The position numbers and the translations under genes were made by a program. This document shows positions 1-64,000 of a stretch of DNA of 64,000 nucleotides, one piece after another (the stretch's first letter is position 1; each line of letters starts with the position of its first letter). The notes under the pieces were generated by a model. It was not told the origin of the DNA. It was given only the letters and a program-made list of their open reading frames with translations, and searched no databases. The stretch comes from Actinobacteria bacterium OK074. Its GTDB lineage: Bacteria; Actinomycetota; Actinomycetes; Streptomycetales; Streptomycetaceae. The stretch is taken from contig LJCV01000275.1 in NCBI GenBank assembly GCA_001298575.1, forward strand, positions 62,001 to 126,000, read 5' to 3'.

Positions 1-931
1 GAGCCTGCGCCTTGGACTGCGCGGCCATGGCGTTGGTCGCTGCGGCCTGTGCCGCGAGGTCGGCGGCGTCGGTGGCTGCCGTGCTGTCCATGACGACCCC
101 CACGGCGCCCGACAGCAGATCGGCGAGGCCCCCCGGCACAGGCAGGTTGGGGGCCGCGGTGTCCAGAGCGTCGCACCACTCCTGGGCGTGCGCGAGCATG
201 GTCGTGGCGTCGTGGTCGGCGCACTGGTGAGCTGCGGTCCAGATGCGGGTGAGTGTGGCCAGCAGGTCTGCGCCCAGCACCTTTTCGCACAGATCGGCGA
301 CGGCCCGGGTCTCGCCGGCGTCCAGGATGCCGACGTCACGGCGGCCGAGGACCAGGGCCGCCACGGCGGCGGCGTGCTCGATGCCCTGGAGGGTGGGGTG
401 GGCGATGTCGGGCATGACCAGAGTTCGGGCACTGGTGCGCAGGTACGTACGGTCCGTGGGCCACGCGATCAGGTGTGCGCCTTCGACACGGCTCTCCTCC
501 AGCAGGAGCGCGGCCTCGACGACACGGGGGTCCGCTCCGGCAGGCGCCGTCCAGACGGAGTGGGCCGCGTGCGCGGCCTCGTGGACGAACACTCCCCAGG
601 CGGCGGGATACCGCTCCTCGTCGCCCACGATCCGCGGATGGATCTCGTGGGGCTGGAGAGGTGCGAACAGACCGGCGTCGAACTCGATCTCCGCCAGGCC
701 GGGGAAGAATGCGGCCGGTGCGCCGCTGCGCGTGCCGGGGCGGCAGGTGACGAGGAGGTCCTGGCGGCCGGAGAGGTCGACCAGCCGATCGCCGAGTTCG
801 GCTCCCACGCGCAGCCACGCGGCCGGGGAGGAACGGGGTTGCGCGGGCGGGGCGCCGTCGTCGTCCCATCGCGCGAGGTCGTCGTCGTCCGGCGTGGTGG
901 CGGGGAACTGGACGTGGTGGTGGGCGCTCAT
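1..931 (-). CDS. HEXXH metallopeptidase-like protein of a MoxR/vWA pair (3' end beyond window)
   Basis: The reading frame runs from an ATG at 931 off the left edge (310 codons visible). A HEAAH motif lies at residues 117-121 in a helical context (VFVHEAAHAAHS), the HEXXH zinc-peptidase signature. This fits the DUF2201_N 'putative metallopeptidase' domain found at the N-terminus of vWA proteins that work with MoxR ATPases. The C-terminal vWA part would lie outside the window. The ATG overlaps the stop of the upstream ATPase gene (ATGA), so the two are translationally coupled. Whether it cleaves anything is unknown; the family assignment is inference from the motif and the partner. Confidence 0.8.
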   Translation of the reverse strand, partial: MSAHHHVQFPATTPDDDDLARWDDDGAPPAQPRSSPAAWLRVGAELGDRLVDLSGRQDLLVTCRPGTRSGAPAAFFPGLAEIEFDAGLFAPLQPHEIHPRIVGDEERYPAAWGVFVHEAAHAAHSVWTAPAGADPRVVEAALLLEESRVEGAHLIAWPTDRTYLRTSARTLVMPDIAHPTLQGIEHAAAVAALVLGRRDVGILDAGETRAVADLCEKVLGADLLATLTRIWTAAHQCADHDATTMLAHAQEWCDALDTAAPNLPVPGGLADLLSGAVGVVMDSTAATDAADLAAQAAATNAMAAQSKAQA

Positions 932-2133
932 CGCGAGCGGCCCCGGTGCGCGGAGCCGGTGCTGCCCGGGGGCTGCCGGACGGCCGAGGCGGAAAGCTGC
1001 TTGCCGAGGGTGAGGGGCGCGACCTCCTTGACGCCGACAGTCTTGATGACGGCGGCGGCGACGGCGTCGCGATCCTCCACAGGAGCGATGCCGACCAGGT
1101 TCGCCAGCGCGGCTTTGGTGCCGAGGACGGCCTCGGTCCTCTGATAGCTCAGCAGTTCCCGCAGTTGGGGGGCCCAGCCCAGCTCGCCGAGTTCGACTTG
1201 GCGGGAGAGGTGTCGGGCGACCCGGACCACCCGGGCATCGATCCTCAAGGCCAGGGCGAGGTCATAGTCCGTGCCGACCTGGATCTGCACGCTGAACCGG
1301 GACGACAGCGCCTCCGTCAACACCGCCCCGTGGACGCCGGGATTGTGGCCCGCCACCACGTAGAAGCCCGGCTCGGCCTTGATGGTCTCGCCCTTGTGGG
1401 CCTTGACCTGGATCTGCCTGCGCCCGTCCATCGCGGGATACAGCGCCGCCAGGACCTTCGGTGAGATCAAGGTGGCATCGTCGATCAGCAGGGCGCGGCC
1501 CTCGGTCATCGCGGTGACCAGCGGACCGTACTGGAAGACGTAGGCTCCCGCGTCGTCCTGCGTGTACTCGCCGATCAAGTCGCCGACCGTGGTGTCGCCG
1601 TCACCGGCGACGGTGAGCAGGTCCTCGAACGCCGCCTCGACCAGACTCGTCTTGCCGGTGCCCGGAGGGCCGTAGAGCAGCAGCGGCACGTCGGCGTCGC
1701 GCAAGCGATTCAACGCCTCGACGTCGGGCAGATCGGCCAGCTCCCGGGGGTGGTAGAGCTGGCCCCCCGTGCGGCGGATCGGGCCGGTCTGCCTGGGCGT
1801 GGCTGCTGCGGGAATGGTCGTGCGGGCCGTGGCCGCCTGGGCGCGGGGAGAGTGGGTGCCCGGTGGGCTGATCACAGCGGTCTGCGCGGCTGCGGCGGTT
1901 TTCGCGTTCGCGCGGAACTCCGGTTGTCCGGTTCCGCCTTGGTCGGCCTCGGATCGTCGCACCAGGGTGAGGGCGGCGTTGCGGACGGCGCCGTGGGAGT
2001 GGCCCAGCTGCCTGGCCATGTCCCCGATGGTGAGCGTGTCCGTCGGCCGGTCGGCCAGCAGTCGGGCCACCTTGGCCCGTAGTTCGCCGCCCTTGGTACG
2101 CGCTGGGCTGGTAGGCGTTCCGGGTGTGGTCAA
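928..2133 (-). CDS. MoxR-type AAA+ ATPase with N-terminal HTH-like segment
   Basis: 401 aa. Walker A GPPGTGKT is at residues 155-162 and Walker B (ALLIDDA) near 213-220; the MoxR-like order of sensor and lid segments follows. The first 70 residues contain a helix-turn-helix-like stretch (DMARQLGHSHGAVRNAALTLV), joined by an Ala/Pro/Thr-rich linker. That extension is unusual for MoxR and suggests DNA or partner binding. The start is TTG at 2133, preceded by AAGGGG about nine bases upstream. The gene is coupled by a 4-nt overlap to the HEXXH gene, the typical chaperone-ATPase plus vWA/metallopeptidase arrangement. Its substrate is not known. Confidence 0.85.
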   Translation of the reverse strand: MTTPGTPTSPARTKGGELRAKVARLLADRPTDTLTIGDMARQLGHSHGAVRNAALTLVRRSEADQGGTGQPEFRANAKTAAAAQTAVISPPGTHSPRAQAATARTTIPAAATPRQTGPIRRTGGQLYHPRELADLPDVEALNRLRDADVPLLLYGPPGTGKTSLVEAAFEDLLTVAGDGDTTVGDLIGEYTQDDAGAYVFQYGPLVTAMTEGRALLIDDATLISPKVLAALYPAMDGRRQIQVKAHKGETIKAEPGFYVVAGHNPGVHGAVLTEALSSRFSVQIQVGTDYDLALALRIDARVVRVARHLSRQVELGELGWAPQLRELLSYQRTEAVLGTKAALANLVGIAPVEDRDAVAAAVIKTVGVKEVAPLTLGKQLSASAVRQPPGSTGSAHRGRSR

Positions 2134-2146
2134 AAACTAGGCCCCT

Positions 2147-2514
2147 TCAACAGGTGCGGGTGCGGGCGGGGTTGGCGATGCGCTGGAGAGGCTGGCCGCT
2201 TTCGGAGCGGATCACGGACTGTGCCGACATCGGCGACCGGGCCAACCGGGGCGTACCGCCGGCGCTCACCGGCCGACCGAGGGCTCGGTCCAGGTGCAAG
2301 AGATGGCCGGCGACGAGCAGCTCGCTGGCTGCCGAGCAGGCCCGTGCGTCCGCTCCGTACCGGGTTCCGTCGCTCGGCAGGCGCAGCCCGGCGTATCTTC
2401 GAAACCGGCCTGGAGCAGGATCCGCCGGGCGGCGGCGTTGTAGCCGGTGGTGGTGATCTCGCCGGTGATGGCGTGCCGGATCGTCATGAACGGCTCTGCT
2501 GGTGCTTCGGGCAA
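2147..2514 (-). pseudogene. Frameshifted small gene, relative of the gene at 5332-5739
   Basis: A well-formed start (TTG at 2514, with AGGAGA at 2521-2526) opens a frame reading MPEAPAEPFMTIRHA, then ARRILLQAGFEDTPG. Near 2390 the coding character jumps to the next frame, which reads LRLPSDGTRYGADAR and continues to a TGA at 2149-2147. Joined, the two frames give one protein of about 122 aa. Its I-x-R-H...(R/E)(R/L)AGFE pattern matches the intact protein at 5332-5739. A one-base indel (mutation or sequencing error) explains it. The stop lies just upstream of the MoxR start, so the genes are contiguous. Function unknown. Confidence 0.6.
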
Positions 2515-2880
2515 GACGGATCTCCTATCGGTGGTCGCGGGAAAGCGGTGGAGTGTTGGGCGAAGACGAGGCGGCCCGGAGCTTCCAGCACATCAGCGGT
2601 GCGTGGCTGGACCACGAACGATGGGCAATGACTGCCGACATGCTCCAGGGCGGGCCTCACCGCCCCGCAGCTGCCTGACTCGCCTTTCCGCACGTTCCGA
2701 TAGCCGGGTGCACCAACAACTCCCAAAGGTGGGGCTCCTCAACTCGGGTACGAAACAGGCGCGTTGGGCGGGTGCGAGGGGGGCCAGGCCGTCGTCGCAC
2801 CGGTTCTTGTGGGCGGCGGTTCCGGACCGCGACGATTGGGCCCGCCGTCGGGCCGGGGGCATAGGCCGGGCGGCGGCGCT
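2515..2880. other. 366-nt gap without a convincing gene
   Basis: Both strands have open frames here, but none combines a ribosome binding site, a start and natural-looking protein composition. The stretch may hold the promoter for the TTG-started broken gene to its left, and decayed coding sequence. No obvious hairpin was seen. Confidence 0.4.
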
Positions 2881-4017
2881 CTAGCGGTGAGGCACGAGTG
2901 GCGGAAAGCCGGGTGGCGTGGCCGGCGGCGTGGTGTCCGGGGCAGGGCGGGTACGGATGCGCGGCCTGGGGGTGCGGTGCGGCGGCAGGACGGCGACGGT
3001 CGCACCGAGGTCCTCGGCCACCTCCCGGACTTCGCGGGTGAGAATGCCGATCTGCCTCCCGAGCGCGGCGAGCCGGGCGGCGGCTTGTCTGCCCTGCACG
3101 GTCTCCAGGGCACGCCCGAACTGGGCGGCGGCCTCCATGAGTTCCTGGAGACGAACCATCGGGCCGGCGCCGTATCCGTGCTCGGTGACGGCGAGCAGGA
3201 CCTCAGAGACGACGCCTGCGTCGCACGCCTCGATGACGTCGCGGATCAGTTCCTGCAACGGCACGGCGGGCGCGGGCTCTGGACGGTCGAACCTGCTGGC
3301 ATCCGGGCGCAGCACGCCGGCCGGGGCCGGGGACGGCACCTCCTGCCGGGCAGTGCGTCCGTCGGGGTACTGCCCGATCACCTGCCAGCCCGGGGCGTCC
3401 GGATCACCGGCCAGAGCGATCACCGTCGAGGCGTCGTCCTCGGCCAGTCGGGCGAGCGTGATGAGGCGGCCCGCGGCAGTGTACCACGACTCGACCAGAT
3501 CGAGTTCGCCTCGTCGCCGCGCGGAGCGGACCACGTCGTTCCAGAACTCCCGCTCCTCGTTGGTCAGTTGTATCTCGGGGCAGTGCTGGTGGAGGGCGAG
3601 AGTGGTGACGCTGCGGCTGTGATCCGCCCAGGCGGCGAGGTACGGCCACACCGCCGCATGCTGGTCACGCTCGGCGGGCTGGTCAAGGCTCTCGGTGATC
3701 TTGCGGTGGGAGGCGTCAAGGATGTGGAGCAGGGTCCGCCAGCCGCTGACGTGCCGTGCGGGCGGCAGTTCGTCAAGGTTATGACGGGCGGCTGCAAGCA
3801 GGTCAGCGGCGTGTGGGGCAAGGTAGGTGGCATATACGTGAAGGGCTGCCTGATTGCGGCGGGCAAGAGCGGCGGATGCCGCGGCGGCGTGGACGGTGCG
3901 GCCGTAACGGTCCCGTGCGGTGTCGAGCGCGGTCTCGGTTTCACGGGCGATGATCTCTATGTGTAGCCGGAAGTCGCGTTCCCGGTTGGCGAGTTGGGCT
4001 ACCTGGAGTGGGGCATT
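2881..4017 (-). CDS. Helical hypothetical protein; start codon missing or frame disrupted
   Basis: A continuous coding-like frame of about 378 codons ends at TAG 2881. The protein is mostly alpha-helical (for example QVAQLANRERDFRLHIEII near the N-terminus, VREVAEDLGATVAVL near the end) with a Pro/Arg-rich tail. A perfect AGGAGG lies at 4031-4036, but no ATG, GTG or TTG follows in this frame. The nearby ATG at 4016 is in another frame and stops after five codons (TAG at 4001-3999). The first legal in-frame start is GTG 3651, which would discard about 120 natural-looking residues. A single-base indel just after the ATG is the simplest explanation. Function unknown. Confidence 0.55.
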   Translation of the reverse strand, partial: NAPLQVAQLANRERDFRLHIEIIARETETALDTARDRYGRTVHAAAASAALARRNQAALHVYATYLAPHAADLLAAARHNLDELPPARHVSGWRTLLHILDASHRKITESLDQPAERDQHAAVWPYLAAWADHSRSVTTLALHQHCPEIQLTNEEREFWNDVVRSARRRGELDLVESWYTAAGRLITLARLAEDDASTVIALAGDPDAPGWQVIGQYPDGRTARQEVPSPAPAGVLRPDASRFDRPEPAPAVPLQELIRDVIEACDAGVVSEVLLAVTEHGYGAGPMVRLQELMEAAAQFGRALETVQGRQAAARLAALGRQIGILTREVREVAEDLGATVAVLPPHRTPRPRIRTRPAPDTTPPATPPGFPPLVPHR

Positions 4018-4074
4018 GTCGGGGATCGGGTCCTCCTATGGATGCGGAATTGGGCCCCTCCGGCCGACGGGCGG

Positions 4075-4848
4075 TCAGCGGTTCCGGTGCGGGACCGGGT
4101 CAGGAGGAGGCATGGCGGCCGGCGTGGAGGGTGGCGTCGGCTTGGCGGTCGTTGTCGCTGCTGCGACGTACAGGTGGCTCCGGGCATAGACCGGGATGTC
4201 CTGCACGGTGCGGCGCACCGGCTCGGTGGAGATCAGCGAGGCTGTGAACGCCGCGACGAGCGAGGGAGGCGTACCGAAGGAGAACTGCGCACGCCAGTCC
4301 GGCGTGTTCGGGTATCCACCCCAGGCCGTCCAGGCCAGCCCGCGGGAACCGGTGCTGGCGTAGCGGTGCCGTACGGCGCCAAGGCCCTCCGGGGAGCTGA
4401 AGGTCTGGGTGCCGTCCTTTTTGATGCGGTGACTCCAGCCGTGTGCCAGCAGCAGCTTGTATGCCTCGTGCGGCTCGGTTTCGTCCTCGAACAGGCCGAG
4501 GTCGTAGACGTCGAGCAGCTCGGTGTGGACGTCGTGCAGCAGTTCGACCGGGGTCGTGGCGTCGAAGGTGATCCGCCAGGTGGCCGGCCCGAACGGGGTG
4601 CGGCAGGCGGTGATGGTCCACCGGCCGTTGCGGGGCTGGTCGGGTTCGGGGACGAGGCTGGTCCACAGCCGCAGGCAGGGGCTGACCGCGAAGGCCGGGC
4701 CTTCCTCGGACAGGAGCAGTGACCAGTCCGCGTCGAAGGGGAACGGCCAAGCCGTACGGAGGTCGGTGGGACCCGGACCGGCCAGGTGGCGGGGCAGGAC
4801 CCGAACCGCTTGGTCGGGGGCGAGGTTCTTGAAGGGATCGGACGACAC
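4075..4848 (-). CDS. DUF317 (SPDY) domain protein
   Basis: 257 aa from GTG 4848. Near the N-terminus it carries the family hallmark VLPRHLAG (usual form V-x-P-R-Y-L-A-G), followed by the aromatic, Trp/Pro-rich DUF317 body with two similar halves. DUF317 proteins occur in multiple copies on Streptomyces plasmids and chromosomal islands; no biochemical role is established. This copy has three relatives in the window (5841-6665, 30717-31517, 43887-44651). It sits among minus-strand accessory genes upstream of the MoxR pair. Confidence 0.85.
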   Translation of the reverse strand: MSSDPFKNLAPDQAVRVLPRHLAGPGPTDLRTAWPFPFDADWSLLLSEEGPAFAVSPCLRLWTSLVPEPDQPRNGRWTITACRTPFGPATWRITFDATTPVELLHDVHTELLDVYDLGLFEDETEPHEAYKLLLAHGWSHRIKKDGTQTFSSPEGLGAVRHRYASTGSRGLAWTAWGGYPNTPDWRAQFSFGTPPSLVAAFTASLISTEPVRRTVQDIPVYARSHLYVAAATTTAKPTPPSTPAAMPPPDPVPHRNR

Positions 4849-4951
4849 GGGCGAGCGGGGTTCCTGTCGGGAGGCTTGCGGGACACGAGGCGTGACACTC
4901 GTGCGGCTCTCGCGAGGCCAGGACGCCGGGTGAGTTGCGGCACGAGCGGTC

Positions 4952-5245
4952 TCAGCGGTGCCTGCGCGGCGGCGGAGACGGTGAGGAAGGGACGGTTGGG
5001 GTTACCCGGGCGCGAGCGGCGTGCTCGTCGGACAACAGCTGGCCCAGCCGCAGGAGTTCGGGATCGGAGGGCATGGGCCGGGAGGCGGCACGTGTCATCT
5101 CCGGGTTGGGTGGACGGAGGTCGGGCAGGTCGAGCAGGCTCAGGCTGATGCGTTCCACCTGGATGTGGATGATCAGAAGCTGATCGGCCAGTTTCTGGAG
5201 GGCGTGGGCCATGGCATCGCCGAGAGGGGTGTCGAGGTCGGCCAT
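4952..5245 (-). CDS. Small helical hypothetical protein
   Basis: Reading from ATG 5245 gives 97 aa beginning MADLDTPLGDAMAHALQKLAD, with two amphipathic helices and a Ser/Pro/Arg tail. The coding-like frame extends about 30 codons further upstream (TADQESLLRPAADLLSNSGHW), where no ATG, GTG or TTG precedes it. AGGAG at about 5298 is followed only by CTG codons, so the true start may be a CTG. The upstream gene ends at 5332, about 20 codons before that site. Function unknown; N-terminus unresolved. Confidence 0.55.
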   Translation of the reverse strand: MADLDTPLGDAMAHALQKLADQLLIIHIQVERISLSLLDLPDLRPPNPEMTRAASRPMPSDPELLRLGQLLSDEHAARARVTPTVPSSPSPPPRRHR

Positions 5246-5331
5246 CCAGTGGCCGGAGTTGCTCAGCAGGTCGGCAGCCGGACGGAGCAGGCTCTCCTGG
5301 TCTGCGGTGAGCGCGGCGGTGCGCGGTGGTG

Positions 5332-5739
5332 TCAGCGCCGTGGCGGTGTCTGCCGTCCCGGCGCCGGGGGCACGGGCGCTACCGTGGCGGCGGACGTCTG
5401 CGGGGTACCGACGGCAGGCCCGGCTGTTTCCGCGGTGGGGGCGGCCGGATCCTGTGGGCGATTCCCGGCGTCGGCGGCGGGCGTCTCCAGGGACGGGCTG
5501 ATGGTGACGGTGTAGCCGGCGGCGCGCAGCATGGCCGCGGCGTAGGAGGCGGCGCGGTTTTGCGATTGCTCCGGGATGTCGAACAGGAGACGGATCCACG
5601 TGCCCCGGAGAATGGGGTACGCCTCGAATCCGGCACGCTCCAGCACTCGGTAGGCGAACGCGTCGATGTCGCCCTCGGCGTCGACCTGACCGGCTTCGTG
5701 GCGGGTGATCTTGATGTGCGGCTGTCCGGTGTCGGGCAT
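5332..5739 (-). CDS. Small alpha/beta hypothetical protein, intact paralogue of the 2147-2514 pseudogene
   Basis: 135 aa from ATG 5739, chosen because GGAAGGAA sits directly upstream. The first 80 residues alternate strand and helix (IKITRHEAG, AYRVLERAGFEAYP, AAMLRAAGYTVTI), and the rest is a low-complexity Ala/Pro/Thr tail. The fold resembles small ferredoxin-like domains, but no named family is claimed. It lies between two DUF317 genes. Confidence 0.65.
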   Translation of the reverse strand: MPDTGQPHIKITRHEAGQVDAEGDIDAFAYRVLERAGFEAYPILRGTWIRLLFDIPEQSQNRAASYAAAMLRAAGYTVTISPSLETPAADAGNRPQDPAAPTAETAGPAVGTPQTSAATVAPVPPAPGRQTPPRR

Positions 5740-5840
5740 GGTTCCTTCCGGGATACGTGTTCGCAGGTGGGCTCGAAGCCCGTGGTGCGGGCTGTGCACG
5801 ATCGTGATGACGATGTTCGCGCTCAGCGCTGCCCCCTTCC

Positions 5841-6665
5841 TCATCGTCCACGTGGTGCGTGGCGGCCCGGATCCTCGCCCGCGGCGGGACGGGGCGGCGT
5901 GGAGCGCGTGTCCGCGGAGCGCGGTGTGCGCGGGGGCGTGGCGGTTTCCACCGGCCAGTACCGCACCAGCGGGGCGACCCTGAGATCGAGGGTGCTGGTG
6001 ATCGGCCGGAGGAGCGGCTCAAAGCGCGCGACTTCGTTGACGAGGCCGGCCACCAGATGGCTGGGGATGCTGTAGGTGAAGGTGGCAGTCCAGAGTCTTT
6101 CCGCCGTCTCCGTCGACACGACAGCGCCGACCTTCCAGCAGACCGATTCGTCGCCTTCCATGGGCGGAGCGGGTGAGCCCTTGGGCCTGCCCGCGACGAT
6201 GGCGTGGTAGTCCTGGGAGTGAAAACCGACCAGGCCCCCTTCGTTGAAGGGCATCCACACTTCCTCGTCCAGTGCCATGATCGCCTCGTCGCCGGCTCCG
6301 ACGCCGTACACCAGGGCATCCGGATCGTTCTCCAGACCGTTGGCGAGGGTGTCGGTGAGGGCAGAGACGAATTCGACGGGCATGAATCCGCTCACGGCGA
6401 CCCGCCAGCGTTCGGGGGCGCCTGGTCCGCTGCGGCCGGTGATCGTCAGATGCGGGCGGCGGACGGGAACGTCGTCGTCCTGCCGCAAGGTGATGCGGCC
6501 GCAGGGGCTGGTGATGTCCGTGGTGGCGCCGTCCTGCGTGCGCGTCCACCCGGAGGTGCCCGCGAACGCGGCGAGATGGTCCGCATGGTCCGCACGCGTA
6601 CTGGTGACCAAGTAGCGGGGCGAAAGGTAGAGCGATTCGGGCAGACTGGCGGGCCGAGTGTCCAA
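5841..6665 (-). CDS. DUF317 (SPDY) domain protein
   Basis: 274 aa from TTG 6665 with AGGAGG five bases upstream. The N-terminal motif is LYLSPRYL, a divergent form of the DUF317 signature. Two repeats follow: one around GWTRTQDGATTDI, the other around FNEGGLVGFHSQDYHA. The last 30 residues are Pro/Arg rich. The ribosome binding site lies just inside the upstream gene's stop region (ending at 6683), which suggests co-transcription with the 6683-7792 gene. Confidence 0.8.
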   Translation of the reverse strand: MDTRPASLPESLYLSPRYLVTSTRADHADHLAAFAGTSGWTRTQDGATTDITSPCGRITLRQDDDVPVRRPHLTITGRSGPGAPERWRVAVSGFMPVEFVSALTDTLANGLENDPDALVYGVGAGDEAIMALDEEVWMPFNEGGLVGFHSQDYHAIVAGRPKGSPAPPMEGDESVCWKVGAVVSTETAERLWTATFTYSIPSHLVAGLVNEVARFEPLLRPITSTLDLRVAPLVRYWPVETATPPRTPRSADTRSTPPRPAAGEDPGRHAPRGR

Positions 6666-6682
6666 CTGGACCTCCTGTGTTT

Positions 6683-7792
6683 CTAGCGTCGGGGGGCGGT
6701 ACCGGGCGGTGCGGCGGAAGGGCCGGATCCGGCAGTTGGGCCCCCTGGGGTGAACAGGTGCTCCCAGATCTGCGGTCCGCGGGCCTGCGTGATCAGCTCG
6801 ATCTCGCCCAGGCCCAGGCCGATCTGGGCCAGGTCACGTCTCAGCTCCCCAGCCCGGGTGGCGAGCGCGTCGAGGGCCGCGGTGAACTCCCCGCGCACCG
6901 GGGCGGGGGCGAGGGCGACAGCACGCGCGCCCAGGGTGGCGATGAATGCCTCGACCGCCGGCAGCGGGCCCGTCTCCTTGTCGGCGGCCTCGGCGAACAG
7001 CAGGACGACCTCCTGCAAGGTCCCTGCCTGTCCGGCACGTGCGTTCAGGTCGTGCAGCGAGGCGACCCGCTCCGACACCGGCTTCGGCGCGGGTTCGGCG
7101 GGCGCACTGGCATGGGAGACTCCGACGCCGATGCCGCGCCGGCCCAGTTCCGTCATCGTGAGGTGGATGGCCTGTGTCTTCAGGCTGACGGTGAGGATCC
7201 CGGGCAGCCGGAAGGCACCGGCGTCGCGGTCGTAGGCGAAGCCGTACCCCCGCAGCAGGGACGCGGCGACCAGGTGATCGGGCCGGGCATGGAGGTCTCC
7301 GTCGTCCTGCCAGGTGAACGCGATGTGCATGCGGGCGGCGGCGTCCGGGGTCAGGTCGAACATCAGGTATCGCCTCGCCCACCGGGTCAGTTGCCGCGTC
7401 GCCCCGGTGTAGCGGGGCAGCAGACGCCGCCCGATGTCGGACGCGGCCCGCGCCGGATCGGTGCCGACGGTGATGCCCCTGGGCCCGTCGACCCCGGCAT
7501 CGTGATGGGACCGGTAGCCGAGATGGTCGGGCTGGAGGGCCGCGACGACGAACTCCGGCCGGTGCCACGGCCGTTCGGCGATGTACAGCCGGGGGCCGTC
7601 CGCCCGGGTGAGGACGGCGTGCCGACGGGTCGCCCAGTCGGGCATGGACCGCAGCACGGGGCCCGGCGTCCACAGGCGATCACCGGGCTGAGGCTGGTCG
7701 GCGTCCTCGCGGTGGGGGTGGTACGCGCAGCTCCAGGAACCGGGCAGACGGTCGGCCACGGCGGCGGCGAAGTCGGACAAGGCGGCACGCAA
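6683..7792 (-). CDS. Hypothetical protein, two-part alpha/beta then helical
   Basis: 369 aa from TTG 7792 (AAGGAT about 11 bases upstream). Residues 1-220 are a mixed alpha/beta domain with aromatic-rich stretches (SWSCAYHP, RLYIAERPWHRPEFVV). Residues 240-340 form long helices likely to coil (LHDLNARAGQAG, AALDALATRAGELRRDLAQ). No catalytic motif is evident. It is the first gene of a short run with the DUF317 gene at 5841-6665. I do not recognise a family. Confidence 0.7.
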   Translation of the reverse strand: MRAALSDFAAAVADRLPGSWSCAYHPHREDADQPQPGDRLWTPGPVLRSMPDWATRRHAVLTRADGPRLYIAERPWHRPEFVVAALQPDHLGYRSHHDAGVDGPRGITVGTDPARAASDIGRRLLPRYTGATRQLTRWARRYLMFDLTPDAAARMHIAFTWQDDGDLHARPDHLVAASLLRGYGFAYDRDAGAFRLPGILTVSLKTQAIHLTMTELGRRGIGVGVSHASAPAEPAPKPVSERVASLHDLNARAGQAGTLQEVVLLFAEAADKETGPLPAVEAFIATLGARAVALAPAPVRGEFTAALDALATRAGELRRDLAQIGLGLGEIELITQARGPQIWEHLFTPGGPTAGSGPSAAPPGTAPRR

Positions 7793-7874
7793 GAGCGGGA
7801 ATCCTTACAGGTGGGCGCACCGGAGCGGGGACGGCCGGCCAGTGCGATGCAGGTATGCGAGCGGGTGCGCCGGG

Positions 7875-8262
7875 TCAGGGGCGGCCGGAAGCCGGACGCG
7901 GACCTGGCGGAGAGTCAGGGAGATGCGGCGCGGCCGACGGCTTCCCGGCGGGTGCGACGGTCATGGCGGCGATGTACTTGCGCACCGACTCGCGCTCGGT
8001 GATCTCCTGGACGGCCGCGGTGCGACATGTCCCGGGCATCAGCCTCCGCTGGACTGAAGTCGGAGGAATCGGCCGGGAGTTGGCAGTTGTCTCGTGCGGA
8101 CGACGGTGTCCATGATCGCGGTGCAGCGGGCGGGCCACTGATCCGCGGACGGGTAGCGGCGGGATCGGTGACGAGCGGGGCGGTGGCGGTATCGGCGCGC
8201 AACCGGCTCAGCCGGCGCTCGGCGGGGGCGGCGGTGAAGCCGATGAGGGGCAGGCGGTCCAC
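7875..8262 (-). pseudogene. Probable broken small gene
   Basis: A GTG at 8262 with AGGAA eight bases upstream opens a frame whose first 38 residues look genuine (MDRLPLIGFTAAPAERRLSR). After about 8148 that frame becomes Ser/Pro-rich nonsense, while the neighbouring frame reads sensibly (YPSADQWPARCTAIMDTVV) until a TGA. A third frame supplies VQEITERESVRKYIAAMTV further on. Two frame changes are therefore needed for one protein. This could be a decayed gene or two tiny ones. Function unknown. Confidence 0.4.
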
Positions 8263-8302
8263 GGCGGTTCCTGAAACGGGGCGGGGTGGGGAGGAGGTCC
8301 GG

Positions 8303-9310
8303 TCAGCCGGCCGGGGTTCCGTGGGCGGCGGTGCGGCGGCAGGTGTAGGCGAGCAGCCGGGCCTTGCCGGACGTCCGGGGGACGGCGGCGACGTCCGAGC
8401 AGGTGAAGTCGAACGCGATCGACACGTAGCCCTTCCTGCCGAGCCAGGCCCGGTCGTCCTTGCCCGGGTTGATCTGCCATCCGGTGTGGGCGGTGTCGGT
8501 CTGGCGGTGGGCGTGCGCGAAGACGACCAGTGCGCCGTCGGTGGTCTTCAGCGCGTAGCTGTCTTCGAACCGGGTGGCGGCGTTGGTGAACACGGTGGTG
8601 CCGCGGGCGCCGAACTTCGTGGTGGTCTTGTCGTGCGCCTTGATCTGCTGTGTCAACGCCTTCGTGCGGGCGAACACCGTGGTGCCGGTGGTGGTGCCGC
8701 CGGTGACGTAGTCGTCGACGACGGCGGCCCGCAGTGCGGCGACCGGGGTGGTGACGGCCGTGGCGGAGGCGGCATCGACGGCGGTGGCGTAACCGTCGGC
8801 GTCGAGAGCGATCTGCGGGATCTGCTTCTTGCTGTCGAGATCGACGGCCGAGACCATCTCCCACCGCCGTGTCGTGGGCTGTTGGGCCATGACCAGGAGA
8901 CGGGCATAGCGGTGGTTCCTGCCGGTGTAGGTGACGGCGGCGAACCAGCGCTGCCCGCCGGGCTGGATGCGCGGGATGTAGACGTCGGCGGAGGCGGTGT
9001 CGTACGACCACGGCTTGTACGGGGTGCGGTCCGCCCGGGGCAGTCCCTCGGCCTGCTTGTAGTCCGCCACCGACATGGCGTACAGCGGGCCGTCCTCGAC
9101 GGTGTCCAGGAGGGCGCGGTTGTTGCTGCGGTTGGCCCTGTTGTTGATCTTGGAGTAATGGTCGATGCGGGCGAGGGCCTCCTTCCTCGTCAGCGCGGGG
9201 GCGGCGGCAGGTGCCGGGGAGGCGCTGCTCGTGGTCCTGGCGGCGGTGTGGCCGGCGGAGGAAGTGCACGCGGTCGCGGCGAACGTGAGGGACACGGCGG
9301 CGGCCAGCAT
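8303..9310 (-). CDS. Putative secreted lipoprotein
   Basis: 335 aa from ATG 9310. A short hydrophobic leader ends in a lipobox-like FAATAC, so Cys15 would be the lipidated residue. It is followed by an Ala/Ser/Thr-rich spacer and a mixed alpha/beta extracellular domain with many Thr-rich strands (TTTGTTVFARTK). The leader lacks positive charge. Translation from an upstream ATT would add an Arg-containing n-region, but no ribosome binding site decides this. It lies within a minus-strand run leading from the secretion module, consistent with an envelope role during transfer or surface exclusion (inference). Confidence 0.7.
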   Translation of the reverse strand: MLAAAVSLTFAATACTSSAGHTAARTTSSASPAPAAAPALTRKEALARIDHYSKINNRANRSNNRALLDTVEDGPLYAMSVADYKQAEGLPRADRTPYKPWSYDTASADVYIPRIQPGGQRWFAAVTYTGRNHRYARLLVMAQQPTTRRWEMVSAVDLDSKKQIPQIALDADGYATAVDAASATAVTTPVAALRAAVVDDYVTGGTTTGTTVFARTKALTQQIKAHDKTTTKFGARGTTVFTNAATRFEDSYALKTTDGALVVFAHAHRQTDTAHTGWQINPGKDDRAWLGRKGYVSIAFDFTCSDVAAVPRTSGKARLLAYTCRRTAAHGTPAG

Positions 9311-9364
9311 CGCGACGATGTGGCGTGCGGTACGGCAGGAGGAAATGGCGGCGCTCCGGGACAG

Positions 9365-9886
9365 TCAGCGGGTACGGGACGGGGCGGGGGCGTTCGGGGG
9401 CACTGCGGCGGGCCGGGCGACGCTGTCGGCGGCGGTGCGCAACTGCCGTGCTGCCCCGTTGAGTTGGGCGCGTGCGGAGTTGATGCGCTGGAGGAGCGCC
9501 CGGTGGGCGGCGCTCGTGGCGGCCGTCCTGCGCGGGCCGGGCGGCTGGTGGGCGAGCTGGTCGAGCAGGACCAGGCGGTGCACGGCGTCGCCGAGGGCCG
9601 CAACGGCGATGGCCACCGGTGCGGCGGCCCGGGACAGCGCCAGTGCGGTGCGGCGGTCGGCGTCCGTGTGCCGGTGGGGATAACGGGTGGAGGCGCGGTG
9701 CCGGAGGGCGCCTTCCCCGGTGCAGTACAGCAGATGGCGGACGAGGTGGCGGACTTCGTCTTCGAGGAGTTCACTGAGTCCCGGGTCCGGATGGACCAGG
9801 TCGTCGGGCGGCAGATGGTCGGCGCTGTTGTTGAGGGAGCTGGCCAGGTCGTGCAGCAGCAGCGCTCGGTCGACGGCGGATTCCAG
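9365..9886 (-). CDS. Helical hypothetical protein, start uncertain (possible CTG)
   Basis: The frame ending at 9365 encodes a long helical protein. It reads ESAVDRALLLHDLASSLNN near the N-terminus, then LSRAAAPVAIAVAALGDAVHRLVLLDQL, a heptad-like region around QRINSARAQLNGAARQL, and a Pro/Arg tail. No ATG, GTG or TTG exists at the expected start. CTG 9886 lies six bases after CGGAG. The upstream gene stops at 9918, so reinitiation is plausible. The hydrophobic helix may associate with a membrane. Function unknown. Confidence 0.55.
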   Translation of the reverse strand: MESAVDRALLLHDLASSLNNSADHLPPDDLVHPDPGLSELLEDEVRHLVRHLLYCTGEGALRHRASTRYPHRHTDADRRTALALSRAAAPVAIAVAALGDAVHRLVLLDQLAHQPPGPRRTAATSAAHRALLQRINSARAQLNGAARQLRTAADSVARPAAVPPNAPAPSRTR

Positions 9887-9917
9887 GAACGGCTCCGGAG
9901 GCGGGGCGGCAGGGCGG

Positions 9918-10460
9918 TCAGCGCCCCGGTGCGCCGGGGCCGGGCTGCGCTGCGGGTGGCGGTGCGGCCGGAGGCGTGCCGTGGGACGTACGGGTCTTCA
10001 GCGCCTGGTTGGTGTCCCGGGGCGGGTCGTAGTGGGCGCGGAGGATCTGGAGGTCGGCGTGGGTGGCCATCGCCAGGGCCGCGCTGATCCGGCTGGCGGC
10101 GTCCCGCAGCAGCCAGGGCGGTGATCCCTGGGCGGCGCCACGGTTTTGGCCTCGCCATTGCGCGGCAGCGGCCAGAAAATCGATGACGGGATTGAGGAGC
10201 GGCTCGACGGCGTCCAGGAAGGAGTTGGTGACCGCACTGAATTCGGCGGGAGTCTCGGCTGCGGCCAGCGCGGTCAGATAGGGGTCCAGGTCCGGCACGG
10301 GCAACGGCGCGGCAGGCACCAGGTGTTGGTCCCGGAATCCCTGGGTGTCGCGTTTCGCCCAGCGGTACAGATCGTCCGTGGTGGCGGACCGGGTGTGGTA
10401 GGCGCGAATCTGTTCCGCGGTACGGCCGACGTTGTCGTACAGCTCGAAGTCGGGGTGCAG
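9918..10460 (-). CDS. Hypothetical helical protein with probable CTG start
   Basis: 180 aa if translation starts at CTG 10460, seven bases after AAGGAA; the in-frame residues further upstream are not protein-like. The product reads LHPDFELYDNVGRTAEQIRA, then helices (SAVTNSFLDAVEPLLNPVIDFLAAAAQ, AASRISAALAMATHADLQIL) and a Pro-rich tail. Together with 9365-9886 it forms a pair of helical proteins sharing the odd start usage. No family recognised. Confidence 0.6.
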   Translation of the reverse strand: MHPDFELYDNVGRTAEQIRAYHTRSATTDDLYRWAKRDTQGFRDQHLVPAAPLPVPDLDPYLTALAAAETPAEFSAVTNSFLDAVEPLLNPVIDFLAAAAQWRGQNRGAAQGSPPWLLRDAASRISAALAMATHADLQILRAHYDPPRDTNQALKTRTSHGTPPAAPPPAAQPGPGAPGR

Positions 10461-10551
10461 TACGGTCTTCCTTGTCTCAGGGCTGGGTGGTGCTCTCCGC
10501 GGGGAATTGGTCTTTGCCGCCAGGCGTGAACGGGCAGACCGAGACGCGAAG

Positions 10552-10782
10552 TCAGCGATGGCGTCGCGGCTCTGAAGACCGCGGCGAAGCGGACGGTGGC
10601 GGTGAGCTTTCCTTCGGGGGCAGCGGGCTGAAGTCGAACTCGTACTCGTCGTAGGAGTCGTTAAGTCCGTTCTCCATCTGGGCTTCCCGGTCGGCACACT
10701 GGGCCATCAAGTCGTTGTGGTCGTCTTCGAGTTCCTGATACTCGATCCAGTCGTCGTCGGACATATCTGCAGGGCGGCGCAT
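10552..10782 (-). CDS. Small acidic hypothetical protein
   Basis: 76 aa from ATG 10782, eight bases after AAGGAA. It is strongly acidic (DDDWIEYQELEDDHND, then YDEYEFDF) with a short basic end. Composition and size resemble small DNA-mimic or anti-regulator proteins, but no family is assigned. It opens the minus-strand run that continues with the gene at 9918-10460. Confidence 0.65.
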   Translation of the reverse strand: MRRPADMSDDDWIEYQELEDDHNDLMAQCADREAQMENGLNDSYDEYEFDFSPLPPKESSPPPSASPRSSEPRRHR

Positions 10783-11027
10783 ATTACGGTTCCTTGACGC
10801 TGGGGCGGGGAAGAGCCGGGAGACATGACGAGATCTCTGCTCGTGCCGCCGGGGCGCGGGATCTTACGGGCCGGAGGCGTCTCTGCGATTTCTTTGACAT
10901 CGGCACCGTTGCCGCCCTGTGCCACAACCCCAGCATCCTCCACCGCCGTGGTCCCGCAGCCGGATCCGCCCGGCAGCCCTGGAAGGCGGAGGTCGCACGG
11001 AGAGGCACGAAGAGCGAAAATGAAGTC

Positions 11028-11198
11028 ATGGAATCGACGCCAATGGATCGTGAATCGGCAGAACGTATCGCGGCAGCAGCGGCCCGCGCCCCAGAGAGCC
11101 CGACTGCCCGCACGGGCTTCGCCGACCGTGCCGCGGAAGCCGCCGACCGCAATGTCTCAGCCCTCGCAGACGAGGATCTCGACGACTGGGACGCGTGA
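11028..11198 (+). CDS. Very small acidic protein
   Basis: 56 aa from ATG 11028, with a second ATG at 11043. It contains RESAERIAAAAARAPESPTA, then GFADRAAEAADRN, and ends in an acidic tail (LADEDLDDWDA). The helical, Ala-rich body looks genuine, but the Shine-Dalgarno (GAAG) is weak. It is the only plus-strand gene between the left cluster and the secretion module, divergent from 10552-10782. Function unknown. Confidence 0.5.
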   Translation: MESTPMDRESAERIAAAAARAPESPTARTGFADRAAEAADRNVSALADEDLDDWDA

Positions 11199-11344
11199 GT
11201 TCCGACCCGTCGTCCTCCAGGTGCCCAAATGCGGCCGGGGAACGCTCCCGCCTGGAACCCGCCCTCACGCAGGCTGATCACCGCGTGGACACTGAGTGCA
11301 GGCTCCTGGTTCGGGCGCCAAGAGACAAGGTGCCATCGCCGGGT

Positions 11345-11677
11345 CTACCTCTCTATGAGATAGGCGCTGTACACCCATCCCCACTTGCCTGCGTTGGCCC
11401 CGCTGAGGACCTTGCCGTAGAACCACTTGTGGTTGTTCTTGCTGCAGGACGGGTCCAAGCGGGTCCCCTTCGCGAGCAGGCCCTTGGAGTAGAAGGACGT
11501 TGACGGCCCGTTGCGGAGATTCACGGTGGTGGTGGTCTTGACCACGGGGGAGTACGCGGGGCGGAAGTCGCAAGCAGACGAACCGACCGCGGATGCGGGC
11601 GACGCGGCGATGACGGCTCCCCCGAATATCAAAGCGGCGGAGACGGCCACGGCCGCAGCACGCGATTTCACCTTCAT
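11345..11677 (-). CDS. Secreted SH3-like domain protein
   Basis: 110 aa from ATG 11677 with AAAGGAA upstream. A classical signal peptide (MKVKSRAAAVAVSAALIFGG) ends at an ASPASA-V site near residue 31. The mature part carries the bacterial SH3 pattern TVNLRNGPSTSFYSKGLLAKG followed by WFYGKV and WGWVYSAYL, with two Cys that could pair. SH3b domains bind cell-wall peptides, so it may anchor or recognise peptidoglycan beside the conjugation genes. It lies downstream of the VirB4-like gene, in the same orientation. Confidence 0.8.
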   Translation of the reverse strand: MKVKSRAAAVAVSAALIFGGAVIAASPASAVGSSACDFRPAYSPVVKTTTTVNLRNGPSTSFYSKGLLAKGTRLDPSCSKNNHKWFYGKVLSGANAGKWGWVYSAYLIER

Positions 11678-11750
11678 GAACGGTTCCTTTCTCGGATTTT
11701 TTCAAGTAGTTCAGGACGAAGACCCCGGGTTCCGTGAACTCGGCGCATTT

Positions 11751-13265
11751 TCAATGCATGCGCGCATCGGTGTCGAACAGCGTCAGTTCCCGGGGGTGGA
11801 GCTGATGTTGGACGACGAAACTTCTCCCGGCGACTTTCCACAGACCGCGGCCCCGGTTCAGGTTTGCGATGGCAGCGCATTCGACAGCGGTCAGCCCGAG
11901 GAGTCCTGCCGCCGCGGCGATCTGGTCCGGTTCCTGCCGGTAGACGATGCGGGTCGAGCAGTCGGCCAGCAGGCCCTCGGCCAGGGCGCGGCCCCGGGAT
12001 CCGGCGTCCCCCGCGGTGAGCAGGTCGGACAGCCGGTGGATGACCATGAGGTTGGCGATGCCCAGCCCCCGGGACAGTTTCCACTGGCCCTGCATCCGTT
12101 CGAGAAGGCCGGCATGGCGCATCAGCCGCCACGCCTCGTCGTAGATCACCCAGCGCCGTCCGGCGGCGGGGTCGGCGAGCGCGGACTCCATCCAGGCGGA
12201 GGCACAGGTCATCGCCAGGACGAGTGCGGTGTCGTCGCCGGCGCCGCCGAGCCGCGAGAGGTCGATCGACAGCATCGGGGCGCCCGGGTCGAACGTCACG
12301 GTGGAGGGGGCGTCGAACATCCCGGCCAGGTCTCCGGCCACCAGGCGGCGCAGTGCATGGGCGAGATCGCGGGCGGCGTCGCCCAGCCGGCCGGCGGACA
12401 CCGTTCCTCCGGCGCTGTCGAGGTTGTCGGGGGAGGTGAGCGTGGCGACGATGTCGCCGAGCAGCGGGGTACGGCCGGTGACGGAGGCGGAGGCGACCAC
12501 GGCGTCGAGGGCGACATCGAGCGCGGTGTGCTCCATCGGCAGCAGGTCCCGGCCCAGGACGGTGCGGGCGAGCGAACCCAGCAGCATCAGGCGCCGTTTG
12601 CGGACCTCGCCCGCCCAGTCGGTCTCGGTGACGCTCGCGGGGCGCGGGGCGGTATCCAGCGGATTGAGCTTTCCCGGCAGCCCGGGGCCCAGGGCGATAG
12701 TGGTGCCGCCGAGGGCGGCGGCGACCGCGGTCCACTCCCCCTTCGGGTCGCACGGGACATACACGCGGTAGCCGAAGGCGATCGAGCGCAGCGCGAAGGA
12801 CTTCGCCAGGGCGCTCTTGCCCATGCCGATCACGCCGGCGAGCAGAACGTTGGGGTTGGTGTAGCCCTCGACCTTGCCGTACAGGGTGAAGGGGTCGAAA
12901 CAGAAACCGCCCTCCGCGTGGACGTCGCGTCCGACGTACGTGCCGTCGGCGCCGAGCCCGCCTTCGGCGAGGAAAGGGTAGGCTCCGCCGGCGACCGCCG
13001 TGGTCATCCGGTGGGCGGGCAGTTTCAGCCTGCCGCCGCGGGCGGAGGCGGGCCCTGGGCGCCCGGCTGCCGGGTAGACCGGCAGGGGTATCTCCTCCTC
13101 GGCGGGCGCGCTGCCGGGGTGGGCGGCCGTGGCAATCCGGGCCTTGGCCAGGGCGTCGGCGAGTTGGCGGCGGGCGGCGAGTTTGGTGGCGCGGTCGGCG
13201 GCGTGGGGGGTGTAGAGCGGGCTGACGCTGGCGCGGCGGGCTCGGCGGGCGGGCCGGTGGTTCAT
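11751..13265 (-). CDS. VirB4/TraC-like conjugation ATPase
   Basis: 504 aa from ATG 13265 (GAGGAAG upstream). Walker A AGVIGMGKSALAKS is at about 150-163 and Walker B RRWVIYDEAW near 375; HRLSDLL lies at about 410, as in VirB4 proteins. It is shorter than proteobacterial VirB4 (about 800 aa) and lacks the long N-terminal domain, as is usual for the actinobacterial SCO6880-type systems. It would power substrate or pilus-subunit movement at the inner face of the membrane. It is the last conserved gene of the transfer module in this window. Confidence 0.85.
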   Translation of the reverse strand: MNHRPARRARRASVSPLYTPHAADRATKLAARRQLADALAKARIATAAHPGSAPAEEEIPLPVYPAAGRPGPASARGGRLKLPAHRMTTAVAGGAYPFLAEGGLGADGTYVGRDVHAEGGFCFDPFTLYGKVEGYTNPNVLLAGVIGMGKSALAKSFALRSIAFGYRVYVPCDPKGEWTAVAAALGGTTIALGPGLPGKLNPLDTAPRPASVTETDWAGEVRKRRLMLLGSLARTVLGRDLLPMEHTALDVALDAVVASASVTGRTPLLGDIVATLTSPDNLDSAGGTVSAGRLGDAARDLAHALRRLVAGDLAGMFDAPSTVTFDPGAPMLSIDLSRLGGAGDDTALVLAMTCASAWMESALADPAAGRRWVIYDEAWRLMRHAGLLERMQGQWKLSRGLGIANLMVIHRLSDLLTAGDAGSRGRALAEGLLADCSTRIVYRQEPDQIAAAAGLLGLTAVECAAIANLNRGRGLWKVAGRSFVVQHQLHPRELTLFDTDARMH

Positions 13266-13286
13266 CGGGGCGGCTTCCTCATCGGG

Positions 13287-13733
13287 TCAGACGGCGCAGT
13301 GCGTGGTGTGGCCGTGCAGCGGCGGTGAGGCCAGGTCGGCGGGGGTGGTCTTGCGGCGCACGGTGATGGCGGTGACCAGGTGGCGTTGGCAGACGGTGAG
13401 GAACGGCGGTCCTTCCAGTTCGGGCCGGCACTCGTCTGCGGCGGCAGGGGTGCCGTCGAGGTGGGGTGTGGTGTGGAGGGCGTCGTGGAGGCTGTTGGTG
13501 GCCTGCCAGATGCGGGTGCGGGCGGCGGTGAGGTGCCCGATGGCAGCCGGATGGGCGGGGTCGGCGGCCTCGGTGAGCTGGTCGAGCAGGAGGTGCACGG
13601 CCGTGAGGTGGGCGTGCAGGGCGTCGAGTCCGGGCCTGGTGGCGACGGCCGGCCGTCGGGTCTGCCGGCGGATGCCGGCGGTGGCCGCGGCGAGGTAGGC
13701 GAGCGGGCCCGTGGCGTGGGTGGGGGCGTTCAC
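13287..13733 (-). CDS. Conserved-looking helical protein of the transfer module
   Basis: 148 aa from GTG 13733 (AAAGGA nine bases upstream). It starts with GPLAYLAAATAGIRRQTR and has a His-rich helical core (LHAHLTAVHLLLDQLTEA, RIWQATNSLHDALHTT) and a C-terminal strand region. Similar short proteins accompany SCO6880-type operons; a DUF6238-like identity is possible but not asserted. It sits 21 nt before the VirB4-like gene and is surely co-transcribed with it. Confidence 0.7.
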   Translation of the reverse strand: MNAPTHATGPLAYLAAATAGIRRQTRRPAVATRPGLDALHAHLTAVHLLLDQLTEAADPAHPAAIGHLTAARTRIWQATNSLHDALHTTPHLDGTPAAADECRPELEGPPFLTVCQRHLVTAITVRRKTTPADLASPPLHGHTTHCAV

Positions 13734-13771
13734 GAAGAGGGGTCCTTTGCGGCCGGGAACGGCAGGGGTGG

Positions 13772-14074
13772 CTAGCGGTGCCGGGGGCGGTCGTCGGTCC
13801 TGGCCGGAGGGGGCTGCTGCACGCGGGAGAGTTTGATGGCGATGCGCAGGGCGCGGTCCTGTTCCGGGGTGGCACTGGCGAAGACGAATTCAGTGCCGCC
13901 GTAGCCGAAGCGGCAGTCGGTGTAGGCGCGGTACTGCTCGGTGACGATGACGCGGTACTGGTACTCCTCCACCCACACGTCGGCGCACTGGCCGAGGTTG
14001 TCGGTGGCGAAGGACGCGGTACGGGCGGCGGCGAACACCTTGGCGGCGGTTTCGTCGTCGAGCTTCTGGGACAT
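13772..14074 (-). CDS. Small soluble protein of the transfer module
   Basis: 100 aa from ATG 14074, five bases after GTAGGAG. That site overlaps the stop region of the SCO6880-type gene, so translation is coupled. The alpha/beta core reads AAKVFAAARTASFATDNLGQ, then WVEEYQYRVIVTEQYRAY and FGYGGTEFVFAS, with a basic tail. It resembles small single-domain proteins with a tail capable of binding nucleic acid. Function unknown; position implies a role in transfer. Confidence 0.7.
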   Translation of the reverse strand: MSQKLDDETAAKVFAAARTASFATDNLGQCADVWVEEYQYRVIVTEQYRAYTDCRFGYGGTEFVFASATPEQDRALRIAIKLSRVQQPPPARTDDRPRHR

Positions 14075-14081
14075 CGGGCTC

Positions 14082-15557
14082 CTACAGGGCGGTGCGGGCG
14101 AGGGGGAGCGCGGCGAGAGCGAACGCCTCGGGCTGCTGGTAGAGCAGCCGCCGCAGGTCGACCTGGGCCGCGTGGGCCGCGGTCTCGATCTGGGCGCAGG
14201 CCGCGTTGAGCTGCTCGTCGGTGGCGGCGGAGACGGTGAGCAGGCCGGTGAGGGAGACATCGGCGTGTCCGGCGATCAGCTGCTGCTCCCGGAGTTTGGT
14301 GTCCGCGTACTCCAGGGTGTCCGCTTCGGAGTCGACTTGGCCGCGGCGGCGGCGTTCGGCGGCGTCGGCGAGGATGGTGGCCTTGCGGCGCTGGACGTCC
14401 CTCAGCGCGGCGTCGAGCTGCTGGGGCGCGTAGATGAGGGAGAGAGAGCGGCGCACTCCGGCGGAGAACATCACGTTGTGCAGAAAGCCTGCGCCGGTTT
14501 CGGTCCGGGGCCAGTCCGAGACCCAGAAGACGGTGTGCCGGGCGGTGTCGGTGGCGATCCGGTCGCGTTCCTCGACCTGGACGACCGGGCCGGCGGCGGC
14601 CGGATCGCAGGCGGTCTTGCCGCCGGGTGACCACTGCTGCAGGGCGGAAAGGGCACTGGGGTCGTAGGCGGTGCGGATCGTGGCGGCGATCTCGGGGGCG
14701 GTGAGCCATCCGGTGACCATGAGCCCGGCGTTGCGGACCGCCTGGGAGACGGAGGAGGCAGTCTGCTGCATGACCGTGAACGCGCCGTTCAGTCCGCCGC
14801 CGGCCTGGCTGATCAGGCGCTTGGCGGCCTTGAGATCGAGGGCGATTGCGAGGTACGCCTCGTGCGGGGCTGCGGCCGGGGCGGCGGAGACGAGCAGGTC
14901 GGCGTAGATCTGTCCGGCCAGGGGGACGGCGGGGCTGCCGCGTTCGGCCCAGTGGCGGTTGAGGGCGTCGCCGGAGTCGGGGACGGTGCGCTCCAGGACC
15001 TGGATGGTCTTGATGTGGCCGGTGCGGGCGAGTCCGGCGAGCGTGCGGCTCCAGCCGTGGACGTTGGCGGACTGAACGGCGGGGTCCAGGAGGGCGAAGG
15101 CACGGCTGGAGATGCGGGCCACGACGGTAAGGGTGTTGGCACGCGGGTCGTGCAGGGCGGCGCTGCGGCCGTTGGCCGCAGTGACCACGCGCACGGAGGC
15201 ATCGGCACCGGGCAGGTGCAGCAGTCCGTCGGTCTGCGGCCGGGAGACCGGGCGGGCCAGCCACAGGGTCTGGCCGGTGCGGTGGCGCAGGGCGTAGCGG
15301 GTGATGACCGGGGCCCAGTCGATCAGGGAGCGTCCGCCGCGGCGGACCAGGACCGCGGTGGCGGTGGCCGCCCACAGCGGGGCGAGGGCGGCGGCGCCCG
15401 CGAGGCCGGTGGTCACCACCGTGATCAGCAGCAGGGCCCCGGCGAGCGAGACCAGGACGAGCTGCGCCAGGGACAGGCCCAGCAGGATGCCGCGGCGGCT
15501 GCGGTGCGGGAAGCGGACGGTCGGCGGCGGGACGGAGGGCATGGACAAGTCGGTCAA
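14082..15557 (-). CDS. SCO6880-family type IV secretion protein
   Basis: 491 aa from TTG 15557 (GGAAG upstream; an ATG at 15543 has no ribosome binding site). Two hydrophobic segments at about 25-70 (ILLGLSLAQLVLVSLAGALLLI, then LAPLWAATATAVL) anchor a large cytoplasmic domain of PrgI/VirB4-N-terminal type. The family usually lies next to a separate VirB4-like ATPase, as here. Known members sit in actinobacterial conjugation or secretion islands. No Walker motif is present, so it is probably the scaffold partner of the ATPase. Confidence 0.85.
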   Translation of the reverse strand: MTDLSMPSVPPPTVRFPHRSRRGILLGLSLAQLVLVSLAGALLLITVVTTGLAGAAALAPLWAATATAVLVRRGGRSLIDWAPVITRYALRHRTGQTLWLARPVSRPQTDGLLHLPGADASVRVVTAANGRSAALHDPRANTLTVVARISSRAFALLDPAVQSANVHGWSRTLAGLARTGHIKTIQVLERTVPDSGDALNRHWAERGSPAVPLAGQIYADLLVSAAPAAAPHEAYLAIALDLKAAKRLISQAGGGLNGAFTVMQQTASSVSQAVRNAGLMVTGWLTAPEIAATIRTAYDPSALSALQQWSPGGKTACDPAAAGPVVQVEERDRIATDTARHTVFWVSDWPRTETGAGFLHNVMFSAGVRRSLSLIYAPQQLDAALRDVQRRKATILADAAERRRRGQVDSEADTLEYADTKLREQQLIAGHADVSLTGLLTVSAATDEQLNAACAQIETAAHAAQVDLRRLLYQQPEAFALAALPLARTAL

Positions 15558-15602
15558 GGCAGCGCGCGCTTCCAGGGGTGATGTGCCGGGCGGGGAAGGG
15601 GG

Positions 15603-15647
15603 CCGGGGACGCCCGCCGGGGCGGCGGAGGGGGGCGGGCGTCCCCGG
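15603..15647. terminator. Strong GC hairpin between two transfer genes
   Basis: Perfect 15-nt arms (CCGGGGACGCCCGCC at 15603-15617 and its complement at 15633-15647) enclose a 15-nt loop between the TrbL-like gene and the SCO6880-type gene. It lacks a U-tract, as many Streptomyces terminators do. It could act as a terminator, attenuator or processing site setting stoichiometry within the operon. Confidence 0.65.
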
Positions 15648-15661
15648 TGTGGGGGTGTGGA

Positions 15662-17065
15662 TCAGATGCCGCTCGGCCCGGGCCCGGCAGCGTCGGGCCC
15701 GCCGGGGAGGCCGGTGCCGGTGGGCTGCTGGACGAACCGGTCGCCCTGGGGCGCGGGCACGGTGGGGGCCGGGCCGGGGCTGATGGCCCAGGTGCCGGCC
15801 GCTGCTGAGCCCTGTGCCATGCCGCCCTCGGTACCGCTGCCGGTGTCCGGGCGGGTGATCAGCGGCCGTCCGCCGTCGCCCGTGCCGTCCTGGGGACCGG
15901 AACCGGTGCCCGGGTAGCGGAACGTGGTGGGCGGCACCGCGTTCTCGGCGGCCGGAGGGCTGTTCTCCTCGCCGACGCCGCCGGACGGGCCGGTGGGCGG
16001 TGTGCTGCCGGTGGACGGACCGGGCACCGAGTCCGGGCCCTGCGGCGCAGCCGCGCTCCCCATGCCCGCTCCGGAGGCGGCTGCGCCGGTGCCGCCGGTG
16101 GCGGCCATCGCCGCGGCCTTGCGGGAGGCGTTCTGGGTGTGGCGGGCGGCCGTCTGCAGGCCCGCGCCGCCGGAGCGGTGCAGGGCCTCCGCGTCACTGC
16201 CCTCCGCCGCCCAGTGCACGAACTTGAACGTGGCGTAGGGGCAGACCAGCACGAGGAGCATCACGACCATGCCCGCCATCACGTCCGAGAGGGCGGCCGT
16301 CCCGTTGGCGGCCTGCGTCTTGCCCATGGCGGAGGCACCCAGCAGGAACACGATCGTCATCAGCAGCTTGCTGACGATCAACGTGCTGGTGGCCTCGATC
16401 CAGCCGCGCCGCCAGCGGCGGGCCACTTCCCAGCCACCGCCGGCCCCGGCGAAGACCGCGAGCGTGACCAGGACCAGGACGCCGACCTTGCGGAACATCA
16501 TCACGCACCAGTAGAGGATCGCGCCGACGGCCGCGACGATGGCGGCGAGACTGGGCACCATCCACCCCAGGCCCGACAGCGAGCCGATCTGACTGACCAT
16601 CACCATGCGCCGCACAGTGTCCGAGACCGAGGTGCCTGCGGCCTTGAACAGCCCGTCGCTCAGCGCATCGACGACCTCGACGCCCGCCGTGGTCAGGGCA
16701 ATCGCCGAGAACGCGAACAGGATGCCGATCATGGTGCCGGTGAACGCCTGGACCAGGGCCTGGCCGTCGCGTTTGAAGGCCGCGCGCACCAGCTGGAGGC
16801 TGAACGTGCCCACGATCATGACGAGGCCGATGGGCAGGATCAGCTCGTAATTGTCGCGGAACCATCCCGCGTTCAAGTCGATGGCGGTGGTGGTGTTGAC
16901 CGCCTTGGCCGCCAAGTCGGCGGCGGCCGTGGCCAGTTCGCCGCTGGACTTGGCGATCCAGTTGCCGATGCCCGCGGTGACGGCGCCGCCCGGGTCACTG
17001 ACGAAATTGATCGCGTCCGCGCTGTCGCAGATGGTGCTGGCGACGGGGAAGTCGCAAAACCCCAC
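15662..17065 (-). CDS. TrbL/VirB6-like multi-TM transfer protein (SCO6881 type)
   Basis: 467 aa from GTG 17065 directly after AGGAAG. Five to seven hydrophobic segments lie between residues 70 and 310 (LILPIGLVMIVGTFSLQLV, MIGILFAFSAIALTTAG, VLVLVTLAVFAGAG, LLMTIVFLLGASAMG). They are followed by a 160-residue Gly/Pro/Ser-rich cytoplasmic tail. Topology and position match the polytopic inner-membrane channel component of T4SS. The tail is low complexity and its composition alone suggests disorder. Operon order with SCO6880-type and VirB4-like genes supports the call. Confidence 0.8.
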   Translation of the reverse strand: MGFCDFPVASTICDSADAINFVSDPGGAVTAGIGNWIAKSSGELATAAADLAAKAVNTTTAIDLNAGWFRDNYELILPIGLVMIVGTFSLQLVRAAFKRDGQALVQAFTGTMIGILFAFSAIALTTAGVEVVDALSDGLFKAAGTSVSDTVRRMVMVSQIGSLSGLGWMVPSLAAIVAAVGAILYWCVMMFRKVGVLVLVTLAVFAGAGGGWEVARRWRRGWIEATSTLIVSKLLMTIVFLLGASAMGKTQAANGTAALSDVMAGMVVMLLVLVCPYATFKFVHWAAEGSDAEALHRSGGAGLQTAARHTQNASRKAAAMAATGGTGAAASGAGMGSAAAPQGPDSVPGPSTGSTPPTGPSGGVGEENSPPAAENAVPPTTFRYPGTGSGPQDGTGDGGRPLITRPDTGSGTEGGMAQGSAAAGTWAISPGPAPTVPAPQGDRFVQQPTGTGLPGGPDAAGPGPSGI

Positions 17066-17100
17066 GGTCTTCCTCTCTTCCGGATCTTCCTGGGTGCGAG

Positions 17101-17796
17101 CTAGGGGTAGACCTGGGGCGCGACGGCGGCCAGGGCGCAGTCGGTCTTCGGTCGGCACTGGACGGCCAGGGTGACGGACCGGGATTCCGCCCCGCCGCCG
17201 CCCGTCTTCCAGGCGATCTTCTGCTTGCCGGTGACGGTGACGACGTACACGTACGCCTGGGTGATCGCGGCGGGATCCTCGGCCAGCGCGGTCTTGAACG
17301 CCTGCGGGTAGTGCCCCTCGGCGACCGTGGCGCTCGCATGCTGGTCCTGGTCGCGCATCCGCGACCACAGCACCGGCGTGGGGATCTGGGCGCTGACCGA
17401 GTCGAAGTCGTCGTACTTCTTCTCGTTCGTCATCCACCGCTTCAGCCCGGCGAGTTGCTCCTGCTGGGTGGCCGTCGTACGGGTGTCGTACGTCCACAGG
17501 GCCTTCGCTGCGGCCCTGGCGAATGCGACGGGGTCGCTCGTCGACGGCGGGGCGGCCACCGAGGTGCCCTTCGCCCGGTGCGCGCTGGGCGAGGGGGCGG
17601 TCGTGGGCAGCGACGGGCCGGCTGACGTCGGGGATGGCCCGGCGGTCGTGGTGCCGTGCGAGCGGCCGGTGATGTAGGCGACCGTGCCGGCCAGTGCGGT
17701 CAGGACGGCGACCGTGACGGCGAGGGCCGCGATGCGCCGGCCCGTGGGCCAGTCGGAGGTGCGGTGGTGCCCGGGACGGGCGGAGAAGCGTTTCAT
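17101..17796 (-). CDS. VirB8/TraM-like bitopic transfer protein
   Basis: 231 aa from ATG 17796, overlapping the upstream stop (ATGA). There is a short basic cytoplasmic N-terminus, one TM helix at about 21-45 (IAALAVTVAVLTALAGTVAYI), a Ser/Thr/Pro spacer and a C-terminal alpha/beta domain (residues 95-231) with AITQAYVYVVTVTG and SVTLAVQC. This is the layout of VirB8-like proteins, which bridge the inner membrane and the wall. Family membership rests on topology and operon position rather than motif identity. Confidence 0.7.
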   Translation of the reverse strand: MKRFSARPGHHRTSDWPTGRRIAALAVTVAVLTALAGTVAYITGRSHGTTTAGPSPTSAGPSLPTTAPSPSAHRAKGTSVAAPPSTSDPVAFARAAAKALWTYDTRTTATQQEQLAGLKRWMTNEKKYDDFDSVSAQIPTPVLWSRMRDQDQHASATVAEGHYPQAFKTALAEDPAAITQAYVYVVTVTGKQKIAWKTGGGGAESRSVTLAVQCRPKTDCALAAVAPQVYP

Positions 17797-18104
17797 CAGT
17801 GGACCTGCGACCCCAGGTTGGAGAAGAACACCACAACCCCGTTGGCGGCGCCGAGGCCGAGGGCGGCGCCCGCGGAGACGATCGCGCCCTGCTTGCCCTT
17901 GCTCTCCGCGGAGTGGCCGCCGGTGAAGTGGCCCCAGGCCCATGCGGCGAGCGAGACGGCGAAGGCGCCGACGACGGCGATGATCGCGAACAGGTTGATG
18001 GAGGAGATGACGTTCTTCAGGACGGACAGGCCCGGCAGGCCCCCCGTCTTGGGGGATATGCCCGGGTCGTAGGCGAGGTACTGCACGGCGTCAAGCAGGT
18101 GCAA
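17796..18104 (-). CDS. Two-TM pilin-like transfer protein (DUF6112-like)
   Basis: 102 aa from TTG 18104, seven bases after AAGGAG. Two hydrophobic helices (INLFAIIAVVGAFAVSLAAWAWG and AIVSAGAALGLGAANGVVVFF) flank a short polar loop with Lys residues, the topology of VirB2/TrbC pilins and of DUF6112 proteins found beside SCO6881. It has no obvious cleaved signal peptide. It ends in ATGA overlap with the VirB8-like gene. It is likely the small membrane subunit of the transfer channel. Confidence 0.7.
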   Translation of the reverse strand: MHLLDAVQYLAYDPGISPKTGGLPGLSVLKNVISSINLFAIIAVVGAFAVSLAAWAWGHFTGGHSAESKGKQGAIVSAGAALGLGAANGVVVFFSNLGSQVH

Positions 18105-18121
18105 CGGGAGGCTCCTTGCGA

Positions 18122-18195
18122 GCACGCCGAAGCCGGCGTGCGGGAATCAAAGTCGAGAAGAGCGGCCGGCGGATATGCGGGTTCCGCGCCGGCCG
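18122..18195. terminator. Two adjacent hairpins between NlpC/P60 and pilin-like genes
   Basis: The first is GCACGCCG/CGGCGTGC with a 4-nt loop (18122-18141). The second is CGGCCGGCG/CGCCGGCCG with a 15-nt loop (18163-18195). They fill the 129-nt gap after the hydrolase gene stop at 18234 and precede the Shine-Dalgarno of the pilin-like gene. They probably limit read-through or adjust downstream expression. Confidence 0.5.
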
Positions 18196-18233
18196 GCCGG
18201 TGAGAAGGGCGTGCACCGGGGGCTGCGGCCGGG

Positions 18234-19364
18234 TCAGGTGACGATGCGGCGGGCGGCCAGGACCTGCGGTTTCCAGTCCGCCAGCCGGGCCACGCGGACC
18301 ACGTCCCCGGTGTGCGGCGCGTTCAGGACGAGCCCATGGCCGATGTACATGCCAACGTGTTCGGGGGCGGCGGCGGTGCCTTCGGTGAACAGCAGGTCGC
18401 CGGGTTTGAGGGCGTTGACGGAGACCGCCTTGCCCTCGTGGACCTGCGTGTACGTGGTGCGGGTGAGCGTGACACCGGCGGCGGCGTAGCTCTGCTGCAT
18501 CAGCGAGGAGCAGTCGCAGCGCTTCATCGGGTCGGGGCCGTCGGCGTCGGTGCAGCTGCCGCCCCACTGGTAGGGAGTGTTCAGCTGGGCGAGTCCCCAG
18601 CGGATCGCGGTGCGTACCTTCTTCGGCGCGTCCGCGGGGATCTCGTACCCGGCGGGCAGGGCGCCGGCCGGGATGGTGCCGAAGTCGGTGTCGTCGTCGG
18701 CGCTGCACCCGGCCGGGGCCGTGGTGGTGTCCTGGCCGTCCTGGTCCGCGGAGTTGGTTGTGGCGGTGTCCGGGAGGATCCTGGCGATCGTCTTCTGCAG
18801 GGCGGCGGCGAGGTCCTCCCACTTCGTGTACGCGCCGGGGTAGGCGCTGCGCTGGACGGCCTGGGCCGCCTGGGTGACGGTCATCTGCTGCCAGCCGTCC
18901 ACCTTCAGCAGCGCCGTGAAGAACGCGCGGGAGGCGTACACCGGATCACGGATCTGTTCGGCCGTGCCCCATTCCTGCGAGGGGCGCTGCTGGAACAGGC
19001 CGAGGGAGTCGAGGTCGCCGTAGGCGAGGTTGCGCAGGCCGGATTCTTGCAGCGCGGTGGCCAGGGCGATGATCTGGCCGCGGGCGGGGACCTTCATCGC
19101 GATGCCCGTCGCGACGATCGTCTTGGCGTTGGGGATCTGTTCGTCGGGCAGGGACAGTCCGGCGACCGCGATGTCCTTGGCCGTCTTGTCGCCGCCCAGG
19201 ATCGCGGCGACGGCGGCGGCAACGGCGCTCGCGTCGACGGTGGTCCCGGTGGTCGAGCACACCGCCTGCTGGGCGCCGCCTGCTGCCGCTGCCATGGCGG
19301 CGGTGCCCGCGAGGAGCAGGGGGCTGAGGACAACCGTGCCGACAGCGGCGGCGGCGACCTTCAA
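18234..19364 (-). CDS. NlpC/P60 cell-wall hydrolase of the transfer module
   Basis: 376 aa from TTG 19364. A hydrophobic leader (AAAVGTVVLSPLLLAGTAAM) directs export. Residues 90-190 form a lysozyme-like helical region (ALATALQESGLRNLAYGD, SLGLFQQRPSQEWG). Residues 255-376 are an NlpC/P60 domain with catalytic Cys in RCDCSSLMQQSY and His in APEHVGMYIGHG. It would open peptidoglycan for the transfer apparatus, like VirB1-type enzymes. The strongest Shine-Dalgarno (CAGGAGGA) instead serves an ATG at 19433 in another frame, whose 23-codon reading ends in TGA overlapping this TTG. It is therefore either a coupled leader peptide or a one-base frameshift within the signal-peptide region. Confidence 0.85.
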   Translation of the reverse strand: MKVAAAAVGTVVLSPLLLAGTAAMAAAAGGAQQAVCSTTGTTVDASAVAAAVAAILGGDKTAKDIAVAGLSLPDEQIPNAKTIVATGIAMKVPARGQIIALATALQESGLRNLAYGDLDSLGLFQQRPSQEWGTAEQIRDPVYASRAFFTALLKVDGWQQMTVTQAAQAVQRSAYPGAYTKWEDLAAALQKTIARILPDTATTNSADQDGQDTTTAPAGCSADDDTDFGTIPAGALPAGYEIPADAPKKVRTAIRWGLAQLNTPYQWGGSCTDADGPDPMKRCDCSSLMQQSYAAAGVTLTRTTYTQVHEGKAVSVNALKPGDLLFTEGTAAAPEHVGMYIGHGLVLNAPHTGDVVRVARLADWKPQVLAARRIVT

Positions 19365-19953
19365 CGCAGCCTGCCTGCGGCGCAGTTGCCCGCGGGTTCG
19401 GTCCGGGAGCCCGGAATGCGGCAGGGATGGGACATGGAAGTCCTCCTGATGGTGGGCGATTCCGCGGCGGGCGCCCTCGTGAAAGGTCCGCCGCGGTTTC
19501 GGTGACGTGAATTCAAAAACCCTTGCGGGGCTGGTTTTCCTTTACGGAACGGCATGACGGAGCGACAGTTCCAGCACGTCGTCCGGTTGTTCATTCAGCG
19601 ATCCCGCAGTGCGCGGTGAAGCGGTCGGACCCCTCCGGGAACCACGCGGGTCCACTCTCGGAGGGAGTTGCCGCGACCTGCTCCGACACTGTGCCGTCGG
19701 GGCATGGGAGGACTGTAGGCCAAGGCCGTGCCGTCACGTCCCGAATAAACGATCAAGGTGTGGTGGCGGGGATTCCGGTGGCCGTTTCCGGCTATTCGGG
19801 TCACGACAGCAGGACGTTGTTGTACGGTCCTGCTTCCCCGGCGGGACGGATACGGCCCGCAAGTCCTTTTGCGAAGCGCATTCTTGTGTTGCGCAGTGCC
19901 GATGTTCCGGATTCCGGCGGGGTGAACACCTCTCTCCGGCTGGAAGGATTTCT
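19365..19953. other. 589-nt divergent intergenic region
   Basis: This region separates the minus-strand transfer operon from the plus-strand accessory run and must hold promoters for both. On the minus side it contains the strong CAGGAGGA at about 19443 with a 23-codon frame. On the plus side GGAAGGAT at 19942-19949 serves the methylase. I see no further convincing gene. It is a natural place for an operator or master control of transfer. Confidence 0.5.
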
Positions 19954-20715
19954 ATGCCCTTTTCCCTGCATCAGGGCGATGCGCTGACCGTGCTCGCCTC
20001 ACTGCCCGACGACTGCGTGGACGCGGTCATCACCGATCCGCCGTACAACTCCGGCGGGCGGACGGCGACGGAGCGGACGTCGCGTACGGCGCGGCAGAAG
20101 TACACGAGTGCCGGGGCCGAGCACCAGCTCGCCGACTTCCCCGGCGAGAACATGGACCAGAGGTCGTTCACGTTCTGGCTCACCCAGATCCTGACCGAGG
20201 CGCACCGGCTGACGAGGCACGGGGGCGCGCTGGTGCTGTTCACCGACTGGCGCCAGGCTCCGGCGATGAGCGACGCGCTCCAGGCGGGCGGCTGGCTGTG
20301 GCGCGGCACGATGGCGTGGCACAAGCCCGCCACCCGCCCGCAGAAGGGGCGTTTCAAGCAGGAGTGCGAGTACATCCACTGGGCGTCCAAGGGCCCGGTG
20401 GACGCTGCCCGCAACCCGGTCTACCTGCCCGGTTTCTACAGCGCGTCGCAGCCACGCAAGGACCGCCGGCACATCACGCAAAAGCCCGTCGAGGTGATGC
20501 GGGAGCTGGTGAAGATCGCCCCGCCGGGCGGCACGATCCTCGATTTCTGCATGGGGTCGGGCTCCACCGGCGTCGCCGCGCTCATGGAGGGCTACGACTT
20601 CATCGGCGTCGAGAAGACCGAGCACTACACCCAGATCGCCTCCGAGCGACTCACCGAGGCGCTGCACGCGAGCACCGACCGGGACGACTACGAGTTGGCC
20701 GGCCCCGAGGCATAA
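19954..20715 (+). CDS. Site-specific DNA methyltransferase (beta-class, N6-A or N4-C)
   Basis: 253 aa from ATG 19954 with GGAAGGAT upstream. Motif IV DPPY is at residues 28-31 and the AdoMet-binding motif FCMGSGSTGVAAL near 192-204. With catalytic motif first and cofactor motif last, it belongs to the beta group, which methylates adenine N6 or cytosine N4. QKPVEVMRELV is a typical motif X region. No restriction endonuclease gene lies beside it, so it is an orphan enzyme, perhaps protecting the element during entry or regulating its genes. Confidence 0.9.
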   Translation: MPFSLHQGDALTVLASLPDDCVDAVITDPPYNSGGRTATERTSRTARQKYTSAGAEHQLADFPGENMDQRSFTFWLTQILTEAHRLTRHGGALVLFTDWRQAPAMSDALQAGGWLWRGTMAWHKPATRPQKGRFKQECEYIHWASKGPVDAARNPVYLPGFYSASQPRKDRRHITQKPVEVMRELVKIAPPGGTILDFCMGSGSTGVAALMEGYDFIGVEKTEHYTQIASERLTEALHASTDRDDYELAGPEA

Positions 20716-20832
20716 CCCCCCGCCCGCGCCCTGCGCGGTGCGCAGGAGGCAGACCCGCCCGTACGGCGGCTCCTGTGGTTCGTCCCGTTCCTCCCGACGT
20801 CCGTTGATCTCCCGTACCTGTCTGGAATCCGT

Positions 20833-21417
20833 GTGCCCGAAGCCGATCTCCCCGAGATACCCGAGCCGATCTCCGTGCCCGACGGTGATCTCGATGACCT
20901 GTCCGCGACCGTGCGCCGTCTGATGGACCAGTCCAGTGCGCAGGCCGACCTCCTGGACCGCCTCAGCGGCGATCCCGTCCTGCCGCAGCTGGCCCTGCCG
21001 CCGTCCCTGGCTCCCGCGGGCGGCGACTCCCCCTTCATCCTGGCCATGGAGGGCGAGGCGTACGAGGCCGAACTCGACGCGCTCACCGACTGGGTGGACG
21101 ATCTGCTGCTGCCGGTCTACGGCCGCGAGGTCACCACCAGCACCCCGTGGTGCCCGTGGTGGGACAAGCACCCGGAGGCGGTGGCCCGGCTGCACGGGCT
21201 GTGGCTGGCCTGGCAGCAGCACATCGACCCGGAGGCGGGACTGGCCGGGGCCGCGGTGTGGCACCGTGACCACCTCGATCACACGATGGCCCAACTGCGC
21301 GGTCCCAGCGGGCCGTTCGCCGCCTGCACGACGGATCCCGAGCGTCCCTCGCACCGGCTGCTGGAGGGTCCGAAACCCGCCTCGACACCGGTGCCCAAGC
21401 CCGGCGGCGAGGAATGA
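20833..21417 (+). CDS. DUF4913 domain protein
   Basis: 194 aa from GTG 20833. The core (about residues 75-160) shows the DUF4913 pattern: LTDWVDDLLLPVYGRE, then WCPWWDKHPEAVARLHGLWLAW and AVWHRDHLDHTMAQL, rich in Trp and His. The flanks are Pro/Glu-rich. The family is widespread on actinobacterial plasmids and islands, with no known activity. It ends in a 4-nt overlap (ATGA) with the RelE-like gene, so the two products are made together. Confidence 0.8.
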   Translation: MPEADLPEIPEPISVPDGDLDDLSATVRRLMDQSSAQADLLDRLSGDPVLPQLALPPSLAPAGGDSPFILAMEGEAYEAELDALTDWVDDLLLPVYGREVTTSTPWCPWWDKHPEAVARLHGLWLAWQQHIDPEAGLAGAAVWHRDHLDHTMAQLRGPSGPFAACTTDPERPSHRLLEGPKPASTPVPKPGGEE

Positions 21418-21896
21418 CCTCCCCGGCCCAGGCCCGGTTCGGCTTCGCCGCGGACCCCCGGGCCCTGGAGGATCTGCGGCAGGTTCCCGCGCACATCCAG
21501 GATCTTGTCCTGCTGCACCTGCAGGATCTGGTGCACGGCGAGCAGCGCGGACCACGGCTGCACGACCGGTACGGCCAGGATCTTTCCGACTGCCGCAAGA
21601 TCTACATCGACGCCCAGGCTGCCTGGCGGATCGTCTACCAGGAGCGTCGTACGCCGCGTGGTTCCGCGCACCGGCGGCAGATCTTCCTCGTGGCCATCGG
21701 GCCACGGCAGCACAACGCGGTCTACAACACCGCTGTCCACCGGCTGGGACGCGAGCGCACCGCCAGCACCCCGCTGGTCCAGGCCGCCCTCGCCCGCTCG
21801 CCCCGCCGCGCTCGCATCTCCCGCGACGCGGACGACGGCGGCACGCGCCCCGCCGTCGTCCCCTTCGCTCCCCCGCCGCGAAAGGCATCCCGTTGA
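21414..21896 (+). CDS. RelE/ParE-like protein
   Basis: 160 aa from ATG 21414. Residues 10-115 have the RelE/ParE fold order: helices (ALEDLRQVPAHIQDLVLLHL), then strands (DCRKIYI, AAWRIVYQER, RQIFLVAIGPRQHNAVYN). Homologues are mRNA interferases or gyrase-blocking toxins, but a dedicated small antitoxin gene is absent. The overlapping DUF4913 gene upstream and the TTGA-overlapping gene downstream are the candidate partners. The C-terminal 45 residues are a basic tail unusual for a minimal RelE. It could also be a non-toxic relative. Confidence 0.7.
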   Translation: MTSPAQARFGFAADPRALEDLRQVPAHIQDLVLLHLQDLVHGEQRGPRLHDRYGQDLSDCRKIYIDAQAAWRIVYQERRTPRGSAHRRQIFLVAIGPRQHNAVYNTAVHRLGRERTASTPLVQAALARSPRRARISRDADDGGTRPAVVPFAPPPRKASR

Positions 21897-22549
21897 CGAT
21901 CCCCTGGCTGTCCGCCGCGACCGAGCAGGTGCTCGGCCTGGACCGGCTGCGTGGCGCCCTGGGCATGCTGGTCGAGGAGCAGCGGCAACTGGACCAGGTG
22001 TACTGCGACGCCGTGACCGCCTTCGCCGACGCCCGCGATCTGACCGAGGACCAGCGGCAGCGCGCGGCTGACGTCATCCACGGCCTGGGATCGCGGCGCG
22101 CGAGTCTCCACGGCATCACCCACGACCTCGTGGCCCACTGCGCCCGCCGCTCCGTGCCCGCCCTCCCCGCGGACCGTACGGCGGGCAGGCCCGGAGCGGC
22201 CCCGGCGGCGACGCGGTCGACCGCCGAGCCGGACATCGTCGCCGCCTGCCGGGAGGTGTTCACCGCGCACGGGGATCCGAGCGCTCTGGCCACCGCGGTC
22301 CTGGTCCGCGCCCTGCGGGCCACCAGCGGACCGGCGTGGGGCCGGTGGCAGCGCGACGACCTGACGGCCCGGGGCCTGTCCAATCTGCTGACGCCGTACG
22401 GGATCCGGCCCGGCAACGTCCGCCTGCCCGACGGCTCCCGCCGCAAGGGCTACCGGCGCGGTGTGTTCACCGACGCGTTGCGTCACCACTGCCCGGACCT
22501 GTCCGCCGGCCCCATGCCCGCCACCCGGTGGCCGAGGGCCGCCGCGTGA
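21893..22549 (+). CDS. Protein with DUF3631-like C-terminal domain
   Basis: 218 aa from TTG 21893, overlapping the RelE-like stop (TTGA). The N-terminal half is helical (LDRLRGALGMLVEEQRQLDQVY). The C-terminal half (about 140-210) reads LTARGLSNLLTPYGIRPGNVR, then GYRRGVFTDALRHHC, the wHTH-like ending typical of DUF3631/replicative helicase-primase proteins. The ATPase part of those proteins is missing. It is probably a DNA-binding partner of the two genes before it. Confidence 0.75.
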   Translation: MTIPWLSAATEQVLGLDRLRGALGMLVEEQRQLDQVYCDAVTAFADARDLTEDQRQRAADVIHGLGSRRASLHGITHDLVAHCARRSVPALPADRTAGRPGAAPAATRSTAEPDIVAACREVFTAHGDPSALATAVLVRALRATSGPAWGRWQRDDLTARGLSNLLTPYGIRPGNVRLPDGSRRKGYRRGVFTDALRHHCPDLSAGPMPATRWPRAAA

Positions 22550-22673
22550 ACCACCCACCGCACACCGTGCAAACCCCACGCCGGCCACCACTCCTGCGCA
22601 GCCGCGGAACACCGTGAACTCCCCTACCCCGGAACCGAGTTGGACCGCCTCTCCTAGAACAGGATCCCCCGCC

Positions 22674-23222
22674 TTGTCTCTTGCCGTCCCGGTGCCGTCT
22701 CCGCCGTCACCGCGCCACGCGGACGCCCCAGCCCCGTCGTCCCAGGAGGATCGTCCGGCCGCGCCGGAGTGCACCCACCATGCGGGGGCCGCACACGGTG
22801 CCCTCCGGCCCGGCCCCGAGGATGTCGCCGCCGCCCGGATCGCGTTCGAACGCGGCATCCGCGGCTGGGGCACCAGCCAGGTCGCCGACGAAATGAACGC
22901 GGCCGGCTGTCCGATGAACCCCTCGGCGGTCTGGCGGATCGAAAAGGGCACCCCCCGCCGCAGGATCCACCTCGACGAGGCCGTCGGGTTCGCCGCCCTC
23001 TTCGGCCTGCGCCTGGAGGAACTGTACGAGCCGGGCGGCGCAGCCGCACACCGGCGTGCGGCCGAACTCGCCGCCACCGTACGACTGCGGCGCCGGGCCG
23101 CCGCCGAGGCCACCGAAGCCCTCGACGCCGCCGAACACACTCTGACGGCCTACCACCGCGCGCATCCCGGCCCCGGCCACCGGGCCGAGGACCACGGTCC
23201 GGCGACCGGGCCGACGCCGTGA
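22674..23222 (+). CDS. XRE-family-like HTH protein
   Basis: 182 aa from TTG 22674 (AGGAT eight bases upstream). Residues 50-115 hold a Cro/C1-type HTH (GWGTSQVADEMNAAG, then NPSAVWRIEKGT and LDEAVGFAALFGLRLEELY). A long Ala-rich helix follows (RRAAELAATVRLRRRAAAEA), likely for dimerisation. The stop overlaps the GTG of the next gene (GTGA). It is likely an element-specific DNA-binding regulator. Confidence 0.8.
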   Translation: MSLAVPVPSPPSPRHADAPAPSSQEDRPAAPECTHHAGAAHGALRPGPEDVAAARIAFERGIRGWGTSQVADEMNAAGCPMNPSAVWRIEKGTPRRRIHLDEAVGFAALFGLRLEELYEPGGAAAHRRAAELAATVRLRRRAAAEATEALDAAEHTLTAYHRAHPGPGHRAEDHGPATGPTP

Positions 23223-23908
23223 CGGCTCCCGACACGCCGACCGGACACCTCGTTCCGCTCGCCGACCGTATCCGCCACGCCACCGGCATCGACCCCGACC
23301 AGCCGTCACCCACCGGTCGCCACGGCGATGGTGCGGTCGACGACGTCCTGGCCGCCTACCGCCTCCTGGCCCGGGCCGAGCAGGCCGTGACGTTCCACCG
23401 TGACGCCCTCGGGCACCTGGCCAGCGGCCGGTACACCGTCGACAACGCCTGCCTCTCCCGGCTCCGGCGCACCGTCCAGGCCCTTCAGGAGTCCGCGGCC
23501 GACCGCGACCGCTGCCGCGAGAACCTCCTGCAGATCCTGCAACCACTGGAGGCCGCCGCCGACCGGCACCGCCAGGCCACGGACGACCCGGTGCCCGCAG
23601 CCGACCTGCCGGCCCTCCTCTCGATCGCCCACAGCGGCGCCATGCTGCGCGAGAACCTGATCAGCCATCGCGTCCACCTCGTCACCTCCTCCGGCCGGCG
23701 CATCGCCTGGCCCGCCTACCAGCGGCTCGAAAACGCCGGACTTGTCACCCGCGACACCTCCCACCCCCTGCACGCCGGCCAGCCCGTCGCCCTCACTCCG
23801 GCCGGCCGCCTCGCCCTGACCGAACGCCTCGCCGACCCGGCCCACAGCCCCGCACCCGCCGTCCGCCGGCCCGGCGCCTTCCCCCGCCCTGCGCCGCGCC
23901 GCGGCTGA
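23219..23908 (+). CDS. Helical protein with C-terminal winged-helix segment
   Basis: 229 aa from GTG 23219, coupled to the XRE gene. The N-terminal 130 residues form long helices with heptad character (LLARAEQAVTFHRDALGHL, RRTVQALQESAADRDR). Residues 140-215 look like a winged helix (RIAWPAYQRLENAGLVTRD, then VALTPAGRLALTERL). The ending LTP-G-R-LAL is shared with the gene at 25200-26015, pointing to a small regulator family. Function otherwise unknown. Confidence 0.7.
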   Translation: MTAPDTPTGHLVPLADRIRHATGIDPDQPSPTGRHGDGAVDDVLAAYRLLARAEQAVTFHRDALGHLASGRYTVDNACLSRLRRTVQALQESAADRDRCRENLLQILQPLEAAADRHRQATDDPVPAADLPALLSIAHSGAMLRENLISHRVHLVTSSGRRIAWPAYQRLENAGLVTRDTSHPLHAGQPVALTPAGRLALTERLADPAHSPAPAVRRPGAFPRPAPRRG

Positions 23909-23929
23909 ACCCCGTACGAAAGCCTGCCC

Positions 23930-24364
23930 GTGCCCCGCACCCCACCACCGCCCGACCGTTTCACCACCGCCCTCGCTCGGCTCACCCGGCGTATCCAGAC
24001 GGCCTTCGGCGACCCCGAACACCTCGCCGCCCGCACCGAGAAGAACCCCGTGGCGTGGCTGGTGGGCACGAAATACGCCACCCTCCTCAACTCCGCAGCC
24101 GCCGCCACGGCCGCCCACGACCAGCTCCGCGCCCTCGTCGACCGGTTCACCGGCGACGGCGTCGACCAGGCGCGGCACATCGCCGAAGCCGCCAAACGTC
24201 TCGTCACCGAGACAGAACGGCGCAACTACCACCTCAATGTCCTCACCATCTACCTCGACCAGCACGCACCCGCCGAAACGCCCAGCGCCACCCCGGCTCC
24301 CCCGGCCCAGCCTCCGCGGCCGACCGCCGCACCCGTCCGTCCGGGAAACACAGAAGGCCGATGA
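23930..24364 (+). CDS. Small helical hypothetical protein
   Basis: 144 aa from GTG 23930. It is helical throughout residues 8-105 (RFTTALARLTRRIQTAFGD, AHDQLRALVDRFTGD, AEAAKRLVTETERRN) with a Pro/Ala tail. The stop overlaps the next start (ATGA at 24361). No motif is recognised. It belongs to the co-transcribed accessory run. Confidence 0.65.
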   Translation: MPRTPPPPDRFTTALARLTRRIQTAFGDPEHLAARTEKNPVAWLVGTKYATLLNSAAAATAAHDQLRALVDRFTGDGVDQARHIAEAAKRLVTETERRNYHLNVLTIYLDQHAPAETPSATPAPPAQPPRPTAAPVRPGNTEGR

Positions 24365-25170
24365 TCCACCCCGACCACCAGGAAGAGGACGCGGCATCCG
24401 CGTACGACGAGGTCTTCCGGCTCGGCGGCTACCGTGCCGCCAACTCCGCTACAGATGAGGCATTTTGGCAGCACATCGGCATCAACGGTGACTGCCTGCG
24501 CACGCTGGCCTCGTACCACCGCGATGGCGGCAGCAGCTACTTCGTCCTGCACGACAGCTCCGCGACCTGGGAGCCCGGCGCTCCTCAGCTCATCGCCCTG
24601 CACCTGATGCGCGACACACGCACCAGGACATTCCGCTTCGAGCACCTCAAGCCGGCTCTCGTGGCGCTGGCCCAGACATGGCTGATCCACCGCGGCTGCC
24701 CGAAGGACGCCATCCGTCTGCCCCCGGACGTCGGCACCACCCCGGCCGACCCGCTCACCCACGCGCTGGAGGAGCATCTCCTGGACACGGGGGCCCAGCA
24801 CACACTGCTCGGCCACCACACCAACGACTTGGGCGTCCCCGACCTCCCGTCGCTGACCACCGTCCTGCTGCGGGCACCCGACACGGACCCCGACACCACC
24901 GCGCGACCGTTCCGCGTCTTCGTGGAGGAAGCAGACCTCCGCGCCCACACCCACACCCTGCGCGAAGCCGCTTTCCCCACCTACCGCGAGGTCCTGAACT
25001 GGCTGGAGAGCCAGGAATCTCTCGGGCCCGCGTCCTGGCTCCCCCGCAGCCCGCCCCGGACGCCACGGCCCGTCGGCGGCACCGGCCGCACGACGACACG
25101 GCCACCGACCGGAGCACCGCCCCCTCCCGGGCCTCCCGCGCCGCCCAGACGCACCGGCAACCAACCCTGA
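24361..25170 (+). CDS. Hypothetical alpha/beta protein
   Basis: 269 aa from ATG 24361, overlapping the previous stop. Residues 1-215 are globular: AYDEVFRLGGYRAANSATDE, then FVLHDSSATWEPGAPQL, LHLMRDTRTRTFRFEHL and VFVEEADLRAHTHTLREAAF. The last 50 residues are Pro/Arg-rich and disordered. No catalytic motif is visible and the family is not recognised. Confidence 0.65.
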   Translation: MIHPDHQEEDAASAYDEVFRLGGYRAANSATDEAFWQHIGINGDCLRTLASYHRDGGSSYFVLHDSSATWEPGAPQLIALHLMRDTRTRTFRFEHLKPALVALAQTWLIHRGCPKDAIRLPPDVGTTPADPLTHALEEHLLDTGAQHTLLGHHTNDLGVPDLPSLTTVLLRAPDTDPDTTARPFRVFVEEADLRAHTHTLREAAFPTYREVLNWLESQESLGPASWLPRSPPRTPRPVGGTGRTTTRPPTGAPPPPGPPAPPRRTGNQP

Positions 25171-25199
25171 TTCCACACGCCAACCGCCCCTGGAAGACG

Positions 25200-26015
25200 A
25201 TGACTTCGCCCCCGACGGTCGCCGAGCGTCTGCTGGCTCTCGGCGCAGGATTCACCCGCCACCACGACGCCCTCCACAACCACACCCTGCTGATCGGCCC
25301 CGATCCGGTGGGCGCCCTGGCCCAGATCGTCACCTCCTCGCAGACCCTGGTCGAAGACGCACTGGATGTGTCCGCCGCCGTACGCACCATGCCCCGGCTG
25401 ACGCACACAGCGGACATCCGCGCAGTAATGGAGCGGACCACCCAGCTCGCTTCCCTGGCCATGCTCGCCGCCAACCACCTGCTCGACGCCGGGGACATCC
25501 TCCGGTACATCTACCCGCGTCCTGCGAGCGAGCCGCGCCCGGCTGTGACCCGCGGGGATGCACTGGTGGAAGCCGGACGGTGTGCGACGCTCGCCAGACG
25601 CCTCACGTCGCTCGGCAGCGAAGACTGCCTGGCCGCCGCCGGTCTCCTCGCCCGCGAGCTGCACCGGCAACGCCTCGGCCCCGGCCATCCGCCGCCTGCG
25701 CTCACTCCCGCCCAGCGCACGGCGCTGGAGGCTGTCGCCGCCGGCCACGTCACCCTCGGCGAACAGTCCGGCACGCCGTACGTCAGCCGCGGCCCGGCCC
25801 GGATCACCATCACCACCATCCGGGCGCTGGAGGCCCGGTCGCTGGTCGCGCGCGAGCCGGGCCCGCTCATGACGCACGACGAGCGCCTCCACCTCACTCC
25901 CGACGGATGCCGCGCACTGGCCGCCCTCCTGGACCGGTCCGGCTCCGCCCCACCCACTGCCATGCGTCCGTCGGCCCGGCCGGCCGCATCGACCGCCCGC
26001 GGCACGGCCCGCTGA
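25200..26015 (+). CDS. Helical protein with C-terminal winged-helix segment
   Basis: 271 aa from ATG 25200 (GGAAGACG upstream). The N-terminal 130 residues are helical with a hydrophobic stretch (MERTTQLASLAMLAANHLL). Residues 165-250 form a winged-helix unit: LTPAQRTALEAVAAGHVTL, then ITTIRALEARSLVARE and HLTPDGCRALAALLD. It shares this architecture with 23219-23908, so both probably derive from one ancestor and may bind element DNA. Confidence 0.7.
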   Translation: MTSPPTVAERLLALGAGFTRHHDALHNHTLLIGPDPVGALAQIVTSSQTLVEDALDVSAAVRTMPRLTHTADIRAVMERTTQLASLAMLAANHLLDAGDILRYIYPRPASEPRPAVTRGDALVEAGRCATLARRLTSLGSEDCLAAAGLLARELHRQRLGPGHPPPALTPAQRTALEAVAAGHVTLGEQSGTPYVSRGPARITITTIRALEARSLVAREPGPLMTHDERLHLTPDGCRALAALLDRSGSAPPTAMRPSARPAASTARGTAR

Positions 26016-26197
26016 TGCCCGCGCCGCCCGCCGGCCGGTCCACTGCCCTGCGCTCGCCATCTTTGGGCCGCGCACCCGGCCGCTACCTCCTGGAGCGCAA
26101 CGCCACGGACGCCTCCGGCCGAACTCCCCACCCCCGTACCGATCTTCAACTGGAGGTTCGTGCGTCGCCCCGCCCTTCCGGATCAGGGAGCCGACCG

Positions 26198-26668
26198 GTG
26201 ACCGACACCCTCGTGTCCCAGTTCACCCAGCTCATCGAGCGCAGTCTCGGGCACCCGGTCGCCGACCTGCGCCAGATCCCCGCCGCTTCCCCCCGCGACC
26301 GTGACGACGCCCTGCGGGATCTGATCCTGCACTGGTACGACCAGGTCGCATCCACCAGCACGGTCGTGGAGCACTACCGGGCCATCCACCAACAGCACAT
26401 CGACACCGACAATGCCGCCGCCCTGCGCACCACGGCCGACGCGCTCGCCGGGGCCATCCGTTCACGCGACGCCCGCGCCCAGACCCTCTCCCACCTCCTC
26501 ACACGGCACTTCCCCGACAGCACGGCGCCGGTCACCAGTTCCCCGGCAGCGCGACGCGCCGCCGCAGCCGCCTCCCGCAGCGTCTTCCCCGTGCTCCAGC
26601 CCATGCCGGGGCGTACCGCCACGGACCCCCCGCGCGCGGCCATCTCCCCTTCCGCCCACCGCCGTTAG
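26198..26668 (+). CDS. Helical hypothetical protein
   Basis: 156 aa from GTG 26198 (GGGAG upstream). It is almost entirely helical: LVSQFTQLIERSLGHPVADL, then ALRDLILHWYDQVASTSTVV and LRTTADALAGAIRSRDARA, with an Arg/Ala/Pro end. It may be a coiled-coil partner protein. The frame is open upstream but lacks protein-like composition, so the GTG is preferred. 11 nt separate it from the next gene. Confidence 0.65.
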   Translation: MTDTLVSQFTQLIERSLGHPVADLRQIPAASPRDRDDALRDLILHWYDQVASTSTVVEHYRAIHQQHIDTDNAAALRTTADALAGAIRSRDARAQTLSHLLTRHFPDSTAPVTSSPAARRAAAAASRSVFPVLQPMPGRTATDPPRAAISPSAHRR

Positions 26669-26679
26669 GAATCCCCTCC

Positions 26680-27534
26680 ATGGCTGTTGCCGCCCCCACA
26701 CCCGCTGCCCCGGGCCCTTCGATCGAGTCCGTCCGCGCCACGGTGGACGTGCTGGCGCCCCGCTGGAACGTATGGGTGCTGCAAGCCCTGCAGCACTCCG
26801 GTGCGCCGGTCCGCTTCGGCGCACTCCAGCAGACGCTGCCGGTCATCCCGACCTCCTCACTCTCCCGTCGCCTGCAGCACCTCACCAAGAACGCGCTCGT
26901 CACCGTGGAAGCGAAGGGATCCCGTCGCGCCATCTACGCGCTCGCCGACCGGGCCGCCCGGCTCACCCCCGTCTACGAGGCGCTCGCCCACTGGTCGCGT
27001 ACCCATCTGGAAGACATCGGGCCCACCGCGTATGCGCAGCAGTCCGAGGACGCACTCGCCCTGGTGTCCGGCAAGCACGCTGTCGAAGTGCTGTGGGCCC
27101 TGCGGGAGCACGGCGAGATGCGCTCCGGTGAACTCTGGAAGCGCATATGCCCCCAAATGAGCGACATGGCCATGTCCGTGCGACTGCGTCAGCTCCGGGA
27201 GGACGGGCTGATCATGCGGACGGCTGACAGCATGCTCGCGCCGTACCGGCTGACCGAGGCGGGACACGCGTTCGACCCGGTCTACAAGGCCATGTCCGCC
27301 TGGACCGCCGTGTCGGCGCCCACCACCACCCCCCCCCCCCCCCCGGCCACCGGCGTGCGCCGCAGGTCCGGCTCGGTGGCGGCAGCCGCGGTCGCGACCG
27401 GCCCGCGCGTCAGCGGACCGGTCACGGCCCAGCGGCCGGAACCGACGTGGCGGCGCGCCGAGTTGTTCTCGCACACCACACCCTCTCCCGCCGCAGGCGC
27501 AGCAGGGCCCGTACACGGCGGGCGGGGGCGATGA
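26680..27534 (+). CDS. Regulator with two HxlR-type winged helices
   Basis: 284 aa from ATG 26680. Residues 18-105 form one HxlR/MarR-type winged helix (VDVLAPRWNVWVLQALQH, SLSRRLQHLTKNALVTVE). Residues 120-205 form a second (VSGKHAVEVLWALREHGEM, MSVRLRQLREDGLIMRT, PYRLTEAGHAFDPV). Single-domain HxlR proteins dimerise; this fused form may act as a pseudo-dimer. The last 75 residues are a linker starting in a run of prolines encoded by 16 consecutive C. The stop overlaps the next gene's ATG. Confidence 0.8.
   Translation: MAVAAPTPAAPGPSIESVRATVDVLAPRWNVWVLQALQHSGAPVRFGALQQTLPVIPTSSLSRRLQHLTKNALVTVEAKGSRRAIYALADRAARLTPVYEALAHWSRTHLEDIGPTAYAQQSEDALALVSGKHAVEVLWALREHGEMRSGELWKRICPQMSDMAMSVRLRQLREDGLIMRTADSMLAPYRLTEAGHAFDPVYKAMSAWTAVSAPTTTPPPPPATGVRRRSGSVAAAAVATGPRVSGPVTAQRPEPTWRRAELFSHTTPSPAAGAAGPVHGGRGR
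27329..27344 (+). repeat. Homopolymer of 16 C inside the HxlR-type gene
   Basis: Sixteen consecutive C encode part of a Thr/Pro stretch just after the second winged helix. A change of one base would alter the C-terminal 65 residues and the overlap with the following gene. It is a candidate slippage (phase-variation) tract, or a spot where the read length was misjudged. Confidence 0.85.
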
Positions 27535-28043
27535 GGACCGATCGAGACGCCGTCGAACTGGGCACCACGAAGGTCCGCGAGGCCCTGGGCATGACACCGG
27601 CTAAGCTGGTGGCGGCGCACGCGGCCGGGTCCGCGCCCGCATTGCTCGGCGTTCTGATCCAGCGCGCGGCCGACAACCTCGATCTCATTCAGGACAGCCT
27701 GGTCCGCAAGGCCGGTAACGCCGCCGATGACCTGCGGCGCATCGCCGAGGGACGTGACGCGGAGAAGTCCGCCATGAACAACGGCTACCTCCAGTCAGCC
27801 GGTCCGCAGATCGAGATCCTCACCGCGCGCCGCAGCGACGGACTGGCCCATCTACGGGGACTGACCGACGTCTACCGGCAGATCACCCAGCCCCCCGATG
27901 AGACACCAGCCCCGGCACCCGCACCACGACAGGCTGTCTCGCGCACACGCCGCAGCACACCGGCCCCGCCACGCGCCGAGCCGTCACCGCCCTCTCCGCA
28001 GCCGACGGTGCCGTCCGGCCGCGGCACGGCCAAGCGCCGCTGA
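27531..28043 (+). CDS. Helical hypothetical protein
   Basis: 170 aa from ATG 27531, which overlaps the TGA of the HxlR-type gene. Residues 5-115 are helical (TTKVREALGMTPAKLVAAHA, ADNLDLIQDSLVRKAGNA, GLAHLRGLTDVYRQI), followed by a Pro/Arg/Ser tail. Expression would depend on translation through the 16-C tract upstream. Function unknown. Confidence 0.65.
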   Translation: MRTDRDAVELGTTKVREALGMTPAKLVAAHAAGSAPALLGVLIQRAADNLDLIQDSLVRKAGNAADDLRRIAEGRDAEKSAMNNGYLQSAGPQIEILTARRSDGLAHLRGLTDVYRQITQPPDETPAPAPAPRQAVSRTRRSTPAPPRAEPSPPSPQPTVPSGRGTAKRR

Positions 28044-28085
28044 CGCTCCCGCCCTCCCCGCCGTCCGACCTGCCCGAAAGTTCAG

Positions 28086-29510
28086 ATGCTGTTGTCCGTC
28101 TTCGTCGGCCGCGGCCGTCACCGCGCCCCGCGACGGCCCGCGACGGGGATCGTGCGCGATGTCTATCTGCCGCGCACCGCCGACGCGCTGGCCGTCTCCA
28201 TGGCCACCTACGCGATTCCGCTGCTGGTGCTGGACACCACCCACTCGCCCGCGCTGACCGGGCTCGCCTTCGCGCTGGAGTGGGTGCCGCGGCTGTCCGC
28301 GTTCGGCCTCGCGGGCACCCTCGTCGACCGCTTCGGGCCCGCTGTCGTCTTCCGCGCCGCCGCGACCGTACGCAGTGCCGTCGTGGTCCTGGCCGCGGTA
28401 GCGCTGGCGGTGGCCCCGGCGGGGCAGTGGAGCACGGTGATCGTGATGCTGTGCGCCGCGGTGACCGGCATGGTCACGGAGTTCAGCTATGTGGCCGGGG
28501 AGACGAGCGGCGCCCACGCCAGCCGTCTCGCCGGTGCCCAGGCCCACCGCGTCCAGTCCGTCCTGCTCGGTATCGACCAGGGCGGAACTCTCCTCGGGCC
28601 CGCGGCCGGCGGGGTTCTCCTGCTCGCCGGGGCGAGCCGGCTGCTGCTGGCCATCGGCGCCCTGTCCCTGACCGCGGCACTGCTCATGCCCCACCGCCGC
28701 GCCCAGGCCACGGCGAACACCGAACTCGCGCGGTCCGCGGCGCCCGCGGGGGCAGCCGGGCTGCGCACCGGCTGGAACACGCTGCGCACGCTGCCGGCTC
28801 TGGGGGTGCTGGTGGCCGGGCTGACGGTCTCCAACCTCGTTGTTGGTCTGCTACAGGCCACGACCCCGGTCACCGTGGTGACCGTCTTCGGACGGTCCGG
28901 AGCCGACACCGGCCTGCTGTGGAGCGCGGCAGCCGCCGCCTCCCTGGCCGCGATCACCCTCTGCCGCACGGCAATCGACCGCTGGGGGCTGTGGACGGTC
29001 GGCGCCGTCTGCTCGGCGGTCGCCTCGCTGTCCTGCCTCGCCATCGCCCACGCCACCAGCTACCCCCTCTACGTGCTGCTCATCGGCATGGTGATGGCCG
29101 GCGAGGGCGGGATGACGGTCGTCCTGCGGACCGTGCGCACCCGGCTCATCCCGGCCCCGGCGTTCGCCAGCACCCTCGCCGCCACGATCCTCATCCTGCT
29201 GCTGCCCTTCCCCTGTGCGGGCCTGCTCGTCGCCCTCACCCCGCCCACGGCCCTGCCACACCTGATCACCGGCGGCGCCCTGCTCCAGGCCCTGGCCATG
29301 AGCATCGCCTTCGCCCGCCTGCGCCACCACCCCGTACTGCGCGCCCCCACCGCCCTCACCCAACCCCCAGCGCCCGCTCCCGCCCCGGCTCCTGTCTCCT
29401 CCCTCGGAGTTCCTCCATGCCCGCCCCCTCCCCCGGACTCCCCCCCACCCTCCCCGAGCGCGTTTCCCCGGCTGCTCCTGTCGTTCTGGTTGTCGCTCCC
29501 GGCGACATGA
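28086..29510 (+). CDS. MFS transporter
   Basis: 474 aa from ATG 28086 with about eleven hydrophobic segments. The first cytoplasmic loop has the MFS-like GTLVDRFGPAVVFR after TM2. Later helices include VLVAGLTVSNLVVGLLQ, YPLYVLLIGMVMAGEGGM and LAATILILLLPFPCAGLLV. The last 45 residues are Pro-rich and overlap the ATP-grasp start by 94 nt in a different frame, so the true C-terminus may be shorter if an indel is present. Pairing with an ATP-grasp ligase suggests export of, or resistance to, a small amide or peptide made by that enzyme. Confidence 0.85.
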   Translation: MLLSVFVGRGRHRAPRRPATGIVRDVYLPRTADALAVSMATYAIPLLVLDTTHSPALTGLAFALEWVPRLSAFGLAGTLVDRFGPAVVFRAAATVRSAVVVLAAVALAVAPAGQWSTVIVMLCAAVTGMVTEFSYVAGETSGAHASRLAGAQAHRVQSVLLGIDQGGTLLGPAAGGVLLLAGASRLLLAIGALSLTAALLMPHRRAQATANTELARSAAPAGAAGLRTGWNTLRTLPALGVLVAGLTVSNLVVGLLQATTPVTVVTVFGRSGADTGLLWSAAAAASLAAITLCRTAIDRWGLWTVGAVCSAVASLSCLAIAHATSYPLYVLLIGMVMAGEGGMTVVLRTVRTRLIPAPAFASTLAATILILLLPFPCAGLLVALTPPTALPHLITGGALLQALAMSIAFARLRHHPVLRAPTALTQPPAPAPAPAPVSSLGVPPCPPPPPDSPPPSPSAFPRLLLSFWLSLPAT

Positions 29511-30700
29511 CGTTCCGGGGCTACTGCCTGGAACAGGTCGCCGCGGCGTACGACGTCGTCCTGATCAGCCCCAGCGCGCCGTCCTGGGAGCGGATGTTCA
29601 TCGTCGACCACGAGAGCGCCGATCCTGCCGATCCGCAGCAGCTCATCGCGGCGGGCCGGGCCCTGGCCCGCCGACATCCGATCGCCGGCGTCCTGACCTG
29701 GACCGAGTGGCACCTGGTGCCCACCGCACTCCTCACCGAGGCGCTCGGGCACTCCACCGTCACCGCGCAGACCATGCGCGCCTGCCGGGACAAGGCCGCC
29801 GCCCGCCGCCGCTTCGCCCAGGCCGGCGTCCCCTCCGCCCGCTCCATCGCGGTCGCCTCCCCGGACGAGGCCGCCGACGCGGCCGACACCATCGGCTACC
29901 CGGTCGTCCTCAAACCCTCCCAGCAGGCCGCCAGCCTCGGCGTCATCCGCGTCGACGCCCGTGATCAACTCGACCGGGCCTGGCCGTACACCGCCCACGC
30001 CGCCAACTCCGACGCGAGCCCCGGCCGCCCCGGCATCCTCGTCGAGGAGTATCTCGACGGCCCCGAGATCTCAGTGGAGTGCGTCACCCACCAGGGCGTC
30101 ACCACCGCGGTCGCCGTCACCCGCAAGTCCCTCGGCCCGTACTTCCAAGAGACCGCCCACTCCGTCGACGCCTCCGACCCCCTCCTGCCCCAGGCCGCCC
30201 CCGTCGCCGTCCAAGCCGTCCAGGCCCTCGGGATCACCTCCGGCGTCCAGCACGTCGAACTGCGCCTCACCGACCGCGGCCCGCGCATCATCGAGGTCAA
30301 CGCACGCATCGGCGGCGACCTCATCGGACGCCTCGTCCATCTCGCCACCGGCATCGACCTGCCCCGCGCCGCCGCCGACACCGCCTGCGGACGCACACCC
30401 GACCTGCGGCAGACCCGCCACCGGGCCGCAGCGATCAAACTCCTGTACCCGCCCGCCTCCGGACGCCTCACCGCCCGCCACCTCACCCCCGCCTTCGCCG
30501 CCCACACACCCTGGCTGCACCAGATCCACTGGCTCCACGACCTGGGTGAACAGATCACGCTCCCGCCACAGGGCGACATGTTCACCGCCCGCGCCGGGTT
30601 CTTCATCGTGACCGCGCGCGACACCGCCCAGGCCGCACACCGCGTGCAGTTGGTCACCGACGAAATCCACCTCGCCATCAGCCCCACCGGCCGAACCTGA
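29417..30700 (+). CDS. ATP-grasp carboxylate-amine ligase
   Basis: 427 aa from ATG 29417 (CGGAG upstream). Typical ATP-grasp landmarks in order: VVAPGDMTFRGYCLEQ (pre-grasp), KAAARRRFAQAGVP, YPVVLKPSQQAASLGV (ATP-binding lysine), ILVEEYLDGPEISVECV, and the Mg-binding strand RIIEVNARIGGDLIGRL. The enzyme would form a C-N bond through an acyl phosphate, as in dipeptide or amino-acid ligases. No other biosynthetic gene is nearby. Its overlap with the MFS gene indicates joint expression. Confidence 0.88.
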   Translation: MPAPSPGLPPTLPERVSPAAPVVLVVAPGDMTFRGYCLEQVAAAYDVVLISPSAPSWERMFIVDHESADPADPQQLIAAGRALARRHPIAGVLTWTEWHLVPTALLTEALGHSTVTAQTMRACRDKAAARRRFAQAGVPSARSIAVASPDEAADAADTIGYPVVLKPSQQAASLGVIRVDARDQLDRAWPYTAHAANSDASPGRPGILVEEYLDGPEISVECVTHQGVTTAVAVTRKSLGPYFQETAHSVDASDPLLPQAAPVAVQAVQALGITSGVQHVELRLTDRGPRIIEVNARIGGDLIGRLVHLATGIDLPRAAADTACGRTPDLRQTRHRAAAIKLLYPPASGRLTARHLTPAFAAHTPWLHQIHWLHDLGEQITLPPQGDMFTARAGFFIVTARDTAQAAHRVQLVTDEIHLAISPTGRT

Positions 30701-30716
30701 CACCACGGAGAACCAG

Positions 30717-31517
30717 TTGGCCCCCGACCACAAGCTCAACCCCAACACCCTCGTCCGCGTAACCCCCCGCTACCTCGCCGGCCCCAGGGACCCGGGGGAA
30801 GCAACCTCCGTCGCCTGGCCCTTCCGCCCGGAAGACGGGTGGACCACGTACACCCCCTTCGAAGGCCCCATCCTCAGCAACAGCCCGGACCAGAGGATCC
30901 AAGCCGCATTCCTCCCCGACACAACCAACCAGGGAGGAGGAAGCTGGACCGTCGCCGGATACGACAACCCCGCCGGCTCCCCGCAGTGGCGAGCCGTGTT
31001 CGACTACGGCGTCCCCGAAGAAATCCTCGGCGCCTTCCACCACGCCGTGCACGTCGGCCACAACGGCGACCGGCAACTCCTCTCCGCCTCCGCACCGACG
31101 TCCGTCGGCTACCAGCCACTGCTCGACGCCGGCTGGCGCCACGAGACGCTGCCCGGCGGCCAGCAGACCGTCACCGCCCCCGACAGCAACGCACGCCTGA
31201 CCTACGACGACGACAGTTACCGCCGCCGCGACAACTACGTCTCCTGGCGCCTGAATGCCGGAGAAGCCAAGGGCGCGTGGAACGCCCTCTTCACCGTGCG
31301 CACGCCTGTACCTCTCATCGCCGCCTTCACCACCGCCATGGTCACCGGCGAACCCCTCACCCGCACCATCCGCCAACTGCCGCCGGCCAACTTCTTCTAC
31401 TTGACCATCACACCGGCCCCCGCCGCCCCAGCCCCGGCCCACGGCGACCAGGACCGTGCGCCCCTCCCCGCGCCAGTCCCGCCCACGCTCCCCTCAATCA
31501 CCCGCCGGCGGCCGTGA
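30717..31517 (+). CDS. DUF317 (SPDY) domain protein
   Basis: 266 aa from TTG 30717 (GGAGA upstream), 16 nt after the ATP-grasp stop. The motif VRVTPRYLAG is canonical. Two tandem half-domains start at VAWPFRPEDGWTTY and at LLDAGWRHETLPGGQQTV, each ending in a helix before a strand. The tail is Pro-rich. It is the only intact DUF317 gene in the plus-strand accessory run; its stop overlaps GTGA of a decayed frame. Confidence 0.85.
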   Translation: MAPDHKLNPNTLVRVTPRYLAGPRDPGEATSVAWPFRPEDGWTTYTPFEGPILSNSPDQRIQAAFLPDTTNQGGGSWTVAGYDNPAGSPQWRAVFDYGVPEEILGAFHHAVHVGHNGDRQLLSASAPTSVGYQPLLDAGWRHETLPGGQQTVTAPDSNARLTYDDDSYRRRDNYVSWRLNAGEAKGAWNALFTVRTPVPLIAAFTTAMVTGEPLTRTIRQLPPANFFYLTITPAPAAPAPAHGDQDRAPLPAPVPPTLPSITRRRP

Positions 31518-31734
31518 GCACAGCCGCCGCCTGGCACCAGCCGCCCTCCGCACCCTGAACTCCCTTACCTGCAACGGCTGTTGAGCTCCCGCCGCCCCAC
31601 CTGGAACCGCCCTCGCCCGGCCCCCACCTACAGGTCGAATACCTGCCCGGAAACGACGACACGCTGTCGCGCGTCACCGCGCACGAGGACCTCGCCGCCT
31701 CCGGTCGGCGCATACCCCTGGAACAGCCCTGTGA
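31514..31734 (+). pseudogene. Degenerate small gene
   Basis: GTG 31514 overlaps the DUF317 stop and starts a 14-codon reading ending at TGA. The same frame then continues in protein-like form (LQVEYLPGNDDTLSRVTAHE, then DLAASGRRIPLEQP) up to the start of the next gene. An internal stop plus a missing end therefore suggests a gene disabled by a nonsense change and a frame slip. Function unknown. Confidence 0.35.
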
Positions 31735-31824
31735 CCGTCCCCGCCCCACCCCGCAGCGATATCTACGACCTCCCGCCCTGGTCGGACACGGAACTCGCCG
31801 ACCGGATCCACAAAGCCGCTCTAG

Positions 31825-33503
31825 CCTCGCCGTTTCGGTTGGGTACGGCGGCTGGTGAGGCGGAAACGCGAAAGTGCCCTTCCTGACCTGGGACGATGAA
31901 CCTTGCTGAGGGGTTCTGTCGGTCCAGGCGGAGGGCACTTTCTACGTGCAGGGTATCGGGTTGCGTCCCAAGGTCCGTGTCAGTGCCGATGGTTCGGGGG
32001 TGGTAGGGCATGCCGGGACACGGTTGCTGGCTGATCTCGCTGATGCCATCGGGCTGACCGCTGCGTACTCCGCCGCGCTCAGGCCGCTGCGGCCGCGCGG
32101 TACCGGACATGATCCGGGCCGGATCGCCACCGACCTGGCGGTGATGCTCGCCGACGGCGGCGAGGCCATTGCGGATCTGGCCGTACTGCGGGACCAGGCA
32201 GGGGTGTTCGGTTCGGTCGCCTCGACACCGACAGCCTGGCGGCTGCTCGCCGACGTTGATGAGAGGGCACTGGCGTCGCTGCGCTCGGCCCGTGCCCAGT
32301 CCCGCGAAGTCGCCTGGCTGCAGGCCGCCGAGCAGGGTGTGGGCATACCCGCAGCCCGCACTGCAGGACGCATGCTGCCCGGGCTGGTCCTGGACCTCGA
32401 CGCCACGCTGGTCACCTGCCACTCCGAGAAACAGCAGGCCGCACCCACCTACAAGGGCGGCTTCGGTTTCCACCCGCTGCTGTGCTTCCTGGCCAACACC
32501 GGCGAGGCACTGTCCGGCCGGCTGCGGCCCGGGAACGCCGGCGCCAACACCGCAAGCGACCACATCATGGTGCTCGACCAGGCGCTCGCGCAGATCCCCG
32601 ACGCACACCGGCACGGCACCGACATCCTCATCCGTACTGACAGTGCCGGATCCGCGAAAGCCTTCCTCGCCCACATCCGCGCCCTGCGGAAACGAGGCGT
32701 CCGTACCTTCTTCTCGGTCGGATACGCCATCACAGAACCGGTCCGACGCGCTGTCCGGACCATGCCCGAGCGCCTCTGGCATCCCGCCCTGGACCAGGAC
32801 GGGACGCTGCGTGACGGCGCCGAGGTCGCCGAGCTGACCGGCATGGTCGATCTGGACGGCTATCCGGCCGGCACCCGCATCATCGTGCGCCGCGAACGCC
32901 CGCACCCCGGAGCCCAATTGACACTGTTCGACCAGGACGAGGGCCTGCGGCACCAGGTGTTCCTCACCGACACCCCGTACTCCGGCGGCGGCTCCGCGCA
33001 GTTCCTGGAGGTCCGACACCGCGGGCATGCATGCGTCGAGGACCACATCCGGTGCGGCAAGACCACCGGCTTCGGCCGCTTCCCCTCCCGCGACTTCGGC
33101 GTCAACGCCGTCTGGCTCGAACTCAGCCTCACGGCGATCGACCTGCTGGCCTGGATGCGCGTCCTGCTGCTGGACGGCGAGCTCGCGGCTGCCGAGCCGG
33201 AGAAGCTCCGCTACCGGCTGCTGCACGTCGCCGCCCGCCTCACCCGCGGCGGCCGACGCCTGCGCTTACGGATCTCGGCGACCTGGCCCTGGAGACACGA
33301 ACTGGCCACAGCCTTCCACCGCCTCGCCGCACTGCCCCGCCCGGCTGGCTGACCGGCCAACCCCCTGCCCGCCACGAACCGAAGGACCCTGGAGAACCCG
33401 ACCACCGCGCCGGGACTCCGCCATGCCCCAACATCGAAATCGCCTCGGCCACTCAACAGTTGACCCTCAGCGACGCCTCATCGCATCAACCGAAACGGCG
33501 AGG
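31825..33503 (+). mobile_element. IS1380-family insertion sequence
   Basis: About 1.68 kb. The ends are perfect inverted repeats beginning CCTCGCCGTTTCGGTTG on the left (31825-31841) and ending with its complement on the right (33487-33503). CTAG flanks both sides (31821-31824, 33504-33507) as a 4-bp target duplication, in line with IS1380 behaviour. One transposase gene fills the interior. Intact ends and a clean duplication argue for a recent, possibly still active, copy. Confidence 0.93.
31946..33352 (+). CDS. IS1380-family transposase
   Basis: 468 aa from GTG 31946, close to the usual length. Family marks are LVLDLDATLVTCHSEK (first catalytic Asp region), APTYKGGFGFHPLLCFL, DILIRTDSAGSAKAFL (second Asp) and GVNAVWLELSLTAIDLLAW near the end. 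It catalyses cut-and-paste movement of the surrounding element. The reading frame is uninterrupted. Confidence 0.93.
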   Translation: MQGIGLRPKVRVSADGSGVVGHAGTRLLADLADAIGLTAAYSAALRPLRPRGTGHDPGRIATDLAVMLADGGEAIADLAVLRDQAGVFGSVASTPTAWRLLADVDERALASLRSARAQSREVAWLQAAEQGVGIPAARTAGRMLPGLVLDLDATLVTCHSEKQQAAPTYKGGFGFHPLLCFLANTGEALSGRLRPGNAGANTASDHIMVLDQALAQIPDAHRHGTDILIRTDSAGSAKAFLAHIRALRKRGVRTFFSVGYAITEPVRRAVRTMPERLWHPALDQDGTLRDGAEVAELTGMVDLDGYPAGTRIIVRRERPHPGAQLTLFDQDEGLRHQVFLTDTPYSGGGSAQFLEVRHRGHACVEDHIRCGKTTGFGRFPSRDFGVNAVWLELSLTAIDLLAWMRVLLLDGELAAAEPEKLRYRLLHVAARLTRGGRRLRLRISATWPWRHELATAFHRLAALPRPAG

Positions 33504-33785
33504 CTAGTTCGCGCTCTTGCGGCCTTCATGAGGAGCAACCCCGATAGCGGGGCCCTGGCAGGTACAGAATTCCACCTCTTCACCACCAGGGCCCCCCGTC
33601 CACCCACCCACTAGGGACACAGTCCCAGAAGGGGGCTTCAGTATGCCCTCACGTAAAACGAGAGCTAACCACCACACTAGTAGGAACCCACTTCGGAACC
33701 AAGGCGACTCACGCTTTCGAGTGCGCCTTTCACGGCTTCTGTCGGCCGACTCGCCGGTTGTCTGCGGCGCGCACGGCTCGGAAAG

Positions 33786-34573
33786 GGCGATGCGCCGAAT
33801 TACGCCCGCGAATTGGTCTGCCGCCTGTACGGCTCCGATCAGTTTCCCGAGAGGGAGTTGTCGGCGTCTTCCCTGGTGTGGGCACGTCGTCCGGCCAAGG
33901 CTCTGCTCTCTGGGCTCACCTCACTGTTCGCACTCTCGGAATCCGGCGAGCCCAGGAACTCCTGGCCAAGGACGGCCTGTTGGAGGGACTCGCCGGGTCA
34001 GGGACGTACGTGCGCGGCCCCGCGCGCTATTCACTTCCCGGGCCCTTCCTCGACCTGCTCCCGGCCGGATTCCCTGGCACCTGGGAGGCCCGCAGCGAGC
34101 CGGGGATACCCGCCCCGCAGAACATCGCAGCCCGGCTGGACACCAACGCCGCCGCCCCCTGCGTGCGCACCGACTACACGCTCCTCGCCACCGGGCGGGT
34201 GCCGGTACTGACCATGACGAGCTGGGAACCGATGGCCCTGACCGGTGTCACGCCCGTCGTCCTGCCCGACAGCGGCCCGCTGGCCGGACGCACCGTCACC
34301 GAGCGGATGGCCCACATCGGCATCACCGTGGAACGAGTCATCAAGACGCTCACCCCGGTAGTACTCGCCCCCGACCAGGCGGCCCGTGTGTCCGCAGGCT
34401 CGGGGGCACCGGCTCCCCTCATCTCCCGCACGCACCAGACCTCTGCGGGCCTCCCCGCCGAAACCGCCGACGTCCTCGTACCCGCCGTCCACTGGAACCT
34501 GGTCTACGAACACCGCCTCAACACCGGACGCGGTCCCGATGCGTCGGCTGCGACAACAGTCTCACGCGCGTGA
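33786..34573 (+). pseudogene. Frameshifted GntR-family (HutC/UTRA) regulator
   Basis: The N-terminal winged helix begins in one frame (GDAPNYARELVCRLYGSDQF, PEREL). It continues in another from about 33880 (AQELLAKDGLLEGLAGSGTYV), the GntR ending. The UTRA ligand domain follows intact in the second frame (VRTDYTLLATGRVPVLTMTS, ERMAHIGITVERVI, then HWNLVYEHRLN). HutC/KorSA-type GntR regulators commonly control transfer of Streptomyces elements. The DNA-binding half is broken by at least one indel, so control by this protein has probably been lost. Confidence 0.7.
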
Positions 34574-34686
34574 TACGCGAAGTGCCGCTCACCACGCCCA
34601 AGGGCCATACGGCTGCCGGAGTTGCCGTCGGCGGCTTCGCCGAACAGCTGCGTCGTTCTTCGGGGCCCCGTAACCGTGCTCAAGGA

Positions 34687-35166
34687 TTAGAGGCTGATCC
34701 CGATACCGCGGAGCTTGACCATCCCGGCTGTGTAGCCGCGGCCCCAGCGGGTCATGCTGAAGTCGAGCGTGTCGTCGTAACTGCCCGGCGGGGTTTGGTG
34801 GTTGTGAGAGATGATCCTCCACACGTGGACCACGGGATCACCCGTGTCGGCGAGGTCATGGCCGAGGACGGCGAGGCGCCGCTCCCAGTTCACCTGGCGC
34901 TCGTCGGCGGTCACGTCATCGGCGTAGAGCGCCTGAACCTGCTCATCGGTGACCTCGGCCGGCGCGACGCCGTGCTGAGCCGCCAGGAGATAGAACGCCA
35001 GGGCAAGCCCAGCGGCCCCTTCAGCGATCACGCCCCCGTCGACGGTGATGCTGCGCCCATCGAGCGGCCCTTCGACCAGCAGTACCGTGTGGTCCCACGC
35101 CTTTGTCCATAGCTCCGGGCCGCCCATGGCCTGCCACGCGCGAAGCTGGTCCACGACAGTGGTCAC
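34687..35166 (-). CDS. Hypothetical protein
   Basis: 159 aa from GTG 35166 with GGGGGGAAG upstream. Alpha/beta: VVDQLRAWQAMGGPELW, then HTVLLVEGPLDGRSITVDGG and AAGLALAFYLLAAQHGV, an acidic middle (YADDVTADE), and a final strand region TLDFSMTRWGRG. The start overlaps the stop of the small gene at 35163 (GTGA). No family recognised. Confidence 0.65.
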   Translation of the reverse strand: MTTVVDQLRAWQAMGGPELWTKAWDHTVLLVEGPLDGRSITVDGGVIAEGAAGLALAFYLLAAQHGVAPAEVTDEQVQALYADDVTADERQVNWERRLAVLGHDLADTGDPVVHVWRIISHNHQTPPGSYDDTLDFSMTRWGRGYTAGMVKLRGIGISL

Positions 35167-35303
35167 GGCTTCCCCCCTTCTTGATCATTCACGTCATCGC
35201 TGTGCGACCGCGTACCGGGCGACGGATTGTAGCCGGAACCGGACGACCAGATGGGCATGGACCAGAGCTTCACGCCCAGGCACTCGGCAGGCTCCCGGAC
35301 CAT
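35163..35303 (-). CDS. Very small hypothetical protein
   Basis: About 46 aa from ATG 35303; GGAGG lies only one base upstream, so a downstream in-frame GTG at about 35272 is an alternative. It reads VREPAECLGVKLWSMPIWSS, then GSGYNPSPGTRSHSDD. The GTGA overlap with the following gene supports coupling. Start and function are uncertain. Confidence 0.4.
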   Translation of the reverse strand: MVREPAECLGVKLWSMPIWSSGSGYNPSPGTRSHSDDVNDQEGGKP

Positions 35304-35530
35304 GCCTCCAGCGCGTCCTGCTTTCTCCGGGCGCCGTCGCACGCCCGACGGGGATGACCGCGGACCCCGCCCGTCCGCAGCTGACGTAGATCCACCGTGC
35401 CGCCCGTGAGACGATCCCGTGTATCTCCGGCGGCCTCCCGGCGAAGACCGCTCCGGGAACCTGTCGATCCGACGTGGCGGGCACCGGCCCACGCCACTCT
35501 CGGCCCCTTCACGCGGAAAAGGAGTTCCCG

Positions 35531-36703
35531 TTGACCACGGAGGCGAATGGGACAGCCAGCCCCTGGGACGACGCCGTCCGCCGCGCCACCGCGGTGATCG
35601 AAAGCCGCACGCCGGAGAAGATGGACGAGAACTGCTGGGACCACGTTGCCATCCGCGACATCATCGCCGTCGTCCTCTACGCCCTACACATACGCGACGG
35701 ACAGCACGTCGATACCCTGCCTTGGACGTCGGTACTGTGGTGGCTGCGGGACGACGTACGGGTCATCGAGCTGGTGGAAGACAACGTGGCCGGCGCGGCA
35801 CAGGCGCTCACTGGGCCTGCGGAAGGCCCGGAGGAACAGGTGTTCGCCCACTGGCGGTGGCTGAACCGCACCTGGGACCCCTCCGCACCAATCCTTCCGG
35901 ACAACCAGCCAGCCGTGTCCTGGGACGAACTCTTCCAGTCCCGGAGGTCCGATGCCCACACGGCCGGAACCGGCCCGAAGCCGCGCCTGACGAGCATGAC
36001 CCGAGGCATCGGCAACGGCCTGCCCGACCCGGCCATCGAGGTGTGCACCCACTGGGCCGCAGGCGCGGTCGAGCGGGTACTCGGTGCCGAACACAATGGC
36101 CTGGCCGTCCACCAGCGCGTCCGGGTAACCGACGGCGAGTCCGCCGGTCAGGGCGGCTACGTGCAGGACACCGGCTGGACCGTCGACGACGAAGCAAGGC
36201 AGGTGACCGGGCCGGTCTGCTACCTGGTCGACCTGGACGACGCCGAGGGGGCCAAGCAGATCGACGCCCAGCACCTGGAACCGGCGACCGACCACCGCTG
36301 GCCACGCCGCCCCAACGGAACCCTCAAGGACGGCCCGCTCCCTGGACTCCGTACCCCCTACCCCCCACGCCCATCGTGCGCGGACGACCTGGAGAATCTC
36401 CTCGCCCGAGCCAGCAACCCCGAGGCCGTACCGGAGAACCTCCAGCAGACCATCCGAAACGCACACAGCCACCACCACATCGGCGTACGCTGGCTGGCCA
36501 GCCCGAGACCCCACCGGGCCACCGTACGGATCACCATGCACTGGTACCAGTTGACCGAACGGTACGCATCGGAAGGCCGCGCGGACCTCTGGGAAGTCAT
36601 CGTGACAAAGCACCTCAGAGACAACGACCCCATACACCTGCTCACACTCACCGAGCAGGACGCGAAGGCCCTCGCCGAACAGCACACCGGCCAGACGTTC
36701 TGA
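35531..36703 (+). CDS. Hypothetical protein, mixed domains
   Basis: 390 aa from TTG 35531, directly after AAAAGGAG. Residues 1-115 are helical (DDAVRRATAVIESRTPEKMD, VAIRDIIAVVLYALHIRDG). Residues 170-260 form a beta-rich barrel-like part (QRVRVTDGESAGQGGYVQ, PVCYLVDLDDAEGAKQID). The C-terminal 100 residues are alpha/beta (VRITMHWYQLTERYASEGRA, LWEVIVTKHLRDNDPIHLL). It stands alone, with its own strong ribosome binding site. No family recognised. Confidence 0.7.
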   Translation: MTTEANGTASPWDDAVRRATAVIESRTPEKMDENCWDHVAIRDIIAVVLYALHIRDGQHVDTLPWTSVLWWLRDDVRVIELVEDNVAGAAQALTGPAEGPEEQVFAHWRWLNRTWDPSAPILPDNQPAVSWDELFQSRRSDAHTAGTGPKPRLTSMTRGIGNGLPDPAIEVCTHWAAGAVERVLGAEHNGLAVHQRVRVTDGESAGQGGYVQDTGWTVDDEARQVTGPVCYLVDLDDAEGAKQIDAQHLEPATDHRWPRRPNGTLKDGPLPGLRTPYPPRPSCADDLENLLARASNPEAVPENLQQTIRNAHSHHHIGVRWLASPRPHRATVRITMHWYQLTERYASEGRADLWEVIVTKHLRDNDPIHLLTLTEQDAKALAEQHTGQTF

Positions 36704-37137
36704 CGGCCGGTCCGACAGCCCGCCGTACGTCCGCGGCCCCAACGGCACAGCCGCACTCACGTGCCACGAGTCTCTTTCAGGACGTCGGCGTGCTCCGCCG
36801 GGCTCGCCGGAGGCTCCTGTCGCTACCGGAGACAACGTACCGGGAGTCGGGATCCGAGGTACCTGGCCACTTCGACCTGGGACATTGCAGCAGTTGAACA
36901 CCACCCGGGCTCGGATTCCTACCCTCGGCCTCGGATTCAAGACAGACGGTGTGCCAGCTCCGAGCGGTGTCCGGTTGTAGAGTCTTACGTGAAGCGCGGA
37001 GTATGGGGAGTTCCGAGACCCAGCGCTCTCAACACTTCCACCGGGCTTGGCCATCACCCCAGCACTAACGAAGCCGGATTTCGGACGGCGAGCCGTTAGG
37101 CGGCAAGGTCCTCCGTTCACCATGGAGTTGTCGCCCC
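36704..37137. other. 434-nt gap without a recognised gene
   Basis: Frames here lack protein-like composition. The region precedes the small membrane-protein gene and may hold its promoter; no confident -10/-35 pair or hairpin was identified. Confidence 0.4.
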
Positions 37138-37302
37138 GTGTCCTTCCTGTGGCCGTTCCCCTTCCTTCCCTCACTGGCGCTGACGGCAGTCGTCGTGTTT
37201 TGCGCGCTCTTCGCTACGCTCACCTCCGACGACCAAAAGTCACGCCGCGCTATCGAGGTCGTCAAGTTGCTTCGCGGCAACCTGCCACGAAGCAAGCGGT
37301 AG
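37138..37302 (+). CDS. Small single-TM protein
   Basis: 54 aa from GTG 37138. It has one hydrophobic helix (LWPFPFLPSLALTAVVVFC, then ALFATLTS) and a basic cytoplasmic end (DDQKSRRAIEVVKLLRGN, ending PRSKR), so it is predicted N-out. The spacing to GGAG at 37124 is long. It is followed eight bases later by a 38-bp palindrome that would terminate it. Function unknown. Confidence 0.6.
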   Translation: MSFLWPFPFLPSLALTAVVVFCALFATLTSDDQKSRRAIEVVKLLRGNLPRSKR

Positions 37303-37310
37303 ATCTGCAC

Positions 37311-37348
37311 GGCATTGTGTTCCTCGCCATGGCGAGGAACACAATGCC
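37311..37348. terminator. 38-bp perfect palindrome between convergent genes
   Basis: Nineteen-nucleotide arms (GGCATTGTGTTCCTCGCCA and its exact complement) meet without a spacer. It sits 8 nt after the small membrane-protein gene and 25 nt after the ImuB-like gene on the other strand, so it can terminate both. A zero-loop perfect palindrome of this length is unusual and could also be a protein-binding site. Confidence 0.8.
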
Positions 37349-37373
37349 TACCCGACGCGAATCCGGAAGGCGG

Positions 37374-38345
37374 TCAGGTCAGTCCCGCTGTGCTGGCGGG
37401 CCGGACGGCGTTGGGGCCGTAGCGTGTCCGGGCCCGGTCGGCTGCGGCCTCGATCCGGTGTGCCTTGTCCTCGCCCGTGTCGAAGGTGAGTTGCCGGGTG
37501 GCGGAGTCCGCGTTGAACAGGCCGTCTGCCCGCAGGGTGAGGGAGCGGACTCTGGCGCGTTGCAGGCCGAGGGCGGCGTGCAGGGTGTGGGCAGTGGAGC
37601 GGAGGTGGGGGCTGTGTGCGGTGGGTTCGGGCAGGGTGCGGTTGCGTGTGGTGGTTGCGTGAGTGGCGTATCGGACGGTCAAAGTCAGGGTTCGGCAGAC
37701 CTGGTGCTCGGTGCGGAGCTGGGTCCCGAGGCGTTCGGCGAGGTGGGACAGGGCGCGGCGGTGCTGGCCGGGATCGAGTTCGTCATGCCCGAAGTGATGC
37801 TCGGCAGCAAGAAAACGGGGTAGGGCGCCGGGGACGACCCGGGTGGGATCGATGCCCGCTGCGCGCTGGTGGAGCTGGCGCGCGGCGGTTGTGCCGAGGA
37901 TGCGCTGGAGGGTGGGCAGGGGGGTGGTGGTGATGGTGTCGAGGGTGGTCAGGCCGTAGGAGGCCAGGGTCCGCACGGTCGCGGGGCCGGTGCCGGGCAG
38001 GGCGGTGGCCGGCAGACCTGCGAGGAAGCCGGTGATGGCGTGGGGGGTGTCGGGGATGATGCGGATGGTGCCGGGGGGTGTGCGGGTGGCGGCCATCTGG
38101 GCGAGCAGGGGGTTGGGGGCGATGCCGATGGTGCAGTCGGCGTCGAAGCCGGCGGCGGCGCGCATACGGATCAGGGCCGCTAGTTGGGCAGGGTCGCGCT
38201 GGAAGTAGCGGACGCTTCCCGAGACGTCGGCGAGAGCCGCGTCGGGTGGCAGTGGCTGCGCGACGGGGGTGATCTCGCCGAGCAGGCCGAGGAGTTGGCG
38301 GTGGGTGGTTTCGGTGCACGGGCCGAAGTGGACGTAGAGGATCAT
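37374..38345 (-). CDS. imuB-like: Y-family polymerase-like protein (ImuB-like, catalytically degenerate)
   Basis: 323 aa from ATG 38345, seven bases after the dnaE2 stop. It retains Y-family structure: TIGIAPNPLLAQMAATRTP (palm), LPGTGPATVRTLASYGLTTL (helix-hairpin-helix thumb) and a little-finger region (LTVRYATHATTTRNR). The N-terminal DxD metal motif is absent (MILYVHFGPCTETTH), and the second acidic motif is replaced by ADVSGSVRYF. This matches ImuB, a non-catalytic adaptor that links a DnaE2 polymerase to the sliding clamp in SOS mutagenesis. It is shorter than chromosomal ImuB (about 500 aa), and a clamp-binding motif was not located. Confidence 0.75.
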   Translation of the reverse strand: MILYVHFGPCTETTHRQLLGLLGEITPVAQPLPPDAALADVSGSVRYFQRDPAQLAALIRMRAAAGFDADCTIGIAPNPLLAQMAATRTPPGTIRIIPDTPHAITGFLAGLPATALPGTGPATVRTLASYGLTTLDTITTTPLPTLQRILGTTAARQLHQRAAGIDPTRVVPGALPRFLAAEHHFGHDELDPGQHRRALSHLAERLGTQLRTEHQVCRTLTLTVRYATHATTTRNRTLPEPTAHSPHLRSTAHTLHAALGLQRARVRSLTLRADGLFNADSATRQLTFDTGEDKAHRIEAAADRARTRYGPNAVRPASTAGLT

Positions 38346-38352
38346 CGCTGGG

Positions 38353-41300
38353 TTATCCCGCGCTTCCGGGGCTGGAGTGGTGGAAGGTCCGTCCGTGGCC
38401 GGGCGTGCCGGGGGGTTTCAGGTCGGCCCAGGGGTGCAGCGCGGAGCCGGTCGGCTGGGTGAGGGGCCGGTGCGCTGCGGCGGGGCGGGTGGTGGGGTGT
38501 GGGCGGGCGAGGTAGTCGGCGACGGCGGCCGGGCCGCCCTCGCGGTGCAGGTCGATCAGCTCGGCCAGGTTCCAGGCGGCGGTGGCGGTGATGCTGAGGG
38601 CGCGCGGTGGGCGGCGGACTACGGTGCCGCGTACCAGCAGCAGGGTGCTGTGGAAGACGGTGTGGGCGCAGCGTGGGTGGCTGTCCTCGAAGAACGCGAG
38701 GTCGGCCAGGCCGGTGGGGTCGTCGAGGGTGACGAAGATGATCCGCTGCGGCTCCCGCGCAGTCACTTCCCCGTACGGGCTTGACTTGGTGCGGTGAAGG
38801 ACCGGCGGGGTCTGGGTGGCGACCTTCACCCCGGCGACCAGGACGGTGGCGCCGTGCCGCAGCCGCGGCAGATCGGCGGCGGGCGTCGCGCCGATGTCGG
38901 CGAGCAGGGACCGGTGTTCGTCGAGGAGATGCCGGGAGACGTCCATGCCGAGCACGTCCAGCTCGGCGGCCAGCTGTTCGGAGCCGGACATGAGAGGCAG
39001 TCCGACGACCGAGGTGGCGGCGGAGGTCGCGGCGGCGGGACGGTCGCCCGTGCTGGTCTCGCCGCTCCCGTTGCTCTCGCCGGTCTCCAGGGGGAGCTGG
39101 CCCGCCGCGGAGCCGTTGCCGTGGCCGGAGCGGTGCAGTTCGGTGACCTTCAGCAGCAGGTCGCGGCGGGCGCCGAACGCGTCCAGTGCCCCGACCTGTG
39201 CCAGGCGTTCGGCCAGGGGACGGCTGGGGCGGGCGCGCTGCCAGAAGTCGCCCAGCGAGGTGTAGGGCTGCCCGTCGGTGATGCGTCCGCTCTCGGCCTC
39301 GGTGATGCCTCGGACCTGGGACAGGCCGATCCGCACCCCCCATTTCCCGGACACCAGTTCGATTGCGTGTGCAGTCTGGGAGCGGTTGATGTCGGGCAGC
39401 AGCAGCGGGACCCCGTGCCGGCGGGCGTCCGCCACGAGCACGCGCTTGTGGTACATCCCCGGATCGTGCGTGAGCAGCCCCGCCAGCAGGGCCGCCGTCC
39501 GGTGCGCCTTGAGCCAGCTGGACTGGTAGGCGGGCTGCGCGAACGCCGCCGCGTGCGCCTTCGCGAAGCCGAAACTCCCGAAGTTCTCCAGGACCTCCCA
39601 CACCTCCCGCACGGCCTGCGCCGGGTAGCCGCGGGTGCGGGCCGCGGCGGCGAACCAGGCCCGCATACGGCCACGGCGCTCCGGGGCGGACAGTGCGCGG
39701 CGCGCCTCGTCGGCCATGCCGCGGTCGCAGCCGGTCATCGTCACCAGGATCGCGATGACCTGTTCATGGAAGACGACCTGCCCCTCGGTCTCCTCCAGGA
39801 CCGGTTTGAGGTCCTGGTGCGGGTAGCGGGCCTGGATCCGGCCGTCGCGGGCCTCGATCAGCGGGCTGACCATGTTCGCCGCCACCGGGCCCGGCCGGAA
39901 CAGGCTGATGTCGATGACCAGGTCGAGAAACGACCGCGGCCGTAGATTTTGCACAAGCTCCCGCTGGCCCGGGCTCTCCAGCTGGAAGGTGCCCAGGGTG
40001 TCCCCGGAGGAGATCAGGTCGTAGGTGGCCGGATCGTCGGGGGGTACCTGTGCGGGGTCGTCGAGGTCGAGGCGTTCGCCGGTGACCCGCTCGATCTCGG
40101 CGACCGCGTGCGCGAGGGCCGACTGCATCCGCACCCCGATGACGTCGATCTTGGGGTGGCCGGTGTCCTCGATGTCCTCCTTGTCGAACTGGGACATGAC
40201 GATGTTCTCCACGCCGGTCGGCGCCACCGGGGTGCGCGCCAGGAGCCCGGCGTTGGAGACCAGCAGCCCGCACGGGTGCATCGCCGCCTCGTGCGGCAGC
40301 CCGTCCAGCGCCTCCACCAGCTCCCACAACCGGCCGTGATCCTCGCCGGCGACCTCGCGCAGTTCCGGCAGCTCGGCCAGCGCCGCCCGCACGTCCTTGG
40401 CCCGGATGTGCGGAAACGCCTTCCCCAGCCGCGCCGCCCGCCCCGGATCCATGCCCCGCGCCCGCGCCACGTCCTCGATCGCCCCGCGCGCCCGGTACGT
40501 CTTGTACACCGCCAGCGTCGCCACCCGGCCGCCCCCGAACCGCTCCCGCACCGCCCGGTACACCTCCAGGCGGCGGGCCGATTCCACGTCCAGGTCGATG
40601 TCCGGCAGCGCGGACCGCCGCGCCGACAAGAACCGCTCCATGACCAGGCCGTGCGCCACCGGATCGACCGGACTGATCCCCAGCAGATGCGTCACCAGCG
40701 AGCCGACCCCCGAACCACGCGCCGCCACCCGGATCCCCAACCGCCGCGCCTCCCTTGCGACTTCGGCGACGGTCAGGAAATAGGAGGCGAACCCGTGCCC
40801 GGCAATGATCCGCAGTTCGTCCTCCAGCCGGTCCCACCGCCCGGCGTCCCGGTGATAGCCGCGGTCCATCATCCCCGCCGCACACCGCCCCGCCAGCACC
40901 CGCCCGGCCGACTGCGCCCCGGCACCCACCAGTTCGGGCTCCGGCAGATTCAACCGCCCCAGCCCGAACGCCTCACCCGGATCGACCACACACGCCGACG
41001 CCGTCTCCTCCGTCGCCTTCAGCAACTCCTGCGCCAGCGCACCACGCCCGCCAGCGGCCTCGGCGACCTGCCCGGCAATCCGCTCCATCTCCCCGGCGTC
41101 CTTCAGCCACCGCTGCCCGCTGTCCAGCCCGGCCGCGTCCCGGACATCCACCGGCACCAGCAGCCGCGCGGAATCCAGGATGTCCGCCACCTCCCGCTGC
41201 CCCGGATCGGCATACCGGACGCTGTTGCTGAGCACGGCCGTCACCCGCTGCCCGGCAGCGAAACCCGCCATCCGCGCGGCCAGCCGCAACGACCCCGCCC

Positions 41301-41886
41301 CGGTACCGGGCCGCCCGTGACAGACCACCTCCAGCCGCAAAGCCTCCCCGAACCGCTCCCGCCACGGCTCCAGCAGCACCGCCGCCCGGTCCGGCCGCCC
41401 CGCCGCCAACGCCCGCCCCTCCTCGGACTCCGCCCCCAGCAACACGAACAACCCGCCGTCCCCGACGAGGTCCTCCCAGCCGATCCCCCCGGCCGACCCA
41501 GCCGACACCAGACGGCACAACCCGGCCCAGCCCGATACAGACCGGGCCACGAACACCGCCCGCAACGACGCCTCCACCACAAAAGCCCCACCCCCGGCCG
41601 GCGTACGCCGCCGCCCCAACCCGGCCGCACCCAACCCGGCCGCACCCGGCCCAGCCGGGCCGGGCCCCGGCGCCCCGGGCACCGCAAGATCAGCGCCGAA
41701 CAACGGCCGCACCCCGGCCCGCTCACACGCCTTCGCGAACCGCACAGCACCCGCCAGGGAATCCCGGTCCGTCAACGCCAGGGCATCCAGCCCCCGCTCC
41801 GCCGCACGCTCCGCCAACGCCCCAGGGTGGCTGGCCCCGTAACGCAGCGAGTAACCGGAGGAGACATGGAGATGCGTAAACGACAT
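38353..41886 (-). CDS. dnaE2: Error-prone DNA polymerase DnaE2/ImuC-like
   Basis: 1177 aa from ATG 41886 (AGGGGGTG upstream). It has an N-terminal PHP domain (THLHVSSGYSLRYGASHPG), a palm with PDIDLDVE at 428-435 and the third catalytic Asp in KIDVIG near 581, and the DnaE-typical TFQLESPGQRELV, FGSFGFAKAHAAAFA and OB-fold GATVLVAGVKVAT. DnaE2 polymerases copy damaged DNA without proofreading and need ImuB. It is transcribed with the ImuB-like gene, and a near-perfect LexA box lies 73 nt 5' of the ATG. All three catalytic acids are present. No imuA gene lies beside it. Confidence 0.88.
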   Translation of the reverse strand: MSFTHLHVSSGYSLRYGASHPGALAERAAERGLDALALTDRDSLAGAVRFAKACERAGVRPLFGADLAVPGAPGPGPAGPGAAGLGAAGLGRRRTPAGGGAFVVEASLRAVFVARSVSGWAGLCRLVSAGSAGGIGWEDLVGDGGLFVLLGAESEEGRALAAGRPDRAAVLLEPWRERFGEALRLEVVCHGRPGTGAGSLRLAARMAGFAAGQRVTAVLSNSVRYADPGQREVADILDSARLLVPVDVRDAAGLDSGQRWLKDAGEMERIAGQVAEAAGGRGALAQELLKATEETASACVVDPGEAFGLGRLNLPEPELVGAGAQSAGRVLAGRCAAGMMDRGYHRDAGRWDRLEDELRIIAGHGFASYFLTVAEVAREARRLGIRVAARGSGVGSLVTHLLGISPVDPVAHGLVMERFLSARRSALPDIDLDVESARRLEVYRAVRERFGGGRVATLAVYKTYRARGAIEDVARARGMDPGRAARLGKAFPHIRAKDVRAALAELPELREVAGEDHGRLWELVEALDGLPHEAAMHPCGLLVSNAGLLARTPVAPTGVENIVMSQFDKEDIEDTGHPKIDVIGVRMQSALAHAVAEIERVTGERLDLDDPAQVPPDDPATYDLISSGDTLGTFQLESPGQRELVQNLRPRSFLDLVIDISLFRPGPVAANMVSPLIEARDGRIQARYPHQDLKPVLEETEGQVVFHEQVIAILVTMTGCDRGMADEARRALSAPERRGRMRAWFAAAARTRGYPAQAVREVWEVLENFGSFGFAKAHAAAFAQPAYQSSWLKAHRTAALLAGLLTHDPGMYHKRVLVADARRHGVPLLLPDINRSQTAHAIELVSGKWGVRIGLSQVRGITEAESGRITDGQPYTSLGDFWQRARPSRPLAERLAQVGALDAFGARRDLLLKVTELHRSGHGNGSAAGQLPLETGESNGSGETSTGDRPAAATSAATSVVGLPLMSGSEQLAAELDVLGMDVSRHLLDEHRSLLADIGATPAADLPRLRHGATVLVAGVKVATQTPPVLHRTKSSPYGEVTAREPQRIIFVTLDDPTGLADLAFFEDSHPRCAHTVFHSTLLLVRGTVVRRPPRALSITATAAWNLAELIDLHREGGPAAVADYLARPHPTTRPAAAHRPLTQPTGSALHPWADLKPPGTPGHGRTFHHSSPGSAG

Positions 41887-42234
41887 ACACACCCCCTGGC
41901 ATCCATAACTACCCCTTTGTCCGTCTCGCTCCGTGAAGGCATCACCCTAACCCAAGACTCGCACGCCCGTTCGATAACCGCAGGCCGGGACCCCCAGCAT
42001 CGGCCCAGTGGCTGGGCCCGGCCACTCGACCCCACGAATCCTCTCCGTCCAGCGGCAGCCACCGCGATCGATCCCACGGAGCCGCCGGACCAAAACGGCC
42101 AACGTCGTGAACCGCCGCCCCGTCAGCACCGAAACCGCTCGATCCACTCGGACCACTCGCCGGGATCACCTCGCCCGCGGCCAGACCAACACACCAACAT
42201 CCCAGCAGCCATGGGGCGGCTTTTGACGACCCGT
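41887..42234. promoter_or_regulatory. 348-nt upstream region of the dnaE2 operon
   Basis: It holds the LexA-like site and, on the dnaE2 strand, a TAGGGT 19 nt downstream of TCGAAC that could be the -10, so the operator would cover the -35 region. No gene is seen in either strand. Confidence 0.5.
41959..41974 (-). promoter_or_regulatory. LexA (SOS) box upstream of dnaE2
   Basis: On the dnaE2 strand the sequence is TCGAAC-GGGC-GTGCGA. The actinobacterial LexA consensus is TCGAAC-N4-GTTCGA, so eleven of twelve half-site bases match. Position 73-88 nt before the ATG fits an operator over the promoter. LexA control of imuB/dnaE2 is established in mycobacteria; here it is inferred. Confidence 0.65.
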
Positions 42235-42780
42235 TCAACGACCGTGAGTTCGGCGCTCCAGAAGGTTGAGACGCTCGACGGCGGTCTTGACGTCGATCTG
42301 TGCCGTGCGCGCGACTTCGGTCATCCTGCTGAACCTTTCGCGGTCCTCCGGGACGCGCGCGGCTTCCTCTCGGCGGATTCGTGTCTCCTCGGATCCGCCG
42401 ACCCACGGCGAACGGATCCGGCGAGCGGGCGCGAGCGCGAACAACTCGTCCCAGGCACCGGCCGCACGGGTCGCCGCGAGCTTGAGCGTCTCGTCGTCGC
42501 GCCGCACGGCCGAGTCACGGAGAGCGCGTGCGATCTCACGGCGGTCTTCGTCCAGGAACCAGTCCGTGCGCCGTTCCGCGGACGTTACGTCTTCCAGGAG
42601 AGAGCGGAACCGGACGAGTTGCATCCGGAGCTCTTCGGCCTCGGGGCCGAGAGCGATTTTTTGTCGGACCGTCCACGCTTTGCGCATGAGCGTTCCCATG
42701 GTCACGAGAAAAGCGAGCCAACCCGGTACGAACTTGGGCCAGTCGGCCCACCATGCCGAGTCAGCAGCGGCAGTAGTCAT
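42235..42780 (-). CDS. Membrane-anchored coiled-coil hypothetical protein
   Basis: 181 aa from ATG 42780. One TM helix at about 13-31 (WPKFVPGWLAFLVTMGTLM) is followed by a highly charged helical body (EELRMQLVRFRSLLEDVTSA, DEDRREIARALRDSAVRRD, ERFSRMTEVARTAQIDVKTA) likely to coil in the cytoplasm. It resembles small anchored proteins found beside defence or stress genes, but no family is claimed. Confidence 0.65.
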   Translation of the reverse strand: MTTAAADSAWWADWPKFVPGWLAFLVTMGTLMRKAWTVRQKIALGPEAEELRMQLVRFRSLLEDVTSAERRTDWFLDEDRREIARALRDSAVRRDDETLKLAATRAAGAWDELFALAPARRIRSPWVGGSEETRIRREEAARVPEDRERFSRMTEVARTAQIDVKTAVERLNLLERRTHGR

Positions 42781-43550
42781 GAGGAGATTATGACGGTAAC
42801 CACAGGACCGTGTAGCCCGTATTAGAATTTCCGGTTCACGGAGCCGCCATGCCGCCCTCAGCCAGGTTCCCCACCAGCGGCAAGGGAAATCGATTCCCTT
42901 TGAAGAAATCGGATGACCTCTTTGAGCAAGGCAATGGCGATCTCCTTTTTAGCTAGACAGCCCAAGCAGATCCAGCATCGGAAATTCTGCACCAAAAGGC
43001 CACCGAGCCGGCCCTTTCGGTCGCCTCAACACCGGCTTAAACATAAACCACCCGGAACATCTGAAACATATCCCAGATCGACATAGCCGAATAATCGTTC
43101 GCGACGGGTCCCGGAAATAACTGCCGGCGTCAAATATTGGCGTATCCAAGATAAGAGATTTGGATCTTGGAGGGGCCGGTCACCCGATACAGCTTGTGCG
43201 CTTACCATCCTCGATCCGCGACACCGCGGGAGCAGACACAATCCGGCACCCGTCGAGCGGCACGACTCCGCTCTCGGGAGCATGCCGTTCGCCGACAGCA
43301 GACGTCTCAAGGCCCCTTCTCAGTGGAATCCGAGGCTCACTCCAAGTCAAAGTCGATGTCTTCCCCGGTAGGCCCCCTCACGGAGAGCATCGCTCGCGAT
43401 GGTCATGGTCCATGCCAACAGTTCCACGCCCCCTGCCCAACGAACCGCAGATCCGTGAACTGGTAACCGGGAACAGCAGGCTCTCACGGGTTCATCTGGC
43501 TCCCGAACCCGAACCGCTCTGCGCTCGCTCACACAGCATTGGAGGCTTAC
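42781..43550. other. 770-nt low-GC intergenic region
   Basis: Visibly less GC-rich than its surroundings around 42790-43170. It contains an inverted repeat TCCAAGAT/ATCTTGGA with an 11-nt spacer (43145-43171) that could be an operator. No convincing gene is present. The composition suggests promoters, or sequence of different origin. Confidence 0.45.
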
Positions 43551-43841
43551 GTGTCCGCTGCCCCAGCCCGTCCGATACAGACCGTCCACGACTTCATCGT
43601 TCTCCTCGGAAAGTGCGACCCCAAGGCGGAGCTGCGGCTCGCCGTCTGCCCGGCCTTCCCCTTCTCCCACTTCGTCGGGGACATCGCGGTAGGGACGGAC
43701 GAGGACGGCTTCACCACCGTGTTCCTCGGCGAAGCCGGCCAGCAGGGCTATCTACCACCTGGCATAGCCGCCGCTCTGGGGTGGGCGCCCCCCACCGACC
43801 GGCCTATACGCAACCGCCGCGCCGTACGGGACGCGGAGTAA
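43551..43841 (+). CDS. Small alpha/beta hypothetical protein
   Basis: 96 aa from GTG 43551, five bases after GGAGG (the in-frame ATG 43539 has no site). Core: TVHDFIVLLGKCDPKAELRL, then PFSHFVGDIAVGTDEDGFTT and VFLGEAGQQGYLP. Similar small proteins precede DUF317 genes in Streptomyces. It ends 45 nt before the DUF317 start. Confidence 0.65.
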   Translation: MSAAPARPIQTVHDFIVLLGKCDPKAELRLAVCPAFPFSHFVGDIAVGTDEDGFTTVFLGEAGQQGYLPPGIAAALGWAPPTDRPIRNRRAVRDAE

Positions 43842-43886
43842 CGCCCTGCCGCTGGTCCCGTGCTCTCCACCGAAGGAGCCACCCTG

Positions 43887-44651
43887 TTGTCCCCCACCCC
43901 CCTGGGCTGTTCACCGGAGCCCTCACCGTCCGAGGACTCCAAGACCCGGCCCACATCGCCCCCTGCCCGCTACCGAGTCTCCCCCCGATACCTCGCGGGA
44001 GACGATGACGCACTGACCGAACAGGTCTGTGACACGCTGCTGGCCCACCGCTGGACTCTGTGGACCACACGCCATCAGGAGCTGCATCTCTTCGACCCCG
44101 AACAACTCCGGATAGCCGAGTACCTCCCGCTCACCCCGCAACTGCTGCTGGACCACGATCCCGTCGTGTGGCAGTTCTGCGTACGCCCTCACCGTGAGGC
44201 GCTGCCCTTGTGGAACGCCTACGTCACGGCCAACACGCCGCACGAGGTGGTCACGGCATTCGTCGACGCGCTCGCCACCGAAAAGGACGTCGTCACGCCG
44301 GCCTCCCATCAAGAGGCACGTTCAGCCCTCGCCCCGCTGGCCCGCGCCGGATGGGCGCCCGATCCGACCGATCCCACGTGTACGTACTACGCGCCGCGAC
44401 TTCAGGCGTGCGCCACGTTGTGCCTACTGCCGCCCGAGGTCGAGGACAGCAACTCCCGTCCGTCCGCCCGTGGTTGGCTGGCCTGGGCCGAATCCGAGAA
44501 CGACGGCGTACGCCAGTGGGCGGCTGCGTTCAGCCCGTCCACCCCCGCCGCCCTGGTCACTCGGTTCTGCACCGCTCTCGCCAATCCGACTCCTGTCGGC
44601 CGTCACCAGTTGCCACCCGGCACAGGCAAGTACCTGACGGTCTCGCTGTAG
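43887..44651 (+). CDS. DUF317 (SPDY) domain protein
   Basis: 254 aa from TTG 43887, eight bases after GAAGGAG. The canonical motif is YRVSPRYLAG. The two half-domains begin near LAHRWTLWTTRHQELHLF and APLARAGWAPDPTDPTCTYY, and helices HEVVTAFVDALAT and PAALVTRFCTALA mark the repeat ends. It lies at the border of the low-GC region, apart from the other three DUF317 genes. Confidence 0.83.
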   Translation: MSPTPLGCSPEPSPSEDSKTRPTSPPARYRVSPRYLAGDDDALTEQVCDTLLAHRWTLWTTRHQELHLFDPEQLRIAEYLPLTPQLLLDHDPVVWQFCVRPHREALPLWNAYVTANTPHEVVTAFVDALATEKDVVTPASHQEARSALAPLARAGWAPDPTDPTCTYYAPRLQACATLCLLPPEVEDSNSRPSARGWLAWAESENDGVRQWAAAFSPSTPAALVTRFCTALANPTPVGRHQLPPGTGKYLTVSL

Positions 44652-44789
44652 TACGCCCTTCCCCGTTCTAACGACGAGGCCGAGTCTCGGCAGCCATGCA
44701 CGACATGGTCTCCGCTCGCCTCCCATACCCTCGACCGCCGGGCCACGCCGTGGCCCGGCGCCGTCTTGTACGTCCTGGCCGCGCGATCG

Positions 44790-45000
44790 TGAACAACTCG
44801 TACGAAAGCGCAATCGGGCGACAGCTCCTTGCAGGAGAGGAAGAAACTGCAGCGGATCGTGCGGCGGAACAGCACCAGCGCGGTGTACTTCCGCCGCGCG
44901 GTGCTACTGGCATCCGCCGGAAGACAGCATCCCGGTGATCTTGAAGCTCGTGTAAGCCGATGCTGCACGCATATCTGCGGTGGTGGCAACCAGCCCAGTG
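44790..45000 (+). pseudogene. IS630-type transposase remnant
   Basis: A short frame reads LQERKKLQRIVRRNSTSAVY, then FRRAVLLASAGRQ. After a frame slip it continues IPVILKLV-stop-ADAARISAVV. This matches the N-terminal HTH of IS630-family transposases common in Streptomyces (ERKKLQ...RRA..LLASAG...PVIA.LV.AD). A frameshift, a stop and loss of the DDE region show it is dead. No element ends were located. It marks the left side of the helicase island. Confidence 0.65.
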
Positions 45001-45069
45001 GCGAGAACGTTCCCATGCGCGCAGCGAGAAGGGTGTTGCTGGGGTGGCCGCCGGCCGTCCCAGCCGCCG

Positions 45070-45302
45070 TCAGGTCCACGGCTTGAGTCTGATCAGGTGG
45101 ACGGGCTGAGCGTCGAGGAAGGACTCATCGATCTCGACGTCGGTGATGCCGTCGCTGCGGCGTCGACCAGCGCCCGCTTCTCGCCGAGGAAATTTTTGAG
45201 CTCGATCCTGATTCTATATACCCAACCGTATGCGATGGGCTGAACACATTTCAGACGAAATTCATTCCACGCGTTCCGGAACAGGTGATCGTTCCCGGCC
45301 AC
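45070..45302 (-). pseudogene. Frameshifted small gene
   Basis: From GTG 45302 one frame reads MAGNDHLFRNAWNEFRLKCV, then IELKNFLGEKRALVDAAA. After about 45160 the sensible reading is in the next frame (GITDVEIDESFLDAQPVHLI, RLKPWT) to TGA 45072-45070. A one-base indel joins them into about 76 residues. The second half resembles the C-terminus of small regulatory or antitoxin-like proteins, but no family is assigned. Confidence 0.45.
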
Positions 45303-45368
45303 AATACTGGCTGCCCCATCACCGACACTGCTCCAGCCCAGACCGGTTTCCCCTTCACCCCATGGGGC

Positions 45369-45650
45369 TCATCGTTCCAGGTAAGCCGACAGGATGAGTT
45401 CGGACCCCGGGGAGAGCGCCACGATTTGGAGCCGGTCGCGGTCGCGGTAGGTCAAGCTTCCCGGCACGTCACCGACCGCCGGGTGATAGTCCCCACGGGA
45501 AGACGAGGTAAGGGCCTCAGTACGCAACCCTTCACGGCCCGCGAGCGAAATCGCGAGAGGGACGGAAAGGTCAACGTTGAGGTCTGCGAGCGTGGCGTTG
45601 ACGAACGTCTGGATATCCTGATCCGTCATCAGTTTCGGTTTTCCTGTCAC
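45369..45650 (-). CDS. Small hypothetical protein
   Basis: 93 aa from GTG 45650 (an ATG at 45629 is an alternative, with AGGAAA upstream). It begins MTDQDIQTFVNATLADLNVD after the optional leader, then DRDRLQIVALSPGSELILSA. Mixed helix and strand; no motif. It may belong to the transcription unit that starts at the RecD2-like helicase, lying 3' of it. Confidence 0.55.
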   Translation of the reverse strand: MTGKPKLMTDQDIQTFVNATLADLNVDLSVPLAISLAGREGLRTEALTSSSRGDYHPAVGDVPGSLTYRDRDRLQIVALSPGSELILSAYLER

Positions 45651-45910
45651 CGTTCCAGTATCGCGTTCAGAGGCTGGCTACGCGAGGCGATTCCATGTAA
45701 TGGCCCTCACCCTGATGAGATCGGCGCCTCGTTGCTATCGCGTGGACCGGCCGAATCCTGCGCCAAGGTGGTCTCCGGTTATGAAGTCCTGCTCAGCGGC
45801 AGGTTGGCGGTCGAGCGAACTCTCCCGTTCCGCTGCATGCGATAGATCCGGACACCGCGGCGCTCGGGCGACGGCAGATAGCGCCGCCCTCGCCTTGCCG
45901 CTGGAGCTGA

Positions 45911-48199
45911 TCACCAAACGAGCTGATCTGGTTCCCCGGCCCGGGGTGCGGGAATCTGTGTGGTTCGGCCGCAGATCCGGTGCTCCAGAGCCGTGTTGCG
46001 GCGGTTTCCGTTCTTGTTGTCCAGCGTCCATTGCACGGCGTCGTTCTGGAACAACAGGAAGACGCGGGCCCGCGCCCGGGTGACGGCGGTGTAGAGAAGG
46101 TTCCGGGTAAGCAGGAGCGGCGCGGTCCTGGGCAGGGCGATGATGACGTACGGGTATTCGCTGCCCTGGGCCCGGTGAACGGTCATCGCGTACGCGTGCA
46201 GGAGTCCGTCCAGTTCGGCGACGGGGTACGCCAGTTCCTGGCCTTCGAAATCGATGTGCAGTCGTGCTTCTTCCGCGTCGATGCCCTTGATGGTTCCTGT
46301 TGTCCCGTTGAACAGGCCGATGTCGCGCAGGGTACGGGTTTGTACGACCCGGTCGCCGACCCGCAGGATTCGGCCGTCGTGGTGGTGTTCCGCCTTGTCG
46401 GGTGCCGCCGGGTTGAGAGAGCGCTGAAGCCGGCTGTTGAGGTCGACAGCGCCGGCTTCGCGCTTCTTGGCGGGGCAGAGGACCTGGATGTCGTCGAGGC
46501 TCACGTGCGCCGGCCGCTTCTCGAAGAAGCGGACTACCTCGGCGGCGATGGCCTCGCCGGTCTGGCACGGGAGCATCGCGAACGCCGTTGGGTGGTGCAG
46601 CGGACGTTGGCCGTGCAGGATGCGGTGCGCGTTGTCGACGATGGGGGCGCTGTCGTTGCCCTGGCGGAAGATCCTGGTCAGGCGGGTCCGGGGGACGGCG
46701 GGCACTGCGAGCAGGTCTCGAAGGACAAGTCCCGGTCCTACGCTGGGTAGTTGGTCGACATCGCCGACCAGAAGCAAACGGCTACCGGGCGGGACCTTGG
46801 TGAAGAGGTCGGCGGCGAGTTGCACGTCGAGCATCGAGGCTTCGTCGACGACGATGAGGTCGGCGCTGTGCAACGGGCTGGAGTGGTCGAAGAGCGTGTC
46901 GCCTTCGGGTGCCCGCAGGAGCCGGTGGACTGTCTGGGCTTCCTGCCCGCTCATCTGTGCCAGGCGGTTGGCGGCTTTGCCGGTCGGCGCGGCCAGGGCG
47001 ACTGCGAGGCCGAGGGCGTGGGCCAGTGCGACGACGGTGCGCAGGGTGTGGGTCTTGCCGCATCCCGGTCCGCCGGTGAGGACGGAGAGGGTGTGGGTGA
47101 AGGCGGTCAGGACACCTTGGCGTTGTTCCGCGGTGAGGGTGCTTGCTTCGGGAAGGGCATCAAGTCCCTTCTGCCAGTTGCCGTTTGACGGGTTCCGGTC
47201 TGTGTCAAGGAGTCTGCGCACGTGCTCGGCCAGGGTGGTCTCGGCCCGGTGCATGCGGGGGGTGCTCACGATGTCCACCGCGTGGAAGACGTCGAGTTCT
47301 TCGCGTACGCGTAGAGGGATGCTCTCCATGATGACGTAGCCGATGCGGCGCAGTGAGGTCAGGGCCTCGCCGAGGACGTCGTCGTGCAGGATGAGGGCGG
47401 TGGCCGGGTCGCTGTCGTGGAGCAGCTTCCGTGTTCGTTCCAGGAGGTCGCCCACCGCAAGGTGGCAGTCACCGCGGCCGGCCGATTCCTCCAAGGCGGC
47501 GAGGAGTGCCGCTTTCAATCGTTCGGTGCTGTGTTTCGGTACCCCGGCGGCGAGCGCGATGCGGTCGGAGGTCCGGAAGCCGATGCCGCGTACCTCCTGG
47601 CAGAGCTTGTAGGGGGTATCCCGTACGACGGCGAGCGGGTTGCGCCCCGCCTTGTGGTAGTGGTCGTAGATCTTCACGGCCAGATTCGGGGAGATGTCCA
47701 GCCCTTGCAGGACGACCATGAGTTCCGCGACGGCCTTTTGTTCCTCCCAGGCTTCGAGGATTCCTCCGAGTCGTTTGGGGCCGATACCGAAGACTTCGAG
47801 CAGTTGCTCGGGGTCGGTGTCGATGATGTGCAGGGTCTGGTCCCTGAACCGTTCGACGATGGCCTGGGCCATCACGGGGCCGATGCCCCGGATCAGGCCG
47901 GAGGCCAGGTAGAGGCGGATGGCCCGTACTCCGGCGGGCAGGGTGCGCTCGCACCGCCGGGCCGCGAACTGGCGGCCGTATCGGGGGTGTCGTGTCCATT
48001 CTCCGGTGAGCCGGAGGCTCTCTCCGGGCTTGCAGCCGAACAGAGCCGTCCCCGTAGCAGTGACCTCGGAGTCTGGGGTCTCGTCGTCCGCGGTCAGCGC
48101 GATCCGGAGCACGGTTCGCTGGTCGTGGCTGATGTGCAGCAGGTGCCCGACGACTCCCTCGATGCGTTCCTCGCCGAGTGCGGGCTGTGTGGTGGACAC
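45911..48199 (-). CDS. RecD2-like SF1B DNA helicase
   Basis: 762 aa from GTG 48199 (AGAGAGG upstream). N-terminal RecD2 features: OB-like region, then helix-hairpin-helix repeats (GLIRGIGPVMAQAIVERF, LEVFGIGPKRLGGILEAW, EVRGIGFRTSDRIAL). Walker A GGPGCGKTHT is at 376-385, DEAS near 453-458, GDVDQLPSVGPG, and motifs V-VI (YAMTVHRAQGSEYPYVII, LYTAVTRARARVFLL). It would unwind DNA 5' to 3'. It is not part of RecBCD, since no recB or recC lies here. Divergent from a Ski2-like helicase about 1.1 kb away, with a zinc-module gene just upstream. Confidence 0.87.
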   Translation of the reverse strand: MSTTQPALGEERIEGVVGHLLHISHDQRTVLRIALTADDETPDSEVTATGTALFGCKPGESLRLTGEWTRHPRYGRQFAARRCERTLPAGVRAIRLYLASGLIRGIGPVMAQAIVERFRDQTLHIIDTDPEQLLEVFGIGPKRLGGILEAWEEQKAVAELMVVLQGLDISPNLAVKIYDHYHKAGRNPLAVVRDTPYKLCQEVRGIGFRTSDRIALAAGVPKHSTERLKAALLAALEESAGRGDCHLAVGDLLERTRKLLHDSDPATALILHDDVLGEALTSLRRIGYVIMESIPLRVREELDVFHAVDIVSTPRMHRAETTLAEHVRRLLDTDRNPSNGNWQKGLDALPEASTLTAEQRQGVLTAFTHTLSVLTGGPGCGKTHTLRTVVALAHALGLAVALAAPTGKAANRLAQMSGQEAQTVHRLLRAPEGDTLFDHSSPLHSADLIVVDEASMLDVQLAADLFTKVPPGSRLLLVGDVDQLPSVGPGLVLRDLLAVPAVPRTRLTRIFRQGNDSAPIVDNAHRILHGQRPLHHPTAFAMLPCQTGEAIAAEVVRFFEKRPAHVSLDDIQVLCPAKKREAGAVDLNSRLQRSLNPAAPDKAEHHHDGRILRVGDRVVQTRTLRDIGLFNGTTGTIKGIDAEEARLHIDFEGQELAYPVAELDGLLHAYAMTVHRAQGSEYPYVIIALPRTAPLLLTRNLLYTAVTRARARVFLLFQNDAVQWTLDNKNGNRRNTALEHRICGRTTQIPAPRAGEPDQLVW

Positions 48200-48288
48200 G
48201 GGAGGGGGCCTCTCTGGGGCATCGCCTTCGATGGGTCCACCCCCTGAACGCCGGTTTGGCGCTCCGGGGGTGGGCGGCGAGTTCACGG

Positions 48289-48948
48289 TCAGGCGGATTC
48301 TGCGGGACGGACCGGCCAGGTGCGTGGCCGCCGGACAGCGGGGGGAACGGGACGGCTGGGGCGGATGTTCACTTTCGGCTCACCGCGGAGAGCCCGCTGC
48401 TGCCGGCCGAGGCAGAACATGCACTGAGGCCCTCCGGGCGCGTCGCTGTCGATGGGCGCGCCCGGATGTTGCGGGCAGCCGGACCAGCTGCGTGGCCGGG
48501 AGAGTTCACGGGCGATGGTGAAGGCGGCATGGGTGAGTTCGGCGACGCGCTCGAAGTCCTGGTCGGGAGAGCTGAGTTCGAGTTCCACTGCGGCCTCGTT
48601 GAGCCTCTTCATGGTGTTGGTCAGCGCAAGACGGTTGTAAGGGGGACCGGGGATCGCCCACATGCTCTGCTGGGTCTGCGGGGCGGCCTTGACTCCGGGG
48701 TGGCCGATGCGTCGGTTGCCGTTGCAGAGCAAGCAGCGCCCCCAGTTCTCGGGCGCCTCGGTGTCGACCGGACCGTTGGGATGGCGTGTGCATCCCGTGG
48801 CGTTGCGGTCGGGAGCCATGTTCCGCGCCGTGTTGAACAAGGAGTACAGGCTGTCAGCGACCGGTTCGTATTCCGTCGGGTCCGCGTGTGCGGAGAGCCA
48901 GTTGATCCGGTCGTTCAGGCTGGGCAGGCTCCGGTGCAGTTCGGCCAT
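48289..48948 (-). CDS. Tandem zinc-module protein
   Basis: 219 aa from ATG 48948. Two copies of one unit: a helix (SLYSLFNTARNM; AAFTIAREL) followed by C-x2-H...C-x2-C (C53, H56, C72, C75; C158, H161, C176, C179) with shared HP-x-(G/A)P-(V/I)D. Each likely binds one zinc. No Shine-Dalgarno precedes the ATG, so the mRNA may be leaderless. It lies 89 nt before the RecD2-like gene and is probably its partner. I know no named family. Confidence 0.75.
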   Translation of the reverse strand: MAELHRSLPSLNDRINWLSAHADPTEYEPVADSLYSLFNTARNMAPDRNATGCTRHPNGPVDTEAPENWGRCLLCNGNRRIGHPGVKAAPQTQQSMWAIPGPPYNRLALTNTMKRLNEAAVELELSSPDQDFERVAELTHAAFTIARELSRPRSWSGCPQHPGAPIDSDAPGGPQCMFCLGRQQRALRGEPKVNIRPSRPVPPAVRRPRTWPVRPAESA

Positions 48949-49310
48949 CAGTGGAGGACGCCGCGGGGGAACCCGATACGAAGAGTGTCGTTCCGTATCC
49001 ACCTGGCAACCATGGCGTAAAGGGGTGGCGCTCCGCCGCACCCGGGGACGGTCGCTTGGCGCCCGTCCGGGAAGCGGCAGTGACCGGCCCCGGCCGCGCA
49101 ACCTGTGGCGTTCACTCCCGAGTACTCCGGCGGGACCGACTCCGGGCGCTGGGGAAGACCACCGGAAAGAGTGCACTGGGCCAGTCTGTTCACGGCATCA
49201 CACCAGCCCCTGCCGCTACGTGGAGTCAACGCCTGCCCGGGGTGCTCGGAGCAGGTCCCCACGCGGAACTACCGTAGGGCAACCAGGCATGGCGATTTCA
49301 AGGAACGTGG
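48949..49310. promoter_or_regulatory. 362-nt divergent promoter region of the helicase island
   Basis: It lies between the zinc-module gene (leftward) and the Ski2-like helicase gene (rightward) and must hold both promoters, so both units could share one regulator. Only the AAGGAA at about 49300 before the helicase GTG is clear. No gene or strong hairpin was found. Confidence 0.5.
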
Positions 49311-52300
49311 GTGCCCAGGACCTCCGATACCGCACCGGCGGCCGGCGCCGGGACAGTTCCCGGCGAACGGACAGTCGCCCAGCTGGTGTTCGACCGGTGG
49401 CACGTCGAGCTGACCGGCGAGCACCCGTCCCGGTTCCACGAACCGGGATGGGTGTATACGGAGGAGGTTCCCTTTCCGTGCCCCTCCTGCCATAGGGGGC
49501 TGCACACTCTGCGGAAACCGTTTGTCCTCCGGGACCGGGAACAGCACTTCGCCGCCTTGGTGTGCCCGCCCTGTGCCCTGGCGTACACGCTGAGGGATCT
49601 GGGCCTGACGGGGTACGCGGGGCTCAAGAAGCCGCCGCCCAGGACCACACCACCGCCGAATCCACCAGTGTCTTCTCCGCCGAGGTCATCAACACCACAG
49701 CGCCCGGCCGGGGCCGGGCTTCCGGCCGTGTCAGGGGCCGTGTGGGGGCCGCCGCGTCCGCGGCAGCACGAGCGCGCGCAGTGGCCCGCCGACCTGCCAC
49801 GGCCCGTCGGCCCCGAGACACGCAGGCTTCACTGGGTCAAGATCACGCAGCCGGACTGGAGTCCGGAATCTCTGCCGGACGACTGCGACCTGCGCGTGAT
49901 TCTGCCGGACTCCGAGCGCTTCCAGGGCCTCGCCGACCGCCTGGGCGAGTTGTCGGTCCCCTTCCGCCGGATGCCGCACTGGCTGGAGTCGGAGGAGGTG
50001 ACGACCGTCGACGAGCAGGGCGTGCGGACCGATCCGGTCGCCCGTCCTCGTGTCCCGGGCGAGAGTTCCAGCTGCTCGCCGGTCGGCGGGCTCGGCGCCT
50101 ACGCCGCCCGGGACTGCTTCGACCTCGCGTGGGAATCCCTCGCCCCCGCCCCGCGGGAGGCACCCCCGTACCGGCCGGTGACCGACCTGGTCCCGGAGGC
50201 TTGGGCTCCCTTCCTGCCGTACCCCACCTTCAACCCGTCGCAGTCCGTAGCCGTCCCGGTCGTCCTCGGCAGCGACGGTCACGTCGTCGTGGTGGCGCCC
50301 ACCGGGGCCGGCAAGACCCAGATCGGTATGGTCGGGGCCCTCAAGGCGTACTTCGCCGGCCGCAAGGTCGTCTGGCTCGTGCCGCAGCGCTCCCTCACCG
50401 ACGAACTCGACCGGGACCTGGAGCTGTGGCGCCGCAACGGACTACATGTGGTCCGGCTCTCCGGCGAACAGGCCACCGATCAGGAGCAGATGAAGCAGGC
50501 GGACATCTGGATCAGCACCACCGAGAAGTTCGAGGCCCTGTGCCGTTCCGCCAGCATGCGCCAGACGCTCGCGGACGTCGGCTGCCTCGTCGTGGACGAG
50601 ATCCATCTTCTCGGCGACCCGGTCCGGGGCCCGATTCTGGAGGCCCTGCTCGCCAGGGTCCGGGAAACCGCCACCGAAGTGCGGATCGTGGGGCTGTCCG
50701 CGACCGTCTCCAACGCCGAGGACATCGCCGAGTGGCTCAACGCCGAGCTCGTCCGCGTCACATGGCGCCCGACCCGGCTGGTCTGGCAACTTCCGCTGCT
50801 CCCCGCGAGCTTCGACCGCACCTCTCAGCAGGGGGCACGCACCAACGCCGTGGTGCGCATCACGACCGCGTTCGCCGCGGAGCAAGGCAGCGTGCTCGTC
50901 TTCTGCGGCAGCAAGCGCAACGTGCGGACCACCGCCCTGGCAATCGCCGCCAGCCGGGGCACCTCCACCACCAAGGTGGACCCGGACGACGCCGACAAGG
51001 TGCACCAGGTCTGCCGGGCGGCCGGGGTGGGACTGCACTACAGCGACTGGCCGTACAAGCACGATACGGTCGCGGACTTCACCCGCCGCGAGACCGATGT
51101 CGTTGTCGCCACCTCGACTCTCGCCGCCGGCGTCAACCTGCCCGCCCGCGCGGTGGTGGTCCGCGACACCCGCATCGGCCTCGACGACATCGAAGTCTCC
51201 ATGGTCCAGCAGATGTTCGGGCGAGCAGGCCGGGCGGGTGCCGGGGAACGGGAGGGCTGGGCCTACCTGCTCACCGACGAGGCCGAGCGCCCGCTGTGGC
51301 AGGCCAGGCTCGCGGCCGGATACGCCGTCTCCTCGCAGATCGGCAACAGCCTGCCCGATCACGTACTCGCGGAGGTCGTGCAGCGACGGATCACCACGGT
51401 GCCCGAGGCATACGCCTGGTGGAAGCAGACGCTCGCCTACCACCAGGGCCACCACGACCTGGCCCCGCTGACCGACGCCCTGCAGTTCCTCGTCAGAGCC
51501 GAGTACCTGGAACACCGCCCCCTGGACGAATCCGACATCGAACTGACAGCGACCGAACTCGGGCTTCTGACCGCACGGTTGATGGTCTCGGCCGTCTGGG
51601 CCCACGAGGTCCGCACCCACGTGGGCCGACTGGAACTGCCCACCGCCCCGGAGACCGCGGAAGGCGCGCTGATCGAGACCCTCAGCAACATCCTGCCGGA
51701 CTTGGCCGTGGCACCGGTCGGAGAACGGATGCGCGACTCTGTCCACCGGCTGCTGAAGAAGAAGGGATACCTGCACGCCGACGCACAGCCGCAGGAGTAC
51801 AGCGGAGGACTCGCGGCCCCGCGCGGGCTCGCGGCCGGGGATTTCGCCCGTGCCTGCCTGCTGGCCGTCGCCCGCAGCCCGCGGTCCTTCCGCGCCGGCC
51901 GCCGCCACGTCGGTGGAATCCCGGTCGAAGCCATGCACCCCGTCTTCAACGAGGCAGAGCGCTACCTCTACTGGCTCGGTGCACAGGGAACGCTGAACTC
52001 TACGCACCCCTGGGCAGCCATCGTCGCCTCCGACCTCGCGCGCCGTATCCGCTGGCGCCGGATCGGCCCAAGCCGCGGCTCCGGCCGTCTCTTGTGGATC
52101 CTTGAGCAGATGGCCACACCTGCGAAGTCCCCCGAACTCGTCCCGCAGATGTGGACATTGGCCAGGACGAACACCGTCCACTCCCCCGACTGGAATACCG
52201 GGGGACGCCCGGAATTGTGCCGGATCTCCGAAGAAGAATACACGGCGCTGCTGCGTGAACGCACCACGGGAAGCCGGGTCGACCTGCGGGAAAAGGAAAT

Positions 52301-52517
52301 CGTCTGGCAGGCACCGGTAGGCCACTCTGTCGTCGTCTGGAACGGCCCGCACTACCACCGCACCGTCAGCGACGGCGAAGAACACACCACCCCGTCCCCT
52401 CTCACAGAAGAAGAAAACGGGAACAACCTCCAACAAGGTATCGCTGTTTTCAGCCGCCGTGGAGATGGTGTCGCCACCGGCTGGCTCTCGGACTACTCCC
52501 GCACTTCCAAGGAGTAA
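49311..52517 (+). CDS. Ski2-like DEIH-box helicase with N-terminal zinc ribbon
   Basis: 1068 aa from GTG 49311 (AAGGAA five bases upstream). A C4 zinc ribbon lies at about 57-88 (CPSC...CPPC), then a Pro-rich linker. The SF2 core follows: motif I PTGAGKTQ near 330, motif II VVDEIHLL near 428, motif III GLSATVSN near 462, motif VI QQMFGRAGRAG near 632. The 'AGVNLPAR' and 'VQQMFGRAGRAG' signatures identify the Ski2/Hel308 group. A 400-residue C-terminal helical region follows. It would remodel DNA or RNA. The size and zinc fusion differ from housekeeping helicases and from known defence helicases I can recall. Confidence 0.88.
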   Translation: MPRTSDTAPAAGAGTVPGERTVAQLVFDRWHVELTGEHPSRFHEPGWVYTEEVPFPCPSCHRGLHTLRKPFVLRDREQHFAALVCPPCALAYTLRDLGLTGYAGLKKPPPRTTPPPNPPVSSPPRSSTPQRPAGAGLPAVSGAVWGPPRPRQHERAQWPADLPRPVGPETRRLHWVKITQPDWSPESLPDDCDLRVILPDSERFQGLADRLGELSVPFRRMPHWLESEEVTTVDEQGVRTDPVARPRVPGESSSCSPVGGLGAYAARDCFDLAWESLAPAPREAPPYRPVTDLVPEAWAPFLPYPTFNPSQSVAVPVVLGSDGHVVVVAPTGAGKTQIGMVGALKAYFAGRKVVWLVPQRSLTDELDRDLELWRRNGLHVVRLSGEQATDQEQMKQADIWISTTEKFEALCRSASMRQTLADVGCLVVDEIHLLGDPVRGPILEALLARVRETATEVRIVGLSATVSNAEDIAEWLNAELVRVTWRPTRLVWQLPLLPASFDRTSQQGARTNAVVRITTAFAAEQGSVLVFCGSKRNVRTTALAIAASRGTSTTKVDPDDADKVHQVCRAAGVGLHYSDWPYKHDTVADFTRRETDVVVATSTLAAGVNLPARAVVVRDTRIGLDDIEVSMVQQMFGRAGRAGAGEREGWAYLLTDEAERPLWQARLAAGYAVSSQIGNSLPDHVLAEVVQRRITTVPEAYAWWKQTLAYHQGHHDLAPLTDALQFLVRAEYLEHRPLDESDIELTATELGLLTARLMVSAVWAHEVRTHVGRLELPTAPETAEGALIETLSNILPDLAVAPVGERMRDSVHRLLKKKGYLHADAQPQEYSGGLAAPRGLAAGDFARACLLAVARSPRSFRAGRRHVGGIPVEAMHPVFNEAERYLYWLGAQGTLNSTHPWAAIVASDLARRIRWRRIGPSRGSGRLLWILEQMATPAKSPELVPQMWTLARTNTVHSPDWNTGGRPELCRISEEEYTALLRERTTGSRVDLREKEIVWQAPVGHSVVVWNGPHYHRTVSDGEEHTTPSPLTEEENGNNLQQGIAVFSRRGDGVATGWLSDYSRTSKE

Positions 52518-52866
52518 CCACGGCGAACACGCCGACCGATTCCCCTGAAATCGGAAAGGCCATTTCCGGAGCCACAACCCTCGCATCCTCAAATACGACC
52601 GAATACACTCTCCACCTCGGCAACCCGGCCCGAAGAAGTAAGCCATGGCTTTGCCCACCCCGGCACCGGCACCACCGTCGCAGCGACCGATGGAAACGTC
52701 ACATCGTCAAACCCGGGCCCGCCACGGAATCATCCGATCGGAGGAGAAGGGAGATACCTTTCTGCTCAGCCGTTCCCGCCCTTCCGGCTCATGCACCGCA
52801 ACTCGCCCGCGTCCTGCCCGACGCATTATCGGGACCAACCGAGTCTCAAGTCTGGAGATCACCGCT
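52518..52866 (+). other. 349-nt gap between helicase and partner gene
   Basis: AAGGAG at the helicase stop is followed by an open frame beginning ACG (TPTDSPEIGKAISGATTLAS), without a conventional start and losing protein character after about 45 codons. It could be a tiny or decayed gene, or simply a leader. Transcription probably continues into the next gene. Confidence 0.35.
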
Positions 52867-54333
52867 ATGGGCAAACGCGGGCGCCGCCGGGAACGAGAAG
52901 CAACCGGCGGGAAACGCGCGAAGACGCCGCAACTAGTCTTCACAGACCTTCCCGACAGCACCCAGCCCCGGTTGCGTCTCGCACTGAAGCAGGCTTCATC
53001 AGCGAAGGCCCGTGAACTGTGCCACCGATACTGGTCGTTGGACTCAGAAGGTCGCTGGACACACCACGTCGGCGAACTCGGCCACACCACTCAGATCGAG
53101 ACCGCGGTCGCCAACGTCTCGCACGTCCTCCTGCTCACCCACGTCTGCTCGGTCTGCGGGGAGCCCACCCAGGTAACAACGCGGCGGCAGGCACGCCTCC
53201 TCGCAGGACCCCGGCTCGACCGCAGGCCGGCCGGCTACCGCTGTCCTCCTTGCCGAACGGCACAGGCCGACGAACTCAAACAGCGGAACGAGGCGCTCCG
53301 CGCCGAGCAGGAAGAAGCCCAGCAGCGGGCAGAACGCGAACAGCAGCTGCTGACACAGCGGATCGCCGACTTCCGGGAGCAGGAAGACGAACGGGAGCCC
53401 GACCCCGACCCGCAAGTGCAGGACATCGGCGCCGCAGCCGTCGTCGTACTCACCGCGATGCTCCAGCACGCCCACGCCCACCCCATGGGGCCGATTCCCA
53501 GCTTCGAGCAACTTGGCCCGGGCACGTGGACGGGCTTCCCCGAGGAAGACCTGCATGCGGTCAAAGAGCTGTACGCCCGCAACCTGCTCGCCGTACATCC
53601 CAGCGCCCCGGCCGCCGGCACCATGCGGGGCCAGAACGGTGAAATCGGTTACGCGGCGCAGCTGGCGAGCTGGCGGCTGATCGGCGGGACCACACACACG
53701 CAGGCCGTCGTCGACAAAGCCAGGAAATACCTGCAACTGGCGCCCGGAGAAGCAGCTGCAACAGCCCGGCAGGCCCTGAGCACGCTGATCAGGCGTATGG
53801 AGGTGACCGACATGGTGACCTATTTCAACGAGCAGCTGATCGCGGAATACCGCTACCCCGAGGTCCCCCCAGCGCGCGCACACGAACTCGCCACACTCAT
53901 CGAACGCGGCTTCGAGCAGGGCTTCACCACGGGCCAGATGATCTGCCTCGTCTGGCGTGCCGCTGACTCCGCCTCGTCCTGGAAAGAGCGCAAGGGCCTC
54001 GGCCCGGGCGAGGCATCCTCCGCTGCCGTCACCACTCTGGAAGGGAAAATCCTCGACGCGATCGGGCGCCGACAGCCCGTACCCGAGTACGACGCCCGCC
54101 CCTGGCACCTGCCGCTGCCCGCCCTCGCGCCGGGCCGCGACCTGCACACCCGCGTCGCCCGTGTCCGGGACCGCAGCCTGATCGCCCAGTGCGGGAAATG
54201 CGACGAGATGGGATTCATCGACACAGAGGAGGCCGACGGACGGATGGTCCTGATCCGCTGTCTGCACCCGACCGACATTCTCCCCTCCCCTCGATCATTT
54301 CCTGACGAAACCACAGGGCCGGAGGCCACGTGA
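52867..54333 (+). CDS. Zinc-ribbon/coiled-coil protein paired with the Ski2-like helicase
   Basis: 488 aa from ATG 52867 (GGAGA eight bases upstream). It has a basic N-terminus (GKRGRRREREATGGKRAKT), a C4 zinc ribbon at about 95-126 (CSVCG...CPPC), and a charged coiled coil at about 134-178 (ELKQRNEALRAEQEEAQQRA). A helical domain at 190-420 follows, then a second zinc site near 442-465 (CGKC...C). No catalytic motif is visible. It probably binds nucleic acid and directs the helicase. No named family recognised. Confidence 0.8.
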   Translation: MGKRGRRREREATGGKRAKTPQLVFTDLPDSTQPRLRLALKQASSAKARELCHRYWSLDSEGRWTHHVGELGHTTQIETAVANVSHVLLLTHVCSVCGEPTQVTTRRQARLLAGPRLDRRPAGYRCPPCRTAQADELKQRNEALRAEQEEAQQRAEREQQLLTQRIADFREQEDEREPDPDPQVQDIGAAAVVVLTAMLQHAHAHPMGPIPSFEQLGPGTWTGFPEEDLHAVKELYARNLLAVHPSAPAAGTMRGQNGEIGYAAQLASWRLIGGTTHTQAVVDKARKYLQLAPGEAAATARQALSTLIRRMEVTDMVTYFNEQLIAEYRYPEVPPARAHELATLIERGFEQGFTTGQMICLVWRAADSASSWKERKGLGPGEASSAAVTTLEGKILDAIGRRQPVPEYDARPWHLPLPALAPGRDLHTRVARVRDRSLIAQCGKCDEMGFIDTEEADGRMVLIRCLHPTDILPSPRSFPDETTGPEAT

Positions 54334-54458
54334 GTACACCGTCGACGATCTCAACGAAAGGATTCACACCAGCTAATTCACGAACCTATGAGGTCAATTC
54401 CCAGAACCGTCACGCCAATTCTCTGCAACCGCCAGCATAATAGGCCGAGTTTCCGGTT

Positions 54459-54848
54459 CTAGAAGTAGATCCCCCGAAATGTCCCGTCGAAACCAAGTTT
54501 CTGGACGACGGCCTCACCGCTGGATTGGTATTCCACCGGCGGTCCCCCCTTGCTGGCCTCGAACCACATGGGGGTGAGTTCAGGCTCACGCCACTCGTTT
54601 CCGCAACGGCATCGTACGTAGACGGCGTCCTCCACCATGAGGATCAGCCAGTCCTCACGGGCACTGCACTGGGTGCAGACCACGGGGATCCCGGCGACCG
54701 ACAGAGGGTCCCGGTGCGGGAAAGCCTGACCCACCACTTCGGTCGGCGCAGGAAGGCGAAGCTCCAGAGGGATGTCTGAACACCCGGCGGCATCAGCAGT
54801 CGGCACTCCCTCCAGGGCACCGTCGCTGTCGCTGCTGTATGGGTCCAT
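54459..54848 (-). CDS. Small zinc-ribbon protein
   Basis: 129 aa from ATG 54848 (GAAGGGAA upstream). The C-terminal half holds a CTQC...CRCG zinc ribbon around residues 58-81 (IPVVCTQCSAREDWLILMVE, VYVRCRCGNEWREPELTP). The N-terminal 35 residues are acidic. Its promoter region abuts the left end of the IS21 element, so expression may be altered by the insertion. It is the third zinc-binding protein gene of the island. Confidence 0.7.
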   Translation of the reverse strand: MDPYSSDSDGALEGVPTADAAGCSDIPLELRLPAPTEVVGQAFPHRDPLSVAGIPVVCTQCSAREDWLILMVEDAVYVRCRCGNEWREPELTPMWFEASKGGPPVEYQSSGEAVVQKLGFDGTFRGIYF

Positions 54849-55036
54849 TGCGGTCGTTCCCTTCTGCCTGGTGCCCGCCATCGTCTGTGGAATACCGGCG
54901 TCGTGTCCACTCCTCAACTCTTTAGCCCGTCGCTGTCAACGCTCTCGCAAAGTTGAACCCCTGTGAGTCCCGGAAAATTGACCCCCGGGGTTGTGCGGTT
55001 GGTAGGGCAGTGCAGCCGACCGGGCACCATTGGCGC

Positions 55037-55276
55037 ATGGAAGACGATCTCCCGACCGTGACGGTGCGCCTGTGGCGTGCGGATGCCATCGTGTTGTTCG
55101 ACTGGCTGATGAGCACGGACCTCGATTCCGTGCCGGTCACGCATCCGGCTCAGAAGCAGGCCCTAGTCGACTTGCTGTCGCGTCTGGAGTGGGCCGCTGA
55201 GGGTGATGTGACCGGGGCGACTGCCGAGGAGATAGCCGCAGCTCAGCAGGAGGTCGCCCGGGACATGGGCTGGTAG
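55037..55276 (+). CDS. Small passenger protein inside the IS21 element
   Basis: 79 aa from ATG 55037. It reads DDLPTVTVRLWRADAIVLFD, then WLMSTDLDSVPVTHPAQKQA, LVDLLSRLEWAAEGDV and EEIAAAQQEVARDMGW. It lies between the left end of the element and istB, convergent with istB and one base from its stop. It is an extra gene beyond the usual istA-istB pair. Function unknown; a role in controlling transposition or a selfish trait is conceivable. Confidence 0.7.
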   Translation: MEDDLPTVTVRLWRADAIVLFDWLMSTDLDSVPVTHPAQKQALVDLLSRLEWAAEGDVTGATAEEIAAAQQEVARDMGW

Positions 55277-55277
55277 T

Positions 55278-56099
55278 TCAGCCGTGGTGGGCGCGGTTCT
55301 CCTTGGCCAGGAGTTCGCGTCGTTGCCGGGTTCGGTAGGAGTCTCCGGTGAGAGTGAGGACCTCGGCGTGGTGAACCAGGCGGTCGATCATGGCGGCCGC
55401 GACGACGTCGTCGGAGAAGGTCTCTCCCCAGCGCCCGAAGGGCAGGTTCGAGGTCACCATCACCGAGCCCTGCTCATAGCGCGAGGCTATGAGCTGGAAG
55501 AACAGGTTCGCGGCGTCCTGGTCGAAGGGGATGTAGCCGACCTCGTCGATGATGATCAGCTTGTAGCGGCGGATCTTCTTCAGCTCTGCTTCCAGCCGGC
55601 CTGAGTGGTGGGCCTCGCCCAGCCGGGAGATCCAGTTGCTGGCCGTGTCGAACAGGACCGAGTGACCGGCATGGGCGGCCTTGACCCCGAGTCCGATAGC
55701 CAGGTGAGTCTTCCCGATCCCGGGCGGCCCGAGGAGGATCACGTTCTCTGCCTTCGCGACGAACGTGCCGGTTGCCAGATGTGCGAGAACGTCACGCCGG
55801 AGTGACGGCAGGTGGTCCAGGTTGAAGTCCTCCAGGGTCTTGACCTGCGGAAAGTGGGCCGTGCGGATCCGCATCGTGGTGCCCTTGGACTCCCGGTCGG
55901 CGACCTGCCGCTGCAGCAGCGCGGCCAGGTACTCCTCGTGGGACCAGTTCTGGTCGCGGGCCTGGTCGGCCAGTTCCTCCCAGAAGGCGCCGATGGTGGG
56001 CATCTTCAGGACCCTGGTGAGGTAGGCGAGCATGGACGGCATGCCGTCCTTCGGCGTGCTCGCCGTGGTGGCCGACTTGGGCTTGGTGGCTGTGCTCAC
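55278..56099 (-). CDS. istB: IS21 transposition helper ATPase IstB
   Basis: 273 aa from GTG 56099, two bases after the istA stop region. Walker A GPPGIGKTHLAIGLG is near 124-138 and Walker B KLIIIDEVGYIPF near 180-192; VMVTSNLPFGRWGETFSDD is a typical sensor region. It assembles on DNA and selects the target for IstA. Standard length. Confidence 0.93.
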   Translation of the reverse strand: MSTATKPKSATTASTPKDGMPSMLAYLTRVLKMPTIGAFWEELADQARDQNWSHEEYLAALLQRQVADRESKGTTMRIRTAHFPQVKTLEDFNLDHLPSLRRDVLAHLATGTFVAKAENVILLGPPGIGKTHLAIGLGVKAAHAGHSVLFDTASNWISRLGEAHHSGRLEAELKKIRRYKLIIIDEVGYIPFDQDAANLFFQLIASRYEQGSVMVTSNLPFGRWGETFSDDVVAAAMIDRLVHHAEVLTLTGDSYRTRQRRELLAKENRAHHG

Positions 56100-56102
56100 G
56101 TA

Positions 56103-57356
56103 TCACTTCGCTTTCGTGGAGGGCGGGTTGAAGTCCACGCCGAACAGGGCGTCGTAATCGGGCAGGGCCCGCAGGACGACGGCATGGCCGTCGGCGTGCT
56201 GGCGGATCGCTGCCTGACGTCGTTGGCGGTCCAGCACGAGGGCTTCGCGCATCTTCGCGGCGGTGGCCGCGTGGGCCGGATCGGTGATGACTCCCTGCCT
56301 GGCCCAGGACCGGGGGTGATGGGCGACGACGCGGCCGTCGCAGTAGACGGTCACGGTGTCCAGGGAAGCGGTGACGTCGACGAAACGGCCGATGGCCTGC
56401 GGGTCGACCGAGTAGTCGACAGTGTCGACGCGGACGTAGTAGTCCCGGCCGAGCCGGATCCGGTGGTTCAGGCCGATCGGTGGGGTGACCGGCGGCAGCG
56501 GGATCATCGCCAGGTAGTCGGTCTCCAGCAGGTCGACCGGCCGGCCCTGGATCGACCGTACTGTCCGCGAGTTCGCGCGGACGAGCCAGTCGTCCAGTTG
56601 CTGGTTGAAGTCCGCGGGCGAGGAGAACTGGCGGCCGGGCAGGAACGAGGTCTCCAGGTACTGGTTGTTCCGCTCGACCAAACCCTTGAACTCCGGATCC
56701 CGCGGCGGGGCGAGCTTGATCCTGATGGCCAGGGTGCCGGCGAAGGCTGCCGCCGGGGCTGTCACCTTCCCCGTCCCGCCGATGGCGGCCTCGCGGTCCC
56801 AGACCAGCATCTTCGTGACACGGCCGATGCCGTGGATCAGGGACCACATGCCGGACAGGATGTCGCCGGCCTGCCGGGACGGGATCATCACCGCGGTCAT
56901 GAAACGGGAGAAGCCCAGCGTCATCACGAGCACCGGCAGCACTCGCTGCTGTCCGGACCCGACCTGCACCTTCGTCTCCGGGAACCACAGGTCGCACTGG
57001 GTGACCTCTCCGGGGTCGTAGGCGACCCGATCGACCGGGTCGATGCCCACATACTCCGGCCGGACCACTGCCAGCCGCTTGCGCAGCGGCGGCAGCGAGT
57101 ACGGCCAGCCGATCCGCTCGGCGATCACCGGCGCCGGCATCCGCGGCCATTCCCGCAGAAGAGCCCGCATCTGCGGCTCGTAGGCGTCGGCGACCTGGCC
57201 CCGCGGAGCCCGCTCGTACTTCGGCGGTCGGTCGGAGTTCAACGCGGCCCGCACCGTGTTCCGGGCCACCCCCAGCCGCCGCGCGATCTCTTTGATGGGC
57301 ACACCCTCCGCCCGATGCAAACGGCGTATCTCTGCCCAGTCCTCCACGTTCAGCAC
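56103..57356 (-). CDS. istA: IS21 transposase IstA
   Basis: 417 aa from an initiation codon at 57356. An N-terminal HTH (VPIKEIARRLGVARNTVRAA) precedes a DDE core: QCDLWFPET (Asp), MLVWDREAAIGG (Asp) and FKGLVERNNQYLE (Glu). The C-terminus has a beta region (VTVYCDGRVVAHHPRS). Intact and of standard length. Confidence 0.93.
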   Translation of the reverse strand: MLNVEDWAEIRRLHRAEGVPIKEIARRLGVARNTVRAALNSDRPPKYERAPRGQVADAYEPQMRALLREWPRMPAPVIAERIGWPYSLPPLRKRLAVVRPEYVGIDPVDRVAYDPGEVTQCDLWFPETKVQVGSGQQRVLPVLVMTLGFSRFMTAVMIPSRQAGDILSGMWSLIHGIGRVTKMLVWDREAAIGGTGKVTAPAAAFAGTLAIRIKLAPPRDPEFKGLVERNNQYLETSFLPGRQFSSPADFNQQLDDWLVRANSRTVRSIQGRPVDLLETDYLAMIPLPPVTPPIGLNHRIRLGRDYYVRVDTVDYSVDPQAIGRFVDVTASLDTVTVYCDGRVVAHHPRSWARQGVITDPAHAATAAKMREALVLDRQRRQAAIRQHADGHAVVLRALPDYDALFGVDFNPPSTKAK

Positions 57357-57400
57357 CCTCCAAGAGTGATCAAGGGGGTCAAAATTGCGAGAGCGTCAGA

Positions 57401-58012
57401 GGGTCAGTCTTACGGGAGCGTCGACAGTCGCATGGCGAGAACCTGGTTCCAACTCATGACCCATCGGTTCAGGGACGAGAGAAGGAGCAACTGCCCGTAC
57501 GCCAAGCCAACGCTACGCCGCCTGCCGCGCGGCCTCCGGGGCGCCGAGCAGCACCTGGTGACGGTCCGGCGTACCGAAGCCTGCCCTGGAGGTCGTTCGG
57601 CATGTTCCGGCACTCGCCGCGCCGACCCGGCGCAGCAGCTCGGCCGAGTCGGTCTTCCCCACCGCCGGGGTAACGCGTCCGCCACGACCGGTCCGCGTCT
57701 CTTCCGGGCCCTGGCCATGGACGTGATCCTGCCGCAGCGCCTCGCCCGGCCGGGACGATTACGCTCCGGCAGCCCGTAGAAGTGACGGTGGGGCTCCTGC
57801 TGACGCCGTTGGCATCGACCACTTACGCGGGAGACGGAGGCTCATTGGCCGTACGTGACCACCCGATCGATGACGGCCGCCGCTGAACGGGACGCCCGCG
57901 CGCTCCCGTAGGTATCTCTCGGACGTGGGCCGCACTGGGCGGCGATCCACTGGGAGGGCAGGGAGGGACTGCACCTTCGGGCTGCCGTACGGCAGCCCCA
58001 TCGGCTCTCCGG
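57401..58012. other. 612-nt gap between the IS21 element and the next gene
   Basis: A minus-strand open frame (about 57524-57760) has natural composition in part (KTDSAELLRRVGAAS, RHQVLLGAPEAARQAA) but no start codon, so it may be the 3' end of a gene cut off by the IS21 insertion or by decay. A palindrome is listed separately. Nothing else convincing. Confidence 0.35.
57979..57998. terminator. 20-bp perfect palindrome
   Basis: GGGCTGCCGT and its exact complement meet without a loop, 15 nt after the stop of the minus-strand gene at 58013. It is likely a terminator for that gene. Confidence 0.6.
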
Positions 58013-58348
58013 TTACCTCACGGCCCTTACCGCCCGAAGCCCCCGGTCCGCGCTGTTCCCCGGCTTCTCCGGCACCACTACCTCCGCCCGACGCTCCGTG
58101 TTCGGGTAGTAGTCGAACGTCTCGGCCACTGCCGGGTGCTCCTGGAACACGGCATCGTCCAGCGCCGTGCGCGCTGCGTCCAACGCCTCGATCGCCACCT
58201 CAAGCCGCTTCGCCGGAAACGCCCTCGGTCCTGTCCGCGGGTACGCGTTCGACAAGGTGACCTGTTCCCTCACCAACTGGTCCCGCACGCCGGAGAGTAC
58301 CTGCCCCAGGCGCAGGTGCTCGGGATGGGAGAGACCGCGCTTCGTCAT
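58013..58348 (-). CDS. Helical hypothetical protein
   Basis: 111 aa from ATG 58348 (GAGGAA eight bases upstream). Helical core: RLGQVLSGVRDQLVREQVTL, then AKRLEVAIEALDAARTALDD, followed by a Tyr/Pro/Arg-rich end. Size and helical pattern fit small partner proteins; no family assigned. A palindrome terminator follows. Confidence 0.65.
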   Translation of the reverse strand: MTKRGLSHPEHLRLGQVLSGVRDQLVREQVTLSNAYPRTGPRAFPAKRLEVAIEALDAARTALDDAVFQEHPAVAETFDYYPNTERRAEVVVPEKPGNSADRGLRAVRAVR

Positions 58349-58381
58349 CGTGCTGTTCCTCGGCTCGGGGGTGGGCGCAGC

Positions 58382-58717
58382 CTACTCGCTCGCCTCAACA
58401 GACCGTGTCCTGTACGGGTGTCCGCCGGCTTTCAACCGTTGTGGACGACTCGGCGCAGCTGGGCCTGTGCCAGTGCCTCCTGATCGTCTCCACCGGCCGC
58501 GATACCCCTTGGCGACCGGTACGGCCTGCGGCAACACGGCTGTCTCCCGCTTCGCGACCACGGGCAAGCGGCCCGCCACGGACGCCTCCTCTCCTGACCA
58601 GTCGTCTCCGTCTACGGGACGACGCAGGTCGTGGACGGTTTTCCCTTGGGCCAGGCGAGGGCCTAGAAGCGGACAAGGCTGCCCCCCCTTCCTACCACCG
58701 AGTAGTGGAAATCCCAT
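58382..58717 (-). CDS. Possible small hypothetical protein
   Basis: About 111 aa from ATG 58717, with only a weak GGAA upstream. It reads LAQGKTVHDLRRPVDGDDWS, then ASVAGRLPVVAKRETAVLPQ, basic towards the end. It would precede 58013-58348 by 33 nt. Composition is borderline, so it may be chance. Confidence 0.3.
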   Translation of the reverse strand: MGFPLLGGRKGGQPCPLLGPRLAQGKTVHDLRRPVDGDDWSGEEASVAGRLPVVAKRETAVLPQAVPVAKGYRGRWRRSGGTGTGPAAPSRPQRLKAGGHPYRTRSVEASE

Positions 58718-58813
58718 TTCCGTACACGCCCGCTAATGCGCGGAACGCCTCATCCGGTTCCCGGCACCAGCGAACTCGGGCTATCAAGGCGGAGCGACTT
58801 CCGGACCGCCCAG

Positions 58814-60010
58814 CTACGACCCGGCGTGCGCGGCGACCGCCGAGCCGCGCGCCTTGGGCAGAACGATGCCCTGGGCCTGAGCGGCCGGCCCCGGGCGCAG
58901 TGTCCACGGGACCGGGGCGGTATCGGTCAGCCACTCATTCGCCAGCAGACGCCGCACGATGAAGCCGCGCAGCGACCGTTTCAGGTCCCACCCCAGCTCC
59001 GAGCACAACTGGCCGTACGAGGGGCCGTGTCCGTGTTCGGACCGGAAGGTCACGGTGAACTCGGCCGCCAGGGGGCCGCGGTCGGGGTGTGCGTTTTTCC
59101 ACTCACCGTAGGCGGCCTTGACGTTCTTGGAGAAGAACTGGGAGCGGGCGGGCGTCATGAACGCCTCAGCGACCCGTTCCGGGCGGAGAGCGCACACGGC
59201 GCAGTACTCGACGCTCTCGACGTGCCGTCGCAGTGCGGGGGTGACCGTGCTCTTCCACTGTGCCCATGCGCCGGCGTCGAACTGGAACTCCGGAGCTGAA
59301 GGGGGTGCGGCCTTGGTGTCGCCCGTCGAAGGCTCGGCCGCGTGTTCCCCCAGGGTGGGAGGGCGCATGCCCGCCAGGTGGCGTACGGCGGGGTCGAGGA
59401 GGTAGCGGTCCTCGGACAGCTCGGCGAGGAAGCCTTTGTGCAGGAGGTCCGGCAGGGCGGCCCGGCACGCTTCGGGAAGGTCCGGCGGGATCCGTCCAAG
59501 AAGCCTGGACGTGCTGTGTGCGGCGAGGAACGCCCCGGCCAGTCGCGCGGCCGGAGGAAGCTTCTTGAGCGGCTTGGCGGACAACGTCTTGGTGGTCCAT
59601 CCGGACACCCGCGAACGGACGTTCTCCCCGAAGGGAAGAGGATGACCGGCTTCCCGCGCCAGGTCCGGGATAGTGACGGGGACCGGCGTTGAGGGATCGC
59701 CATCGAAGATCGCTTCATCCATCTGCCAGCCCAGGCCGCGAAGAGCCTCAACGGCACCACGTGCATCGTCCAGCCGCAAAGCGGACAGGTCCATCCCGGC
59801 GAGGTTGCCGGTGCCGCCCCGCGCCGCCCGGATGGCCGCCACCACCGCGACGAGCTGCGCATCGGGACTGGACAGGGCCAGTGAGGCCACGTAGCTCAAC
59901 AACGTGCGCGCCGCTTCGCCTTGTGGACTCGTCAGGAGGAAGGGCAACGGCTGAGGCTTTTCGGCCGGGGCAGCGCTGGCATTGCCCGGGCTGGATGCGG
60001 TTTTCGGCAC
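58814..60010 (-). CDS. Hypothetical protein, possible replication or DNA-binding role
   Basis: 398 aa. Helical domains: EAARTLLSYVASLALSSPDA, then DARGAVEALRGLGWQMDEAI (winged-helix-like), RLAGAFLAAHSTSRLLGRIP, and a C-terminal module with CAVCALRPERVAEAF and YGQLCSELGWDLKRSLRGFI, then VRRLLANEWLTD. The last part has HTH character (LCSELGWDLKRSLRGF). The first 20 residues and the tail are low complexity. It is divergent from the wHTH-like gene at 60238. I do not recognise a family. Confidence 0.7.
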   Translation of the reverse strand: MPKTASSPGNASAAPAEKPQPLPFLLTSPQGEAARTLLSYVASLALSSPDAQLVAVVAAIRAARGGTGNLAGMDLSALRLDDARGAVEALRGLGWQMDEAIFDGDPSTPVPVTIPDLAREAGHPLPFGENVRSRVSGWTTKTLSAKPLKKLPPAARLAGAFLAAHSTSRLLGRIPPDLPEACRAALPDLLHKGFLAELSEDRYLLDPAVRHLAGMRPPTLGEHAAEPSTGDTKAAPPSAPEFQFDAGAWAQWKSTVTPALRRHVESVEYCAVCALRPERVAEAFMTPARSQFFSKNVKAAYGEWKNAHPDRGPLAAEFTVTFRSEHGHGPSYGQLCSELGWDLKRSLRGFIVRRLLANEWLTDTAPVPWTLRPGPAAQAQGIVLPKARGSAVAAHAGS

Positions 60011-60237
60011 GACACGTCCAACGCGTGCCGAGGACCCGGGTCACTGCGCATCCCCCTCTGGGGTGACGGCGCACCGCCCCTGTCACTCCAGCAGCGCAGC
60101 GGCAAGATCCATGGAGTACGCGCCAAGGGCCGGAATCTGTCGGCGACTGCCGGTGTCCACTCCAACGTCCAGCGTCTCGACGAGCGCCGAGCAGGTGATG
60201 CTGGATACCGACCTGCTCTCCTTCTCGTTGTCCGGCC

Positions 60238-60804
60238 ATGCAGACATGCACATGCGATCACGTCCTCTGCCAGGGGCCGGGCCTCCTGGCGGCCGACTTC
60301 CACTATCGGCACCAGTTGCGCGCCGCCGAGCAGCCCGGTGCGAAGAAGCGCCGGCGCTCCGCAGGGGACGGCCACATCCTGCACCTGTTGCTGCGTCTGG
60401 CAACGAAGCTGGAGAAGGACTCTCCTGTCCTCCTCAACTACGCGGACGAAGCAGCGGAGTTGGACACCGACGAGGACACCGTGCGGGCGAGAATCGCGTG
60501 GCTGGTGGAGCATCGCTATCTCGCCCTGGACGGCCAAGTGGGGGGACTCGCCAGGCTCTGGGTGAACCCGGCGGTGGCCTTCCGCGCGGGGAAGACGGAC
60601 CCTCGGATCGCCGCCGCACGACACCGGTTCCCGTACATCGTCATCGATGAGAAGGAGATGGCGGCAGAACAGCCCGTCCACGTCTCGGAGTACGACGAGG
60701 AGGGCTGGGAGCTGGTCTACCGGAACAATGCGGAGCAGTTTGAGGACCCGCCTCGGTTCCCCTTCGGATGCCCGCTCCACGGTCCCGCCGACATGAGCCA
60801 GTAG
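60238..60804 (+). CDS. Winged-helix hypothetical protein
   Basis: 188 aa from ATG 60238 (no clear ribosome binding site, so the N-terminus is tentative). Residues 40-105 form a winged helix (HILHLLLRLATKLEKDSPVL, DTDEDTVRARIAWLVEHRYL). The rest is acidic alpha/beta (YIVIDEKEMAAEQPVHVSEY). It is divergent from 58814-60010 across a 227-nt region that could hold an operator for both. Probably an element regulator. Confidence 0.65.
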   Translation: MQTCTCDHVLCQGPGLLAADFHYRHQLRAAEQPGAKKRRRSAGDGHILHLLLRLATKLEKDSPVLLNYADEAAELDTDEDTVRARIAWLVEHRYLALDGQVGGLARLWVNPAVAFRAGKTDPRIAAARHRFPYIVIDEKEMAAEQPVHVSEYDEEGWELVYRNNAEQFEDPPRFPFGCPLHGPADMSQ

Positions 60805-60931
60805 ACGGTCACGGTGCAGCTTGAAGCGGCGTCCGCGAAGAGAGCTGCCTCTTGGGCGAGTTGGACCTCGACTTGGACCTGGACCTCAACCTGCCGGTTT
60901 CTCCCGCTGTGAGGTACTCCGGGGCGCCGGC

Positions 60932-61162
60932 TCACTGCCGCCCGTCCAGGACTCGGGCCTGGCGGCGCAGTTCGACCCGCGCCGCCGGCACCCGACCGGG
61001 GTGCGAGAAGTACGGGTGCCACAGCAGACGCGCGGACAGTACCTGCAGACGGCGGCGCAGGGCGGCGGGGGACGCCGGGCGCGGTACGGCGAGTGCCGCG
61101 TACGTGCGTTGCCAGTCCGCCTGGAGCTCGATCAGGTCCGGAGGGAAGGGTGCGTTCACCAT
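60932..61162 (-). CDS. Small basic hypothetical protein
   Basis: 76 aa from ATG 61162. Helical and Arg-rich: PDLIELQADWQRTYAALAVP, then ALRRRLQVLSARLLWHPYFS and AARVELRRQARVLD. Similar small proteins accompany mobilisation genes in actinobacteria, but function is unknown. It follows the gene at 61219-61545 by 56 nt. Confidence 0.6.
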   Translation of the reverse strand: MVNAPFPPDLIELQADWQRTYAALAVPRPASPAALRRRLQVLSARLLWHPYFSHPGRVPAARVELRRQARVLDGRQ

Positions 61163-61218
61163 GAGCCCAATTGATACACATGTTCGATTTCCAGGCCAAG
61201 CCGACCGGCCGTCTCTGT

Positions 61219-61545
61219 TCAGCGGCAGTCGAACGGGACAGTGCCACTCCCCCGGATCGGCAGAACCCCGGCCGCCAGATCGCCCCCGCCCTGGAAAGTG
61301 AACGGGGCCACCAGCCCGCCGTCCGGGCGCAGTGCCAGGGTCTGCGCCTGGTAGATGGCGAACGCGTCTGTCTCTCCGGAGGCGCGCAGAGTGCCGCCCC
61401 AGTTGATTCCGTCGGTGCCGACCAGGCTTGAGCTGGCGAAGGAGCGGACCCTTCGGGGCGGGGTCCGCGTGCACCACAACTTGGCGTGTACCTCGTACTC
61501 CACTCCGTCGGCGATGACGACCGCCGCTCCGTCGTAGCTGCCCAT
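61219..61545 (-). CDS. Small beta-rich hypothetical protein
   Basis: 108 aa from ATG 61545 (or GTG 61554 three codons upstream). Alternating strands: GSYDGAAVVIADGVEYEVHA, then GINWGGTLRASGETDAFAIY and LRPDGGLVAPFTFQGGG, ending FDCR. The opening resembles DUF4873-type barrels, but the match is loose. Same strand as the relaxase upstream, with a 259-nt gap. Confidence 0.6.
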   Translation of the reverse strand: MGSYDGAAVVIADGVEYEVHAKLWCTRTPPRRVRSFASSSLVGTDGINWGGTLRASGETDAFAIYQAQTLALRPDGGLVAPFTFQGGGDLAAGVLPIRGSGTVPFDCR

Positions 61546-61804
61546 GGTGTCCACGGTGGCACCGCACGCGCGTGCGGGCGACCGGAGGCGGCTCCCTGCC
61601 CCGACGGATTCGCGCTCTGGGAAATCATCCCCAGAAGGCAGGAAACACCGCAACGCCGGGCCGTCCATGGCAGGGCTCGGCGAGGTGGTGAAGGCGACGC
61701 CCCGCGATCGGGACTCAGTGGTGAGCAAGCAAGGTTGGCGTTGCCATCCCTCGGGGCGGAGCGGTGCTCCACGATGTTGTCCGGCCGGGTGGCCGTCGGC
61801 GGCT

Positions 61805-63535
61805 TCAGCGTGTGGGGCCTTCTCCGTACCGGGACGCCGTAGCGGAGGCGCGGGAAGGAGAAGGTGTCCGTGCGTTGTCTGTCCTCGGCTGGTGCGAGGC
61901 GGGCTGCGCGGGCAGTTCCGCCATCCGCCGCAACCGCCATACCAGTACGTCGCTGATCGAGGTCGCCGTGTCCAATTCCCTGCGTGTGGCAGCTTCTTGG
62001 AGCAGCGTCTCGCTGTTGTGGCCGATCTGTTCGGCTTCGTCGAGGGTGGCGGCGAGGGCGTGCCAGCCGGGTTCCTGCAAGACGGTGTCGGCGAGTTGTG
62101 GGAGCGCGGTGCGCAGGGTCGCGGCGTGCCGGGACTGCGCGGCCCCGGCGAGGCGGCGTCCCTTGTTCCGCAGTTCGGTCATCGGTGCTGCCGCCGCCGT
62201 GCGGTAGGCGGCGCGCAGGTGGGCGGCGGTCTGGCGGGCGGCTGCGGCCTGTTGGGCGTGGTGGTGTTGGGCGTGCCAGCGGGCGATGGCGATGGTCAGG
62301 AAGATGATGGTGTCGATGACCATGGCGGTGGTGGCGCCGTCTTCGCCTCGGCCGAGGGCGGGTCCGGCGTAGATGAGTTCGCGGGCGGCCTGGCGCAGGG
62401 CGCGGGCGTGGCGGTACTGGGCGCGGGTGTGAGAGCGTCCGGCGCGTTCGTAGGCGGCGGCTGCTGCCCGGAGTTCGGTGCGGGTGGCGGCGGCGGAGGT
62501 TTTGGCGAGGGCGTCGAGGATCTCGCCGGCCGCCGCGATCTGGGCGGCTGCGGCGCCGTCGTCGTCCTGGTCGACGACGGTGATCGCGTTCCAGGCGGCG
62601 GTGGCCGCCGTGCGCCGTGCTCGTGCGGGTCCGGCGGTGACGGGGGCGGTGCCGCCCGCGGACCGGTCGGAGCCGGGTGGGGCTGCCGGGGTGCTGGCTC
62701 CGTCCGTGAGGCGGGCGCGGATGCGGGGAAGGGAGAGGTCGGGGGCGAGTTTGGAGCCGGGGTACCAGACCGGGGCGCCGTCCTTGTTGCGGTCGCCGGG
62801 CAACGCGACGTTGTAGCCGAGCAGGTCGCCCGAGGGCGCGGTGCGGGGTTTGACGAGCAGGCCGGAGGCGGTGAGCCGGTCGAGGAACTCGTTCTCGTCG
62901 GCTGCTCCGGCGACCGCGCGTCGTACGGTCTCACGCAGTTCCTCGCGGGCTGTGCGGGTACGGCCCAGGCGCTGTGCTTTGTGGTGCTCGGCGCTGGTGG
63001 GGCGCCGGGCGGCGGTGCCGTCGCCGGCGTTGACGCGGACGAGTCCGTAGTCGATCTCGATGAGGCGACAGGCAGCCTGGGCGCGCTTGCCGGAGCGAAA
63101 ATCCTTGGGGGGACGTCCGTCTTCGCGCACCCGGGTGGCGACGATGTGGATGTGGTCGTCGGCGTGGCGTACGGCGGCCCACCGGCAGCCGGGCTCGCCG
63201 CCGCCGGGGTCGATGCCGGTGGCGGCGACGACGCGGCGGGCGATGTCGGCCCAGTCGTCGTCGCCCAGGATGCGGTCGGTGGGGTCGGCGCGGACGGAAC
63301 AGTGCCACACGTGCGGCTTGGGGCGGCGGTGTTCGGGCAGGGCCTGGAGGGGCTGGTCGAGCAGGAGTTGGAGGTCTTTGAGGGTGGCGTGCGGGTCGCG
63401 GCCCGGGTCGGGGGCGAAGCCGTCGAAGGACGCGACCAGGTGGGGGTCGGTGTGCTCTTCGCGTTTGCCGGGGCCGTAGAGGTAGGCGAGCAGACCGATG
63501 GTGCGGGTGCCGCCCTTGTGGACTTTGGGGATCAT
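61805..63535 (-). CDS. Mobilisation relaxase
   Basis: 576 aa from ATG 63535, overlapping the mobC stop (ATGA). The N-terminal relaxase domain starts MIPKVHKGGTRTIGLLAYLY and has the metal-binding histidines in VRHADDHIHIVATRV at about 122-136 (motif III). Residues 200-576 are long Ala-rich helices (coiled coil) typical of actinobacterial Mob proteins. It would nick oriT and carry the strand to the T4SS. The catalytic Tyr was not pinpointed. A T4SS set lies at the other end of the window. Confidence 0.88.
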   Translation of the reverse strand: MIPKVHKGGTRTIGLLAYLYGPGKREEHTDPHLVASFDGFAPDPGRDPHATLKDLQLLLDQPLQALPEHRRPKPHVWHCSVRADPTDRILGDDDWADIARRVVAATGIDPGGGEPGCRWAAVRHADDHIHIVATRVREDGRPPKDFRSGKRAQAACRLIEIDYGLVRVNAGDGTAARRPTSAEHHKAQRLGRTRTAREELRETVRRAVAGAADENEFLDRLTASGLLVKPRTAPSGDLLGYNVALPGDRNKDGAPVWYPGSKLAPDLSLPRIRARLTDGASTPAAPPGSDRSAGGTAPVTAGPARARRTAATAAWNAITVVDQDDDGAAAAQIAAAGEILDALAKTSAAATRTELRAAAAAYERAGRSHTRAQYRHARALRQAARELIYAGPALGRGEDGATTAMVIDTIIFLTIAIARWHAQHHHAQQAAAARQTAAHLRAAYRTAAAAPMTELRNKGRRLAGAAQSRHAATLRTALPQLADTVLQEPGWHALAATLDEAEQIGHNSETLLQEAATRRELDTATSISDVLVWRLRRMAELPAQPASHQPRTDNARTPSPSRASATASRYGEGPTR

Positions 63536-64000
63536 GCTGGTGGTGTCTGCTGGTTGAGAAGGCGGGTCGCTGCGTTGCCGACGCGTTCGGCGGCTGTCCG
63601 GACGACGCGGATCGTGGTGTCGATGTGGGGCGCGTCGCCGCCGGTGTTGAGGACTCTGGCGACTTGGTTGAGGTTGCTGCCGACCCAGCCGAGGTGGCGG
63701 CGGGCGGCGAAGAGTTCGGCGATCACTTCGCGTTCGGAGGCGACCGTGGCGGCGGTGCGTTCGAGGTCGCGGGCGGCGGTGAGGGCCGCGTGCGCGAGGA
63801 AGCCGGCGAGGGAGAGGCCGCACGCGTCGGCGGCTGCTTTGACGGCTGTGAACTCTTCGTCGTTGAAACGGGTGTTGGGCTGGTGTCGGCGTTTGCGGTC
63901 GGGGCTTTGTCGGGGGCGCTGGCGGGCGCGTCGCGCGGGCGCGGGGTCGGTCTGGCGGGTTGCGTCGTCGTGCTGGGTTTCTCCCCTCTGTGGCTGCGGT
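63532..64000 (-). CDS. mobC-like: MobC-like relaxosome protein (5' end beyond window)
   Basis: Open from the right edge to TGA 63534-63532 (156 codons visible). The basic, low-complexity N-terminal part is followed by a ribbon-helix-helix region (RFNDEEFTAVKAAADACGLS, LAGFLAHAALTAARDLERTA) and helices (REVIAELFAARRHLGWVGSN, LNQVARVLNTGGDAPH). This is the MobC pattern, in which the protein binds oriT and helps the relaxase. The oriT probably lies just upstream, outside the window. Confidence 0.85.
   Translation of the reverse strand, partial: PQPQRGETQHDDATRQTDPAPARRARQRPRQSPDRKRRHQPNTRFNDEEFTAVKAAADACGLSLAGFLAHAALTAARDLERTAATVASEREVIAELFAARRHLGWVGSNLNQVARVLNTGGDAPHIDTTIRVVRTAAERVGNAATRLLNQQTPPA

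Follow-up and report, generated by a model that had tools for sequence, protein, structure and literature searches.

A Hel308/Brr2-class helicase and an additional RecD2 lie side by side on a streptomycete conjugative element

The window analyzed is a 64,000-nucleotide stretch of Actinobacteria bacterium OK074 (contig LJCV01000275.1, positions 62,001 to 126,000). The stretch belongs to a conjugative element of a streptomycete, on which two neighboring, divergent genes encode DNA motors, a RecD2 and an SF2 helicase. The preliminary description had placed these genes on a mobile element, and this location is borne out by a MobA/VirD2-like relaxase (61805-63535, minus strand; Pfam PF03432, 35.9 bits), a mobilisation protein of NikA/MobC type at the end of the window (63532-63999, minus strand; PF21983, 36.9 bits; PF05713, 19.1 bits), an NlpC/P60 protein and a weak EccE-like match. 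The relaxase, the NikA-like protein and a DUF4913 protein all have relatives at two other loci, L011 (S. acidiscabies) and L141. The relaxases there are 52% (L011) and 57% (L141) identical to that of the window; the L011 copy matches PF03432, and the L141 copy has no Pfam match at E ≤ 0.01. The IS21 border is present on the right side as an insertion at 55278-57356 (minus strand), with IstB at 55278-56099 (IstB_IS21, E 1e-76) and an ORF at 56103-57356 taken as IstA by position. The IS630 border was not recovered, with no Pfam match at E ≤ 0.1 in any of the seven ORFs scanned from 44424-45845 through 57410-58348.

The gene at 45911-48286 (minus strand) encodes the RecD2-like SF1B helicase claimed earlier. 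Its product scores 668.2 bits against TIGR01448 (cut-off 500) over residues 60-770 and has the Pfam domains HHH_RecD2, SH3_13, UvrD_C_2 and OB_YrrC. RecD2 matches occur in 81/81 Streptomyces genomes searched, and the other RecD2 of the source genome, on contig C12, is 47% identical over query residues 74-776 with one in-frame TGA in the alignment. Judged by these comparisons, the window RecD2 is a second, element-borne copy; it lies above the family cut-off and differs from RecD2 at large as an additional copy with a zinc-module neighbor.

The gene at 49311-52517 (plus strand) encodes a Hel308/Brr2-class SF2 helicase of 1068 residues with Pfam DEAD and Helicase_C domains. The fused zinc ribbon attributed to it is present: the helicase motifs read as intact, and CPSC and CPPC at residues 57-60 and 85-88 belong to an N-terminal C4 ribbon at approximately residues 45-95. 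A profile of the helicase compared with PDB sequences gave SLH1 (407 bits), ASCC3 (399), Brr2 (377), Hel308 (276) and HamB (100). The AF2 model (pLDDT 87.3) aligns with Hel308 structures 9b15, 2zj5 and 2va8 (Z 31.2-33.7, 571-606 residues, 4.2-5.4 Å); the values for 9b15 are Z 33.7, 571 residues and 4.2 Å over model residues 288-952. In this model, the two predicted RecA domains, winged helix and ratchet domain follow the Hel308 arrangement. Brr2 5urm (Z 32.9) aligns loosely up to model residue 1058 (704 residues, 7.2 Å), and ASCC3 8alz gives Z 30.4. The best NCBIfam matches are Hel308-type models at scores below their cut-offs (PRK02362, 229.2 bits versus 887; helicase_Hel308, 183.8 versus 1200), and fold comparison with viral models returned general helicases only. 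The RecA1-RecA2-winged helix-ratchet order is common to the Hel308/Hjm/HELQ proteins of archaea and metazoa, whereas the window helicase is bacterial and has an extra N-terminal C4 ribbon, a PLD-like domain and a C-terminal beta domain. It differs from the eukaryotic Brr2/ASCC3/SLH1 proteins, which hold its top PDB profile scores, as a single-cassette bacterial protein with a zinc ribbon.

Residues ~165-260 of the helicase are probably a degenerate, catalytically dead PLD-like alpha/beta domain. The evidence is moderate and consists of an alignment with a Rhodococcus protein carrying PLDc_2 and a profile match of 17.7 bits to that single sequence. The PLD catalytic motif HxKxxxxD was not found before Walker A of the window helicase, and it occurs in one of the 79 helicase-family sequences listed (L008, Rhodococcus).

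Two CxxH...CxxC modules are encoded on the minus strand beside RecD2, as first described, but the start of this tandem zinc-module protein at 49176 is corrected to ~48948-49000. The gene spans 48289-48999 and encodes 219-236 residues, depending on a start between 48948 and ~48999. The extension to 49176 is not conserved; L011 has a broken frame there, and its DNA identity to the window drops to 0.48-0.50 at 49020-49139. Relatives of the protein occur in L011 and L141, the latter repeating the modules, and a weak one-module relative occurs in L144. Neither Pfam nor PADLOC gave a match to it, and its single NCBIfam match (E 0.18) is attributed to chance. Identity to L011 in the region between the divergent genes (49000-49310) is below that of both flanking genes over most of its length. 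The shared promoter proposed for this region found no support, in that no sigma-70-like site was detected at 48900-49400 with a sigma-70 model that is not decisive for Streptomyces.

The helicase partner retains its two CxxC pairs and predicted long helix, but its length is 488 rather than 562 residues (52867-54333, plus strand). Its relatives begin at an MGKR-like start, which supports ATG 52867. Matches to the partner occur in 8/392 Streptomyces genomes (counting its own genome, and with one match limited to a short fragment) and in three plasmid records, two of which place it near DUF721 genes, one of these also near ParB; the third does not have it near DUF721. A place in a plasmid replication locus is thus a possible reading of the partner. 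The partner has no Pfam match, no recognised family or fold and no viral contig match, and its model is poor (pLDDT 59.5, three sequences) with no PDB match at E ≤ 0.001. The small zinc-ribbon protein with CxxC motifs is present at 54459-54917 (minus strand), but its membership in the island does not hold. Its relatives lie 26 bp (L011) and 50 bp (L141) downstream of the relaxase gene, and by this gene order it belongs to the relaxase operon of the conjugative element.

Relatives of the helicase were collected (117 found, 80 loci kept), and the full five-gene set was found again in 1/80, L011. In the L141 element, RecD2 is accompanied by both zinc proteins and the partner in a different gene order, and the helicase is absent. 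A fixed five-gene unit is rejected on this single recurrence and on the helicase missing in L141. The genes are real; the data do not support describing them as a single five-gene defence system. The partner and the tandem zinc-module protein are assigned to the RecD2 of the element, because in L141 both occur with RecD2 while the helicase is absent.

The helicase has a patchy distribution across Actinomycetota (5/121 Streptomyces genomes searched), and most of its loci have no conserved neighbor. A search by eye for a conserved minus-strand gene directly upstream saw none. Locus genes were called by a simple script using G+C by codon position, which missed the helicase in L020, L058, L059, L062 and L081. 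RecD2 is within the fetched flanks of 6/80 helicase loci elsewhere compared to ~0.22 expected, a value computed from the span assuming 8.5-Mb genomes and 1.1 copies. A seventh locus, L044, has a decayed RecD2 remnant beside an open helicase frame, and the flanks fetched for the other 73/80, some of them short, contain no RecD2, whole or decayed. On the helicase tree, which is of the quick kind and whose test of the label 'beside RecD2' takes labelled rows only, the paired helicases occupy four places, and at least four pairings look independent. The paired RecD2 copies fall into three groups. In L054, L085 and L089, no RecD2 besides the paired one was found in the genome at E ≤ 1e-30, and the two genes are divergent and 67 and 80 bp apart as called in L054 and L085. 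RecD2 is beside the helicase in 3/22 loci from the family of Actinokineospora, all three close relatives of each other. These data support the earlier view that the two helicases belong together. The zinc-binding theme does not account for the pairing, because the paired helicases of L054, L085 and L089 have no zinc ribbon. A conjugation role cannot explain the pairing in general, because a relaxase like that of the window was not found in the stretches of the paired loci L029, L047, L054, L085 and L089. The helicase and RecD2 genes seem to have been brought together on several occasions in related bacteria, and so may act jointly on DNA.

Hel308-class motors move 3′ to 5′, and the RecD2 family moves 5′ to 3′. 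Building on the folds, motifs, conjugative context and recurrent pairing established above, the explanation tentatively preferred here is that two motors, encoded on a conjugative element, act as a pair on branched or single-stranded DNA. The Hel308-class motor of the window would translocate 3′ to 5′ and RecD2 5′ to 3′, as their families do. Both strands of branched DNA could be opened together because the motors have opposite polarities, and the N-terminal domains of the helicase would bind the junction. The likeliest use would be at stalled forks and at single-stranded intermediates of element replication, transfer or establishment. A wider version, which is speculative and doubtful, is that a Hel308/Brr2-class DNA helicase family particular to Actinomycetota, in which a zinc ribbon and a dead PLD-like domain are frequent, associates physically with RecD2. 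The two would form a motor of two polarities, comparable to RecB and RecD in kind though not by descent, that acts on stalled forks and on foreign or conjugating DNA, and the family would have been recruited by both conjugative elements and Wadjet II loci.

A defence role for the stretch is possible but unsupported. An anti-phage or anti-plasmid module, in which the helicase would sense foreign or damaged DNA and, with RecD2 and the zinc proteins, clear it, would fit the patchy distribution of the helicase and is considered somewhat unlikely. A complete Wadjet type II system (JetABCD) starts ~200 bp downstream of the helicase in 6/80 loci, all in one clade, and G123 (L185, stretch cut) has JetA, JetB and part of JetC downstream of the helicase; the window locus differs in having no Jet match at E ≤ 1e-3, either in the window or in C276:1-62500. 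PADLOC 2.0.0 models also match the helicase (HamB up to 110.7 bits, SngC 95.2, BrxHI 88.8) and RecD2 (typeIV_RecD 249.8 bits, PDC-S68 179.9, RecD_like 162.7). These are motor-protein models of several systems, and motor cores in common could account for the scores. The same search gave the partner matches only at E 0.0093 or worse, none for the two small zinc proteins and no complete described anti-phage gene set. Pfam, PADLOC and NCBIfam recognised no nuclease or other effector among the five proteins, and the stretch as a whole matched no described system in these searches, in agreement with the preliminary description. Hachiman was rejected, as no DUF1837 (Pfam) or HamA (PADLOC) was found among the four other proteins. 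The Ski2-like SF2 core is common to HamB and the window helicase (100 bits). HamB has an alpha-helical domain at its N-terminus that binds HamA; model residues 45-260 of the window helicase are mostly strands and an alpha/beta part, a predicted ribbon and alpha/beta domain.

Apart from the one Wadjet II clade, defence families are no more frequent among genes close to the helicase than among genes further away, which argues against a defence role, as does the single recurrence of the five-gene set. PADLOC families (E ≤ 1e-15, counted per family and protein so that one protein may count twice) gave 13 matches/141 genes near the helicase and 10 matches/140 genes far from it, where the 141 were scanned from 164 genes no further than two genes and 2.5 kb from the helicase, and the 140 were drawn from 355 genes separated from it by 4 kb and four genes or more, with the L047 RecD2 dropped. 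The set of 164 excluded the Wadjet clade, four of the six STAND loci, near-duplicates and any locus whose helicase the gene caller missed. The 23 unscanned near genes include RecD2 of L029, L054, L085 and L089, the L011 RecD2 piece, two STAND-type genes and L091 genes.

It is unlikely that RecD2 is the transfer helicase of the element, with the Hel308-like gene as helper or cargo. RecD2 would then unwind the nicked strand because no helicase domain is recognised in the MobA/VirD2-like relaxase, whose relaxase domain is its sole Pfam match at E ≤ 0.001. TraI-type relaxases carry RecD2-like helicase domains. In the window, L011 and L141 alike, RecD2 is oriented like the relaxase gene and is no more than 14 kb from it. 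PMC5422253 describes relaxases with helicase activity. Against this role, element-type RecD2 occurs with no such relaxase in the stretch at L122, L123, L029 and L047, and the RecD2 of L054, L085 and L089 is the only copy found in its genome. Chance cargo, meaning genes that share no function and have merely accumulated on a mobile element, would fit the set recurring only in L011, the altered gene order of L141, the nearby IS21 and the 12 partner loci outside the window (three with RecD2 and two with the helicase in stretches of which several are short), but it is unlikely given RecD2 well above expectation near the helicase in separate lineages and the decayed copy at L044.

Since the five genes do not form a single fixed system, the focus narrows from the whole stretch to the helicase-RecD2 pair. 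The helicase represents a patchy actinobacterial family with Hel308 architecture, and PMC12278908 describes Hel308 as absent from bacteria. The repeated position of this family beside RecD2, and beside Wadjet II in one clade, connects fork-repair motors with conjugative elements and plasmid immunity in a way that can be tested. Literature searches at the abstract level found no description of the helicase family or of its pairing with RecD2. One helicase match (L091) was detected among viral contigs. The helicase also resembles the RNA helicases Brr2 and SLH1, and an RNA substrate is possible.

The five open reading frames of the preliminary description are all present in the window: RecD2 (45911-48286, minus strand), whose identity is unambiguous, a tandem zinc protein (48289-48999, minus), a second helicase (49311-52517, plus), its partner (52867-54333, plus) and a small zinc protein (54459-54917, minus). 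Sequence comparison supports the partner start at 52867, with an MGKR-like start at the same place in relatives. The tandem zinc protein starts at ~48948-49000, because the frame of an extension to 49176 is disrupted in the S. acidiscabies copy and DNA identity with that copy drops to 0.48-0.50 across 49020-49139.

A profile built from 49 helicase sequences was scored against PDB sequences and gave 407 bits for SLH1, 399 for ASCC3, 377 for Brr2, 276 for Hel308, 158 for DNA polymerase theta and 100 for HamB, the lowest of these. The AF2 model (pLDDT 87.3) aligned with Hel308 (Z 33.7, 571 residues, 4.2 Å) and more loosely with Brr2 (Z 32.9, 704 residues, 7.2 Å). Profile scores and model alignments together place the helicase in the Hel308/Brr2 branch and apart from HamB. 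It scores below the NCBIfam Hel308 cut-offs and is therefore not assigned as Hel308. The window protein carries CPSC and CPPC with a 28-residue spacing. A CxxC pair precedes Walker A in 60 of the 79 listed sequences (spacing exactly 28 residues in 57; more than one pair in 4 of the 60) and is missing from 19, including L054, L085 and L089. Residues 165-260 align with the PLD domain of a Rhodococcus relative (PLDc_2, E 1.4e-11) and have lost the HxK motif, which moderately supports reading them as an inactive PLD-like domain. In the Rhodococcus plasmid relative (L008:7527-10907), the helicase is fused to a PLD domain that contains HxKxxxxD, as HEKELIAD.

The genome collection yielded 117 helicase relatives, of which 80 loci were kept; by name all are Actinomycetota except one contig from a MAG labelled Melainabacteria. 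The helicase core was detected in 5/121 sampled Streptomyces genomes, the window's own counted (E <= 1e-70), and a relative in 22/150 from the family of Actinokineospora (E <= 1e-100). The partner occurs in 8/392 Streptomyces, own counted, once as a short piece only. The helicase relative of a Frondihabitans plasmid (L007:8001-10423) aligns in two pieces and may be interrupted. The literature covered, mostly outside subscription journals, gave no account of this family of helicases or of a pairing between them and RecD2.

RecD2 lies in the fetched flanks of six of the 80 helicase loci (L011, from S. acidiscabies, L029, L047, L054, L085 and L089). The loci total 1.70 Mb, and assuming 1.1 RecD2 copies per 8.5 Mb the expected count is 0.22. 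Paired helicases occupy four places on the tree: the window with L011, L029/L047 (close, with unpaired rows intervening), L054 with L085, and L089. Their RecD2 copies form three groups, an element type, an Actinokineospora type and a housekeeping-copy group that includes L089. The paired RecD2 is a second copy in the L011, L029 and L047 genomes and the sole copy found in those of L054, L085 and L089. A comparable pair (L158) in G548 brings the genomes of the Actinokineospora family with such pairing to three. The two genes are divergent at L054, L085, L089 and L011, with the zinc protein gene intervening at L011, and convergent at L029; at L047 ~5.6 kb separates the helicase from RecD2, which there adjoins a partner relative. 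In Jidongwangia a cold-shock-domain protein gene separates the two (L089:9411-9824). In Saccharopolyspora spinosa (L044; L171 is the same genome) a remnant of the RecD2 C-terminus (9688-9822) immediately precedes the helicase gene on its upstream side. Counting against pairing, neither RecD2 nor a remnant was found in the fetched flanks of 73/80 loci, and element-type RecD2 occurs without the helicase at L122, L123 and L141.

Predicted fold, motifs, pairing and conjugative context lead us to favor, tentatively, a role for the two helicases in processing element and fork DNA. RecD2 helicases as a family travel 5' to 3'. Together the two enzymes would process branched DNA, located either on the element or outside it, and this could serve replication and transfer of the element, DNA repair or clearance of invading DNA. 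Hel308 prefers to unwind 3' to 5' (PMC12278908).

A defense role is rather doubtful. RecD2 and the helicase match PADLOC motor-protein models, but such matches alone cannot separate defense from repair. PADLOC matches numbered 13 among 141 near genes (at most two genes and 2.5 kb from the helicase; the Wadjet clade, four of six STAND loci, near-duplicate loci and the paired RecD2 genes of L029, L054, L085 and L089 were among those removed) versus 10 among 140 distant genes (at least 4 kb and four genes) of the same loci; one clade differs. In that clade, complete JetABCD of Wadjet type II follows the helicase by ~200 bp in the same direction at six of the 80 loci (L020, L026, L028, L033, L046 and L082), and this helicase could be an unrecognized accessory gene of the system. 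JetA and part of JetB lie ~8 kb further on at L031; JetA, JetB and part of JetC lie ~1.4 kb downstream in G123 (L185), where the stretch ends. There is no Jet match in the window or the preceding 62 kb. Another clade (L013, L015, L016, L022, L024 and L036) adjoins a TPR protein of ~950 aa whose NTPase/STAND matches are weak; a small ~154-aa protein is also found there. On an IMG/VR contig (L091:2-6759) a helicase relative sits between two more SF2 helicase-like proteins with DpdE/ZorD-type matches.

The proposed mobile element is borne out by a conjugative context of relaxase (61805-63535), NikA-like protein and DUF4913, the latter two likewise shared by L011, L141 and the window. In L011 and L141 the relaxase gene is directly followed by that of the small zinc protein; in the window IS21 and other genes separate them. 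The relaxases of L141 and the window share 57% identity, and Pfam returned no match for the L141 copy. In L141, RecD2, the partner and both zinc proteins are present in a different order, and the helicase is absent. Among the 80 helicase loci, the full five-gene set is found again at L011 alone. The 12 partner loci outside the window have RecD2 in 3 and the helicase in 2 within the stretch, several stretches being short. A transfer-helicase role is unlikely, and chance cargo, against which the excess over the expected RecD2 count speaks, is the least probable explanation.

Other genes of the window include an ImuB-like polymerase (Pfam IMS) adjoining a DnaE-like ORF identified by reading (37374-41892), ~4 kb from RecD2 and possibly a mutagenesis cassette; neither gave a match in the L011 and L141 stretches. 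An MFS transporter and ATP-grasp enzyme (28086-30700) are possibly a small biosynthetic cargo. A DDE transposase of the Pfam DDE_Tnp_1_4 group (32372-33352) is external to the island, and an N6/N4 DNA methylase (19609-20715) adjoins the DUF4913 gene of the element.
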